Positions 1-45,161 of a DNA stretch of 45,161 nucleotides are shown here, piece after piece. The translations under genes and the position numbers were made by a program. The notes under the pieces are model-generated. The model saw nothing but the letters and a program-made list of their open reading frames with translations. It did no database searches and was not told the origin of the DNA. Origin of the DNA: Candidatus Omnitrophota bacterium (GTDB taxonomy: Bacteria; Omnitrophota; Gorgyraeia; JAFGHF01); assembly GCA_016939375.1 (NCBI GenBank), contig JAFGHF010000041.1, positions 1 through 45,161 of the forward strand, given 5' to 3'. Numbering within the stretch: the first letter of the stretch is position 1; the number at the start of each line of letters is the position of its first letter.

Positions 1-83
1 GTGCGCAGGGCGGGACTTGAACCCGCACGGCAAAAGCCACACGCCCCTCAAACGTGCGCGTATACCAATTCCGCCACCTGCGC
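1..83 (-). tRNA. tRNA-Leu (anticodon GAG)
   Basis: Read on the minus strand, this folds as a class II tRNA. The acceptor arm GCGCAGG pairs with CCTGCGC. The D-arm contains GCGGAATTGGTATACGC. The anticodon stem CACGT/GCGTG encloses the loop TTGAGGG, so the anticodon is GAG. The long variable arm (GGC-TTTT-GCC) is typical of leucine tRNAs, and the T-arm is GCGGG-TTCAAGT-CCCGC. The discriminator A is at position 2 and only one further base is in the window, so an encoded CCA tail cannot be judged. It should read CUC and CUU codons. Only 13 bases separate its 5' end from the hairpin region of the preceding gene. Confidence 0.95.
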
Positions 84-90
84 AAAAAGT

Positions 91-123
91 AAAAATAAGA
101 GCCTTTCTCCGAGAAAGGCTCTT
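91..123 (-). terminator. Rho-independent terminator-like hairpin
   Basis: AAGAGCCTTTC pairs with GAAAGGCTCTT around a five-base loop. On the minus strand it is followed by the T-rich, interrupted tract TTATTTTTACTTTTT. It lies directly after the small membrane protein gene and directly before tRNA-Leu. It may terminate the small mRNA or mark a processing site upstream of the tRNA. Confidence 0.7.
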
Positions 124-158
124 CTCTCATACACAAATAAAAAATAGACAATAATCTC

Positions 159-350
159 TTATGATTTTGATTTAAGTATTTCCAACAAGGTAAGCGCTAT
201 AGCCAACAAAAGGCATGTGTTAGTAAATTGCAGAAAGGCCTGAGCTTCGATTGAGCTGGGGCCTATCGGCTTAAGAGTCATCCTTGAGATTATTCCTACT
301 ACCAAACTTATGCCTGCTGCCGCAATAGCACCATTAATAATTGCTTTCAT
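159..350 (-). CDS. small membrane protein, 63 aa, unknown function
   Basis: I do not recognise this family. The 63-residue product has two hydrophobic segments, around residues 2-22 (AIINGAIAAAGISLVVGIIS) and 40-58, joined by a short loop containing KPIGPSS, so it is probably an inner-membrane hairpin. A longer open frame begins at 404, but I chose ATG at 350. It has a strong ribosome site (GGAGGAGG, about 8 bases upstream), and the promoter at 409-436 would start transcription near 400, leaving no leader for the longer form. The gene appears monocistronic, with its own promoter upstream and a hairpin terminator downstream. Its tidy expression signals suggest that it is real and perhaps strongly expressed. 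Confidence 0.7.
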   Translation of the reverse strand: MKAIINGAIAAAGISLVVGIISRMTLKPIGPSSIEAQAFLQFTNTCLLLAIALTLLEILKSKS

Positions 351-408
351 ATACCCTACCTCCTCCCCCTTTTTAAAGGTAGTTCTAATAATAAGATATA
401 TCAAAATA

Positions 409-436
409 ATTATACTACAATAAAGACAACTGTCAA
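409..436 (-). promoter_or_regulatory. sigma70-type promoter for the small membrane protein gene
   Basis: The minus strand reads TTGACA, 16 bases, TATAAT: both hexamers are perfect consensus. The -35 hexamer lies inside a short inverted repeat (AACTGT-CAA-ACAGTT, 428-442) that could be an operator or a weak hairpin ending the upstream glycan operon. The expected start near 400 leaves about a 50-base leader before ATG 350. Confidence 0.85.
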
Positions 437-449
437 ACAGTTTTTACAT

Positions 450-1541
450 CTATTTATGTTCTTCGCTGAGCTTCTTTTCCATCCTATGCATCTTGCGCAT
501 TTTTCGCTCAATAAAACCGATGGTCCTAATGCCCAGCAACACCCCCATTGCCAGTAAGATCAAAAGCATGAAAGCATATTCGATAGGAATAAGCACAAAA
601 AGGAAGGCAATCAAACCAAAATACGCGCACACAACGTAAAGAAAGAGGACCACTTGCCTTTGAGAAAGGCCCATATTGAGCAACCTATGGTGTAAGTGCT
701 GCCTATCCGGCCTATAAATATGATGCTTTTTCAAAATTCTCCTGATAATAGCCAATAAAGTATCGAATATGGGGATCACTAAAACCGTGAGCGGGATTAT
801 CAAGGCCATACTTGTGGCCATCTTGCGTGAACCTAAAAGGGAAATCGCCGCAAGCGCAAAACCTAAAAACATGCTCCCGGTATCACCCATAAATATCTTT
901 GCCGGGAAGAAATTATAACGCAAAAAGCCTATTGAGCAGCCCATCAAGGCAACGATCAGAAATATGGTCTCTGTGTTGGATTTAAAAAGGGCTATATAGA
1001 AAAGGGCCAAAGAGCTTATAGCCGTAAGTCCGGCCGCCAAACCATCCAGGCCATCGCTTAGATTTACGGCGTTCATCAGCGCTACCATCCAAAAGACTGT
1101 AAGCAAAAGGCTGGCCAATAGGTTGAGCTGAATCTGACCTCCTAAGGGGTTAGTGATAAACTCTATCTTTAGCCCTAAAGAAAAAGCCAGGACAGCGGCA
1201 AGGACCTGTCCGGCGAGTTTGACCAAAGGGTGGATATCCTTTAAATCATGGTATACTCCCAACAAAAGCACGGCCAATCCCCCAAAGACCAGGCCCAATA
1301 TATGAGGAGCAAACTCTTCTCTAAAGTCTTTGTTTATAAAAAAGGCAAATAACACAGCCGCCATAAAGGCTATAAAAATGGCTATCCCGCCTAGCGTAGG
1401 GACCGGTTTGGTATGCACTCTTCTTTTTCCGGGTCTATCCAATATCTGATATTGCAAAGATATCTTTCTCATACTGGGCGTCAAGACAAGCGCTACCACT
1501 AAGGATATTAGAAATACGTAGGCAATATTGCTAAGAAGCAT
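450..1541 (-). CDS. polyprenyl-phosphate sugar-1-phosphate transferase (WecA/MraY family)
   Basis: This multi-pass inner-membrane enzyme of the PNPT family transfers a HexNAc-1-phosphate from a UDP-sugar to undecaprenyl phosphate, the first step of lipid-linked glycan synthesis. Family landmarks are present: VHTKPVPTLGG (residues 42-52), NLSDGLDGLAAG (160-171), FMGDTGS (218-223) and the HLHHR loop (282-286), which marks the WecA-like branch. The length of 363 is normal. The Asp-rich motif, usually DDxxD, reads YHDLKD (97-102), so its first Asp is His. It is the last gene of the glycan cluster, and its start overlaps the methyltransferase stop by 11 bases. A WecA-like role (UDP-GlcNAc) is more likely than peptidoglycan MraY, given the context and the HxHH loop. 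Confidence 0.88.
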   Translation of the reverse strand: MLLSNIAYVFLISLVVALVLTPSMRKISLQYQILDRPGKRRVHTKPVPTLGGIAIFIAFMAAVLFAFFINKDFREEFAPHILGLVFGGLAVLLLGVYHDLKDIHPLVKLAGQVLAAVLAFSLGLKIEFITNPLGGQIQLNLLASLLLTVFWMVALMNAVNLSDGLDGLAAGLTAISSLALFYIALFKSNTETIFLIVALMGCSIGFLRYNFFPAKIFMGDTGSMFLGFALAAISLLGSRKMATSMALIIPLTVLVIPIFDTLLAIIRRILKKHHIYRPDRQHLHHRLLNMGLSQRQVVLFLYVVCAYFGLIAFLFVLIPIEYAFMLLILLAMGVLLGIRTIGFIERKMRKMHRMEKKLSEEHK

Positions 1542-2199
1542 TTATTCCCCTTTTCCCTAAGTCGATTACTATAAAATAATCCCTGTCAACCTGTTTGATT
1601 CTGTAGTCGTTTAATCCGCATTTTTGCAACATATTCTCTATTTGACCTCTAGTATAAAAATACACCGGATAGTTCTTTAATGCAAGACGAATTTTTCTTA
1701 TTCCCGACCTAAGCATCCACTTTACAGGAAGGCTGAGGACGATCTTGTCTTTAGTAATACTTGCCATCTTCTGTAAAAGTGGCTGCGGGTCTTTAAAGTA
1801 TTCTAATACGCCTATAGCCAGACAGATATCAAACTTATCCTTAAAGCCGTATGCGAGAAAGTCTGCCTTAATGAACTTGCACATTTGGCTTACATCGTTT
1901 ATTCTAGCAAGCTCTCTGGCAATGGCAAGCATATTTTCAGAAAAGTCAATTCCGGTAACATCCGCTCCTACCTTGGCTAAGGCAACCGAATATCTTCCTG
2001 AACCGCAACCGACGTCTAAGATGGTCTTGACTTTAGGGGACGAGCACTCTTTTAAAGTCAACTCAAAGCGTTTGTACATGCTTTTTCTAAACAAAGAATC
2101 TATGAGCTTGCGCAATAGACTCTTCTTTTTTGAATATATAATGTCGAAATCGGCAGCGGTCTTTTCAAAATATTGCTCTATTGCCTTACTTTCATCCAA
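1531..2199 (-). CDS. class I SAM-dependent methyltransferase
   Basis: A Rossmann-fold methyltransferase of 222 residues. SAM motif I is ILDVGCGSGRYSVAL (residues 60-74), followed by the acidic loop VTGIDFSENML (81-91), the IKADF segment, and FDICLAIGVLEYFKDP at the position of motif IV. There is no signal peptide, so it is cytoplasmic. The substrate is not evident. It sits between a polysaccharide deacetylase and the sugar-1-phosphate transferase and overlaps both, so a sugar or lipid-linked glycan substrate is the natural guess. The C-terminal part resembles the generic methyltransferase family often seen in O-antigen loci. Confidence 0.8.
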   Translation of the reverse strand: MDESKAIEQYFEKTAADFDIIYSKKKSLLRKLIDSLFRKSMYKRFELTLKECSSPKVKTILDVGCGSGRYSVALAKVGADVTGIDFSENMLAIARELARINDVSQMCKFIKADFLAYGFKDKFDICLAIGVLEYFKDPQPLLQKMASITKDKIVLSLPVKWMLRSGIRKIRLALKNYPVYFYTRGQIENMLQKCGLNDYRIKQVDRDYFIVIDLGKRGINAS

Positions 2200-3010
2200 T
2201 GCGCAACACCTCCTTTACAGGAGCAAAATTAAAATCTCCCAAAAGGGCTTTGAGCTTACCTGCGACTGAGGAGATATTAAAATAATGAGTAAAGCTGCGG
2301 TCAAAGCGGATATCCAGTTTAGGTTGCTGGGTGTCTATTTCCCAAGGATGCACATAAATCTGCGCAGGCTGTCCTTGAGAGTTAAGCCTGCGTATTGCCG
2401 TCTTGATCAAGAAGTACGGCAAGAAGCGAAAGTAGAAGCCTCCGGCGATAGGAAAATTTGCGCCCATTAGCCTTATAGTTGAAGGAGGAAATTCTATCAA
2501 ATCCGGCTTGGCATCATAAGGAAACCGGGGGGCATCCGCTATGCCGTAGCGGGGATGGATGGTAGGGAAAATGCTGCAGTCATAGCGCAGGCCTTGCTCA
2601 GCCAATATGTCCAAAGTCCACAGCGTATCTTTGACTATAGAAAAACTCGCCGCCCTATGGCCTAAGATCTTTTTTCCGATTATGTCCTCAAGAAGCACGA
2701 GGGAATCCTTTAAATCTTTGCTAAAAGCATCTTTATCCTGGCGATATATTAAGCGGTGCCAAAAACCATGCGTGGCTATTTCATGCCCCTGCGCATCGAT
2801 CTCTTTTACCAGGTGAGGAAATTTATTGGCAATATAACCCAAAACAAAAAAAGTAGCTTTTATATCTTTATCGGCCAGTATGGCCAATATCTTTTCTGTA
2901 TTTTGCACAACTCTGCTTTCGTATTCATCCCATTTCTCAGCAGGGATATTGTGCTCCACACCGCAGACATGGTACCAGTCTTCTATATCGATAGTCAAGG
3001 CATTGATCAT
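2192..3010 (-). CDS. polysaccharide deacetylase, DUF3473/XrtA-locus type
   Basis: A NodB-fold deacetylase predicted to remove acetyl groups from an exported or lipid-linked glycan. The N-terminal sequence LTIDIEDWYHV (residues 5-15), with the metal-binding Asp, and ATHGFWHR (79-86), with the HxxxH pair, are typical of the subfamily found in exosortase/PEP-CTERM polysaccharide loci. The C-terminal FLIKTAIRRLN and IYVHPWEID segments also fit that group. I chose ATG at 3010 (272 aa) rather than the frame opening at 3034. ACAGGAAATAAA precedes it, and the family begins exactly at this point. No exosortase is visible in the window. It overlaps the downstream methyltransferase by 8 bases. Confidence 0.85.
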   Translation of the reverse strand: MINALTIDIEDWYHVCGVEHNIPAEKWDEYESRVVQNTEKILAILADKDIKATFFVLGYIANKFPHLVKEIDAQGHEIATHGFWHRLIYRQDKDAFSKDLKDSLVLLEDIIGKKILGHRAASFSIVKDTLWTLDILAEQGLRYDCSIFPTIHPRYGIADAPRFPYDAKPDLIEFPPSTIRLMGANFPIAGGFYFRFLPYFLIKTAIRRLNSQGQPAQIYVHPWEIDTQQPKLDIRFDRSFTHYFNISSVAGKLKALLGDFNFAPVKEVLRIG

Positions 3011-3026
3011 TTTATTTCCTGTATCC

Positions 3027-3094
3027 AAATTCAAAATTTAAAATGCAAAATTAAAAACTATAGTTTTGAATTTTTAATTTTAAATTTTTAATTT
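3027..3094. repeat. AT-rich 68-bp near-palindrome
   Basis: Two 34-base arms meet at a central CTATAG. I count four mismatched positions per arm (30 of 34 match). It consists almost entirely of A and T with short AAATT/AATTT blocks. It fills the gap between two genes and supplies the last codons (KKLKI) and the TAA stop of the glycosyltransferase at 3080. It looks like a dispersed intergenic repeat rather than a terminator, since no T-tract follows. Confidence 0.7.
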
Positions 3095-4258
3095 CTTTCT
3101 GATAAGTTGCTCATAGAGCTCAACTATATCGGCAACCATTTTCTCTCTGGAAAATCTATAGCCTACCCACTCAGCCGCTGCCCTTGCCATTTGTCCCCGC
3201 AAGGTCGCGTCTTTGAGCAATTTAATAATAGCCGCGGCAAATGCCTTATCGTCTCCCGGAGAAACCAATATTCCTGTTTGGCCGTCATTTACTATATCGG
3301 GGATCCCGCCTACTTTGCTGGCTACCACAGGTTTTCCTTCGGCCTGGGACTCCAGAACAACCCTGCCCATGCCTTCATAAAAAGAAGCTAATACTGAGAC
3401 ATCAAATATGGTAGTGATCCTTTCAACGTCCTGGCGCAAACCCGTAAATATACACTTTTGGCTGATATTTAGTTCTTGGGCAAGCTGGATCAGCCTATCC
3501 TTTAATGGTCCCTCTCCTACGATCAAAAACCTCACATTAGGGACATCTGCTATTGCCCTAGCTGCAGCGCGCAAAAATACCTCTACCCCTTTTCCCGGCG
3601 CTAGCCTGGTAACCGTGCCTACGACAAATTCATCTTGGGCTATCCCAAAATCGCGTTTTTTCGCACTGACATCAAGACCTTTTTTGAATTGCGCTAAATC
3701 GATTCCGCTATATATGGTAACGAATTTTTCAGCCGGCGCTATGTGCGCCTTAATAAATTCATCCTGCAGGGGCCTAGAAATAGCGATATACTTATCGGCA
3801 AAAGGAGCGGCAAATTTCTCTACACAATAAAACAGTTTTCTCTGGAAGGCACTTAGATTGGAATAGAGGAATACACAGCTATGCACGGTATGGATGATTA
3901 TCGGCACCCGGCAACATCTCGCAGCCAGCCGGCCCAATATTCCGGCCTTGGAATTGTGCGTGTGCACTATATCAAACCTCTCTCTTTTTATTAAACGCTT
4001 AAGCTCAAAAAAAGCCAATATATCTTTGAAAAAGTTGATCTGATTAGCTAAGTGCGGTATTACCTCGGTGCGTAGATTCATTTTTCCAGCCTCATCCAAA
4101 AGGGCTCCCCCTTGCGGACCACAAGCCAAAATAGGTTCAAAGCGGTTCTTGTCCAAACCATCCATGGTAAATAGAGTATTGGCCCCCGAGCCTCCTATGA
4201 CCGCACGGGTATGTATATGCAAGACTTTCAATCTAGTTGTTAGCGTACCCAAGATCAA
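3080..4258 (-). CDS. glycosyltransferase family 4
   Basis: A retaining GT-B glycosyltransferase acting at the cytoplasmic face on a lipid-linked glycan. The N-terminal domain starts with LKVLHIHTRAVIGGSGANTLFTM, the usual glycine-rich acceptor loop. FDIVHTHNSKAGILGRLAA lies near residues 95-113, VVGTVTRLAPGKGVEVFLRAA opens the donor domain, and SFYEGMGRVVLESQAEGKPVV holds the EX7E catalytic motif. The sugar specificity cannot be read. The frame opens with TTG at 4258, overlapping the upstream stop as TTGA. A second TTG at 4252 has better spacing (6 bases) from GAGGGG, so the true start may be two codons later. The C-terminus runs into an AT-rich repeat. Confidence 0.9.
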   Translation of the reverse strand: MILGTLTTRLKVLHIHTRAVIGGSGANTLFTMDGLDKNRFEPILACGPQGGALLDEAGKMNLRTEVIPHLANQINFFKDILAFFELKRLIKRERFDIVHTHNSKAGILGRLAARCCRVPIIIHTVHSCVFLYSNLSAFQRKLFYCVEKFAAPFADKYIAISRPLQDEFIKAHIAPAEKFVTIYSGIDLAQFKKGLDVSAKKRDFGIAQDEFVVGTVTRLAPGKGVEVFLRAAARAIADVPNVRFLIVGEGPLKDRLIQLAQELNISQKCIFTGLRQDVERITTIFDVSVLASFYEGMGRVVLESQAEGKPVVASKVGGIPDIVNDGQTGILVSPGDDKAFAAAIIKLLKDATLRGQMARAAAEWVGYRFSREKMVADIVELYEQLIRKKLKI

Positions 4259-5313
4259 CCCCTCAGAGGCAATAGTTTAGTAACTGCCTCTAATACATCA
4301 TTGACTTTAATCGATTTTAAACATTCTAAACTTTTACAATCAAACTTATAACAAGGGCTACAGGCAACCTCTTTTTTTAACACTATGCAATTCTGCTTGT
4401 TATAGGGCCGCACTTGTGGATAGCCAGGACCAATAATCGCTACTAGCGGCTTTTCCAGGGCATTGGCGATATGCATCGGGCCACTATCATTGCTGATAAA
4501 AAGATCACATCTTCTTATAAAGGCTACCAATTGAGTCAAAGAGAAAACCCCGCTGGATATAATAGGCGTTGCTCTCATCATCCGCTGCATATCCTGGGCT
4601 AATTTTATTTCACTTTTGCTGCCGGTGATCACTATCTGTGCATTATATTTTTCCGAGAGCACATCGGCGACTTTGGCAAAATTCTCTACCGGCCAACGAC
4701 GGGAAGGCCTTATTCCGCCAAGGTTTATGCCTATTGTAAATCTTCCCTTCGCGCCTGATTCTTTTTCAATAAAATCAAAAACATGTATATCTTCTTCTTT
4801 GGGTGCCCATACTTCGAGCTTATAATTATCTGCTCTGCAGTGCAACGCTCTTGCTACATCCATGATGCATTCGACCTGGTGTTTAGACAAGGGCATAGAA
4901 TCATCGACTTTGACATCATAAAACGCTCCCTTGGCGTTTGTATTCCGGCCCACAGTTTTTTTAGCCTTAATCAAAAATAGAAGAAAGCACATTTTGGCAG
5001 TCCCTGAAGAAGAATACAGATTATGCAGATTTGCAGCGACATCAAAATGCTCTCTTCTGATTTTGAGTATCGCCTGCAGGTTTCTCCATATCGTCCCCGG
5101 GGAAAGCTTTTCCTCAAAAGTAAAGACCCGGTCAATATAAGGGCAATGTCTGATCATATCCTTTGTGCGTGCAAGAGAGAGAAAAGCGATCTTTGCGTTG
5201 GGGTATTTGGCCCTCAAGGCCCTGAGCGTCGGCGAGGCCATTACTAAATCCCCGATTCCTGCCAATTGGATGATCAGCATCTTATCGCTTGAATTTATTT
5301 TTAGGTCTGCCAT
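4255..5313 (-). CDS. glycosyltransferase family 9 (heptosyltransferase-like)
   Basis: This protein resembles ADP-heptose:LPS heptosyltransferases (GT9, GT-B fold). After the start come MLIIQLAGIGDLVMASPTLRAL, the family's phosphate/acceptor motif, and later INLGGIRPSRRWPVENFAKVA and FISNDSGPMHIANALEKPLVAIIGP, the donor-site signature. A CSPCYKFDCKSLECLKSI segment near the C-terminus has the four-cysteine pattern common in this family. I chose ATG at 5313, five bases after the upstream stop and preceded by AAGG, rather than the upstream extension at 5367. It is the second of two tandem GT9 genes, which suggests two successive additions to a core-like oligosaccharide. Actual heptose use is not proven. 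Confidence 0.87.
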   Translation of the reverse strand: MADLKINSSDKMLIIQLAGIGDLVMASPTLRALRAKYPNAKIAFLSLARTKDMIRHCPYIDRVFTFEEKLSPGTIWRNLQAILKIRREHFDVAANLHNLYSSSGTAKMCFLLFLIKAKKTVGRNTNAKGAFYDVKVDDSMPLSKHQVECIMDVARALHCRADNYKLEVWAPKEEDIHVFDFIEKESGAKGRFTIGINLGGIRPSRRWPVENFAKVADVLSEKYNAQIVITGSKSEIKLAQDMQRMMRATPIISSGVFSLTQLVAFIRRCDLFISNDSGPMHIANALEKPLVAIIGPGYPQVRPYNKQNCIVLKKEVACSPCYKFDCKSLECLKSIKVNDVLEAVTKLLPLRG

Positions 5314-5317
5314 TATC

Positions 5318-6520
5318 TTAACCTTGCATCCTTTTGATTTGGGCCTGACAAGCGGCAAAGACTTCATCGGCCGTTATTGCCTTCATACATCTAAAATGGC
5401 TGCAGTCTGAAGGTTGACATTGTCTGCAACCGACGTCTTTATGGACTATTATATGTTTGCCCCCATATGGTCCCCATTTTTTAAAACTATCTAAGGGGTG
5501 GATATTGCCAAAAATCGCGACCACCGGTACCTCTAATGCTGCGGCTATATGCATGGGGCCGGTGGAATTACCCAGAAAAAGGCCTGCCCTTTTGATAAGC
5601 GAAATCGTTTCTGAGAGCATAAGTCCGGTGGCAGGTATAGTCTTTTCTCCGGCCAGCCCACATACCTTATCAACCAAACCCTCTTCACCCGGGCCACCCA
5701 AGATTACGACTTTAGCATCATGTTCGTCGATAAGCCTCCAGGCTACTTTAGCAAAGCCATCACTCATCCAGCGGATATGCTGCTCATATGCCCCCGGATG
5801 GATTACAACTACTAAGTCTTGCGGCGATATATTATTTTCATAGAGAAATGAAGCGATGTGTTTCTCTGCTTCTTGGGAAACACTCACATGCAGCCTTTTT
5901 CTTTTCGGTTTTATGCCGATAGCTTCCAGCACCTGCAGATTTACATCGACCTCATGCCTGGACTCCTTTTCACATGTATAGGGGACCCTAGTAGTAAGTA
6001 AAAATCCATTGCCGTGAAAATCATGCCCCAGTCTATAGGGGATAGAGCTCAAGAAAACCAATAGATTGCACCACAAAACAGGATATAAGACGAGCGCTAG
6101 GTCAAAGCGCTCTTTTTTCAATTTCTTCAGCAGTTTATTATTTCTAAAGATCCCCCAAATACCTTTATGGCCTATGGTAATAATCTCATTGACAAATGGG
6201 TTAGCGGCGACTAGGTCCCTATTTTGATCGGACACTAACAGCGCGATATGGGCATGGGGAAAATGGTTCCTCAGTGCCTCTAAAACAGGTGTGGCCAGGA
6301 TCACATCTCCTATTCTATCCGGCCTTAAGACTAAAATCTTTTTGACCTTATTTTTCTCATATGCAGCCAGCGGCTCGATCAATCTTAAGGCGCGCAGACA
6401 GGTTAATATTAGCTTCCCCAAGAACGCAACAACCACATAAGAAGCCCTTTGTAAAGTGCGCTTTATTATCCCTATAGGTCTAAAGCGGATCTTTCTGATG
6501 ATTTTTCTCAAAAAATTCAT
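5318..6520 (-). CDS. glycosyltransferase family 9 (heptosyltransferase-like), membrane-associated N-terminus
   Basis: A paralogue of the next gene downstream. An extra N-terminal stretch of about 60 residues is basic and then hydrophobic (RASYVVVAFLGKLILTCL) and probably binds the membrane. The GT9 core follows with KKILVLRPDRIGDVILATPVLEAL. The donor motif is LFLGNSTGPMHIAAALEVPVVAIFG, with the C-terminal cysteine cluster CRQCQPSDCSHFRC. I chose ATG at 6520 because AGGAAAAAGAA precedes it and it overlaps the upstream stop as ATGA. The frame opens further up at 6562. The two GT9 genes are translationally coupled to each other and to the neighbouring methyltransferase, so they belong to one glycan pathway. 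Confidence 0.87.
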   Translation of the reverse strand: MNFLRKIIRKIRFRPIGIIKRTLQRASYVVVAFLGKLILTCLRALRLIEPLAAYEKNKVKKILVLRPDRIGDVILATPVLEALRNHFPHAHIALLVSDQNRDLVAANPFVNEIITIGHKGIWGIFRNNKLLKKLKKERFDLALVLYPVLWCNLLVFLSSIPYRLGHDFHGNGFLLTTRVPYTCEKESRHEVDVNLQVLEAIGIKPKRKRLHVSVSQEAEKHIASFLYENNISPQDLVVVIHPGAYEQHIRWMSDGFAKVAWRLIDEHDAKVVILGGPGEEGLVDKVCGLAGEKTIPATGLMLSETISLIKRAGLFLGNSTGPMHIAAALEVPVVAIFGNIHPLDSFKKWGPYGGKHIIVHKDVGCRQCQPSDCSHFRCMKAITADEVFAACQAQIKRMQG

Positions 6521-7365
6521 TTCTTTTTCCTGCAGACAATTAAAATAGTGGCTTTTATGCAAAGAGGTAGCGGCAACAATCCTATGACTTTATCAAAGGC
6601 GATCCAGATCTTTTGCAAGACAACAAAGCGGTCGAAAAACCTGGGAATAGGCACAGTCAGCTTGCCCACCTTAATCTCCTCTATGCTAAAGCCCAATCTC
6701 TCCAAAAACGCCTCGATCTCCTTAATGGTGAAGAGATGCACATGCTCTTTCATGCCTTCTTGAGTCACAAACTCAGAAGGGTCGATATCGACCTCTTCGC
6801 CGCGTAATGTCTTAGCTAGACGTCTCCTTAAAGGTCTGGGTATGATCTGGCCGATCAAATGAAAATAATCCCAGCGGTTAGGTGTGCTTAAAAAAAGGAT
6901 GCCCTTCTCCTTCAACACCCTTTTGATCTCCTGTACGCAGGTTTCTGCATCAGCAAGATGGAGGTGCTCGATAAGCTCACTGCAGATAGCCATATCAAAA
7001 GCGGCGTCTTTAAAAGGCACGTTCAGCGCATCTGCCTGGATAAAACCAAACTTGTCTAAAGAATCATTACTCAGCGCTACTTTCAATCTAGTATAGCTTA
7101 GGTCTATCCCATAACCATCGAAGCTGCGGGCCTTAGATAAATAAGAAAAGTCTCCTCCCCGACCACATCCCATATCTAAAACAAGCGGCCGTTTTTGGCC
7201 AGAGAGTCTTCTAGAGATCATCTCATAAAATGTGCCCTTGAAACTGGCTTTATAGTTTATCGACCAAAAAGACCTTGTCTTTGCCTTTTGGGCAAGCTCT
7301 GCTCTCAGCTTCTCTCGGGCTAGAGCTAGGCGTTCATAATATTCTCTGTATGCTTTCTTGCTCAT
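6517..7365 (-). CDS. class I SAM-dependent methyltransferase
   Basis: A 282-residue cytoplasmic methyltransferase. A basic helical N-terminus (about 55 residues) precedes LVLDMGCGRGGDFSYLSKA, the SAM-binding loop. IQADALNVPFKDAAFDMAICSELIEHL is the usual motif IV region, followed by EIKRVLKEKGILFLSTPNRW, typical of UbiE/Methyltransf_11 proteins. The last 25 residues are hydrophobic (IGLLPLPLCIKATILIVC) and may touch the membrane. It overlaps both neighbours by four bases (ATGA), so it is expressed with the GT9 and GT4 genes. Substrate unknown; a glycan or polyprenyl-linked intermediate fits the context. Confidence 0.82.
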   Translation of the reverse strand: MSKKAYREYYERLALAREKLRAELAQKAKTRSFWSINYKASFKGTFYEMISRRLSGQKRPLVLDMGCGRGGDFSYLSKARSFDGYGIDLSYTRLKVALSNDSLDKFGFIQADALNVPFKDAAFDMAICSELIEHLHLADAETCVQEIKRVLKEKGILFLSTPNRWDYFHLIGQIIPRPLRRRLAKTLRGEEVDIDPSEFVTQEGMKEHVHLFTIKEIEAFLERLGFSIEEIKVGKLTVPIPRFFDRFVVLQKIWIAFDKVIGLLPLPLCIKATILIVCRKKK

Positions 7366-8519
7366 TTTGATATCAATTTTGAAAATACATCTTCCAGCAT
7401 CTGAACAACCTTATCCCAGCTATATTTATCGACTGCCGCCTTTCTCGCTCTCTCTGCCATATCGGCTCTTAACTGTTCATTTTCCTTAAGAGAAATTATC
7501 GCCTGAGCCACTTCTTTTTGGTTAAAAATATCGACCCCTTGGCCGGCTTGTAATTCCTCTACAAAATCGCCATAGCCGCCTTGTTTGCTGGCGACGATAG
7601 GCTTTGCGCAGGCAAGATACTCAAACATTTTTACCGGATTACCTGAATTCTTCCTCACCGGCTTAAAGAAGACAATACAGATATCGAATGAATTAATGTA
7701 GAAGGGCACTAAGTCAAAAGGTACCTGAGCGGTGAAGATAAAGCTTTCTTTTACTTTTGATTCCTCTGCTAAAGATATCAACTTCTCCTTCATCGGGCCA
7801 TGGCCGGCAATAATAAATTTAGTTTTGGGGTATCTGGATAATACAAGCGGCGCGCTTCTAACCAGGCAATCCAGGCCATGCCAAGAAAACAAACCACCTA
7901 AAAAACCTATATGGAAGGTATCTGCGTTCAGGCCTAGCTTTTTGCAGGCAGTATTTCTATCCATAGGCTTAAATTCTGTTATGTCAACGCCGTTATGTAC
8001 CAGATCTATCTTTTCTGAAAGGATCTGATACTTATCACATATCATCTCCTTGAGCTGTTCACTCACAGTAATGATCCGGGTACTGAATTTAAGATTGATC
8101 TTTCGTAATGTGTCTATAAAAAATAACGCTGGTCCTGGGTAATTTTTAATTTTGAAGTCTTCGATGTCTCCGTTTACAAACAGCACATGAGGCCTACCTA
8201 TGATCTTGGCGATGGCCAGAGGGGTAAAAGAAAAAAATATCTCATAAGTCAATATAATATCAGGCTTAAACACCAAACACGTAACTAAGATATGAAAAAA
8301 TGAGAGGAGATGATAAACAAGCGGTCGCAATATCCGGATGTTGACCGTAGGTACGTAGTTTATTTTAAGATCTGTTTTTTGTCTGTATTTGCCGATACCG
8401 GCAACAGAGACCTCGACTCGATGGTTACGGCGCATGAGGTGTTCTCCAATCTCGATGACTTGTCTGACTCCCCCTATAGAACCGGACATATCTTCATAAC
8501 AAACCGACAAGATCTTCAT
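7362..8519 (-). CDS. glycosyltransferase family 4
   Basis: A GT-B glycosyltransferase of 385 residues. MKILSVCYEDMSGSIGGVRQVIEIGEHL opens the acceptor domain. A hydrophobic, membrane-facing stretch (LRPLVYHLLSFFHILVTCLVF) is followed by PDIILTYEIFFSF, while HIGFLGGLFSWHGLDCLVRSA opens the donor domain. The C-terminal FDICIVFFKPVRKNSGNPVKMFEYLACAKP segment is at the usual EX7E position and contains the second Glu. An incomplete EX7E pattern is common in GT4 relatives and does not by itself mean loss of activity. Start ATG overlaps the upstream TAA (TAATG). The substrate cannot be read. Confidence 0.87.
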   Translation of the reverse strand: MKILSVCYEDMSGSIGGVRQVIEIGEHLMRRNHRVEVSVAGIGKYRQKTDLKINYVPTVNIRILRPLVYHLLSFFHILVTCLVFKPDIILTYEIFFSFTPLAIAKIIGRPHVLFVNGDIEDFKIKNYPGPALFFIDTLRKINLKFSTRIITVSEQLKEMICDKYQILSEKIDLVHNGVDITEFKPMDRNTACKKLGLNADTFHIGFLGGLFSWHGLDCLVRSAPLVLSRYPKTKFIIAGHGPMKEKLISLAEESKVKESFIFTAQVPFDLVPFYINSFDICIVFFKPVRKNSGNPVKMFEYLACAKPIVASKQGGYGDFVEELQAGQGVDIFNQKEVAQAIISLKENEQLRADMAERARKAAVDKYSWDKVVQMLEDVFSKLISK

Positions 8520-9526
8520 TATTTTAGAAATCTTTCCTCGTTTTTAAAATAGAACTCTAATAAGCTGCGCCATGTTTCACTTAAATCTTCTTTTCCCGGC
8601 TGATGCAGGGCCCGGGCATAACTTGCCAGGCGCATCAGCATCAACGCTGATAAAGGACCAGCCAAAGAAATGTCGGCTCCGCAAGCACTACAGTAAGCTA
8701 AGGCCTGTTTCCCGGTCAATCGGGAAAACCAACTTTTACCAAACAAAGCCCATTCAAAACTCTTTAGCGGATCGCCGGGATAGCGCTTTAAACCATAGGT
8801 CAGGCAAAAAAGAAGTGGATCATAAAGGGGTAGCTGCACATCGGCATAATCTTTCCAGTCTACTACATTGATAGTATCATTTTTTAAAAATATGTTTCCC
8901 GGCCAAAAGTGACCGTGTTGCGGGTAAAAATGCGCATCGTAGATACCCCGGCCTTGGAAAGTATCGATCAAACCGGATATCTTTTCATCTTCTGTCTTTG
9001 AAAGAACAAACGACTTTTTATATTGCTCGGTGACCGATTGTAGATATTTTATCTTATCTTGCTCGGATTTGATCGTGGTCAGCTTTTGAGCCTCCTTTGA
9101 GAATTTAATCAGCCATCCCCCTACAATGTCAAAAATCCCCTGAACGCAACTTCTGTTCATAAAATGCCACTTTGTACCTATAATAGAATCCAAAACTTTG
9201 CCTGCGGCCGCTGTCTGAAAAAGGGCCAATTCTCCCTCTATCGATTCCAAGCAGATAAAGACTGGGATGCTAGATCTCAGGTCGCCATAATGGGCATGGA
9301 TATCTTCTAAGCTTTGCATTTCTTTCTTCAGCAACCACTCGTTATCTTTTTCCCTGACCATCTTGACACAAAGGGCAGGATATAAAGACCCTTGTGTAAA
9401 AATGAGGAAGACTATCTTTCTGGGAGATGCTCCATATTGAAAGAAACGCAGATTACCGGCATCTTTTATATGTTTTGAGAATATTTGTCGGTTTTCAATA
9501 ATATAATTCTTAATAAATTCGATCAC
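8519..9526 (-). CDS. aminoglycoside-phosphotransferase-like kinase fold protein
   Basis: The C-terminal half matches the APH/choline-kinase fold: QHGHFWPGNIF (residues 203-213) and INVVDWKDYAD (219-229), followed by LPLYDPLLF, correspond to the catalytic and metal-binding loops. In the family the first motif is HGDxxxxN. Here the catalytic Asp is His206, while Asn211 and the DWKD Asp223 remain. The codon is CAC, one base from GAC. It could be a sugar or lipid-sugar kinase, as found in other glycan loci, or an inactive or repurposed relative. Residues 1-120 are divergent. Located between a GT4 and a methyltransferase gene, with a nine-base gap upstream and a one-base overlap downstream. Confidence 0.65.
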   Translation of the reverse strand: MIEFIKNYIIENRQIFSKHIKDAGNLRFFQYGASPRKIVFLIFTQGSLYPALCVKMVREKDNEWLLKKEMQSLEDIHAHYGDLRSSIPVFICLESIEGELALFQTAAAGKVLDSIIGTKWHFMNRSCVQGIFDIVGGWLIKFSKEAQKLTTIKSEQDKIKYLQSVTEQYKKSFVLSKTEDEKISGLIDTFQGRGIYDAHFYPQHGHFWPGNIFLKNDTINVVDWKDYADVQLPLYDPLLFCLTYGLKRYPGDPLKSFEWALFGKSWFSRLTGKQALAYCSACGADISLAGPLSALMLMRLASYARALHQPGKEDLSETWRSLLEFYFKNEERFLK

Positions 9527-9535
9527 GAAAATTAC

Positions 9536-10588
9536 TCACTTTTTTCTGCAGAGGATGATGAAGCTAGGCATAAAATATTTATAGAGCCCCGAGAGCAAAA
9601 GTAATTTAAGCCCGAAAAATAAGATAATTTTCTGCCTTGAGCTAAGGCTGCCTATGTTATTTAAAAAATATCGCAATGTATCCGCGTCCTCAAATGGAAA
9701 GATCCAGCGTGGGTAGTGATATCCTGTAAGAGGGCAATAAAATTTTATTTCGTCGAAGCCCGCCTCTTTTAGCAGCCTTTGATAACCCTTGTAAGAATAA
9801 GTATACGTCCTGTATTTCCTTTTGGTCATGATCATCGACCACAAATCGGCAATCGACCTCGGCATAAGGCTGGTGAAACGCAACCCTGAGTGGTCGAGGT
9901 CACCAAGGAAATATTGATACCCGAACCGGTTTTCCACCCCTATATAGAGATATCCTCTCTGTTTAAGCATAGCAGACATATTACTTAACACTTTCTTCTG
10001 TGCCTGATAAGGCCTACCTAAGCTGCTCTCTGTGCCCACCCATTCAAGCAAACCATTCATCAGGATAAGGTCAAAATATGACCGGGGAAAAGGAAGCCCC
10101 GAGACATTCGCCAAAACCGGCTGTACATTATCTATACCTTCTTTTCGGCAAGCTATAGATAGCCATTTTAGCCTGCCAAAGATATTATCAACCGAAATCA
10201 CCTCATCAAAGCGGCGGGATAGCGGCCTAGATAAGCTCCCCCAACCACAACCTAGATCCAAAACCCTGCTCTTCCTAGAAAGGGGGGCTAAAAATACTCC
10301 GTCGGCCCTGGATTGATCAAAAAAATACTTAAACCAGCGGGGAAAGCGCTGCTGGAAATAGTCCAGGCGGAAAGATTCCCAATCCATACTTTCTGCTTTA
10401 TGCAAAAGCTCGTCTAGCTCTTTCTGGCTAAAACTTTCAAAGTCCCAATGGGCCTTGAGCTCGGCGAAACAGGGGATATCTTCTTTTATAGGCCAAGACT
10501 TATCACAATTTTGGCAAGAAAACGTCTGTGCATCTTTTTTCAGTAAGTCGCTACATATAGGACAGCAGTATTGAATGCTATTCATCAT
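9536..10588 (-). CDS. zinc-ribbon (Trm112-like) class I methyltransferase
   Basis: A two-part protein of 350 residues. The N-terminus is a short zinc-ribbon, YCCPICSDLLKKD followed by FSCQNCDKSWPI, like the Trm112 domain often fused to methyltransferases. The SAM-binding motif is SRVLDLGCGWGSLSRPLS, with FDLILMNGLLEWVGTE at motif IV. The C-terminal 40 residues are hydrophobic, suggesting membrane contact. It probably methylates a glycan or lipid-linked intermediate, but the substrate is not visible. Start ATG at 10588 overlaps the GT2 stop as ATGA. A second ATG follows immediately. It has the same architecture as the methyltransferase at 38967-40079, in the peptide operon. Confidence 0.8.
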   Translation of the reverse strand: MMNSIQYCCPICSDLLKKDAQTFSCQNCDKSWPIKEDIPCFAELKAHWDFESFSQKELDELLHKAESMDWESFRLDYFQQRFPRWFKYFFDQSRADGVFLAPLSRKSRVLDLGCGWGSLSRPLSRRFDEVISVDNIFGRLKWLSIACRKEGIDNVQPVLANVSGLPFPRSYFDLILMNGLLEWVGTESSLGRPYQAQKKVLSNMSAMLKQRGYLYIGVENRFGYQYFLGDLDHSGLRFTSLMPRSIADLWSMIMTKRKYRTYTYSYKGYQRLLKEAGFDEIKFYCPLTGYHYPRWIFPFEDADTLRYFLNNIGSLSSRQKIILFFGLKLLLLSGLYKYFMPSFIILCRKK

Positions 10589-11502
10589 CTTTTCTTTAGC
10601 TTAAAGATCGCGTTTAACATACCTTTGTAATATTGGCTTTTCTGTTGTAGTCTTTTTTTGTCTTTCATAAATGGATAGGCCGCAGACCAAAAAAGAGTCC
10701 CCAAAATAATATGGCAGAAAGTCCAAATGCCATAAATAGCCAAATAGACACCACCGTAATGCTTTTTGTAAAATAAGAAGCTCCCTTTCGTCTTTATCTC
10801 ACTCATCTGCTGCGTAGGCAACCTATTGAAAGTGCTCTGTCTATAATGGATTATGTTTCCTGAAGGGACAAAGTAGGTCTGCCAGTGAGTCTTTTTGACC
10901 CTAAGGCAAAGATCGGATTCTTCGCCATAGAAGTAAAATTTTTCGTCAAAGGCACCGACCTCTTCCAATACTTCTCGTCTTACCATAAAACATGCCCCGG
11001 AGACCACATCTACTTTTTCAGTCCGGTCATAACTGAATTTAAAACCGGCCGCTCCAGCTCCTTTGGTAAACATCGATAAAACCGCTATCGCTTGATGCGA
11101 ACTAGGGTAATTAGCACATGATGGTTGTATGGTCTTGTCGGGATTAAGCAACTTGCAACCGACTATTCCGGCCTCTGGATTTTTCTCCAAAAACTCTACC
11201 ATCTTTGAAAACGCGTTATCTAAGACGACTGTATCATTGTTAAGAAATAATATATATTTGCCGCTAGCCGTGGCAAGACCCTGGTTGTTGGCCTGGGCAA
11301 AACCTGCATTATGCTCGTTTATAATCAAAGAGATGTCGGGGTATTTGCTCTTTATCATCTGCACGCTCTTATCTTCTGAGGCATTGTCGACCACAATGAT
11401 CTCGGCATCAAGCCCTTCTAAATGCGCATATACTGACTCTATGCACTTATCAAGCATGTCTTTTAGATTGTAATTTACTATTATAATCGATAGCTCAGGC
11501 AT
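10585..11502 (-). CDS. glycosyltransferase family 2 (rhamnosyltransferase-like)
   Basis: An inverting GT-A enzyme. LSIIIVNYNLKDMLDKCIESV opens the nucleotide-binding fold, AEIIVVDNASEDKSVQMI holds the first acidic site, and YILFLNNDTVVLDNAF carries the DxD-equivalent (NND). VSGACFMVRREVLEEVGAFDEKFYFYGEESDLCLRVKK is the conserved acceptor/base region of WbbL-like rhamnosyltransferases. A C-terminal hydrophobic segment (YLAIYGIWTFCHIILGTLFWSAAYPF) should anchor it to the inner membrane. It lies six bases downstream of the radical SAM gene and overlaps the methyltransferase after it. Rhamnose is a guess from family resemblance. Confidence 0.87.
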   Translation of the reverse strand: MPELSIIIVNYNLKDMLDKCIESVYAHLEGLDAEIIVVDNASEDKSVQMIKSKYPDISLIINEHNAGFAQANNQGLATASGKYILFLNNDTVVLDNAFSKMVEFLEKNPEAGIVGCKLLNPDKTIQPSCANYPSSHQAIAVLSMFTKGAGAAGFKFSYDRTEKVDVVSGACFMVRREVLEEVGAFDEKFYFYGEESDLCLRVKKTHWQTYFVPSGNIIHYRQSTFNRLPTQQMSEIKTKGSFLFYKKHYGGVYLAIYGIWTFCHIILGTLFWSAAYPFMKDKKRLQQKSQYYKGMLNAIFKLKKR

Positions 11503-11508
11503 ATTATT

Positions 11509-13059
11509 TTATCGCGCTTTGACCCTCTCTCTCAGCAACCGGTTTTTAATGCGGATAGCCCAAAATACGATTTTGGCAAAAAAGGTTTCTCCGGCTGGGC
11601 TTATTTTGTATATAAACCGCGACAGGCTACAAATAGCCAAAATCCCAAAAGCCACAAAAGGATGATGCCTATACATCATATTGAGACGGTCGATGACCCT
11701 GCTTGACTTTTCTATCTTTTTAAGTAACTTCTTAGGTAAGTTGAAAAATCCGCCGCCATCAAACTGGCCTTGGTCGTCGAACAAAAAATGTCGAAACAGG
11801 GGTGTGGAAGTACGAATCCTATAATTACCTGTGAATCTGGCTCTTTGCAGCCACCAATGATCAAATCCATATTGCTCTTTATGCTGCTGATAAATCTCGG
11901 TACCTGGGAAGGGGATGAGTACGCCTCCGGGCATGATCTCCTTGACATGAGGCCTTATTTTACTGATAAACTTGGTCGTATTTTCTAAGTCTTGCTCTGT
12001 TTCCCAAGGATAGCCCCACATAAAGTTTATCGTGCACTCGATTCCGGCCTGCTCTGTCTTAAAGATTATATCCTCAATCTTTTCTATGCTGACGCCTTTT
12101 TTAATCTGTTTTAGCGTGGCTGGGTTTGCGCTTTCCACTCCATAATTGATAGTGGCGCATCCCGCCCTGCGCATGGCTTTCAGTAACTCTGAATCTATGC
12201 AATCTACCCGGCTGACGCAGTTCCAGCTGGGCCGAAAGTCGAGATCTCTCTCGATCTTCTCGCAAAGTTCAAAGACTCTGGACTTATTAGCTGTAAATAC
12301 ATCGTCATAGAAGGAAAAATCGACCAGGCCATATTTCTTGTGCATTATTTTTAGCTCTTCTAAGATATTATCGGCGCTGCGCACCCTCAGCTTATTGCCA
12401 AAGACCTCTTTTGAGCAATAAGAGCATTGTCCAAAACAACCCCGGCTGGTGATTATCCCTCCGTAGCGGCGCAGGTCGGAGCGATCAGCGACGTAGTCTT
12501 TAAAGTTAAACAATTCCTTTGCCGGAAAAGGGATGCCATCCAGATCGCTGATCATCTGGCGGGGAGGATTATGGACGATATCTCCGGAGCTATTTCTATA
12601 ACTTATACCGGGGATATCTTCTAGGCCGGCTTTTCCCTGAAAATAGTCCATCAGTTGCTCTACCGCCCTCTCCCCTTCATTGCGCACAGCAATATCTGCA
12701 CCATGAGTGATGACCTCCTGCGGGAAAAGTGTGGAGTGTGCTCCGCCGGAGACTATAGTAGTTTTTATTTCTTTAAGTTCCTTGATCAAGTCGTAAGCGA
12801 ACCCGGAGAAAAGCGTTGTAATACTCATACCCACAAAGATAGGCGAGTAGTCTTTGATCGATTGTTTAAAGCTTTTGATGTCATATTTTACATATGGGGC
12901 AGTGGCGTCTAAGATCGATACCCGGGCTTTTTTTTGTTTTAGGACTGACCCTATATAAGCCAAGCCTAAAGGTAAAGTAAAATCCACGCGTGGCGAAGGC
13001 GGCTGAATAAGTATTACTCTGTTCTGCTGCATAGGCGTTTTAATCCCGATTTCCTCCAT
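11509..13059 (-). CDS. cobalamin-binding-domain radical SAM protein
   Basis: A class B radical SAM protein. The N-terminal B12-binding-like domain spans residues 13-140 (VILIQPPSPRVDFTLPLGLAY, FVGMSITTL, TIVSGGAHSTLFPQEV), but the DxHxxG base-on motif is not evident. The SAM domain carries SRGCFGQCSYCSKE (Cys208, Cys212, Cys215), the 4Fe-4S site. The reaction could be a methylation or a ring/carbon rearrangement of a sugar or lipid. It overlaps the upstream GT2 gene, so a glycan or lipid substrate is likely. The open frame starts at ATG 13059. ATG 13032 (nine codons later) is also possible because conservation begins just after it. Confidence 0.85.
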   Translation of the reverse strand: MEEIGIKTPMQQNRVILIQPPSPRVDFTLPLGLAYIGSVLKQKKARVSILDATAPYVKYDIKSFKQSIKDYSPIFVGMSITTLFSGFAYDLIKELKEIKTTIVSGGAHSTLFPQEVITHGADIAVRNEGERAVEQLMDYFQGKAGLEDIPGISYRNSSGDIVHNPPRQMISDLDGIPFPAKELFNFKDYVADRSDLRRYGGIITSRGCFGQCSYCSKEVFGNKLRVRSADNILEELKIMHKKYGLVDFSFYDDVFTANKSRVFELCEKIERDLDFRPSWNCVSRVDCIDSELLKAMRRAGCATINYGVESANPATLKQIKKGVSIEKIEDIIFKTEQAGIECTINFMWGYPWETEQDLENTTKFISKIRPHVKEIMPGGVLIPFPGTEIYQQHKEQYGFDHWWLQRARFTGNYRIRTSTPLFRHFLFDDQGQFDGGGFFNLPKKLLKKIEKSSRVIDRLNMMYRHHPFVAFGILAICSLSRFIYKISPAGETFFAKIVFWAIRIKNRLLRERVKAR

Positions 13060-13808
13060 AAAGACCTAAAACCGAATTTTATCATCCGTGGATATATAAC
13101 TCTTTGCAAAAACAAAGGGTGTCCGCTGCGCCAAAGCCCGCAAGTAGTATAAATATATCTGTAATCCTTTTTATGTTTCCTGATAAGTTTCCCTAAGCTT
13201 ACAAAATATGCTTTTGGTAGAGAGCCTTTCTTGGACTTGCCCGAAGACCTATGGTATACATAGGCCGGTATTACATAGACATTCAAACGCTGGCGAAGAA
13301 TACTCAAACAATAATCGACCGCAAAAAGGTGCAGTGAATCGCATACTTTTTCATCGAATTGCTGCATCCCAAAAACAGACCTGGGGATAATCGTCAAACA
13401 TTCATCGACTGTCTGTACTTTTGTCGGTTCTGCAATAGTCGTGTTGCCGGCGTTTTTGGCAGGCGTCCCATATTCAATATTACTTATTGTCTCTAAACCA
13501 GCGCCATTTGTTTTTCTTCTAGCCCCGGCCACCCCGGCGATACCAAGATCGGGGATAGATCCCAGGATCTTTTCTGCGTCTTCCAACCATGTTTTGGAAC
13601 GTAAATCAACATCCTGATGCACAAACATTATATACTCACCCCTGGCTCTCTTTGCGCCATCATTGAAAGCCCGGGCCACAGACTTAAATTCACCTTTGGC
13701 GTTATCGATCTTGATCAACTCAAACTGGGCAGTCTGTTCCTTTAGACTCTTGAGCAAGTAATCTGCTAATACTTTTTCATTATCATAAACACAGACTAGC
13801 GAAAACAC
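13014..13808 (-). CDS. glycosyltransferase family 2-like protein
   Basis: A GT-A fold protein of 264 residues that opens with FSLVCVYDNEKVLADYLLKSLKEQ and continues with FELIKIDNAKGEFKSVARAFNDGAKRARGEYIMFVHQDVDL, where QDVD is the DxD metal site. VDECLTIIPRSVFGMQQFDEKVCDSLHLFAVDYCLSI matches the acceptor-side region of small GT2 enzymes. The C-terminus is basic. The start is GTG at 13808, with GGAGGG about 12 bases upstream, slightly far but the best site available. It overlaps the radical SAM gene downstream. Donor and acceptor sugars are unknown. Confidence 0.78.
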   Translation of the reverse strand: MFSLVCVYDNEKVLADYLLKSLKEQTAQFELIKIDNAKGEFKSVARAFNDGAKRARGEYIMFVHQDVDLRSKTWLEDAEKILGSIPDLGIAGVAGARRKTNGAGLETISNIEYGTPAKNAGNTTIAEPTKVQTVDECLTIIPRSVFGMQQFDEKVCDSLHLFAVDYCLSILRQRLNVYVIPAYVYHRSSGKSKKGSLPKAYFVSLGKLIRKHKKDYRYIYTTCGLWRSGHPLFLQRVIYPRMIKFGFRSLWRKSGLKRLCSRTE

Positions 13809-13852
13809 TGTTTACGATACCCTCCTGGCAGCTGCAAGATGAGCATTCTTAT

Positions 13853-14518
13853 TTACACAAGACATTCGGCATAAAGAGAATAATATGCTGCCGGCTTAAT
13901 GATCTTAAGTTTGTAACATAAAGAAAGGGGCTTTCTTATATACCATGGCAATAATTTATGGACAAAAATAGGTTTCTCTTGTCTCACGTAGAACTTGTCA
14001 AAATGTTTTGACAAAAGCAAAGTAAGCGACTCTTTGGTAAAAAAATTTACATGGTCCAACTCTAACATGTGCTCATAAGTCAGGTTAGAACGCTTTAATC
14101 TATCAAACTCTGTGATATTAGGAACGGTTAAAAGGATGTTCTTCTTAGCAACCTTTTTGGCTTGGCTTAAAGCTGTGTCTGGATCTCTGAGGTGTTCTAA
14201 CAGCTCAAACATTAAAACAGTATCGAAAGACCTCTCGGCAAAGGGCAGTACCCCTTTTACAACATGGGCCTCTATTCCCCTCTCCTGCGTGATTTTGACA
14301 TATTCTTCGTTTATATCTACGCCCACACAATCAAACCCTAACTTCTTTAGTTCCAAGCAGCAGTTTCCCGTAGCACAACCGAAATCCAGGACCCTTTTGC
14401 CCGCATGTTGCTTGCAGAACAATATATGGCTTGAGCTATAGCCTTTTTTAGCACCTATATCAATATAATATCTTTTTGAATCTCTGTAGATCGTTTCCCT
14501 GTTGAGCATTTTGTTCAT
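13853..14518 (-). CDS. class I SAM-dependent methyltransferase
   Basis: A 221-residue methyltransferase with RVLDFGCATGNCCLELKKLGFDCVGVDINEEYV (SAM loop and acidic residue) and RSFDTVLMFELLEHLRDPDTALSQAKKVAKKNILLTVPN, typical of Methyltransf_11/23 proteins. The ribosome site AAAGGATTAAAA supports ATG 14518. The DNA here is visibly more AT-rich than the glycosyltransferase genes to its left. Together with the radical SAM gene and decayed fragment upstream it looks like a separately acquired patch. Substrate unknown. Confidence 0.8.
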   Translation of the reverse strand: MNKMLNRETIYRDSKRYYIDIGAKKGYSSSHILFCKQHAGKRVLDFGCATGNCCLELKKLGFDCVGVDINEEYVKITQERGIEAHVVKGVLPFAERSFDTVLMFELLEHLRDPDTALSQAKKVAKKNILLTVPNITEFDRLKRSNLTYEHMLELDHVNFFTKESLTLLLSKHFDKFYVRQEKPIFVHKLLPWYIRKPLSLCYKLKIIKPAAYYSLYAECLV

Positions 14519-14841
14519 TTTTAATCCTTTTTTAAAATTATATTTATTTTTTTATTATCGCTCTTGGTGTGGCTGGCTGGACGAAGTTAGAACCTCTTTA
14601 ATAAAAGAACCAGCCCCTATATGTTAAATAACTGTATCAGTTATTAGAGAACATTGATCCGACGTTCTCTCCACATTGACTCTCTAAAGCAGAAATCAGG
14701 ACTTTATCAGCGAAAATCTATATATTCCATTCATATCTATCGCCCAACCGAATGTTCATCTCTACACACTGCGTCCGGTTTTTCTGTAACTACTTGTATT
14801 TCCTTGAGTTGACACTTTATTTCTATTGCTTCATATAGACC
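14519..14841. other. 323-bp non-coding gap with two adjacent inverted repeats
   Basis: No convincing gene. Two inverted repeats stand next to each other: AATAACTG-TAT-CAGTTATT (14627-14645) and AGAGAAC-11 bases-GTTCTCT (14646-14670). They could be operators or hairpins ahead of the methyltransferase gene. An open minus-strand stretch of about 33 codons starts at 14841 and stops near 14743. It may be decayed coding sequence, but I cannot assign a family. No clear minus-strand promoter was found. Confidence 0.5.
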
Positions 14842-15876
14842 TTAACGGCCTAAAAAAGGCACGATGTGCCTTCCATTACTCATAGGAGTTTTAGCACATA
14901 TTTTGCAAATTTCAGATTCCACCTCTGGAATATCTTTTATTTTAAAATCAAATATCGACCCTAAAAAATGTCTTTTATCAAAAACACCGCAACACCTAAA
15001 CAGCTGTCCATCGAAATTAACAGTTATGCGGTTAAATCGAAGGTTGCAGAATTTAACATTATTGCTATCTATGGCCGTCATATAACTTTTCTCTTTTTGT
15101 AGGTCAATAAACTGACTATATACTTTTGACATTTTCTCTTTTTGTTCCTGAAACTCTATAAAGCAATCTACGCACACCATTCGCCCTCTATTAGAAACAA
15201 ACTTTATATCATGTTTCCTGCAAAACTTTTCTGCTAATTCCGAATCTTTCTTATTGTAAATAAAATTAAGAAATATAAGCTTGATTTGAAGGTTTTTGAG
15301 TTTCGCCGCATTTTTTAGCTGTACCAGCTTTAAGATATTGCTTTTGACCTTTTCTATATTCCCCCCTCTATGATATCTTGAATATATCTCTTGTGTCATT
15401 CCAGAAAGTGTTATTCTAATGTCATCAACGCCAGATTTTAAAAAATCATTGGGTTCTGGTAAATGATTTAAAGTAGTATTTACCTGAACCGTAGCACCTT
15501 TTTGCATAAAGCTCGGGTTTGATTTTGCATAACGTATAATTTGATGAATAGCTGGATTCAATAGTGGTTCGCCCCAGTTGCCTATTTCTATATGATTGAC
15601 TAAAACATTTTCTTCCACAAACTTATCTACAATTCTTTTAAACAATGTCGGGTTCATAAATCCCTTGCCTGGTCCTTCAAGTACACAACTTCCACCATTA
15701 GGGCATAATGCGCATTTAAGACCACAGTGGGAAACATCAAGATTTAGATAAAAATTGGTTGGAGTAATTTTAAAGAATTTAAAAATCCTTCTTTTTGTAT
15801 ATACAGACAACTTTACTACCTTCTGAGGTAATACTCTTTTAATAATATCTGTCTCTTGACGTTGAATACGATTCAT
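14842..15876 (-). CDS. radical SAM protein with SPASM-like C-terminus
   Basis: A 344-residue radical SAM enzyme. The 4Fe-4S motif is CGLKCALC (Cys51, Cys55, Cys58), followed by NHIEIGNWGEPLLNP, a variant of the GGEP motif, and DDIRITLSGMTQEIYSRYH. The C-terminal part has more cysteines (CVDCFIEF, RCCGVFDK, CKICAKT), consistent with an auxiliary cluster. It is the only full-length gene of this type within the glycosyltransferase block and has no nearby peptide precursor that I can see, so its substrate could be a sugar or lipid. The ribosome site is weak. Base composition is AT-richer than that of the flanking glycan genes, and a decayed radical SAM fragment lies just upstream. Confidence 0.8.
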   Translation of the reverse strand: MNRIQRQETDIIKRVLPQKVVKLSVYTKRRIFKFFKITPTNFYLNLDVSHCGLKCALCPNGGSCVLEGPGKGFMNPTLFKRIVDKFVEENVLVNHIEIGNWGEPLLNPAIHQIIRYAKSNPSFMQKGATVQVNTTLNHLPEPNDFLKSGVDDIRITLSGMTQEIYSRYHRGGNIEKVKSNILKLVQLKNAAKLKNLQIKLIFLNFIYNKKDSELAEKFCRKHDIKFVSNRGRMVCVDCFIEFQEQKEKMSKVYSQFIDLQKEKSYMTAIDSNNVKFCNLRFNRITVNFDGQLFRCCGVFDKRHFLGSIFDFKIKDIPEVESEICKICAKTPMSNGRHIVPFLGR

Positions 15877-15921
15877 TTTTTCTTATTTTAGTTTCTTTTC
15901 CGCTTGCGTAGAGCTTCTCTC

Positions 15922-16125
15922 TTATATACTGATGCCTATGACATCGGGGTTAAATTTTGCTATCTCGCCTTCGATGTTGCTATCTATGACCTTGAATTCT
16001 ATCTGCTCCTTTATATTGTCTCTTAGACTACTGACCAAATAGCCAATGCCCAAAGAAGGTTATCTGGCCTCAATCTCTTTTGCCGTATCGATAGCGTTTA
16101 TGAATAGAAATCTCGTCTGTGCCAT
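15922..16125 (-). pseudogene. decayed N-terminal fragment of a cobalamin-binding radical SAM protein
   Basis: Starting at ATG 16125, three bases after the flippase stop, the frame reads MAQTRFLFINAIDTAKEIEAR, a TAA stop at 16060-16062, then PSLGIGYLVSSLRD, IEFKVIDSN and FNPDVIGISI before a second TAA at 15922-15924. This is the typical opening of a B12-binding radical SAM protein (…YPSLGIGYLVSSLR…, …PDVIGIS…). The expected Tyr before PSLG is replaced by the stop, which a single base change (TAT or TAC to TAA) would explain. The rest of the gene, including the cysteine motif, is missing. The AT-rich radical SAM gene follows 45 bases later. Confidence 0.75.
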
Positions 16126-16127
16126 AT

Positions 16128-17684
16128 CTATAGGATATAGCGCAATAAAGGGATTTTGTCCTTCAACAATTTTATGTCGAACTCATCTAAATATTTGCTC
16201 AGCAAAATGGAAAAAACATATAAAATGGCGAAGATTACGGCATTTATACCCAAAAAGCTCACTTTAGCTATTCGGCTAAGGTTGATCTGTGCACAAAAAA
16301 CGTGATTTAAAACAACTATTATAAACGTGGGGACAATGCAAGCAATGATTGGTTTGTAAAATAATCGGAAAAAGGCCTTGGAGGGGCTGGCAATATACTT
16401 ATGAAATATGCCGATAAAAAAGCAGGACGATACGGTTAAGGAAACCGTTGTACCTAATACAGCCCCGATAAATCCGATTTTAATAATCAAAATTATACTC
16501 AGGCATAGATTAAGAACAGCCATTAAAATTCCGAATTTCATATCTAGTTCGGTTCTGGCCACGCCGGCAGTTATTGAACTCGCCACTCCGGTCACTGTCG
16601 CCGCAAAGTAGCCTAACGCCAAGATCCGGATGGTCAAGGTAGCTTTTTCGTATCCTGGCCCCATCCAGGCCAGCATTATTAAAGAGGCGTTAATCACTAT
16701 AAAGAATAAAAGTGGCGTGCTAATCATAATCAGATACTTGGAGCCTCTTAAGAAAAGTTCTATCAATGGACCCTTGCCTTCTCTGGCGTCTAGTTCGGAA
16801 ACAGCTGGTATAAGCGCGGAGATTAAAAGCAAGGGAATGCGTCTTACCTTTTGCAGGATCAAGGAACCAAGCTGATAAAACGTCACCAAGCCCACTCCCA
16901 AAAAATATGTGATCAGAAGCTTATCCGTCTGAAAACTTACCAAATTAGCAAAGTGACTTATCTGCAATTTATAGCCGAAACTGAACAACCTTTTAAATAT
17001 GTCCTTGTCGAACAAAGACAGGCCGAATTTAAGCTGAGGCAGTATCCTATAGGCAATGATGGTGTTTGTTGCGCCTTTTAGCAAAATGATGATAGCGCTA
17101 TTGACCATCAATCCCCGCAAGCCGTAGCCATGTTCTAAAAAGAATATTGTTCCCAAGACCAACGGCAGGGAAAGGGCTATGGCCACTTTATTCGTGATAT
17201 CCATGCGCTGCAAGCCGCCTTGCATGGATTTAAAAACGACTAACACATTTGAAAGACAAAAAAGGATTGTCCCCAAGAAAAATACAAAAAAGGCTTCATC
17301 GTATAGATAAGAGGGGATCTTAAAAGCGACAAGCAAAAAATCCATAGAGAAGAAGGCTAAAATAATAATAGCGGTCGCGAATACTGAATAGAAAATAAAT
17401 CCCGTATTGACAACCTGGTTTATTCTTGCATAATCTTTCTTGGCGTAATATTCAGAAATATATTTTATGAAAGAGGTGCCGATTCCGAAATCCAATAGAC
17501 CAAAATATCCGGTCACCACTCCCACAATAGCCCATATTCCAAACTTCTCAATGCCGATGCGACTGATGATATAAGGGGTCAAAAATAGAGTGACGAGCAC
17601 ACCCCAACCCCAACCAAGCATGTTGAATATGGTATTTCTGAAAACCTTCTGAGATATATTGTGCTCTTGATGTAATTGCGTCAT
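16128..17684 (-). CDS. Wzx-type flippase (polysaccharide biosynthesis protein)
   Basis: A large multi-pass membrane protein of 518 residues in the MOP/MATE superfamily, predicted to flip undecaprenyl-linked oligosaccharides across the inner membrane. The start NTIFNMLGWGWGVLVTLFLTPYIISRIGIEKFGIWAIVG is characteristic of the family's first two helices, and YFGLLDFGIGTSFIKYISEYYAKKD follows. About 12-14 hydrophobic segments run through the sequence. No clear ribosome site precedes ATG 17684. The gene lies 15 bases after the O-antigen ligase-like gene. Flippase and polymerase/ligase side by side imply a Wzx/Wzy-type assembly route. The stop is immediately followed by a radical SAM pseudogene. 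Confidence 0.88.
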   Translation of the reverse strand: MTQLHQEHNISQKVFRNTIFNMLGWGWGVLVTLFLTPYIISRIGIEKFGIWAIVGVVTGYFGLLDFGIGTSFIKYISEYYAKKDYARINQVVNTGFIFYSVFATAIIILAFFSMDFLLVAFKIPSYLYDEAFFVFFLGTILFCLSNVLVVFKSMQGGLQRMDITNKVAIALSLPLVLGTIFFLEHGYGLRGLMVNSAIIILLKGATNTIIAYRILPQLKFGLSLFDKDIFKRLFSFGYKLQISHFANLVSFQTDKLLITYFLGVGLVTFYQLGSLILQKVRRIPLLLISALIPAVSELDAREGKGPLIELFLRGSKYLIMISTPLLFFIVINASLIMLAWMGPGYEKATLTIRILALGYFAATVTGVASSITAGVARTELDMKFGILMAVLNLCLSIILIIKIGFIGAVLGTTVSLTVSSCFFIGIFHKYIASPSKAFFRLFYKPIIACIVPTFIIVVLNHVFCAQINLSRIAKVSFLGINAVIFAILYVFSILLSKYLDEFDIKLLKDKIPLLRYIL

Positions 17685-17699
17685 ATAATCTATATAGTT

Positions 17700-19121
17700 T
17701 TACGGCGTCGGCTGCTCTTGGGCTTTTGCCAGCATGGGCAAGCTCATTACCGCCGCGGTCGAAAACCAAAACGGCTCCATAATGCGCACGATAATAAAGG
17801 TATTGGCGGCTAAGCCTTGAGTCAACAGACCTACAAAACCAGCTAAATATCCCAGGCAAAGACCCTGGGCAAATCTATCTTGGCTGTTTTGAAAAATCCT
17901 AAGAGCCTGCCTAAATATAGTTATTAAAAGCCAGCTAAAGATGGTGAAACCGACAATCCCTAATTCGGCTAAGGTGCGAAAATATTGGCTGTCGATAAAT
18001 GTTATGCCGGTGATCCCGTAACCAAAGAAAGGCCTTTCCTTCCATCTCTCTATGGCATATTGCCAATGATAGAGCCTAGCGGCAGCAGATGTTTCCAATG
18101 TCAGGTCCCGGCCAAATATCCTGTGTTGTTTTATTGCCGGCTTTCCCAACTTCTGATATCTCTCATACTGGCTTATAACATATTCGCCTCCCACCTCTCT
18201 ATACCTCTGGGCCAAGGCAAAAGTCTGCGTTATTCTGTTTTTTACGATATTGGGAACAAGTATAGGAGATAAAAATGCGGCTATAAGCAAAGCCCCTATT
18301 AGCATAGTTTTGCCCTTTTTGGTAAGTACGATCAGGGTCAAGTACATCGGGAAGAATGCCAGATAAGAACTGCGTGATAAGGTCTGCACAAATGAAAAAA
18401 GTATAAAAATGATCAGCCCGCCTAATAAAAACCTCTGATTCGCCGAATTATTGTAAATGAAAAAGCCCAGGACCAATGCCAAAATGAACAGTAGATACCC
18501 CGCCAGGGTATTAGGTTCGGGGTGCGCTCCTTCAAAGGGCGCGGAAGGCCGTGGTACGCCGCTGATGACCTGTATAAAGCTATAACAACAGATTATAAAG
18601 CAGGTCATCAGCAATGCCGCGATAAATCTTTTTATCTGTTCTTTAGTCGTAATATTATTGATGAACATAAAGTAAAGCATAAAATACTCCACAAACTTGA
18701 GGATATAAAATGAGACTTTCAGCGGGTTGACATCCCCGGCAATCACGCCGCGAGCACTAAACAGAACACATGCCAGGATAAAGCTGGCAATAGGTAGGTT
18801 GATGGGTGTGCGCTTGAGCAATCCAAACTGCTTATGGATGGCCATCTTGGCCAGCCAGGTAAAGAAGACCACGAATAACAAAATATCATCTACGCGCACG
18901 ACTACCGCGCGCTGAGGGACTTGGGCTATCTTAAGTTCCGGAGAAAGCAGCATTGAAAAGATCAAGATGGTCAGACCTAAGTCTGTCCTGACCAAAGTGA
19001 TAAACAAGATAATTATGGCGGCAATAAATGTTATGGGCACCAAAGGTGATACCCGCGGTATGGTGCTTCCTATCACAAGGGCTAAAAGAAGTATAGTTCC
19101 TGCAAAAATTATTTTTTTCAT
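17700..19121 (-). CDS. O-antigen ligase/polymerase-like membrane protein (Wzy/WaaL family)
   Basis: An integral membrane protein with about ten hydrophobic helices, matching the Wzy_C/O-antigen ligase family (PF04932). Near the middle, NTLAGYLLFILALVLGFF and SFVQTLSRSSYLAFF mark the conserved core. A large periplasmic loop (RITQTFALAQRYREVGG onward) ends in LYHWQYAIERWKERPFFGYG, the typical W-x-x-A-x-x-x-x-x-x-x-P-x-x-G motif. The product either polymerises repeat units or attaches the chain to a lipid or protein acceptor; sequence alone does not separate these. The frame opens with GTG at 19154, but ATG 19121 (MKKIIFAGT) makes a better N-terminal helix. Ribosome sites are weak at both. Confidence 0.85.
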   Translation of the reverse strand: MKKIIFAGTILLLALVIGSTIPRVSPLVPITFIAAIIILFITLVRTDLGLTILIFSMLLSPELKIAQVPQRAVVVRVDDILLFVVFFTWLAKMAIHKQFGLLKRTPINLPIASFILACVLFSARGVIAGDVNPLKVSFYILKFVEYFMLYFMFINNITTKEQIKRFIAALLMTCFIICCYSFIQVISGVPRPSAPFEGAHPEPNTLAGYLLFILALVLGFFIYNNSANQRFLLGGLIIFILFSFVQTLSRSSYLAFFPMYLTLIVLTKKGKTMLIGALLIAAFLSPILVPNIVKNRITQTFALAQRYREVGGEYVISQYERYQKLGKPAIKQHRIFGRDLTLETSAAARLYHWQYAIERWKERPFFGYGITGITFIDSQYFRTLAELGIVGFTIFSWLLITIFRQALRIFQNSQDRFAQGLCLGYLAGFVGLLTQGLAANTFIIVRIMEPFWFSTAAVMSLPMLAKAQEQPTP

Positions 19122-19157
19122 GGTATAGGAAAGTATAAAAACATCAGATACCACTGC

Positions 19158-19192
19158 GAAAATCGCTTAAAATTTATCGCCTAGCGATTTTC
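19158..19192 (-). repeat. intergenic hairpin
   Basis: GAAAATCGCT and AGCGATTTTC form a ten-base-pair stem across a 15-base loop, directly after the stop of the small membrane protein gene. No T-tract follows on the minus strand, so it is more likely an mRNA-stability hairpin or weak pause than a full terminator. Confidence 0.5.
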
Positions 19193-19195
19193 TTG

Positions 19196-19444
19196 TCAAT
19201 AAAGACGGAATTTTATGTTGGTCAGAATAAGCACTGCCACGACTCCCACAATCAAAAGTACTAAGATCACGATAGGGTTTACCTCTTCAAAGGCGCGAAA
19301 CAATGCCAGAAAAGTCAGAATTGCCGCAACTGAAGTCCCGATTACGGCAAAAAAAAGTTTTATGCCCTTAGTCGAATTTCTCAAGCTAAGGGCAAATAAA
19401 AAGGCGAATACGGCTCCTGCTAAAATAAAGGCCAACAGACTCAA
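19196..19444 (-). CDS. small three-helix membrane protein, unknown
   Basis: An 82-residue, very hydrophobic protein with three predicted membrane segments (about residues 2-22, 30-50 and 57-77) and a short C-terminal tail (NIKFRLY). I do not recognise the family. It starts with TTG, overlapping the ATPase stop as TTGA, and GGAGGGTCGGCC in front is a good ribosome site, so translation is probably coupled to the ATPase. Its place between the ExeA-type ATPase and the O-antigen ligase suggests a helper role in glycan assembly, but this is only context. Confidence 0.7.
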   Translation of the reverse strand: MSLLAFILAGAVFAFLFALSLRNSTKGIKLFFAVIGTSVAAILTFLALFRAFEEVNPIVILVLLIVGVVAVLILTNIKFRLY

Positions 19445-20262
19445 GGCCGACCCTCCAGGTCGCTTACTACCTCCCTGATAATATCTTTACCTATTTTATC
19501 CTCCTTATTGCCAAAGCCGATAAGCAGGCTCATATCACAGATGTGGTTTATCCGGCGGGGTATGCCTCCTGATTGCTCAAAGATAAGGTCTTGGGCCTCT
19601 TTGGTAAAGATCGGGGCCTCTTTCCCGGCTATTTTTAAACGGTGCAAGATATAGCCTTCGCTGTCTTGGCGGCTCAACTTGTCCAGATGATACCTGATGG
19701 CAATGCGTTGGGCCAGTTGCTTGATGTTATCCACGTTTTTCCTTAACTCCGGCTGGCCTAAAAGCAAGAGGGTAAGCAAAAACCTGTCCTTATGCTGGAA
19801 ATTAAGCAACATCCTCAATTCCTCAAATATCTTCTTATCCTCGATCACATGGGCCTCATCAATGATCACAACTGTGTCTTTGCCGTCGCTAAAGTTATTT
19901 TCCAGCATCTCATTAAGCACATCGAGAAGATAATCCGTAAGGATCTCTGTCTTTTTTGTAGGCAAGCCTGTCGCCCCCAGGCGGCTGGCGATAGCCCTTA
20001 AAAACTCCGAGTATTCGAGTTGAGGATTGGCAATAAGGGCTATGCGATAGCTCCCCCTTTGCAGGCCATCGAGCAAGGATTGGGCCAAGAGTGTCTTGCC
20101 GCAGCCAAATACACCGGTCAAAAGCGCTGCCCCTTTCCTCTCCTGTATGGCATAGGTCAGCCTGGTCAGGGCTTCCTCATGCTGCGTCGAGTAATAGAAA
20201 AAGCGCGGATCGGGAGTGTTCTCAAAAGGTTTTTCTTTCAGCTTCCAATATTTTTCGTACAT
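19441..20262 (-). CDS. ExeA/XrtA-locus-type AAA ATPase
   Basis: A cytoplasmic AAA ATPase of 273 residues, related to general secretion ExeA/GspA and to the ATPase that recurs in exosortase (XrtA) polysaccharide loci. It has the hallmark start MYEKYWKLKEKPFENTPDPRF, Walker A GVFGCGKT (residues 50-57), Walker B VVIIDEAH (131-138), LTLLLLGQPELR and the sensor-2-like IPRRINHICDMSLLIG. It lacks the C-terminal peptidoglycan-binding domain of true ExeA. It is probably the first gene of the glycan cluster, following a terminator and a long inverted repeat. A close paralogue lies at 41994-42824, next to an HD-GYP gene. Confidence 0.85.
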   Translation of the reverse strand: MYEKYWKLKEKPFENTPDPRFFYYSTQHEEALTRLTYAIQERKGAALLTGVFGCGKTLLAQSLLDGLQRGSYRIALIANPQLEYSEFLRAIASRLGATGLPTKKTEILTDYLLDVLNEMLENNFSDGKDTVVIIDEAHVIEDKKIFEELRMLLNFQHKDRFLLTLLLLGQPELRKNVDNIKQLAQRIAIRYHLDKLSRQDSEGYILHRLKIAGKEAPIFTKEAQDLIFEQSGGIPRRINHICDMSLLIGFGNKEDKIGKDIIREVVSDLEGRP

Positions 20263-20343
20263 TTTCTAATCTTAACAGGTTTAATCCCTCACCTTTTTCA
20301 ATTTTCAATAGATCAATGAAAGGTTCGGGATAAGTTCGGGCCT

Positions 20344-20386
20344 ATAAGTTATGTCGCTCAACATTAAATATAGCTCCATAACTTAT
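20344..20386. repeat. inverted repeat upstream of the glycan cluster
   Basis: ATAAGTTATG (20344-20353) and CATAACTTAT (20377-20386) are perfect ten-base arms separated by 23 bases. A direct repeat GTTCGGG (20323-20329 and 20334-20340) lies beside it. It sits between the upstream terminator and the ATPase start at 20262, where the glycan operon's promoter should be, so it could be an operator or a leader hairpin. I could not place a convincing -10/-35 pair here. Confidence 0.55.
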
Positions 20387-20392
20387 GCCCTC

Positions 20393-20423
20393 ACTTAAAA
20401 ATTAAGGGGGTTCATCCCCCTTA
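20393..20423 (-). terminator. Rho-independent terminator of the coiled-coil/Wza/Wzc operon
   Basis: On the minus strand TAAGGGGG-ATGAA-CCCCCTTA is followed by ATTTTTAAG. It lies 39 bases after the stop of the tyrosine-kinase gene at 20462 and separates this operon from the glycan cluster. Confidence 0.85.
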
Positions 20424-20461
20424 GGATCTGTTTTCAACGCTGTTCTTGGCGCATTCTTGTT

Positions 20462-22396
20462 CTACAACTCTCTCCTCCCCAGATCATTTTTTGCCAAAGC
20501 GCCCTTTTTCCCCTTTTTCTCTTCTTGGCCATAATATCTATATCGGTAATACTGGGGATAGTATGTCGGGTACATCTCTGTCTCCGGCCTGATATGATTG
20601 AGGACAATGCCTAAGATCTTGGCCCCTGTACTTTCTAATTGGTTTTTGGCCCTCAACAAGGCGGCCCTTGCGGTCCTGCCTATCTCATAAACCAAGATCA
20701 CTCCGTCGACCTTGGGGGCTAGAAGCATGGCATCGGTAATAGGAAGTGTGGGCGGCGAATCTAACAAGATCACATCGAATTTAGACTTTAATTCTTCTAT
20801 CAACGCTTGCATTTCTTTCGAGGCCAATAGCTCTGATGGATTCAGGGGGATGTGCCCGCTGGTGAAAATGCTTAAGTTATCCAACCCCGGGGTCTTCATC
20901 GCCTCATCAAAGCCCATTGCGCCGATCAATATATCCGATATGCCCTTAACCGCTTTCTCCCATTTCAAGGTCCTGGCCAGCACTTCATTAAGTCCGGGTT
21001 CGCGCTTAATGCCAAAGGTTTTATATAAGGCCGGCCTTCTTAAATCAGTAGAAACCAATAGTGTCTTGTTGCCCATTTGTGCACAAGTCAGAGCTAGGTT
21101 AGTCAAAACAGTCGTCTTTCCTTCCCTGGGCCCGGTACTTGTAATCAAAAATATCTTTCGCCCGGCTGCGGAGATCTTTAAATTTGTACGCAGGGTACGA
21201 TATGTCTCTGCTATCGGCGATTTAGGCTGATCGTGCACGATGCGCCGCACTCGGACTTCATCCAGAGGGCCTGGTTTTGGCTCAAATGGCCCCTTGCGCC
21301 ACCAAGGCAGAGCCATTGTCTCTTCTGTACGCACATGGGGGATTACGCCCACAACCGGTACCTTCAATAGTTCCTCTACGTCTTCTATAGTGCCGATAGA
21401 AGTATCCAGGCTCTCCACCACAAAAGAAAGGACAAAGCCAAGCATGAGGCTGACTATCACCCCTAATACCGTACCAGTTTTTTTATCAGGCTTGACGGGG
21501 ACATTGGGCACAGTAGCGTAATCGACGATGCTTACATCTTCTATCTTCTCAGCTTCGGCAATGCGTGCTTCTTCAAACTTCTCGCGTAAAGTAGCATATA
21601 CTTTTTCGTTGACCTTTATCTCCCTTGTCAAGCGGGCAAACTCAAGCTCATCCGCCGGCAACTCTCTTAATTGGTTTTCCAGATCATCGATCTGCTCGCG
21701 TATCCTCCAGACCCGGGGATGCTTCTCAGTAGCCCGGGTGAGAAGTTCGGAAAGTTTAGATTTCAAATCAACGATCCTGCTCTCCAAGGGGACGGCTATC
21801 CCCGTAGCCCGGCCTTCCTCTTTAAGCCTTCTTAGGTTATCTTCCGAAGATACAAGATTCTCTTCCACGGTCACTAGTTGACTTTCGATAAACTCCCGGA
21901 CCTGGCGAGCCTGCTTGTTTTTTTGCTCTACATCATGTTCGACATAGGCCTTGGCCACCTCGTTGGCGATCAAGGCTGCCTTTTTGGGCTCATCGGAATA
22001 AACTATGATCTGTATCAGATTGGTCTCTAATACCTTTTCTGTAGAGATCGACTTCTGAAGCGTATTGATTATTTTATCGGCATCGTCTCTGTTTGTCTTA
22101 TCGGTTATCAGGCCCAGGCGCCTGCCCACTTTTTCGGCTATCAGCCTGCTTTCGATCACCTTAGCCTCAGTGACCAAAAGGTCTCCCGCCGACCAGGCGA
22201 TGTACTCCATCAGTGCCCCGGCTACTGTTTTTCTCTGTTCAACGCGCACTGTAGCAAAGGCCTTATATACCGGTGTCTGTAGATTGAGATAGATAACGGT
22301 GGCAATAAAGACCGCCAAAAATGTGAAAATAATCACATAGCGCCTTTTGCTTATTATTCTCCAATAATCCCGGAAACCTAACTCGTATTGGGGCAT
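20462..22396 (-). CDS. Wzc-like chain-length regulator / BY-kinase with altered Walker A' motif
   Basis: A polysaccharide co-polymerase with a kinase domain, 644 residues. The Wzz domain has a first membrane helix (VIIFTFLAVFIATVIYL, 21-37), a periplasmic coiled-coil part, a GNVR-like segment and a second helix near 307-328. The cytoplasmic BY-kinase part has Walker A GPREGKTT (422-429) and Walker B VILLDSPP (542-549). A C-terminal tyrosine cluster (YPTYYPQYYRYRYY) is the usual autophosphorylation tail. Walker A' reads LLVSTDLRRP (446-455): the first Asp of the D-x-D pair is Ser449, though Asp451 remains. It should control chain length with the Wza-like protein upstream, but phosphotransfer may be weakened or lost. 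Confidence 0.9.
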   Translation of the reverse strand: MPQYELGFRDYWRIISKRRYVIIFTFLAVFIATVIYLNLQTPVYKAFATVRVEQRKTVAGALMEYIAWSAGDLLVTEAKVIESRLIAEKVGRRLGLITDKTNRDDADKIINTLQKSISTEKVLETNLIQIIVYSDEPKKAALIANEVAKAYVEHDVEQKNKQARQVREFIESQLVTVEENLVSSEDNLRRLKEEGRATGIAVPLESRIVDLKSKLSELLTRATEKHPRVWRIREQIDDLENQLRELPADELEFARLTREIKVNEKVYATLREKFEEARIAEAEKIEDVSIVDYATVPNVPVKPDKKTGTVLGVIVSLMLGFVLSFVVESLDTSIGTIEDVEELLKVPVVGVIPHVRTEETMALPWWRKGPFEPKPGPLDEVRVRRIVHDQPKSPIAETYRTLRTNLKISAAGRKIFLITSTGPREGKTTVLTNLALTCAQMGNKTLLVSTDLRRPALYKTFGIKREPGLNEVLARTLKWEKAVKGISDILIGAMGFDEAMKTPGLDNLSIFTSGHIPLNPSELLASKEMQALIEELKSKFDVILLDSPPTLPITDAMLLAPKVDGVILVYEIGRTARAALLRAKNQLESTGAKILGIVLNHIRPETEMYPTYYPQYYRYRYYGQEEKKGKKGALAKNDLGRREL

Positions 22397-22443
22397 TGTA
22401 CAAGGCCTTCTCTGTATACGACAAAAAGAGGGATTTCTTGCCT

Positions 22444-22471
22444 GCCCCGTTAAAAAGTTCTCTAACGGGGC
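22444..22471 (-). repeat. intergenic hairpin with CCCGTTA arms
   Basis: GCCCCGTTA and TAACGGGGC form a perfect nine-base-pair stem around a ten-base loop, between the Wza-like stop and the Wzc-like start. There is no T-tract next to the stem. The arms resemble those of the hairpin at 42946-42975 (CCCGTTA/TAACGGG), so it may be a dispersed repeat. Confidence 0.6.
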
Positions 22472-22477
22472 GGGTTA

Positions 22478-23587
22478 TTACCAAGTACTTTCCCAGCCCT
22501 TGAAAAAATCTGCTTTGTCCAGGGCCGGCGAAATGATCTCCTCTAAAAAATAATTTACATTAGCGATAAACTTCTTAGGTACATAGACCAAGTCTTCCGG
22601 TTGCACGGATACATTCTGGGAAAGGTCTCCTTTTTCAATAACATTGCGCAGATTAAGCCTGGCTGTGTTGGTGCGCCTGCTCTTAGGGTATTTCAGGCCG
22701 CCTCTGACCAAGATAACGCTGCTTAAGCAGGCGTCTTCGGTAAACCCTTCGGCCAGGGCAATCACTTCCATAATAGAATTTCTGCCGGTCGTTTTATAGA
22801 CACCCGGCGCGTATACCTCCCCTAAGACGATTACTTTGTTGCCACCGAATTTCTTGAGCATGATTGACACTTCTGGCTCTCTAATATATTCTTTAAGCCT
22901 TCGCGTCAGTTCATTATCCAGTTCGGTCAGGGTCAGTCCTTCCGCCCGCACATCGCCCGCTAAAGGAAAAGATATCTTTCCGTCGGGACGGACTATCACT
23001 ACTTCATCTAAGTCCTGCCAGCCCCATACAGAGATATCCAGCTCGTCTTCCTTATCGATAGTATACTCGGTCAGCCTTTCCGTCTGCACTTCATCGGCTT
23101 TGGCCGCCTCTTTTTTTCCTGTTTTTAGCTGGATATGTTTTTTTCTTCTCTCGGTGGCTTGCGTCTCTTTGGCGATAATATCGAAGGCCTCTGTCTTGTC
23201 ATAAACAAAATCTACGGTGGCGATACCGTTTACAAACTCCGAGGCTTTTACTGATGACGGGTGGATCATCCCTGAGCCGGTAGTGACGATCTCTACATCA
23301 GTGCCTATCTTATCATAATTAGTCAGCACCACCCCGTTTTTATCTTTAGCTATGACCTTCACGGTGAAAGGCTCCCCGGCCTGTGCTGTATCAGGAGTGA
23401 TGACAGTAAATTGGACTCTCACCGGCTCAACGATATATGTATCGATTTCTTTTGTCTGTTGCTGGTCTATACTTTGGTCTGCGTCAGGGGTGGGTTGTCC
23501 TTGCCTAACTCCTATCCAATCGCCGAATTTCCATCCCCCGCAGCCAGAGACAAGTAGTAATATCAATATTACGGCGACAATCCTCAT
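22478..23587 (-). CDS. Wza-like polysaccharide export lipoprotein with N-terminal Ig-like module
   Basis: An outer-membrane polysaccharide export lipoprotein of 369 residues. The signal peptide ends in the lipobox LVSGC (Cys16). Residues about 60-145 form a beta-rich module (AGEPFTVKVIAKDKNG, TNYDKIGTDVEI, ASEFVNGIATVDFVYD) also present in the two genes upstream; typical Wza proteins lack it. The Poly_export domain follows (YTIDKEDELDISVWGWQDLDEVVIVRPDGKISFPLAGDVRAEGLTL), then SLBB (KVIVLGEVYAPGVYKTTGRNS). It forms or gates the export channel with the Wzc-like kinase downstream. Start ATG overlaps the preceding stop by one base (TAATG). Confidence 0.9.
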   Translation of the reverse strand: MRIVAVILILLLVSGCGGWKFGDWIGVRQGQPTPDADQSIDQQQTKEIDTYIVEPVRVQFTVITPDTAQAGEPFTVKVIAKDKNGVVLTNYDKIGTDVEIVTTGSGMIHPSSVKASEFVNGIATVDFVYDKTEAFDIIAKETQATERRKKHIQLKTGKKEAAKADEVQTERLTEYTIDKEDELDISVWGWQDLDEVVIVRPDGKISFPLAGDVRAEGLTLTELDNELTRRLKEYIREPEVSIMLKKFGGNKVIVLGEVYAPGVYKTTGRNSIMEVIALAEGFTEDACLSSVILVRGGLKYPKSRRTNTARLNLRNVIEKGDLSQNVSVQPEDLVYVPKKFIANVNYFLEEIISPALDKADFFKGWESTW

Positions 23588-24822
23588 TAACGTAATCTCA
23601 CCATGTCCCCTTCTTTAATTGTCTCGCTCTCGGAGGCGTTCTTTATATTGGCCATAAACATATCTTCATAAAGTTCGGCGACTTCTATTTCGGCTATCGG
23701 CTTTTCGTCTTTATATACCGTAAATAGCATGCCGGTCTCCAGGCCGTCTTTCTTGCCCAGAGGAAGCACGACATATCGGCCTGACACCTTAAAGACTTTT
23801 ACGCTATATCTATCAAGTGGAGAGGAGCCTTCTATTTGGACCGGTAGGGTTCTTGCTTTTTCTTCCTCCTGGAGCTCGGTCTCGGCTAAAGAAGGACCGC
23901 CGCGCAACTGTCCAAGCTTTGCCTGGGTATGAGCAAGAAAACTCTCAGCATCGATAACCCTGTTTTTAAGCTCGTCTATCTCTATGTAGGCCTTTGTAAG
24001 GTTGCCCTTTAGCTCGACGCTTTCTGTCTCTTTATCACTTAAAGAGTATGATAGCTCCCGGATCCTTTGCTCTAGAAAGGCTGCATTTTCTTTGAGTTTT
24101 TTTATCTCTTTTTCCAAAGACTCCTTATCTCGGCTTAACTCCGAATGGGCTTGCGTAAATTCACTTAGCTGGGCCTCTTTCTCCCCTAATCTGGCTTGGG
24201 CTTGGGTAAGCAGGGTCTTGTTTTTATCCAGCTGCCCTTTAAAACTCGCCCGCTGGAGAGTATTTTTAGACAGACGGCCCTTAAGACTTAGGTTTTCTTT
24301 TTCTTTCGCCTCTAAAGCCGCACTTAGCCGGATTAGTTTTTCCTCCAGATCGCTTTTGCTGTATTCATCCATTTTTTCTTCATCCACAGGCAGGTCTTTA
24401 GTGTCGCTGGAAGATGTGCGGGCATTAATAGTGACTCCGGCTAAGACTTGGGAAGAGAGGTGTGGTTTGGCTTTCGCGCTGGCCACGATAGTAAATGTTT
24501 CCGCCCTATCATAGACAAAGACTTTTATGGCTTTGCCTTGTTTGAATTCGGCCGGCAAAATCTGGGTAGGAGAGATTTTTCCTTGACCGATGACCTGGAT
24601 TTCGACTTCACTTCCTATTTCACTATAATTGTTGATCGGGTTGCCAAATTTATCTTCAGCAATAAAGGTTACACTAAAGGGCTCTCCGGCTACAACGGTC
24701 TGGGAAACTATAAGCGTAAAATGGTCTATATCTCCGGCGACTACCGTTATAGCGCGGCTTTTAGGACAATACACAAAGACCAGCGACAACAGGATCAAAA
24801 GAAAACTATTAAACCTATTCAC
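23587..24822 (-). CDS. secreted Ig-like/coiled-coil protein with C-terminal beta domain
   Basis: Not a family I can name. A signal peptide (residues 1-24, ending in KSRA) precedes an Ig-like module at about 35-130 (AGEPFSVTFIAEDKFGN, NNYSEIGSEVEIQV, PAEFKQGKAIKVFVYD), a coiled coil from about 150 to 310 rich in Leu, Glu and Lys heptads, and a compact C-terminal domain (PLGKKDGLETGMLFTVYKDEKPIAEIEVAEL, IKEGDMVRLR) like the small beta domains ending FlgT-type envelope proteins. It is probably periplasmic or outer-membrane associated. It starts with GTG at 24822 (AGGA eight bases upstream), overlaps the giant coiled-coil gene by eight bases, and is coupled to the Wza-like gene, so a structural role in polysaccharide export is likely. 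Confidence 0.75.
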   Translation of the reverse strand: MNRFNSFLLILLSLVFVYCPKSRAITVVAGDIDHFTLIVSQTVVAGEPFSVTFIAEDKFGNPINNYSEIGSEVEIQVIGQGKISPTQILPAEFKQGKAIKVFVYDRAETFTIVASAKAKPHLSSQVLAGVTINARTSSSDTKDLPVDEEKMDEYSKSDLEEKLIRLSAALEAKEKENLSLKGRLSKNTLQRASFKGQLDKNKTLLTQAQARLGEKEAQLSEFTQAHSELSRDKESLEKEIKKLKENAAFLEQRIRELSYSLSDKETESVELKGNLTKAYIEIDELKNRVIDAESFLAHTQAKLGQLRGGPSLAETELQEEEKARTLPVQIEGSSPLDRYSVKVFKVSGRYVVLPLGKKDGLETGMLFTVYKDEKPIAEIEVAELYEDMFMANIKNASESETIKEGDMVRLR

Positions 24823-27800
24823 TAACGTTTTCCTCGTCTATCTGGTGCACACATTCTATTTTCGCTATACCCTGCTTGAACTCCGAGGCCGATACTTTAT
24901 CGGGTATGATCTTGCCTATTCCCGGAATGCTCAGCTCTACATCCTGGCCGACGCTGTCATAGTTCGTGACTATTTTGCCCTCTTGGTCTTGGGCAATGAT
25001 CTTTAACGTGAAGGGTTCCCCGACAAATATAGTTTTGGGGGCTACTATGGCGTAGGAAAACGGAGAACTGACATCTTTTTTTTCGATTAAAAGGCTTTCT
25101 CCTTGCGTCATATTGACGCCTTGCGATGAGTTCACTAATGAATCAGTCAAATCGGCTATTTCCTCTTCCAGAGTTTTTCCCTTTTGATAAGCATCTTCCC
25201 AGGACGGTCCATATCTGCGTCGCTGCTCAAGCTTGACATTAGTCTCTACTAGAAAGCTCTTGGTTTTCTCCAGTTGTTTTCTTATCTCTTCGTTATCAGC
25301 GACCACTTGCGTGATCCTGCTTTTCAATTTTAAATTGTCGGTAACCTGTTCGTCATAGGATTTGGTAAGGCGGATCAATCTTTTTTCTAAAAAGTCTTTT
25401 ATTTCGCTGACCTCTTTGAGCTTCTGATCAAGCGAGTCTTTGCTCTGGCTCTTTTGGGTGAGGTTTTCGCTAATGGTTTTGTTTGTACGCTGCGCTTCTT
25501 CCAGCTGCAATTTATAAGATAGCGATTGTTGTTCCTCTCTGCTTAATGCCTGATTGGCTTGAGTGAGTTTTTCTTCCAGTTCATTTTGGGTCAAGACTCC
25601 CTTCTGCTTGGTCTGCTCCAAAAGTAGTGCGGTCTGCGTAAGCTGCTCATTCAAAGAGTCTATTTTTGCGTCTTTTTCTCTTAAAGCCTGCTCCAAAATG
25701 GCCAGATTCTGTTCCAAATTAGATTTGTCTGTAGTCAAAGATTTAAGCTTTATCTCCATGGTTTCATTTATGCTCTGCGCTTGGTCCAGTTGTTGTTTAT
25801 ACGTCTTGGATCTTTGTTCCTCTTCCTCTAAGGAGCTGGTGAGTTCGACTACCTTTTGTTTAAGCGAAAAACGTTCTTTGTCCTTTTCATTCAGAGACTG
25901 TTCCAATAGGCCGAGTTTCTCATCGGCGTTGGCTTTAGCCTGAGCAAGGTCTTCTTCCAAAAGCGATATCTTTGCCTCCTTTTCATTTAAAGACCTGTTT
26001 AAAAGCGAATGTGTCGTTGTCGAAGCCTCTTTAAGCTCCTGCAAGCTCTCCTTTGCGCTAGCAAGCTTCTGTTCCAAGATCGAGTTATCCTGTTTTAGCT
26101 GCTTTACTTCATCGTCCAGAAAAACCTTGTTCTTGGCCAACTCATCGGATTTTTCTTGCAAGATGATCACATCTTGCGTAAGCCTGTTTACCTCATCGCT
26201 CAAAGCCGTTTTCACTTGAGTGGTATTATGTAATTTTTCTTCCAGTATTGTTCTTTCTTGGGTCAGGCTTTCCAGGTTTGTCTTAAGCATCCTGCTTGTG
26301 CTATCCAGCTGCTCTATTTTTTGGGTATATGAAAAGATCTCTATTTCCTTGCCCTGGAGCGCGGTGGTAAGCTCGACCTTATTTTGCTTAAGGTCCATGG
26401 CTTCTTTATCTTTTTCCTTAAAAGACCTGTCTAAAAGGACCAACTTTTGGCTCAGCGCATTTTTATCTTTGCTGAGTTCATCTATTTTCTCCGCAGATAA
26501 CTGGACTTCGTTTTCCGCTTCCTTGAGCTGGTTTTTTAGAGTTATGATTTCTTGCTGGTCTTTGTCCAGCTGGTTATTGAGCAGGGTTATCTCTTTTGCC
26601 AGCTCCTGCTTGCTAGAGTCTGCGTCTTTTTTGGTCTGCTCTAAAATTTTATTCGTCAGAGCAAGCGTCTTCTCTTTGACCGCAAGTTCTTGCTCTTTTT
26701 CCCTTAACAAGGCTTTTTCTCCTTCTAAAGACTTTTTCGCCTGCTCCAGGGCGTCTTTTTTCTCCGCCAATTGCTGTTCTAATGCTGAATTGGAACCGGT
26801 CAACCCAGCTATTTTGTTTTCCGAATCGGCATTGGCTTGATTGGCCTCATTTAACTTTTGCTGCAACGAATGTCTTTCCTGTTTTAGAAGCTCCAGTTCT
26901 GAAGAAAGAGATGAGCTTTTATTTTGCTCCTGCGTGAGCTTCCTTGTATTGGCGATGATCTCTTGATCTCTTTCTTCTAGAGAGCCCGTTAATTCCATCG
27001 CCCTGCCCCTTAGAGATAGTCTCTCCGCCTCTTTTTCTTGCAGAGATTGCTGCAGGATATCTATTTTCTGTTGCAAAGAATCTTTTTCCCGGGTTATCTC
27101 TGAGATCTTAGAATCAAGGATCTCATTTGTAGTCTTGGTCTGCGCTGTTTCTTTTCTATAAGTAAGCACTTCCTGGTCTTTCTGATCTGCGGCTGCGGCC
27201 AGCTGCGCTATTTTCTCTTTAAGCGCAGCCCTGTCTTTATCTTTTTCCTCCAGAAATTCTTTAGAAAGAGTTAGTTTCTGTTCTAAAAACACTTGTTCAC
27301 TCTTTAACTTGGCCAAGTCTGCAGAAAGAGTCTCATTTTCATCTTTAAGCCTGTCGGTTTTTTGCTTCAACGATAATATTTCTACGTCCTTATTGCCCAG
27401 GGTATTCTCCAGCTGCGATATCTTTGCCTCCAGCGCATTTTTGCTAGACTGAGCGTCCTTTTTGGCCTGTTCGAAAATCTCGCTGTTCTGGGTAAGTTCT
27501 ATTTCTAAAGCGTCTTTTTCCGCCTTTTTTATCTTTGCCAGTTCTTTGGATAGAGTAAGTTCTTTTTCCAAAGTTATCTTTGATTCCGTCAGTTTTGTGA
27601 CATTTTCGATTAGAGATTGGTTGGTCTTTTGGGCTTGGCCAAGCTGCTCTTTGTACGATTGCAGCTTTTCTTCTTTCTCTGCCGCCAAATTAGTAAGATC
27701 GTTTATTTTCCTATCGGCGTCCTCTTGCTCTAAGCTGGACTTTTTTTTCGCTTGCTCAAGAGTCAGCTTTGTTTGGGCCAGGTCTTCCTCTAAGGAAGCT

Positions 27801-29209
27801 ATTTTTATATTCTTTTGCTCGCCGGATGTTGTAAGCTGGAAGATTTTCTGCTCCAACTCGGCTTTTGTTGTTTGAGCATTTTGCGTTTTTTCTTCCAGCG
27901 AGGATTTATTCTGGGCAAGTTCATTCTCCAGTAAAGATATTTTTTGTTTCTTTTCCTCTAGCAGCTGCTCTGCTAGAGCCAATTTTTGCTCTAACGTGGT
28001 CTGCGTATTTTGCGAAGATTGCTTAAGAGTGGCGAGCATTTGATTGGCCTGGGTAAGCTGGGTCTCTAAGAAAGCCTTGTTCTGGCTTATGGCCTCTAAT
28101 TCCTCTTTGAGCGCTTGGTTGGTAGCTTGAAGTTGCTCTAACTGTTGTGAGTAAGATTGGATATCCTGATTCTGTTGCTCGACGGTGACGGTCAATTCCG
28201 TGACATTTTTATCCAAGGCGGAAAGGCCGGAGTCTTTGTCCTCTAAAGACTGCTGCAAAACAGAGGTCCGCTGCTCTAGCGCGATCTTTTCTTTAGTCAA
28301 TTGCGTAAGGTCGGCGGCCAGGGTCTGGCTGGTGTCTTGCGCCTGAGTGAGCTGTTGTTTATACGATTGAAGCTGCTCAGCTTTTTCCGCAACCAGGCGC
28401 TTCTGCTCGAGCAGATTTTTATTTAAAGCGGCCGTCTCTTGTTCTTTGGCTTTCATCGAACCCGCCAGATCAAGTGTCTTCTCTTCGAGATCTGAACGTA
28501 CTTCTTTTTCTTTGGAAAGCTCGAAATCCTGTTTGGCTAGCCTGGCCGTGGCCTGGGTCAGCAAAGTCTCGCTCCTGCCTAATTGTTCTTTTAACTTTGC
28601 TTTCTCTAAGATAAGTTCGGACAAGGTATTTTTAAGACTGGCATTTTCTTTTTGTGTGGCTTCTACCGTCCTGTTGAGCTGGCTTAATCTCTCTTCTAGG
28701 CTGGATTTTACCTCGATCGCCTCATTAAGTCTCTCGTCGGTTATATCGAACGCTTGAGAAAAAGGGCGGCGGGCGGTCATCTGTTTGCTGGCTACGACTC
28801 TCGGCTCTGCGCTGGGACCGATTTTAGCCACGATCAACAGGCTAAAAGTCTCTCCAGTGTCATAGGTCAGCTGTTTTTCTACGCAGCCTTTTTTAAATTC
28901 CGCGGCTGAGATCACAGTAGGCTTGATCGTGCCCGTTCCGCTGACCTTTATCTGCAGGTCGCCTCCCTTATCAGCGTAATCTAATACCGGATTGCCGAAT
29001 TGGTCCTTGGCGATCAGCTTTATGTTAAAAGGATCGCCTGCCACTATCGCCGCATCAGTAATAATAAGGCTGAAACGGTCGACTATCGACGAAGAAGTTA
29101 CTGTCTCATTGTCTTGGGCATTGGCGGTGAAATGAAAAAATAACAAAGATAAGACAAGTACAAGCAGATTGATACGTTGCCTTACGTTTTTAGGTTTGTT
29201 TTTTTTCAT
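24815..29209 (-). CDS. giant secreted coiled-coil protein with Ig-like modules at both ends (1464 aa)
   Basis: I do not recognise a named family. An N-terminal signal peptide (LLVLVLSLLFFHFTANA, ending near residue 31) is followed by an Ig-like module (about 50-145: AGDPFNIKLIAKDQFGN, LDYADKGGDLQIKV, AAEFKKGCVEKQLTYD). A coiled coil then runs for about 1180 residues (160-1345) with heptads of Leu, Lys, Glu, Gln and repeated phrases such as LEQKL, KEAEI and SLEE. A second Ig-like module (about 1385-1464: VGEPFTLKIIAQDQEGK, NYDSVGQDVEL, ASEFKQGIAKIECVHQ) ends the protein. A promoter precedes it and AGGGGAAAAT precedes ATG 29209. It probably acts as an envelope scaffold or fibre linked to polysaccharide export. 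Confidence 0.8.
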   Translation of the reverse strand: MKKNKPKNVRQRINLLVLVLSLLFFHFTANAQDNETVTSSSIVDRFSLIITDAAIVAGDPFNIKLIAKDQFGNPVLDYADKGGDLQIKVSGTGTIKPTVISAAEFKKGCVEKQLTYDTGETFSLLIVAKIGPSAEPRVVASKQMTARRPFSQAFDITDERLNEAIEVKSSLEERLSQLNRTVEATQKENASLKNTLSELILEKAKLKEQLGRSETLLTQATARLAKQDFELSKEKEVRSDLEEKTLDLAGSMKAKEQETAALNKNLLEQKRLVAEKAEQLQSYKQQLTQAQDTSQTLAADLTQLTKEKIALEQRTSVLQQSLEDKDSGLSALDKNVTELTVTVEQQNQDIQSYSQQLEQLQATNQALKEELEAISQNKAFLETQLTQANQMLATLKQSSQNTQTTLEQKLALAEQLLEEKKQKISLLENELAQNKSSLEEKTQNAQTTKAELEQKIFQLTTSGEQKNIKIASLEEDLAQTKLTLEQAKKKSSLEQEDADRKINDLTNLAAEKEEKLQSYKEQLGQAQKTNQSLIENVTKLTESKITLEKELTLSKELAKIKKAEKDALEIELTQNSEIFEQAKKDAQSSKNALEAKISQLENTLGNKDVEILSLKQKTDRLKDENETLSADLAKLKSEQVFLEQKLTLSKEFLEEKDKDRAALKEKIAQLAAAADQKDQEVLTYRKETAQTKTTNEILDSKISEITREKDSLQQKIDILQQSLQEKEAERLSLRGRAMELTGSLEERDQEIIANTRKLTQEQNKSSSLSSELELLKQERHSLQQKLNEANQANADSENKIAGLTGSNSALEQQLAEKKDALEQAKKSLEGEKALLREKEQELAVKEKTLALTNKILEQTKKDADSSKQELAKEITLLNNQLDKDQQEIITLKNQLKEAENEVQLSAEKIDELSKDKNALSQKLVLLDRSFKEKDKEAMDLKQNKVELTTALQGKEIEIFSYTQKIEQLDSTSRMLKTNLESLTQERTILEEKLHNTTQVKTALSDEVNRLTQDVIILQEKSDELAKNKVFLDDEVKQLKQDNSILEQKLASAKESLQELKEASTTTHSLLNRSLNEKEAKISLLEEDLAQAKANADEKLGLLEQSLNEKDKERFSLKQKVVELTSSLEEEEQRSKTYKQQLDQAQSINETMEIKLKSLTTDKSNLEQNLAILEQALREKDAKIDSLNEQLTQTALLLEQTKQKGVLTQNELEEKLTQANQALSREEQQSLSYKLQLEEAQRTNKTISENLTQKSQSKDSLDQKLKEVSEIKDFLEKRLIRLTKSYDEQVTDNLKLKSRITQVVADNEEIRKQLEKTKSFLVETNVKLEQRRRYGPSWEDAYQKGKTLEEEIADLTDSLVNSSQGVNMTQGESLLIEKKDVSSPFSYAIVAPKTIFVGEPFTLKIIAQDQEGKIVTNYDSVGQDVELSIPGIGKIIPDKVSASEFKQGIAKIECVHQIDEENVSE

Positions 29210-29239
29210 ATTTTCCCCTATTTTTTCATATTTATAAAT

Positions 29240-29268
29240 ATACTACCAGACCCTCTGCGCCAGGTCAA
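29240..29268 (-). promoter_or_regulatory. sigma70-type promoter for the coiled-coil/Wza/Wzc operon
   Basis: Minus strand TTGACC, 17 bases, TAGTAT, about 30 bases upstream of ATG 29209. It lies within the short gap after the preceding operon's last stop (29304), and no clear terminator separates the two, so some read-through is possible. Confidence 0.75.
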
Positions 29269-29303
29269 GAAATAATATTTTATATTATCGTAACCTCAAG
29301 TGA

Positions 29304-31127
29304 TTACGTAACCTGCGTTTGTCCTTGGCGGCTAATTGTATCATTATAGTGAGCCTTATTATAACCATAATAAGGCTCTGATTGTGTTTGCGGGGTTGTA
29401 TTATTGAGCACTATGCCCAAAATTGACGCGCCCACGTTCTCTAATTGTTCTTTTGCCCGCTTCAAGGCTTCTTTCGCTGTCTGCGCTGTTTGATAGACAA
29501 TGATAACCGCGTTTGTCTTAGGGCCTAAAATAGAGGCATCGGCTATGGGCAGAACAGGAGGCCCGTCAAACAATACAATGTCGAAGTCAGGCCCTGATTC
29601 TTCTATCAATGCTGTTAATTTCTGTGATTCCAAAAGCTCGGCAGGGTTATCGGGGATGCCTCCGGATGTGATTATTTTTAACTTATCCGAGGCATCTACG
29701 TCATGTAGCGCATTTTGCCATTTTATATTTCCTTCTGCATAATCTACAAAACCGGGCTCTCTGCTTAAACCAAAAAGACTGTGCAAAATAGGCCGGCGCA
29801 AGTCGCAATCGACCAAGAGGGCTTTGAACCCTGCTTGTGCGGCGACGATCCCTAAGTTTGCGCAAGTAATAGACTTGCCTTCTCCTGGCCCGACGCTACT
29901 TACAAGCAAGCTTTTTTTATCTTTCTCTAATGCTCTATGCTCTATCAAAGCAAGTAGTTCTCTGTATGACTCCCGGATGTAAGATTGAGCGGGGTAACTG
30001 GTCAGCAACTGCTGCCTCATCCGGGACATCTTATCGGACTTCTTCAGTGGTCCTTTGATGGCCAAGTATGGAATCGCGCTTAACACCGCAAGGCCCGTAT
30101 ATTGCTCGACTTCTTCGATGCTTCTTAAGGTCGTCTGTAAATTTTCCAATATGAAAGCGGAAAATCCTCCCAGCATAAGCCCTATCAATGCCCCCACTAG
30201 ACTATTGAGTAGTTTGTTCGGGCTTATGGGTTGAGTCGGCACATGTGCCTGGTCTACTATACTCAGATCGGGCAATTCATCTTCTTCGGAAATCTTGGCT
30301 GCGATGGCCTGTTCCTTCCATCCTTCATATTTTTTACGATTGTATTGATAGTCGCGATTAAGACTTTTTAGCTCCATCTCTTCTATGTCTAAAGCAGAGA
30401 GTTTATCGCGTACGCTATCGATATTTGCCCGCAACTCTTTAAGTACGGGGTTGTCCCCAGATGAATATTCCTTCGATATTTCGGCAAATCCAGCTTCCAG
30501 CTTGACCAGCTCTTTTTTTAGTCTGTCTCTTTCTAGCTCTACGTCACCTGATCTCTCTTTGAAATTCTTCAGCTTCTCTTCTGACTCATCTAATTTACTC
30601 TTAAATAATGCTTCCTGCTCTTGGACAAATTCTCTACGCTCCCGGGCACTATTTATCCGTTGCTTCAGCTTTAGGTCTCTATACGCCCGGGCTGCGAGAT
30701 TAGCTAACTCCGCAGCTATCTCAGGATCAGAGGCAGTGACACTGATCACCATTACGTTGGAGCCTTCCACTTCCCTAAAGCTTAATGCCCCCGGTAAGGT
30801 ATATGCCTTTTCTCCTCCTTGGGGCACTTCTGTGCCTGCAAATGTACCAAGACGCCTGGCCACTTCCTGTCTGAAGTGTGGGCTCCTTAAGAAAAGCAGC
30901 TCCTTGGACATATCCGGGCCCTTACCCCAGTTCCCGCGCAGAATAAAGCTACCCACCTCTCTGGGCCACCACAATTTAACTGTAGCGCTAGCTTGATATA
31001 AGGGGGCTTGCAGTTGTGAAAAAATAGCGGTAGAGGAAAAGACGGCCAAAAAGATAAACAAGACTATCTTTTTTCTTCTGCACACTATATTCCAGCCTTC
31101 GATCAGAAACGATACATTAAAAACCAT
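29304..31127 (-). CDS. Wzc-like chain-length regulator / BY-kinase, last gene of the peptide operon
   Basis: A second polysaccharide co-polymerase with fused tyrosine autokinase, 607 residues from the chosen start. A first membrane helix (IVLFIFLAVFSSTAIF) and a periplasmic coiled-coil region (about 150-265) are followed by a second helix near LVGALIGLMLGGFSAFIL. The kinase domain has Walker A VGPGEGKS (about 412-419), an intact Walker A' LLVDCDLRRP (Asp440, Asp442) and Walker B IVLFDGPP. The tail has a modest tyrosine cluster (PYYGYNKAHY). I chose ATG 31127 with AGCAGG upstream, after the stop at 31147; a longer frame opens at 31190. It lies 19 bases behind the S26/nucleotidyltransferase gene, so it is co-transcribed with the peptide system. 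Confidence 0.88.
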   Translation of the reverse strand: MVFNVSFLIEGWNIVCRRKKIVLFIFLAVFSSTAIFSQLQAPLYQASATVKLWWPREVGSFILRGNWGKGPDMSKELLFLRSPHFRQEVARRLGTFAGTEVPQGGEKAYTLPGALSFREVEGSNVMVISVTASDPEIAAELANLAARAYRDLKLKQRINSARERREFVQEQEALFKSKLDESEEKLKNFKERSGDVELERDRLKKELVKLEAGFAEISKEYSSGDNPVLKELRANIDSVRDKLSALDIEEMELKSLNRDYQYNRKKYEGWKEQAIAAKISEEDELPDLSIVDQAHVPTQPISPNKLLNSLVGALIGLMLGGFSAFILENLQTTLRSIEEVEQYTGLAVLSAIPYLAIKGPLKKSDKMSRMRQQLLTSYPAQSYIRESYRELLALIEHRALEKDKKSLLVSSVGPGEGKSITCANLGIVAAQAGFKALLVDCDLRRPILHSLFGLSREPGFVDYAEGNIKWQNALHDVDASDKLKIITSGGIPDNPAELLESQKLTALIEESGPDFDIVLFDGPPVLPIADASILGPKTNAVIIVYQTAQTAKEALKRAKEQLENVGASILGIVLNNTTPQTQSEPYYGYNKAHYNDTISRQGQTQVT

Positions 31128-31146
31128 TATTTCAACCTGCTTCTCA

Positions 31147-32829
31147 TTAAGATCCAGCGCGGATTTTCTTGACCAATTTCCAGGGCCCAAGAATAATCCG
31201 CAAAAAATAATTTCTGCCTGCCAATACTTCTTTGGGCGGGAAAAACACCCTTACAAAAATCCTTGCATGCTCACCTAAAGAGCGCGCTTCGATCAATTCG
31301 AAGAAGATATACCTTAAAAAAGCATACATAAACCTTTTTCTCAAACCCCGGCGCATAAACACTTTTTTATTGCAAAAGGCATTAATAAGTATTTTTTTAG
31401 CAAACGGCATCTTTATCATGCCCAAAACCTTGGCAGCAGTCGGAGAGTCAAGCAAGTTTTTTTCCAACCTAATGGCCATGTACAAAGAAGAAACAAGACG
31501 CCACTTTTTTGCCTTATCGATAACGCTGGGCCAGGATATAATCCCGGCGTATTTGCCTAACAACCTCTCTATATCGCATATATATCTGAGCTGTCCTAAC
31601 GTATTGCTATTGGCCATATGCGCGCAGAGATAAAGCAAAAGTTCTTCTTCGCTGAATTCGTAATACGGGACATTTGTCTCGTCAGATACAAATCGCGCGC
31701 TTCGCCATAACCATGCAATTCTTGCTTGCGTACGCAGCATCATGGTAATATCCCATTGTAGGTCGACCATCGTCTCGCCGGGCTTTGTAAGAGTATATTG
31801 CCAGGACCACCGCGGTATCTCTCTGTGTAAATCGCGGGAATATCCTACTGCCTCCAAAAATACACTTGCTTTGAACTTATTTTTTTCATCTATCAACAGG
31901 TCAAAATCTACGCTCACCCCCCGGCTTGCAGTATCACCATAAAGCCTGCGGGAGAGAAAGATGCCTTTAAGCGGTATTGCGCGGATATCATGCGCAGCCA
32001 ATAATCGTAAGATCACTTTTAACTGTTCCTGCTGAAGCGTGGCATTAGATATAATAGAAAAATACGCTGATCTTAGCCTATCCAATACAAAGCGAGGGAC
32101 GTGAACATCGCGATAGATCCGGCTCAAAAAGCGGTAGAGCAAAACGGCCACTTGTCCATTAATTGCCATATCGAGCAACCGCTGCCAACGCACGCCTTCT
32201 TTGATTATTTCTATTGCTTTTTCTTTCTCGGTAAAATCTTTTTTTATGCTTAAGAGAAGGAGCTGCTCGGTGTTGTAGGTAAGAGGGCTGCCTTTTAATA
32301 TTCTCCTCCTGAGCTTATTAAAAAACCATCGCCATTCGCCAATAAGGCTTATGTATCTTGCCAGGCGAGGAATCACCTGCGGGTGGTTTAATGAAAGTGC
32401 GGCAATCCTAGGGTTTAGATATCGCCAGGCTGGAGATTCTAGATCAAAGGCGATATCTTTTCTCTCGATCCAGACCGCTTTTCCGGCGATCGAATCTATG
32501 GTCAGGGGCGCGTCCAAGCCGCCTTTGCTAAAATCACCTTTGGTAAAATATACGTTTTCGCCATTATAACTTTTTTCAATGCGCACCAACCTATGGACAA
32601 TAAACCATCCATCTATGTCTTCTCTGATAACGGCCACAATATCGCCGACTTTGATGCTATCAACGGGTATGATCCTTATTTTATCCTGGTCTTTTATGAA
32701 TGGGTACATGCTCATACCCCGGGAGCGTACATATACGTCCCGGCCCTGGCGCAAGAGAGAAAGATGCACATCTTTTAAGGAGGCATCGAACTTTTCCTGT
32801 ATCTGGATATTTTTTTCTTCGACTATCAT
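31147..32829 (-). CDS. fusion of S26-type (SipW-like) peptidase domain and nucleotidyltransferase (NTP_transf_5)
   Basis: A 560-residue protein with two parts. Residues 20-130 resemble a type I signal peptidase/S24-S26 domain: RSRGMSMYPFIKDQDKI holds the catalytic Ser (Ser40) and WFIVHRLVRI the His (His79) of the archaeal/SipW Ser-His type. I see no transmembrane anchor, so it may act in the cytoplasm. Residues about 185-560 match the NTP_transf_5 family of HprK/PqqD peptide systems: IPLKGIFLSRRLYGD (286-299) and SVDFDLLID (306-314, with the DxD). The N-terminal half could cleave the leader while the C-terminal half transfers a nucleotide. Start overlaps the ABC transporter stop as ATGA. The fusion itself is unusual to my knowledge. 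Confidence 0.8.
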   Translation of the reverse strand: MIVEEKNIQIQEKFDASLKDVHLSLLRQGRDVYVRSRGMSMYPFIKDQDKIRIIPVDSIKVGDIVAVIREDIDGWFIVHRLVRIEKSYNGENVYFTKGDFSKGGLDAPLTIDSIAGKAVWIERKDIAFDLESPAWRYLNPRIAALSLNHPQVIPRLARYISLIGEWRWFFNKLRRRILKGSPLTYNTEQLLLLSIKKDFTEKEKAIEIIKEGVRWQRLLDMAINGQVAVLLYRFLSRIYRDVHVPRFVLDRLRSAYFSIISNATLQQEQLKVILRLLAAHDIRAIPLKGIFLSRRLYGDTASRGVSVDFDLLIDEKNKFKASVFLEAVGYSRDLHREIPRWSWQYTLTKPGETMVDLQWDITMMLRTQARIAWLWRSARFVSDETNVPYYEFSEEELLLYLCAHMANSNTLGQLRYICDIERLLGKYAGIISWPSVIDKAKKWRLVSSLYMAIRLEKNLLDSPTAAKVLGMIKMPFAKKILINAFCNKKVFMRRGLRKRFMYAFLRYIFFELIEARSLGEHARIFVRVFFPPKEVLAGRNYFLRIILGPWKLVKKIRAGS

Positions 32830-34580
32830 TTTACACCGGATAAAATCCCTTTTTCTTCTTTTGCTTTTAGCTGGCCTGTGAAAAGCTCAGCGTACCTTTT
32901 ATTATTTGCCAATAGCCCAGCATGTGTCGAGATCTCTATTTTATCGGGGGCTTGCAAAAAATATACCGCATCCATTTTTTCGACAATAGAAAGCCTGTGC
33001 GAGACGACGATCAGAGTAGCATCTTTAAAGTCCATTTTTATCTTGTCGATAATCTTCTCTTCGGTCTCTGAGTCAACCGAAGAAAGCGCCTCATCTAAAA
33101 TAAGTATCTTGGGTCCTCTTATCATCGCCCGGGCCAAGGCAATCCTTTGTCTTTGACCTTCGGAAAGCCTGCAGGCCATCTCGCCGATCATGGAATCATA
33201 CTTCTTGGGTAAGGTATCAATAAACCCGTGGATCTGCGCGATTTGAGCAGCCTTGATCAAATCTTCTCTTGATGCACTTTCTGCGCCATATAAAATATTA
33301 TCGGCGATTGTATCGTTGAACAAAAAGGGCTCCTGAAGGGCCACGCCTATTTGTCCTCTGAGAGATAGCGGTGGAATCTCTTTTATATCTTCACCGCCAA
33401 CAAAGATAGCGCCTTTTTGAGCATCGTAGAGCTTTAAAATAAGGTTAAGCAATGTGGTCTTGCCACATCCGGAAGGACCCACCAGGGCGATTTTTGCTGC
33501 CGGTTCTATACGGAGATTTAAATTGTTTAAAACATAATTATCCTTTTCATAACCAAAACAGACATCCTTAAATTCGATTTTTCCTGCAATAATTGTTAAG
33601 TCTTCTAAAACAGCGGCATCTTGTATATTCACTCGAGCATCAAGGATTTCGTTTAAGCGCCCGCGTGATACAGAATTTACTATGCTGGACTCATAAAGCT
33701 TAGCAGCTGATTTTACAAGTCCCATAAGCTGGGTGAGGTAGATCATAATCGCGGTGAGGCTACCTAAGGTTATGGCTTGCGTAATCACCAGGTATCCTCC
33801 GAACAAAGCGATCACCCCACCTATCGCCTTGTTTAAGATAGCGCCGGAATAGTTGCCAATATTAAAAAGCCTGGCGTATTTAAGCTGGGCATCGTTTTGG
33901 GCGGCAATGGCCTTCTCAAATCTATCGATCTCATACTTTTCCTTGCCCAAGGCCTTGACCAAGTGCATATGCGAGAAGGCTTCGTGCAACCTCTCGAAGA
34001 CACCCTGGGAGAAATTAATTATTATCTGCGTTATTATTTTGAGCTTTTTGCCAAAAAAGTATGGGTGAATCAAACCCAGGGGCAATAGCAGGAAAGCAAG
34101 TAGGGCTAGCTTCCAGTTAAGATAGAAAACAATCGCCAGAATAAATATAATACGGGGCAAAAGAATAAATATCTCAGCACCCAATTTAGTGATAAAATCA
34201 CAGACCACGCTTACATCGCTGCTTATCTTATATACATGCTCACCGGTAGAGCTGTTGTTAAAAAAGCTCAGCGGCATATTCTGCAGGCGCCTGAATACAT
34301 CCTTGGTCATATCGAATCGGACGCCGCATTTTATGCGCTGGGCGATGTAATTGCTCAGACAATTCAGTAAGCTGTTAAAGACAAAAATGCCTGCGCTTAT
34401 GCCGGCCAAAATAAAAAACAGCCTTAAGTCACTATTGCCATAGGCCCTGTCTATTACTAATTTGGCAAGATAGGGATTGATCAGGCTCAAAGGTAAGGCC
34501 AAAACCCCTAAAAGGACCGCCGCGGCCTGCAGCTTCCAATATTTGCATAGATATCTATTAAATCCGGACCAATAGTTCAC
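32826..34580 (-). CDS. ABC exporter (fused permease and ATPase)
   Basis: A half-transporter with an exporter-type (MsbA/LapB-like) fold, 584 residues. Six membrane segments fill the first about 330 residues. The ATPase domain has Walker A GPSGCGKTT, Q-loop ALQEPFLFND, signature LSEGQRQRIALARA, Walker B ILILDEALSSVD and the H-loop SHRLS. There is no C39 peptidase domain at the N-terminus, so leader cleavage must be done elsewhere, possibly by the S26-like neighbour. I chose GTG 34580 instead of ATG 34637: AGGGG lies eight bases upstream and it overlaps the radical SAM stop as GTGA. It is the likely exporter of the modified peptide. Confidence 0.88.
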   Translation of the reverse strand: MNYWSGFNRYLCKYWKLQAAAVLLGVLALPLSLINPYLAKLVIDRAYGNSDLRLFFILAGISAGIFVFNSLLNCLSNYIAQRIKCGVRFDMTKDVFRRLQNMPLSFFNNSSTGEHVYKISSDVSVVCDFITKLGAEIFILLPRIIFILAIVFYLNWKLALLAFLLLPLGLIHPYFFGKKLKIITQIIINFSQGVFERLHEAFSHMHLVKALGKEKYEIDRFEKAIAAQNDAQLKYARLFNIGNYSGAILNKAIGGVIALFGGYLVITQAITLGSLTAIMIYLTQLMGLVKSAAKLYESSIVNSVSRGRLNEILDARVNIQDAAVLEDLTIIAGKIEFKDVCFGYEKDNYVLNNLNLRIEPAAKIALVGPSGCGKTTLLNLILKLYDAQKGAIFVGGEDIKEIPPLSLRGQIGVALQEPFLFNDTIADNILYGAESASREDLIKAAQIAQIHGFIDTLPKKYDSMIGEMACRLSEGQRQRIALARAMIRGPKILILDEALSSVDSETEEKIIDKIKMDFKDATLIVVSHRLSIVEKMDAVYFLQAPDKIEISTHAGLLANNKRYAELFTGQLKAKEEKGILSGVK

Positions 34581-35629
34581 CGCGATTCCCCTGCGTTTTG
34601 CAAAGTCCCATTGTAAATCGATTCCGCCAAACGGCAATAATAGGCAATGGCCGTCTCCTCGTCTCCCATCTCAAGCCGTGCCCTGCCCGGACACCAGCTG
34701 CAGAATTCTCTCAAAAAACAATTTTTGCATTTTGAGGCGCTGATAAATCTTCTTCCCCTGACTAAAGATAATATTCTGCTGCGTGCATATTCTATGTCAA
34801 CCTCAAGTAAATTATAGGCGGGTTCTCTTATTAAATTGCAGAGAAACATATTTCCGTAAGGATCAATATGGATGTCGCCGTCTGCTGCGGCGCAGCGAAA
34901 AAGGAGATCTCCATTTCTCTGGGGCTTGGGGGGGAGATTTATTTTAGGCATATCGCTCGAATGCAAAACATCATCCGGCTCGACCCTGAATGCACAAGGT
35001 GTATTATCGCCGTTGAGGCGCGGATGCAGGTCAAAGCCGGGGTGAAACGGCAAGCCAAAATCTTCAATCAGTCTTTTTATCTGCGCCATCTCTTGGATGT
35101 TTTGTTTAGTCGCTTGCGTCTTAATTTTAAGCGGAAGGTGCGCTTCTAACATAAGCTTTATGCCCTGCATAGTCTTCTCAAACGAGCCCTTTACCTGGGA
35201 TATTTTTTCATACGTCTCTGCGGTAGCCGCATTTAATGTCAATTCAACAGCAAAAGGAGGCGAATTTTTAAAATATGCTATTGTTTCTTCGGTCATAGAA
35301 TAGCCGTTAGTAAATATGCTGATAATAAATCCTTTTTCTTTGGCATAGTTATAAATCTCTAAAAAATCCGCTCGTGTAAGCGGGTCCCCGCCGGTTAAGC
35401 AAAGCCAGATTACACCTGAGTCATAAATCTTATCCACTATAAGCTTGGCCTCTTTTGTATCAAGCTCCTTGCGGATATTCTCGCGGCTGTTGTAGCAGTC
35501 CGAATAGCAATGTGTGCAATGCAGTCCACATGCAAAGGTAAGCTCAAAGCGGCAGACATTTGGTCTTTCTAAAGACCAGTTCTTCCGGTGCGTCTTTAAG
35601 CTGAAATCCCTGTAGTCATTCTCTCTCAT
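34577..35629 (-). CDS. SPASM-domain radical SAM peptide-modifying enzyme (third in the operon)
   Basis: 350 residues. The SAM-cluster motif is CGLHCTHC (Cys34, Cys38, Cys41), followed by LCLTGGDPLTRADF and FIISIFTNGYSM, as in PqqE, AnSME and sactisynthases. The C-terminal SPASM region contains FRCAAADG, NMFLCNLI and CKNCFLREFCSWCPGRA, enough cysteines for two auxiliary 4Fe-4S clusters. Expected chemistry is a crosslink, epimerisation or oxidation on the precursor, but the exact reaction is unknown. AAGGAAAAT precedes ATG 35629. The gene overlaps both neighbours by four bases, between the HprK-like kinase and the exporter. Confidence 0.88.
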   Translation of the reverse strand: MRENDYRDFSLKTHRKNWSLERPNVCRFELTFACGLHCTHCYSDCYNSRENIRKELDTKEAKLIVDKIYDSGVIWLCLTGGDPLTRADFLEIYNYAKEKGFIISIFTNGYSMTEETIAYFKNSPPFAVELTLNAATAETYEKISQVKGSFEKTMQGIKLMLEAHLPLKIKTQATKQNIQEMAQIKRLIEDFGLPFHPGFDLHPRLNGDNTPCAFRVEPDDVLHSSDMPKINLPPKPQRNGDLLFRCAAADGDIHIDPYGNMFLCNLIREPAYNLLEVDIEYARSRILSLVRGRRFISASKCKNCFLREFCSWCPGRARLEMGDEETAIAYYCRLAESIYNGTLQNAGESR

Positions 35630-36546
35630 ATTTTCCTTATAAAGTCTATTACTGATTTTTCCTTGGCAAAGCCCAGGCGATAACAGGGCGTTTTTTTAAG
35701 CAAGTCCTGGCAGAATGAGACTATATTTATCAATAACTTGCTATCCCAGAAAGTGGGGAAAACCGCAGGATAAAGCCGTATAAACCTCTCCTGCGCCAAG
35801 ACCTCTTTTGCCCTATGGCTGGGGGCGTGGTATATAAAAAACATCTTTTCTAAGATTGCCGGCTCTATGCGCGATTCCAGATAATCGCCGAAATCTCCGT
35901 GCCAGGGAGAAGCATAGATCATGAACTTACCATTTTTTCTGCGGATGATCATCCGGTCATCGTTTAACACACTGGCCCTTGAATGCGCATGCCAGATCCG
36001 GGCGATGGTAGTCTTGCCGCATCCGGACTTGCCGGCAAATATAAACCCTTGGCCGTCTATGTCTCTTACCCCGATGGAATGGGTAAAAATCCCCGATTTG
36101 CGTTGGGCAAAGTAATTTATCAAATGAAGCTGGAGAAAATCATATATGATATCACCGATATTCCAACTGCGGCCGTTATTTTTTTTGGCCAATAAGTAGG
36201 CGTGCACTTTGTCAAAAGAGTTATTTACCAGCATCAGCTGTTTTTTATTCCACAAAGGGCATTTATAGACATATGTATCTGCTTTCTTCAAAAGCCGCCA
36301 GTTTTCGCTGCCGTCGGCAAAATGATAAGTAGTAAAAAGTTGTCTTGCTCCCGCGATCCGGGGCAGTTTTTTTACTACGTCTACTTCAATAGTAATATCC
36401 GGGGCCTTTTCCCCTTTATAGATAAAATTGCTGAAACGGCGGATGTATTGCCTTCTCTTTTCCCTTTTCGAGAGTTGCTCGACGGCAAAACGGCTGCGCA
36501 TCTCGATCACTACCTGGGCGATCTTTAATCTAACAGACGAGTTCAT
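35626..36546 (-). CDS. HprK-related kinase
   Basis: A 306-residue protein whose C-terminal half resembles HPr kinase/phosphorylase. It has a P-loop FAGKSGCGKTT (170-180), SVLNDDRMIIR (192-202), whose Asp pair is the HprK-type catalytic/metal site, and YASPWHGDFGDY. The N-terminal half (1-150) is divergent and lacks an HprK N-domain. It matches the 'HprK-related kinase A' group seen with PqqD-like chaperones and nucleotidyltransferases (family name from memory). HPr itself is not encoded here, so a peptide substrate is more likely than HPr. In paeninodin lasso-peptide clusters a similar kinase phosphorylates a C-terminal Ser, and the precursor here also ends in Ser-Ser. Confidence 0.82.
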   Translation of the reverse strand: MNSSVRLKIAQVVIEMRSRFAVEQLSKREKRRQYIRRFSNFIYKGEKAPDITIEVDVVKKLPRIAGARQLFTTYHFADGSENWRLLKKADTYVYKCPLWNKKQLMLVNNSFDKVHAYLLAKKNNGRSWNIGDIIYDFLQLHLINYFAQRKSGIFTHSIGVRDIDGQGFIFAGKSGCGKTTIARIWHAHSRASVLNDDRMIIRRKNGKFMIYASPWHGDFGDYLESRIEPAILEKMFFIYHAPSHRAKEVLAQERFIRLYPAVFPTFWDSKLLINIVSFCQDLLKKTPCYRLGFAKEKSVIDFIRKI

Positions 36547-37630
36547 AGCGTTCTTTTCTTAATTGGGCAAATTGTTTGTTTTGAGGATCACAAGAAAGGA
36601 AGTTCTTGCTCTCAAGCCACCCTCTCGCCGGACACCACCTACAGTCAGGTGCCAGCTCACACTTATTACATTGAAAGCTCTCATCGATTTGGATAGAGGC
36701 GACTAACTCTTTCATCCTCTCCCATGCCTCCTTAAGACTCACAACCTGCTCTCCATTTCCTGTGCTCTGCTTTCTTTCTTCTGTATGTATTTTATATTTG
36801 GGATAATCGATCATCACGCACATCTTCAGCTCTCCCAAAGGGGTGATCGCCGCTTGTGTCTGGCCCACGCCGCAGCTAAAGAGGTTTTGAGATATCCTCT
36901 TGGGATTTCCCTTTTTGATATCGCAGTTGATAAATTCTGTCTTGCCCTGTCTTGCCTCGGCATAAGTCTCATCCTGGCAATATCCCCTATATCGGTATGG
37001 TTCCTTGGAGCCGTCCAAGCGCGGCGAGAGGATGTTATCCAGACGGTAGGGTATGCCCAATAGCTGGGCATATTCCTCTATCATCTTTATCTCATCTTGA
37101 TTTTCCTTTAATACACAGCTTTTAAATCCCAAAGGCACTTTTTGCTGATGTAATAGTTCTATTGCCCTGAATATCCTCTCTTTACATCCGGCCACCCCGC
37201 ATATCCGCTCAAAGGCACTCCTGCTTATCGCCGGGATGGTTATATCCACCTTGTTTGGCCCCAAGCGCGCCAATTCAGCCGCAATGCGCTGGTCGATAAA
37301 ATAGCCGTTAGTATAAATGATGATTTCAAATCCTTTTCTCTTGGCATACCAGAAGATATCCATGATGTCTGGGCGCATAAACGGCTCTCCTCCGGTAAAA
37401 CCCAAATAGAGGCAACCGATATCGGCAAGCTGGTCCAAAACATAAAAGACCTCTTTTGTGGAAAGCTCATCTCTTTTAGACTTCTCTTTATAAGAAGGGG
37501 GAACATAACAGTGTTTGCAGAAGAAGTTACAGGCATACGTCAACTCAAACATTACCCGCAAGGGAAAACCCCTGCTTTGCGCGTGTTGGTGCACTCTTCT
37601 CCAAAACTTATTGTATAATTGGAACTTCAA
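36530..37630 (-). CDS. SPASM-domain radical SAM peptide-modifying enzyme (second in the operon)
   Basis: 366 residues. Cluster motif CNFFCKHC (Cys34, Cys38, Cys41), then YLGFTGGEPFMRPDI, FEIIIYTNGYFI and KVDITIPAISRSAFERI (the substrate-strand region). The SPASM part is SCGVGQTQ, ELKMCVMIDY and CNKCELAPDCRWCPARGWLE, followed by a last Cys (LSCDP). It is the most divergent of the three SPASM paralogues in the operon; overall length and organisation match. The start is TTG at 37630, overlapping the upstream gene by 23 bases; GGAG upstream, eight bases away, makes it credible. It likely acts on the precursor at 38756-38953. Confidence 0.87.
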   Translation of the reverse strand: MKFQLYNKFWRRVHQHAQSRGFPLRVMFELTYACNFFCKHCYVPPSYKEKSKRDELSTKEVFYVLDQLADIGCLYLGFTGGEPFMRPDIMDIFWYAKRKGFEIIIYTNGYFIDQRIAAELARLGPNKVDITIPAISRSAFERICGVAGCKERIFRAIELLHQQKVPLGFKSCVLKENQDEIKMIEEYAQLLGIPYRLDNILSPRLDGSKEPYRYRGYCQDETYAEARQGKTEFINCDIKKGNPKRISQNLFSCGVGQTQAAITPLGELKMCVMIDYPKYKIHTEERKQSTGNGEQVVSLKEAWERMKELVASIQIDESFQCNKCELAPDCRWCPARGWLESKNFLSCDPQNKQFAQLRKERYELVC

Positions 37631-38729
37631 TTCTCCTTCTCCTTTCTTTATCCTTTGACTGCTCGGCCTGGATGGCCTTTTTTAAGCCGTGGGCCAGGGC
37701 ACAATAATGCTCCACCGGGGATTCTTTATCCCCGGTCTCTAAAAATGCCCGCGCAGGGCAATAGTAACAAAGGTGGCGCAAGTTACAGTCCCTGCATTTC
37801 GATTCTGTCTGAAAGCTCTCATTTAAAACTTTAGGGAATTTTTCATAAAAACCTTTTTTGAATGGTTCTTTTTTTAAATCGCTGCTGAATTTCTCGCTAT
37901 ATTCACAAAACTTTAGCCTACCAAAAGGGTTGATAAAAAATTGCTGTAGCCAGGAATTACAGTGGTAAAGAAAAATGCTGTCTCTTTTGGCATGCCGCGC
38001 ATCTTTGTGTAGACTAGCTTGATATTGGTCCCAGATATCCGAGTCCTCCTGCATTGCTTCTATCATCTCTTGGTGAGAAAGCCTATATTGGCACGGTCCC
38101 CTATCGCTATTTAGCCTGGGGTATATCATCGGGTCATACTTAAAATGGAACCGGTCTTCTTTTTTGCCAAAAAACTGGTCGGCAAAGGCCTTGATCTTTT
38201 TTATCTCATCTTTATTTTGCTTGAGCAGATTCGCCTTTAATAGCACTGGCATGCCATTGGTCTCGAGCTTTATTATATTTTTGATCACTTTTTCAAAAGA
38301 ACCTTCCGCTTGAGTAATAGATTCATAAGTCGAGCGCGTAATTCCATTTAAGGTAATCTCTATTTTAGAAGGGGGAAACCTTTTAAAAAATCCTATTATT
38401 TGTTTTGTCAAGACGGTAGCGTTAGTAAAAATGGTGATAATAAAGCCTCTCTCCCGGGCATAGGCATAAAGCTCTATGAAATCCTGCCTTAGCAGTGGCT
38501 CTCCGCCGCTAAAAGTGATAAATATACAACCCTCTTTATGCAGCTGAGCTAAGATCTCCTTCCATTCCTCGGTGTTTAGTTCTCTTGCTTTATCTTCAGA
38601 GCCTTTGCAGTAGCAATGGACGCAGTTAAGATTGCATTGATAGGTAAGCTCTAACAGGCCCCTGAGAGGAAAATGGCCTTTTCTATTATGCAGCCTATTG
38701 AGAAAATCCCTTGAATCGATCTCTTTCAT
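37608..38729 (-). CDS. SPASM-domain radical SAM peptide-modifying enzyme (first in the operon)
   Basis: 373 residues. Cluster motif CNLNCVHC (Cys32, Cys36, Cys39), FITFSGGEPLLRQDF, FIITIFTNATVL and KIEITLNGITRSTYESI. The SPASM region is YHCNSW, LKFCEYSEK and CRDCNLRHLCYYCPARA, followed by EHYC. It starts 26 bases after the precursor stop, with no terminator between them and no obvious ribosome site, so it may depend on translation of the precursor. Being the first enzyme after the precursor, it is the best candidate for the core-modifying reaction. The basic C-terminal tail (KDKERRRRIEVP) is not part of the fold. Confidence 0.88.
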   Translation of the reverse strand: MKEIDSRDFLNRLHNRKGHFPLRGLLELTYQCNLNCVHCYCKGSEDKARELNTEEWKEILAQLHKEGCIFITFSGGEPLLRQDFIELYAYARERGFIITIFTNATVLTKQIIGFFKRFPPSKIEITLNGITRSTYESITQAEGSFEKVIKNIIKLETNGMPVLLKANLLKQNKDEIKKIKAFADQFFGKKEDRFHFKYDPMIYPRLNSDRGPCQYRLSHQEMIEAMQEDSDIWDQYQASLHKDARHAKRDSIFLYHCNSWLQQFFINPFGRLKFCEYSEKFSSDLKKEPFKKGFYEKFPKVLNESFQTESKCRDCNLRHLCYYCPARAFLETGDKESPVEHYCALAHGLKKAIQAEQSKDKERRRRIEVPIIQ

Positions 38730-38755
38730 CGGCTATGTAAGTTTAAATTTGTCTT

Positions 38756-38953
38756 TTAAGAGGAAACTGCTCCCGCCTGTGTGTTAAAATAATTATTCAC
38801 TTTTGCCCCGCTTATGTCGCAACCCTGTTGAGCGGGATGCGAATCTCCTGCTCCATCATAGCCTGAATTGTAGCAGGCGCAGGCGAGCACTGCCTGTTCG
38901 GGGTTCAGCTTTACCCTGGTGATCTGCGGGTTGAATTTTTGCTTTTTGGCCAT
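38756..38953 (-). CDS. candidate RiPP precursor peptide, 65 aa
   Basis: A small peptide, not an enzyme, placed between a methyltransferase and the first of three SPASM genes. Start ATG 38953 follows AAAAAGGAGGAAGAG, a near-perfect ribosome site; an upstream ATG at 38989 has no such support. The first about 22 residues look like a leader (FNPQITRVKLNPEQAVL), with Lys/Arg in the first half and a hydrophobic LNPEQAVL part that a PqqD-like protein could bind. The core from about residue 24 has Cys25, Cys27 and Cys45, plus Gly, Ala, Asn and Ser, two Asp in a SGYDGAGDSHP loop, and a C-terminal AVSS. Cys and small residues next to radical SAM enzymes suggest thioether or C-C links. Confidence 0.8.
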   Translation of the reverse strand: MAKKQKFNPQITRVKLNPEQAVLACACYNSGYDGAGDSHPAQQGCDISGAKVNNYFNTQAGAVSS

Positions 38954-38966
38954 CTCTTCCTCCTTT

Positions 38967-40079
38967 TTATTTATCTTTTTTCCGGGCACAAAAACTGTGG
39001 TTGTAATATATGGAATAGCTGCGCTTGTAACTTCTGGTGATCCAGGGGGTGTTGTCGCGCGCTTCGATTATTTTCACTTTAGGCTTTAGTATCTTTTTAA
39101 TATTTTGCCAAGGGCTCTGGCCTTTTTCTAAATTCAGCCTTCTTTTATGTTCTCCCAGAAATTGATAAGGATCGGAGGATAAAAGCAACCCTCCTTTTTT
39201 TAGAACCCTCATCTTTTCTTTTAACATGTTCTTAGGGTTATCAATAGCATCGATTAAGTTACAGCTTAAGGCAATAGATAAAGAACGACCTCTGAAGGGC
39301 AAATTGCTTCCGTCTGCGGCGATAAGAGTAAGGTTTTTTAATCTCTGTTTTTTAAGCGGCCTTTTTTTCTTGATACCTGATTCGCCGATTGCATTATAAT
39401 CTTTTATTCTGATGGGAATATGTTTTAGCAAGCAGGAGGCAAAGAAAAGATGCCCGAAAGAATTATCCAGGCCGAACACATGTTCTGCGTATTCTGAAAG
39501 ATAAGGCAAGAAGCCTCCTACATTGCAGCCCACCTCCAATGCCAAGGACCGTCCATTTTTTGCATAGCGCTTTAAAAATCCTTTTAGCATCAGATGCGGG
39601 GTCTGCAGTCGATATTTATCTATAAAATCGTAAAGTGGCTCTTGGCGACGGGCTAAGGATAATAGATCGTCATAATGGCTGGTGATGTAATGGCTCTCAA
39701 ATACGGTATTTATCCTGTTTTTATATTCATTTTTTGGGCGGGTGAATAGCGCCTCTTGATTCTGCCTTTTTGCCCTCTTTATTGACAGCAGCGAATCGGC
39801 GATAAGATCTTTGTCGAGCCGCCCGTATTTTCTGGAGAGTTCTAATATAATACTAAGATTTGATTTTAGGTATTCGCCGAGATCGGAAATCAATACCGGG
39901 ATTGCGAAAAATATAGGAAAACTCGCCCCGCAGCGCCTGCATTTTATATAACCTTGCTCTATTTCATCGGTGTTAGATTTATGAAAACTGAATACCTCAT
40001 CCAGGGCGAGTTCGCCGCGGCATGTGCCTTTAGAGAGTTTCTTAGGACAGGCTAAATATTTTATGACATTTTTATCCAT
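38967..40079 (-). CDS. zinc-ribbon methyltransferase of the peptide operon
   Basis: A 370-residue protein with a Trm112-like zinc-ribbon N-terminus (YLACPKKLSKGTCRG and YIKCRRCGASFPIFFAIPVLI) and a SAM-dependent methyltransferase domain from about residue 170 (SLALEVGCNVGGFLPYLSEYAEHVFGLDNSFGHL; IAADGSNLPFRGRSLSIALSCNLID at motif IV). The middle holds a basic linker (KKKRPLKKQRLKN). The family commonly methylates small molecules or peptides. It lies directly upstream of the precursor (13 bases) and three bases after the PqqD-like gene, so the precursor or its intermediate may be the substrate. Confidence 0.78.
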   Translation of the reverse strand: MDKNVIKYLACPKKLSKGTCRGELALDEVFSFHKSNTDEIEQGYIKCRRCGASFPIFFAIPVLISDLGEYLKSNLSIILELSRKYGRLDKDLIADSLLSIKRAKRQNQEALFTRPKNEYKNRINTVFESHYITSHYDDLLSLARRQEPLYDFIDKYRLQTPHLMLKGFLKRYAKNGRSLALEVGCNVGGFLPYLSEYAEHVFGLDNSFGHLFFASCLLKHIPIRIKDYNAIGESGIKKKRPLKKQRLKNLTLIAADGSNLPFRGRSLSIALSCNLIDAIDNPKNMLKEKMRVLKKGGLLLSSDPYQFLGEHKRRLNLEKGQSPWQNIKKILKPKVKIIEARDNTPWITRSYKRSYSIYYNHSFCARKKDK

Positions 40080-40082
40080 AAC

Positions 40083-40364
40083 TTACTTAATCGCCTTTAT
40101 CTCTTTGAAATCCTTAAATAACTCCTGCATCTTTTGATCGATTTCGCCAGTTGTAGCCTCGAATTCCTCTTTCAGCTCCTTTTTCATCTCGGCAACGGTC
40201 TTTTTGCCATCGCATAACTGCCATACTCGCGAAGCGGCCTGATTTAGAGTATAGATGCAATTTATCTCATTTGAAGTACGGTAAATGGGCAACAATATCG
40301 TCTCGCCATCTATTACTCTAGTCACTATATCCTCATTTCTTTTTGGTATTTGATTTTCCTTCAT
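40083..40364 (-). CDS. PqqD-like peptide chaperone (RRE domain)
   Basis: A 93-residue winged-helix-like RRE (PqqD) protein: PKRNEDIVTRVIDGETILLPIYR, NCIYTLNQAASRVWQLCDGKKTVAEM and EIDQKMQELFKDFKEIKAIK match the family's three-strand, three-helix fold, including the LNQAASRVWQLCDG signature. PqqD proteins bind the leader of a precursor and present it to a radical SAM enzyme. The ribosome site AAGGAGG lies close upstream. It is the second gene of the operon, after the HTH regulator, and resembles the PqqD group named after the HprK-related system. Confidence 0.88.
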   Translation of the reverse strand: MKENQIPKRNEDIVTRVIDGETILLPIYRTSNEINCIYTLNQAASRVWQLCDGKKTVAEMKKELKEEFEATTGEIDQKMQELFKDFKEIKAIK

Positions 40365-40414
40365 CTTTTGCCTCCTTTCTTTGGCATAACTTTTGCTGCG
40401 CGAACTGAATTTGA

Positions 40415-40594
40415 TTACTTATTTTCTAACCATTTCAGAAGGGAGGCCTTGCTGAAGCGCCAGCTGCGTCCGATCTTGCGTACGGGCACCTCTCCCTTTC
40501 GCGCCAGATTATAAAGTGTGGATTTGCTCAATTTAAGAAAGGCGCTGGCCTCCTCTAAGGTCAAGACCTCCTCATGAGCGCGGATTTCATTCAT
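40415..40594 (-). CDS. small excisionase/MerR-like helix-turn-helix regulator, 59 aa
   Basis: A 59-residue protein with a helix-turn-helix of the HTH_17/excisionase type: LTLEEASAFLKLSKSTLYNLARKG, then EVPVRKIGRSWRFSKASLLKWLENK. ATG 40594 has AAGGAG six bases upstream. An ATG four bases higher (40598) leads to a stop after three codons. It is the first gene of the peptide operon, under a strong promoter that has an inverted repeat just upstream, so it could be the operon's own DNA-binding regulator. Such small HTH proteins are also found in phage and integrative elements, but no integrase or att site is visible here. Confidence 0.85.
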   Translation of the reverse strand: MNEIRAHEEVLTLEEASAFLKLSKSTLYNLARKGEVPVRKIGRSWRFSKASLLKWLENK

Positions 40595-40644
40595 TCATAA
40601 CTCCTTAAGAAATCACTACTTGCTAATAACAAATAATCATTAAC

Positions 40645-40673
40645 ACGATATCACTTTATTTAATAGCTGTCAA
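40645..40673 (-). promoter_or_regulatory. sigma70-type promoter of the peptide operon
   Basis: Minus strand TTGACA, 17 bases, TATCGT: perfect -35, four of six at -10. The start near 40638 leaves about a 44-base leader before the HTH gene at 40594. A seven-base inverted repeat lies upstream at 40712-40730. Confidence 0.85.
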
Positions 40674-40711
40674 GAAAAAATTATTCGATATAGTAATATT
40701 TAACAGTTATT

Positions 40712-40730
40712 AATAGTAAAGAGTACTATT
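40712..40730. promoter_or_regulatory. inverted repeat, possible operator of the peptide operon
   Basis: AATAGTA-AAGAG-TACTATT, seven-base arms with a five-base spacer, about 40 bases upstream of the -35 hexamer. More TACTAT-like copies lie nearby (a TATAGTAATATT segment around 40690-40700). It is a good candidate for an upstream regulatory site, perhaps bound by the small HTH protein. Confidence 0.5.
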
Positions 40731-40833
40731 TGATACTACTTTTGGGGCTTTTGCAGGGTATTATGGGACAATAGTGAAAAGAGGATTAATACTCTGATTT
40801 AAGGCATGAAAAAACGGGAGGGCTCAGAAAGGC

Positions 40834-41994
40834 TTATTTTGACGGTTCGCTCTCGCTAAGAGGTCTTTTGATGAATATAGCCGCTTGGGCAGGTAGCTCA
40901 ACGGATTTGGCCTCTTTCAATTTATGGCCTTCGGAATCGGCTATTACGTTGACAGTGGGCTGCAGAGGAAAGCCTTTATTAAGGCTCGTCACTATGGCTG
41001 TCTCCCCGGTATTTAATTCTACCCAGCTGCCGATAGGATATATACCTATTTCTTCTATTAAAGCCTTGAGAAGGTCATGGTCAAACTGATCCCGGTTTCT
41101 GATCATCTCTTGTATGGCTTCATAGGGCAGCAGACGTTTGCGATGTGGGCGGGGATGCGTCAACGCTTCATATACATCTAGCAAGCCGACGATCCTGGCA
41201 TTTTCATCGATATCGCCCATTGTTAGGCCCCGGGGGTATCCGGAACCATTTATGCGTTCGTGCTCTTGGTGGGTAACATAAATAACGACCTTGCTTAAGT
41301 CTTTGATCTTCTCCAATATCTCCGTACCGTATACGGGGTGTTCTTTGACTTTTTCATACTCATCGGGAGTCAATTTTCTGGGCTGCCGGGTAATGTCTAA
41401 GACTTTGACCATGCCTATATCGCAAAGAAACCCAGCTAAGCCTAATTCGCTTAAGCGCGACTTATTATAACCCAGCCCCAGGCCCAGTCTTATAGAAAGA
41501 AGCGATACGTTTACCGAATGGGCATATAAGTAGTTATCGGGAGTGGAGTTGCTCACCAAGGCCATCAATTCATCCGCGGCTAACGCCATTTGGTCGACTG
41601 CCCTATCTATCCTAAGCAGGATATCTCTGCCTCTGATCGGTTCGCGCTTGGCGGCTTTATCCAGGACAGTCTTTATTAAAGCGATCAGTTCCTGGTAGAT
41701 CTCATCCGAGCGGGGCCTGCCGGCCCTTGTCTTCTCCATTATCACGCGGGCAATCTCTACATGCGAAGCAACCGGTTCTTTTTCTTCGACGGAAGAATCT
41801 TTAGCGCTGGGTTCTGATGAGGTCTTTTTTCTACTCTGTCTTTTTGCTTTTTTTGGCGGTTTTTCTTTCTTGGGTTTATCCTGCGCAGGCAAGGGGGGCT
41901 TTTCTTCTTTTTCCTGTTGCACCTGTTGTGCTTTGTCCTTACGCGGCTCTTCTTCGTCGCGGCCTCTTCTTAAGATATCGGATATCCTGACCAC
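40834..41994 (-). CDS. HD-GYP-type c-di-GMP phosphodiesterase-like protein with altered HD motif
   Basis: 386 residues. A charged, low-complexity N-terminus (about 1-75, Lys/Glu-rich) is followed by an HD-GYP domain: NYLYAHSVNVS (His159), GFLCDIGMVK (190-197), KEHPVYG (His219), HQEHERINGSGYPRG (242-256, the GYP signature) and LLDVYEALTHPRPHRK. The canonical HD motif reads LLHDIGK; here it is CD with Met, so the His is Cys191, although Asp192, GYP and the other metal ligands remain. Activity may be altered. The last about 60 residues form a small beta domain. It is coupled (one-base overlap) to an ExeA-type ATPase upstream, linking c-di-GMP signalling to the glycan/secretion ATPase. Confidence 0.78.
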   Translation of the reverse strand: MVRISDILRRGRDEEEPRKDKAQQVQQEKEEKPPLPAQDKPKKEKPPKKAKRQSRKKTSSEPSAKDSSVEEKEPVASHVEIARVIMEKTRAGRPRSDEIYQELIALIKTVLDKAAKREPIRGRDILLRIDRAVDQMALAADELMALVSNSTPDNYLYAHSVNVSLLSIRLGLGLGYNKSRLSELGLAGFLCDIGMVKVLDITRQPRKLTPDEYEKVKEHPVYGTEILEKIKDLSKVVIYVTHQEHERINGSGYPRGLTMGDIDENARIVGLLDVYEALTHPRPHRKRLLPYEAIQEMIRNRDQFDHDLLKALIEEIGIYPIGSWVELNTGETAIVTSLNKGFPLQPTVNVIADSEGHKLKEAKSVELPAQAAIFIKRPLSESEPSK

Positions 41995-42824
41995 TAGCCT
42001 TTGACCTTCTTTTCCTGGGGCTTCTCTTCCAAATCGCTGATTACATCCTGGATAATGTATTTATCTACTTTTTCTGTCTTTGAACCAAAGCCTGCCAATA
42101 GGCTCATGTCGCAAATATTGTTTATCCTTCGGGGAATGCCTTCAGAGGCATTGAAAATAAGCGGGTAGGTCTCTGTATCAAAAATATGTTCCTGGCAACC
42201 GGCCACTTCCAAACGATGCTCTATATATTCTTTGGTCTCTCTTTCATCTAAAGCCATCAAATGATAGCGCACGGACACCCTTTGCCTTAATTGGGGGATG
42301 GCCTCTACTTTTTCTTTAAGTTCTGGCTGGCCCAATAGAATCAAGGTGAGTAAAAACATGTCGTCGAGCTGGAAGTTCAAAAGCAATCTCAGCTCTTCGA
42401 ATATCTCTTCGCTTTCGATAGCCTGTGCCTCATCGATAGCTATGACTGTGCTTTTGTTCTGCTGGCGGTTGTTGTAGAGGATCTCGTTTAAGGTACGCAA
42501 GAGTTTGGTCTTGGACTCATTGGCATCATCTCCTCCCAACTGATAGACGATCTCCTGCAAAAACTCAATGGGGGGGATACGGGGATTAAAGATGAGCACA
42601 GTTTGATAGCGGTCGTCGCTGCTTAATTCCTCAAGAAGCGCACGGCTTAAAAGGGTCTTGCCGCTTCCGTATTCGCCGGAGAGCATGGCCGCACCTTTGC
42701 GCTCCCTGATCGCATAGAGCATCCTGGAGAGCGCCTCTTCGTGCTTTGAGGAATAATAGAGAAAATGGGGGTCGGGAGTATTCTCAAACGGCTTCTCCTT
42801 CAACCCCCAATAATGCTCATACAT
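41994..42824 (-). CDS. ExeA/XrtA-locus-type AAA ATPase (paralogue)
   Basis: A 276-residue paralogue of the ATPase at 19441-20262. Start MYEHYWGLKEKPFENTPDPH, Walker A GEYGSGKT (50-57), Walker B AIDEAQAI and GIPRRINNICDMSLLAGFG match. It also lacks a peptidoglycan-binding tail. A separate sigma70-type promoter lies upstream, so it heads its own operon with the HD-GYP gene. Having two copies, one with the glycan cluster and one with a c-di-GMP-type protein, suggests that the ATPase family has split functions. Confidence 0.85.
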   Translation of the reverse strand: MYEHYWGLKEKPFENTPDPHFLYYSSKHEEALSRMLYAIRERKGAAMLSGEYGSGKTLLSRALLEELSSDDRYQTVLIFNPRIPPIEFLQEIVYQLGGDDANESKTKLLRTLNEILYNNRQQNKSTVIAIDEAQAIESEEIFEELRLLLNFQLDDMFLLTLILLGQPELKEKVEAIPQLRQRVSVRYHLMALDERETKEYIEHRLEVAGCQEHIFDTETYPLIFNASEGIPRRINNICDMSLLAGFGSKTEKVDKYIIQDVISDLEEKPQEKKVKG

Positions 42825-42865
42825 CTTACACCTTTTCTTCTTGCGCGCAAAAATTCTCTAATCTA

Positions 42866-42894
42866 ATTCTAACCGCCGCTATTGGTTCTGTCAA
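42866..42894 (-). promoter_or_regulatory. sigma70-type promoter of the ATPase/HD-GYP operon
   Basis: Minus strand TTGACA, 17 bases, TAGAAT, about 40 bases upstream of ATG 42824. AAAAGG lies near the start codon as ribosome site. Confidence 0.85.
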
Positions 42895-42945
42895 TGCTTT
42901 CCTTTTTGACTCATCTAACACTGGCATCGCTTAACTGTGCTGCTC

Positions 42946-42975
42946 GTCCCGTTAGGTAGGGACATCTAACGGGAC
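42946..42975 (-). repeat. intergenic hairpin with CCCGTTA arms
   Basis: GTCCCGTTAG and CTAACGGGAC form a ten-base-pair stem around a ten-base loop, after the glutaminyl-tRNA synthetase gene. There is no T-tract. The core of each arm resembles the hairpin at 22444-22471, suggesting a dispersed repeat. Confidence 0.6.
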
Positions 42976-43000
42976 TCGTAACAATTGCCCAACTTCTGCT

Positions 43001-43020
43001 AACCTGCCTGCCGGCAGGTT
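43001..43020. repeat. GC-rich palindrome after glnS
   Basis: AACCTGCC-TGCC-GGCAGGTT, eight-base arms and a four-base loop, 22 bases after the glnS stop. It could act as an mRNA-end hairpin. A GC-rich inverted repeat like this is common in intergenic DNA of many bacteria. Confidence 0.5.
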
Positions 43021-43041
43021 ATCCGGCGGAAACAGTTTCAC

Positions 43042-44733
43042 TTAAGGCCTTGGTTTAGCAGCCATTCGTTGGATTTTGGCCCAGGTATCTTTCAAGGTCA
43101 CTGTGCGGTTGAAGACTAGTCTTTCTTCTGAAGAATCGAGTGCATCTACGCAAAAATAACCCAGCCTTTCAAATTGATAACGGCTACCGCTTTTAGCCCC
43201 CTTTACACTGGGCTCGATATAACATTTCTCTATCACCTTTATCGATTCAGGATTTAAGCCTTGTTTCCAATCAACGCCTTCGGGGACATCGTCTGGATTT
43301 TCCTTCGTAAAAAGGTGTTCGTATAAACGCACTTCGGCGCAAAGGGCGTCTTTGGCCGAGACCCAATGAAGCGTTGCCTTCACTTTGCGTCCGTCGGGAG
43401 CATCGCCGCCTTTGGTGGCCGGGTCATAGCTGCAGTGTATCTCTTTTATTTCGCCTGTCTTCTCATCTTTTATTACCTTCTCGCATTTGATAAAATAGGC
43501 GTAGCGCAGGCGAACCTCACGGCCCGGGGCCAGGCGATAAAACTTCTTCTGCGGCACTTCCTGAAAGTCGTCTTGCTCTATATAAAGCTCGCGCGAGAAG
43601 GGAACCTTGCGCGTGCCCATAGCCTCATCTTCGGGGTTATTGATACAATCGAGCTGTTCTGTTTTGCCTTCGGGGTAATTAGTGATAACTATCCTTAAAG
43701 GCCGTAGCACCGCCATCACTCTTTGTGCGCTTTTATTTAAGTCTTCGCGTAGGCAGTTCTCAAGCACTGCGACATCGATGGTGCTGTTGAATTTGGCTAT
43801 GCCGATACGACTACAAAAACTGCGGATTGAGTCCGGGGTATAGCCGCGCCTCTTCAATCCCGATATGGTAGGCATACGCGGGTCGTCCCAGCCTCTGACA
43901 TATCCGCCCTCGACAAGCTCGAGCAGCTTTCTTTTACTCAAAATCGTATAACTTAAATTCAGGCGGGCAAATTCGATCTGCTGGGGATGGTGCACTCCCA
44001 GCTGCCCAAGAAACCAATCATATAAGGGCCTATTGTTCTCAAACTCAAGCGTGCAAAGAGAATGAGTAATCCTCTCGATAGAATCTTCCAGGCAATGGGC
44101 GAAATCGTACATCGGGTAGATGCACCACTTATCGCCGCTACGGTAATGCGATGCTTGACGGATCCTGTATATTGCCGGGTCGCGCATGATGATATGCGCC
44201 GAGGCCATATCGATCTTTGCCCGCAGGACTTTCTCGCCCTCTGCAAATTCTCCCTCTTTCATGCGCGTAAATAAATCGAGGTTTTCTTCGACAGAGCGAT
44301 CACGATGCGGACTCTCCCTGCCCGGTTCTGTAAGCGTGCCGCGATATTCCCTGATTTGCTCCGGGCTTAAATCATCGACATAGGCCTTGCCTTTTTTTAT
44401 CAACTCTACGGCGCGCTGGTAAAACTGGTCAAAATAATCGGAGGCATAATAAAATCTATCCTGCCAATCAAACCCTAACCAACGTACATCTCCTTCAATC
44501 GCCCGTACATACTCCATGTTCTCTTTAGTGGGATCGGTGTCATCCATGCGCAGGTTGCATAGGCCTTTGTATTCTTGGGCAATGGTAAAATTCAGGCATA
44601 TCGCCTTGGCATGGCCGATATGCAGATAGCCATTGGGCTCCGGCGGGAAGCGGGTATGCACCCGGCCGTCATTCTTGCCCTTTTCCAGGTCCTTATCGAT
44701 GATTTCTTGGATAAAATTTCTTGATTGTGCCAT
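43042..44733 (-). CDS. glnS: glutaminyl-tRNA synthetase
   Basis: A class I aminoacyl-tRNA synthetase of 563 residues that charges tRNA-Gln. It starts with the HIGH motif [14 protein letters not shown] (30-43), and [14 protein letters not shown] follows. The KMSKS-equivalent is [11 protein letters not shown]. The C-terminal anticodon-binding beta-barrels ([34 protein letters not shown]) are present in normal length. GlnRS rather than the GatCAB route implies a direct glutaminylation pathway. Gene order with a GIY-YIG protein is not informative. The sequence is well conserved and full length. Confidence 0.97.
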
Positions 44734-44736
44734 AGC

Positions 44737-45000
44737 CTATAACGTTTCCAAAAGGTCCTTATCGTCTTCTATCAAAGCGATCTTCTTGCGACGGGGCCAA
44801 CTTTTGATCTGAGCCTCTCTCTTTAAAGCCTTACTTTTAGTCTGGTGGCCCTCGGAATAAAGCAATTTTTCCACTCCGAACGTTCTCGTGAAACGGCCAC
44901 CTCTACCTTGAATATGCGCAGCTACACGATTTTCTATGCTTTTTGTTGCTCCGGTATAAAGTCTGTTGTCTTTAGTTTGTAATATATATACATACCACAT
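44737..45000 (-). CDS. GIY-YIG nuclease-like protein (UPF0213 family)
   Basis: An 87-residue single-domain GIY-YIG protein: WYVYILQTKDNRLYTGATKSIENRVAAHIQG carries the family's two short motifs (YVYIL and YTG), then RTFGVEKLLYSEGHQTKSKALKREAQIKSW. It matches the small UPF0213/YhbQ-type proteins of uncertain function, possibly DNA repair related. It ends three bases before the glnS start, so the two may be co-transcribed. The ribosome site in front is weak. Confidence 0.88.
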   Translation of the reverse strand: MWYVYILQTKDNRLYTGATKSIENRVAAHIQGRGGRFTRTFGVEKLLYSEGHQTKSKALKREAQIKSWPRRKKIALIEDDKDLLETL

Positions 45001-45023
45001 ATTTGTTTGGTCTTTTGGCCCGT

Positions 45024-45066
45024 TCGCTTCGCTCGCTCATAGGCCTGTGATGAGCGAGCGAAGCGA
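45024..45066. repeat. inverted repeat with GCGAGCGAAGCGA arms
   Basis: TCGCTTCGCTCGCTCAT and ATGAGCGAGCGAAGCGA, perfect 17-base arms, nine-base loop. It lies between the GIY-YIG gene and a possible divergent plus-strand gene. This simple GCGA pattern is a common dispersed intergenic repeat and could also act as a bidirectional terminator-like hairpin, though no T-tract follows on either side. Confidence 0.65.
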
Positions 45067-45123
45067 GCCGAATCACTGCCCGACCTTGACGCTGGACGAA
45101 CCACCCAACATCAAGTAATACAT

Positions 45124-45161
45124 ATGGTTGTGAAAATCTATACCCGCAGGGACAAGGGAAA
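45124..45161 (+). CDS. possible start of a cob(I)alamin adenosyltransferase (partial)
   Basis: The last 38 bases encode MVVKIYTRRDKG, which resembles the start of PduO/MMAB-type ATP:cob(I)alamin adenosyltransferases (KIYTRxGDxG). The Gly before Asp is missing compared with that motif. There is no clear ribosome site, and the window ends here, so this is tentative. It would be the only plus-strand gene in the window. Confidence 0.35.
   Translation, partial: MVVKIYTRRDKG

Follow-up and report, generated by a model that had tools for sequence, protein, structure and literature searches.

Introduction

The Linear Polyphosphorylated Peptides (LPP), reported in 2026, are products of the lpp cluster of Paenibacillus alginolyticus, in which the kinase was found experimentally to phosphorylate the precursor peptide and a SpI-type peptidase to remove its leader (PMC13381572). 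In this system the kinase acts on core Ser3 and not on the C-terminal residue, LppN was inactive in the host tested, and the LPP were said to be confined to Bacillota, with radical SAM enzymes going unmentioned (PMC13381572). A related chemistry is found in the lasso peptides, where the paeninodin-type kinases act on the C-terminal Ser of the peptide and a His-Lys-Asp-Asp set of residues was reported to be essential for their activity (PMC9266682).

We analyzed a window of 45,161 nucleotides from a Candidatus Omnitrophota bacterium (contig JAFGHF010000041.1), in which an earlier note had described a peptide-modification operon. The results below suggest that this operon is probably an LPP/paeninodin-type phosphopeptide RiPP pathway that additionally carries SPASM radical SAM enzymes.

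Results

Domain and ORF analysis of the window recovered all of the predicted genes (11/11) on the minus strand, to which all coordinates given here refer, in the order claimed and with intergenic distances of +50 to -61 bases, so the earlier description of eleven close-packed, co-directional genes was accurate. A consensus scan placed a candidate extended -10 promoter upstream of the first gene at 40645..40673 (sequence 40673-40645; TTGACA-17-TATCGT with TG, 10/12 matches), which is a consensus match only. The same gene set surrounds homologous peptides in many genera, which takes the operon beyond a chance arrangement. Two of its genes were rejected as core parts because neither is conserved in related cassettes. 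The first encodes a small HTH_17/excisionase-type DNA-binding protein (40415..40594; PF12728, E=4e-18), with profile matches in the window and in one relative locus (L089) only, and is likely a local regulator that is not conserved across the family. The second encodes an accessory SAM methyltransferase with a Trm112-like N-terminal region (38967..40079; PF08241, E=1e-11), for which a search of the related cassettes found no counterpart.

The putative substrate of the operon is a 65-aa peptide (38759..38953 plus stop) with the leader MAKKQKFNPQITRVKLNPEQAVLA and the core CACYNSG...AVSS, recognized by its leader family and by the C-terminal Ser or Thr of its relatives. Searching genomes with the precursor alignment identified relatives in 46 of the 384 Omnitrophota genomes sampled, as well as in several further candidate phyla, with 128 precursor ORFs counted in the first locus set; a genome-contig scan that used the S26-nucleotidyltransferase fusion as the query returned no relatives because this fusion is too variable. 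The conserved small peptide, whose absence from related loci had been named beforehand as refuting the operon reading, is therefore present. The family shares the leader FxP/[YW]xxP ... LNPEQAVL-S/A/T-C, followed by hypervariable cores. The window precursor has FxP in place of the canonical [YW]xxP, the [YW]xxPx[LVI] part occurs in 29/117 close relatives, the leader proline is often missing from a CC-type subfamily, and [YW]xxPx[LVIFAM] is present in all precursors from divergent cassettes (20/20). No model in the NCBIfam and Pfam releases matched the family, and 2 of 28 precursors matched StsA weakly (best E=0.0025). A fixed leader joined to a hypervariable core is typical of RiPP substrates, unlike structural subunits. 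This pattern marks the 65-aa peptide as a genuine RiPP precursor, and the locus has the features of a RiPP system with a discrete RRE: a short precursor, a conserved leader, a variable core, and an adjacent RRE with modification enzymes. One small genome contained 40 precursor motifs distributed over many contigs and a single detected kinase, which suggests that one enzyme set serves many substrates.

The predicted leader-binding chaperone is a PqqD-like discrete RRE (40083..40364; PF05402, E=1.5e-11), and in three relative loci (L048, L084, and L088) the RRE domain and the precursor occupy one ORF. Three radical SAM enzymes follow the precursor: enzyme 1 (37608..38729; PF04055, E=6e-26; CNLNCVHC and CRDCNLRHLCYYC), for which the best PDB match was SkfB, enzyme 2 (36530..37630; PF04055, E=2e-25; CNFFCKHC and CNKCELAPDCRWC), and enzyme 3 (34577..35629; PF04055, E=2e-19; CGLHCTHC and CKNCFLREFCSWC). 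Each has the SPASM maturase features of a CxxxCxxC motif near the N-terminus and a CxxCx5CxxC motif near the C-terminus. Since the Pfam SPASM model was sub-threshold (16.8 versus 21.5 bits, in enzyme 2 only), the SPASM label is based on this cysteine pattern and on matches to families of SPASM proteins. Related cassettes carry one to three such enzymes, and radical SAM-HprK single-ORF or fused arrangements occur among them. We give thioether chemistry on the core slightly less than an even chance.

A PqqD-like protein and SPASM radical SAM proteins are also shared with the SynChlorMet (SCM)-type and GeoRSP-type cassettes of NCBIfam, and the SCM cassette includes an HprK-like protein as well, ScmC. 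The operon might then be merely a diverged SCM or GeoRSP cassette, and weak matches were measured to ScmD (23.7 bits), ScmC (15.2 bits), ScmE/ScmF (58.9-84.6 bits), and the GeoRSP radical SAM proteins (64.5-83.2 bits). However, these scores are far below the curated cut-offs, which for ScmD, ScmC, ScmE, and ScmF are 100, 125, 400, and 400 bits (ScmE reached at most 76.2 and ScmF at most 84.6), and the precursor family has neither an NCBIfam nor a Pfam match. Membership in either system was rejected on these scores, and we regard a diverged cassette as very improbable. Searching the genome for ScmC produced no signal, but neither did the controls, and this search carries no weight here. The literature searched had nothing relevant on SCM, GeoRSP, HPr-rel-A, or HprK-related kinases and yielded no published precursor of the LNPEQAVL-leader, C-terminal-Ser kind. 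The HPr-rel-A system (TIGR04352/TIGR04353), which consists of HprK-related kinase A and a partner of the PqqD family, was likewise rejected, with neither model matching at E<=0.1 and HprK_rel_B at 17.4 versus 200 bits. The sactipeptide and ranthipeptide systems (SkfB, StsB, AlbA, and PapB) have in common with the operon the action of SPASM radical SAM enzymes on Cys-containing precursors, but the scores of the Omnitrophota proteins were far below those family cut-offs. We know of no characterized sactipeptide or ranthipeptide system with the kinase, S26, and nucleotidyltransferase set.

The HprK-like protein (35626..36546) is proposed to be a C-terminal Ser kinase of the precursor on the basis of its fold and conserved residues. 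Its AF2 model (pLDDT 91.7) had PEPCK/HPrK fold matches in the PDB, and the catalytic residues H156, K178, D196, and D197 were kept in 31, 31, 31, and 29 of 31 sequences, respectively. HprK was found in 43/46 precursor-bearing genomes versus 60/338 others (p=9e-25) and was within 15 kb of a precursor in 40/46. The earlier peptide-modification reading is strongly upheld. The last residue of the precursors was Ser or Thr in 113/117 relatives (105 Ser and 8 Thr), compared to 5% Ser and 4% Thr in the other cassette proteins; all six Ser codons were used, 116 of the last-20 sequences were distinct (n=117), and 19/20 precursors from divergent cassettes also ended in Ser or Thr. Phosphorylation of the precursor at its C-terminal Ser is thus quite probable from the sequence evidence. 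Within the same RiPP pathway, the kinase could instead target a Ser inside the peptide, close to where leader and core meet, with the C-terminal Ser kept for recognition by the exporter or nucleotidyltransferase or for a similar reason. This would resemble the LPP kinase, which acts on core S3 only (PMC13381572), and a small residue, most often Ser, does precede the first core Cys in 85/95 precursors. Yet the junction position is not always Ser, being Ala in the window precursor, among the Ser positions the C-terminal one alone reaches about 90% conservation, and paeninodin-type kinases work on a C-terminal Ser, which together make an internal target unlikely.

Two further genes encode an MsbA-type ABC exporter that has no peptidase domain (32826..34637; PF00664 and PF00005) and a fusion of a SipW/SEC11-type S26 (S24/S26) peptidase with an NTP_transf_5 domain (31147..32829; PF00717, PF14907). 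Relatives of the fusion conserve Ser..HR..GD and DxD and occur in both domain orders. The AF2 model of the fusion had a low pLDDT (67, with five sequences), and domain-level fold matches alone were used; these were to ANT/MenT nucleotidyltransferases and to SEC11C/LexA. The S26 domain is quite likely the leader peptidase.

The last gene encodes a Wzc-type BY-kinase, a tyrosine autokinase/chain-length regulator (29304 to about 31127; TIGR01007, 158 bits). Among the 35 cassette genomes bearing Wzc, it was within 20 kb of the cassette in 15, versus about 5% expected; the first 20 genomes had been partly picked for known linkage, and the other 26 were added with all 46 counted, and the linkage counts are a lower bound limited by contig extent. 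Wza, Wzy, or ATPase genes adjoin cassettes in the loci examined, and the window flanks contain glycosyltransferases, Wzx, Wzy, Wza, and a second Wzc. Conversely, 11/46 cassette genomes had no Wzc match at E<=1e-20, and an obligate role was rejected for this reason: Wzc is a recurrent but dispensable neighbor, an associate rather than a core part. The tie to the cell envelope proposed earlier thus holds as recurrent genome linkage. These flanking genes and the enriched linkage would also be expected of an ordinary exopolysaccharide locus in which Wzc, the nucleotidyltransferase, and the HprK-like protein regulate assembly and the peptide is a small regulatory or structural protein. The many cassette genomes lacking Wzc, the RiPP substrate pattern of the precursors, and the genome with 40 motifs argue against this, and we consider it very improbable. 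For the product of the phosphopeptide pathway, the chance of an exopolysaccharide-related role is about even.

Discussion

Comparative sequence analysis establishes a precursor family and a chassis that co-occurs and is linked with it, together with conserved catalytic residues and the constraint on the C-terminal Ser. We infer each chemical step, and the biological role of the operon, as follows. The PqqD-like RRE would bind the leader at its aromatic-x(1-2)-P-x-[IVL] motif, after which the three radical SAM enzymes would modify the Cys-rich, hypervariable core, probably with thioether or C-C cross-links. The HprK-like kinase would then phosphorylate the C-terminal Ser, and the nucleotidyltransferase domain could place a nucleotidyl or sugar-phosphate group on the Ser phosphate. 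The S26 domain would cut off the leader near VL-(S/A/T)|C, and the ABC transporter would export a product that may act at, or be attached to, the cell surface. Against this scheme stand the Ser3 target of the LPP kinase, the inactivity of LppN in its test host, the FxP of the window leader, the frequent loss of the leader proline in the CC-type subfamily, and PsmN-type glycosylation, which is known to us for lasso peptides only. In a speculative and rather improbable extension, the cassettes would yield large repertoires of peptides cross-linked by radical SAM enzymes, each with a C-terminal phospho-Ser to which a sugar or polymer could be attached. By way of this handle, the adjacent Wzx/Wzy/Wza/Wzc system would join the mature peptides covalently to exopolysaccharide, giving Omnitrophota a combinatorial coat of glycan-anchored peptides.

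This work supplies a sequence-defined precursor family that has no entry in the Pfam and NCBIfam releases we searched. It predicts that the C-terminal Ser is phosphorylated and that the leader is cut off ahead of the first core Cys. One enzyme set for many substrates would be useful both for Omnitrophota biology and for peptide engineering. To our knowledge, SPASM core modification combined with HprK/nucleotidyltransferase tailoring of a C-terminal Ser and SipW-type leader removal was not previously known.

The paeninodin/pseudomycoidin-type lasso systems (PadeK, ThcoK, PsmK, and PsmN) share with the operon an HprK-like kinase with His-Lys-Asp-Asp, a C-terminal Ser, a nucleotidyltransferase-like partner, a PqqD-type RRE, and an ABC exporter. 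Domain searches of the eleven genes found neither the macrolactam cyclase (Asn-synthetase-like) nor the B2 transglutaminase-type peptidase of those systems, and where they have these two enzymes, the Omnitrophota operon has radical SAM enzymes.

The earlier note had considered the combination undescribed. This does not hold for the chassis in polysaccharide loci, which was published in 2026 as LPP (PMC13381572), but does hold for the radical SAM, C-terminal-Ser version, of which the literature searched contained no description. Both systems have a discrete RRE, an HprK-like kinase, a SipW-type (archaeal-type) signal peptidase, an NTP transferase, and an MsbA-like exporter, a five-part core set that the window has in full, as do most of the complete relatives, and both have a conserved leader with a variable C-terminus, capsular polysaccharide loci, and a patchy distribution. 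The LPP leader YxxPxVLxHQxIxFETxxS is absent from the window, where the leader is KFNPQITRVKLNPEQAVLAC, and the relatives share only its [YW]xxPx[LVI] part. LPP are linear, bear multiple phosphates on a single core Ser, and have no other primary modification enzymes, whereas the Omnitrophota operon has three radical SAM genes. Compared to LPP, with their S3 phosphosite and Bacillota hosts, what is new is the one to three SPASM enzymes, the Cys-rich cores behind an FxP/[YW]xxP...LNPEQAVLxC leader, the C-terminal Ser, the genome with 40 motifs, and the occurrence in Omnitrophota and other candidate phyla, which extends the range of the LPP/paeninodin chassis well beyond Bacillota.

The operon and its precursor family

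All eleven genes of the operon described in the earlier note were found on the minus strand of the window, from 40594 down to 29304, with intergenic distances of +50 to -61 bases. Domain searches identified HTH_17, PqqD, a methyltransferase with a Trm112-like start, an ABC exporter, three radical SAM enzymes, an S24/S26-NTP_transf_5 fusion (S26 and NTP5) and a Wzc-type kinase; the ATG at 31127, 19 bases past the stop of the preceding gene, is the better start for Wzc. The HprK-like product is a P-loop protein without a Pfam assignment. The source genome comprises 1.74 Mb in 76 contigs, the window being contig 62.

The 65-aa peptide had been proposed as a RiPP precursor, and this was upheld: judged by its sequence it is one, with a constant leader, a variable remainder and phylum-wide relatives. 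Its approximately 30 N-terminal residues were found again across the phylum, Omnitrophota. In the first locus set an iterated leader profile gave 128 ORFs, and an alignment-based search of 384 phylum genomes found precursors in 46. Named records with a precursor include Omnitrophota, Elusimicrobia, Saganbacteria, NPL-UPA2, WOR-3 and ANGP1. Among 117 complete precursors the leader was constant and 116 distinct last-20-residue stretches were counted. Cys, Ser, Trp, Gly and Thr are over-represented in the cores, and Lys, Glu, Leu and Ile under-represented. A small residue occupied the VL-(S/A/T)|C junction in 85 of 95 precursors. Neither Pfam nor NCBIfam has a family for the precursor. An identical orphan precursor, distant from any cassette, occurs at L097 (genome G145) and L040 (G069), and HprK was not detected in G145 even though that genome is 96% complete.

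The C-terminal serine

Of the 117 complete precursors, 105 ended in Ser and 8 in Thr; the other four look like truncated or decayed copies. Because all six Ser codons occur at the last position, it is the amino acid that is constrained there. Among the remaining proteins of these cassettes, 5% ended in Ser and 4% in Thr. In the more divergent cassettes, which were reached via profile and HprK searches and played no part in finding the pattern, 18 of 20 precursors ended in Ser and 1 in Thr, and all 20 carried a predicted RRE-binding motif, [YW]xxPx[LVIFAM].

Machinery shared among cassettes

Cassettes from many families have in common PqqD, HprK, ABC, S26, NTP5 and between one and three radical SAM enzymes, and the L044 gene order from PqqD to Wzc is that of the window, barring the methyltransferase and an intervening Wza-type gene. 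HprK was found in 43 of the 46 genomes with a precursor and in 60 of the 338 without one (Fisher p=9e-25), lying within 15 kb of a precursor in 40 of the 46. Residues H156, K178, D196 and D197 were kept in 31, 31, 31 and 29 of 31 HprK proteins, and the confident structural model predicts a PEPCK/HPr-kinase fold. The S26 domain has the GxSMxP Ser (Cys in two), an invariant His-Arg and a conserved Gly-Asp, by sequence a Ser-His-Asp type catalytic set as in SEC11/SipW; the window protein has no strongly hydrophobic segment. NTP5 retains DxD, and its modeled fold resembles the ANT and MenT nucleotidyltransferases.

S26 and NTP5 are fused in either order across relatives. Radical SAM-HprK fusions of approximately 650 aa occur in three genomes (L153:5880-7844, L154:7088-9046, L155:6522-8477), adjoining additional radical SAM genes as well as PqqD and S26; no precursor was identified at these loci. 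In one genome, RRE and precursor share a single open frame with a repeat-rich linker (L048:11514-12236, L084:8868-9623, L088:7151-7990). Decayed HprK fragments and truncated precursors lie beside intact copies (L082:7751-8100, L043:1057-2692, L052:9950-10081), pointing to gene duplication and turnover. Near-identical cassette contigs with identical precursors, L045 (G017:C128) and L046 (G175:C3), come from genomes of different classes, reflecting either misbinning or very recent transfer.

In G208, a 1.4-Mb Omnitrophota genome, the leader pattern (L-x-P-E-Q-A-V and near variants) gave 40 matches, versus 0 for the reversed control, scattered on many contigs (loci L106, L108, L111, L112, L114, L116, L117, L119, L120, L122, L124, L126, L130 and L131). 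One HprK was detected. This gene content suggests one enzyme set serving many substrates, an arrangement comparable to that of the prochlorosins.

Wzc and the polysaccharide neighborhood

The proposed tie to the cell envelope stood in part. Of the 35 cassette genomes with a Wzc, 15 had one within 20 kb of the cassette, compared to about 5% expected (p=2e-11), and the window runs on from the operon into a polysaccharide locus; Wzc had no match in eleven cassette genomes. The association is real, yet Wzc does not belong to the core set. At the loci examined, the neighbors included Wza, Wzy or ATPase genes, and clusters for the Linear Polyphosphorylated Peptides (LPP) of Bacillota and for paeninodin-type lasso peptides likewise lie within capsule loci. 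The window's polysaccharide locus (450-24822) encodes glycosyltransferases, Wzx-like, Wzy-like and Poly_export proteins, a second Wzc and an AAA_22 ATPase, with a B12-binding radical SAM protein at 11509-13059. Between it and the operon, 24815-29209 encodes a 1464-aa coiled-coil protein with no Pfam match.

Proposed pathway and relation to known systems

In paeninodin-type pathways, the C-terminal Ser of lasso precursors is phosphorylated by PadeK/ThcoK-type kinases via His-Lys-Asp-Asp, and PsmN then adds hexoses (PMC9266682); in LPP pathways, the precursor is phosphorylated by a kinase and loses its leader to an SpI-type peptidase (PMC13381572). Because of these precedents, the likely best reading is that the RRE would bind the precursor leader, the radical SAM enzymes would cross-link the core, HprK would phosphorylate the C-terminal Ser, NTP5 would elaborate the phosphorylated Ser, S26 would cut the leader near VL-(S/A/T)|C, and the ABC transporter would export the product. 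In what order these steps occur, and which kind of cross-link forms, is inferred.

Membership in the NCBIfam-named SCM (SynChlorMet), GeoRSP and HPr-rel-A systems was ruled out, as the curated cut-offs of each were not reached. By this analysis the operon would work like the LPP and paeninodin-type pathways, differing from LPP in having added radical SAM enzymes and no LPP leader motif, and from paeninodin-type lasso systems in missing the cyclase and B2.
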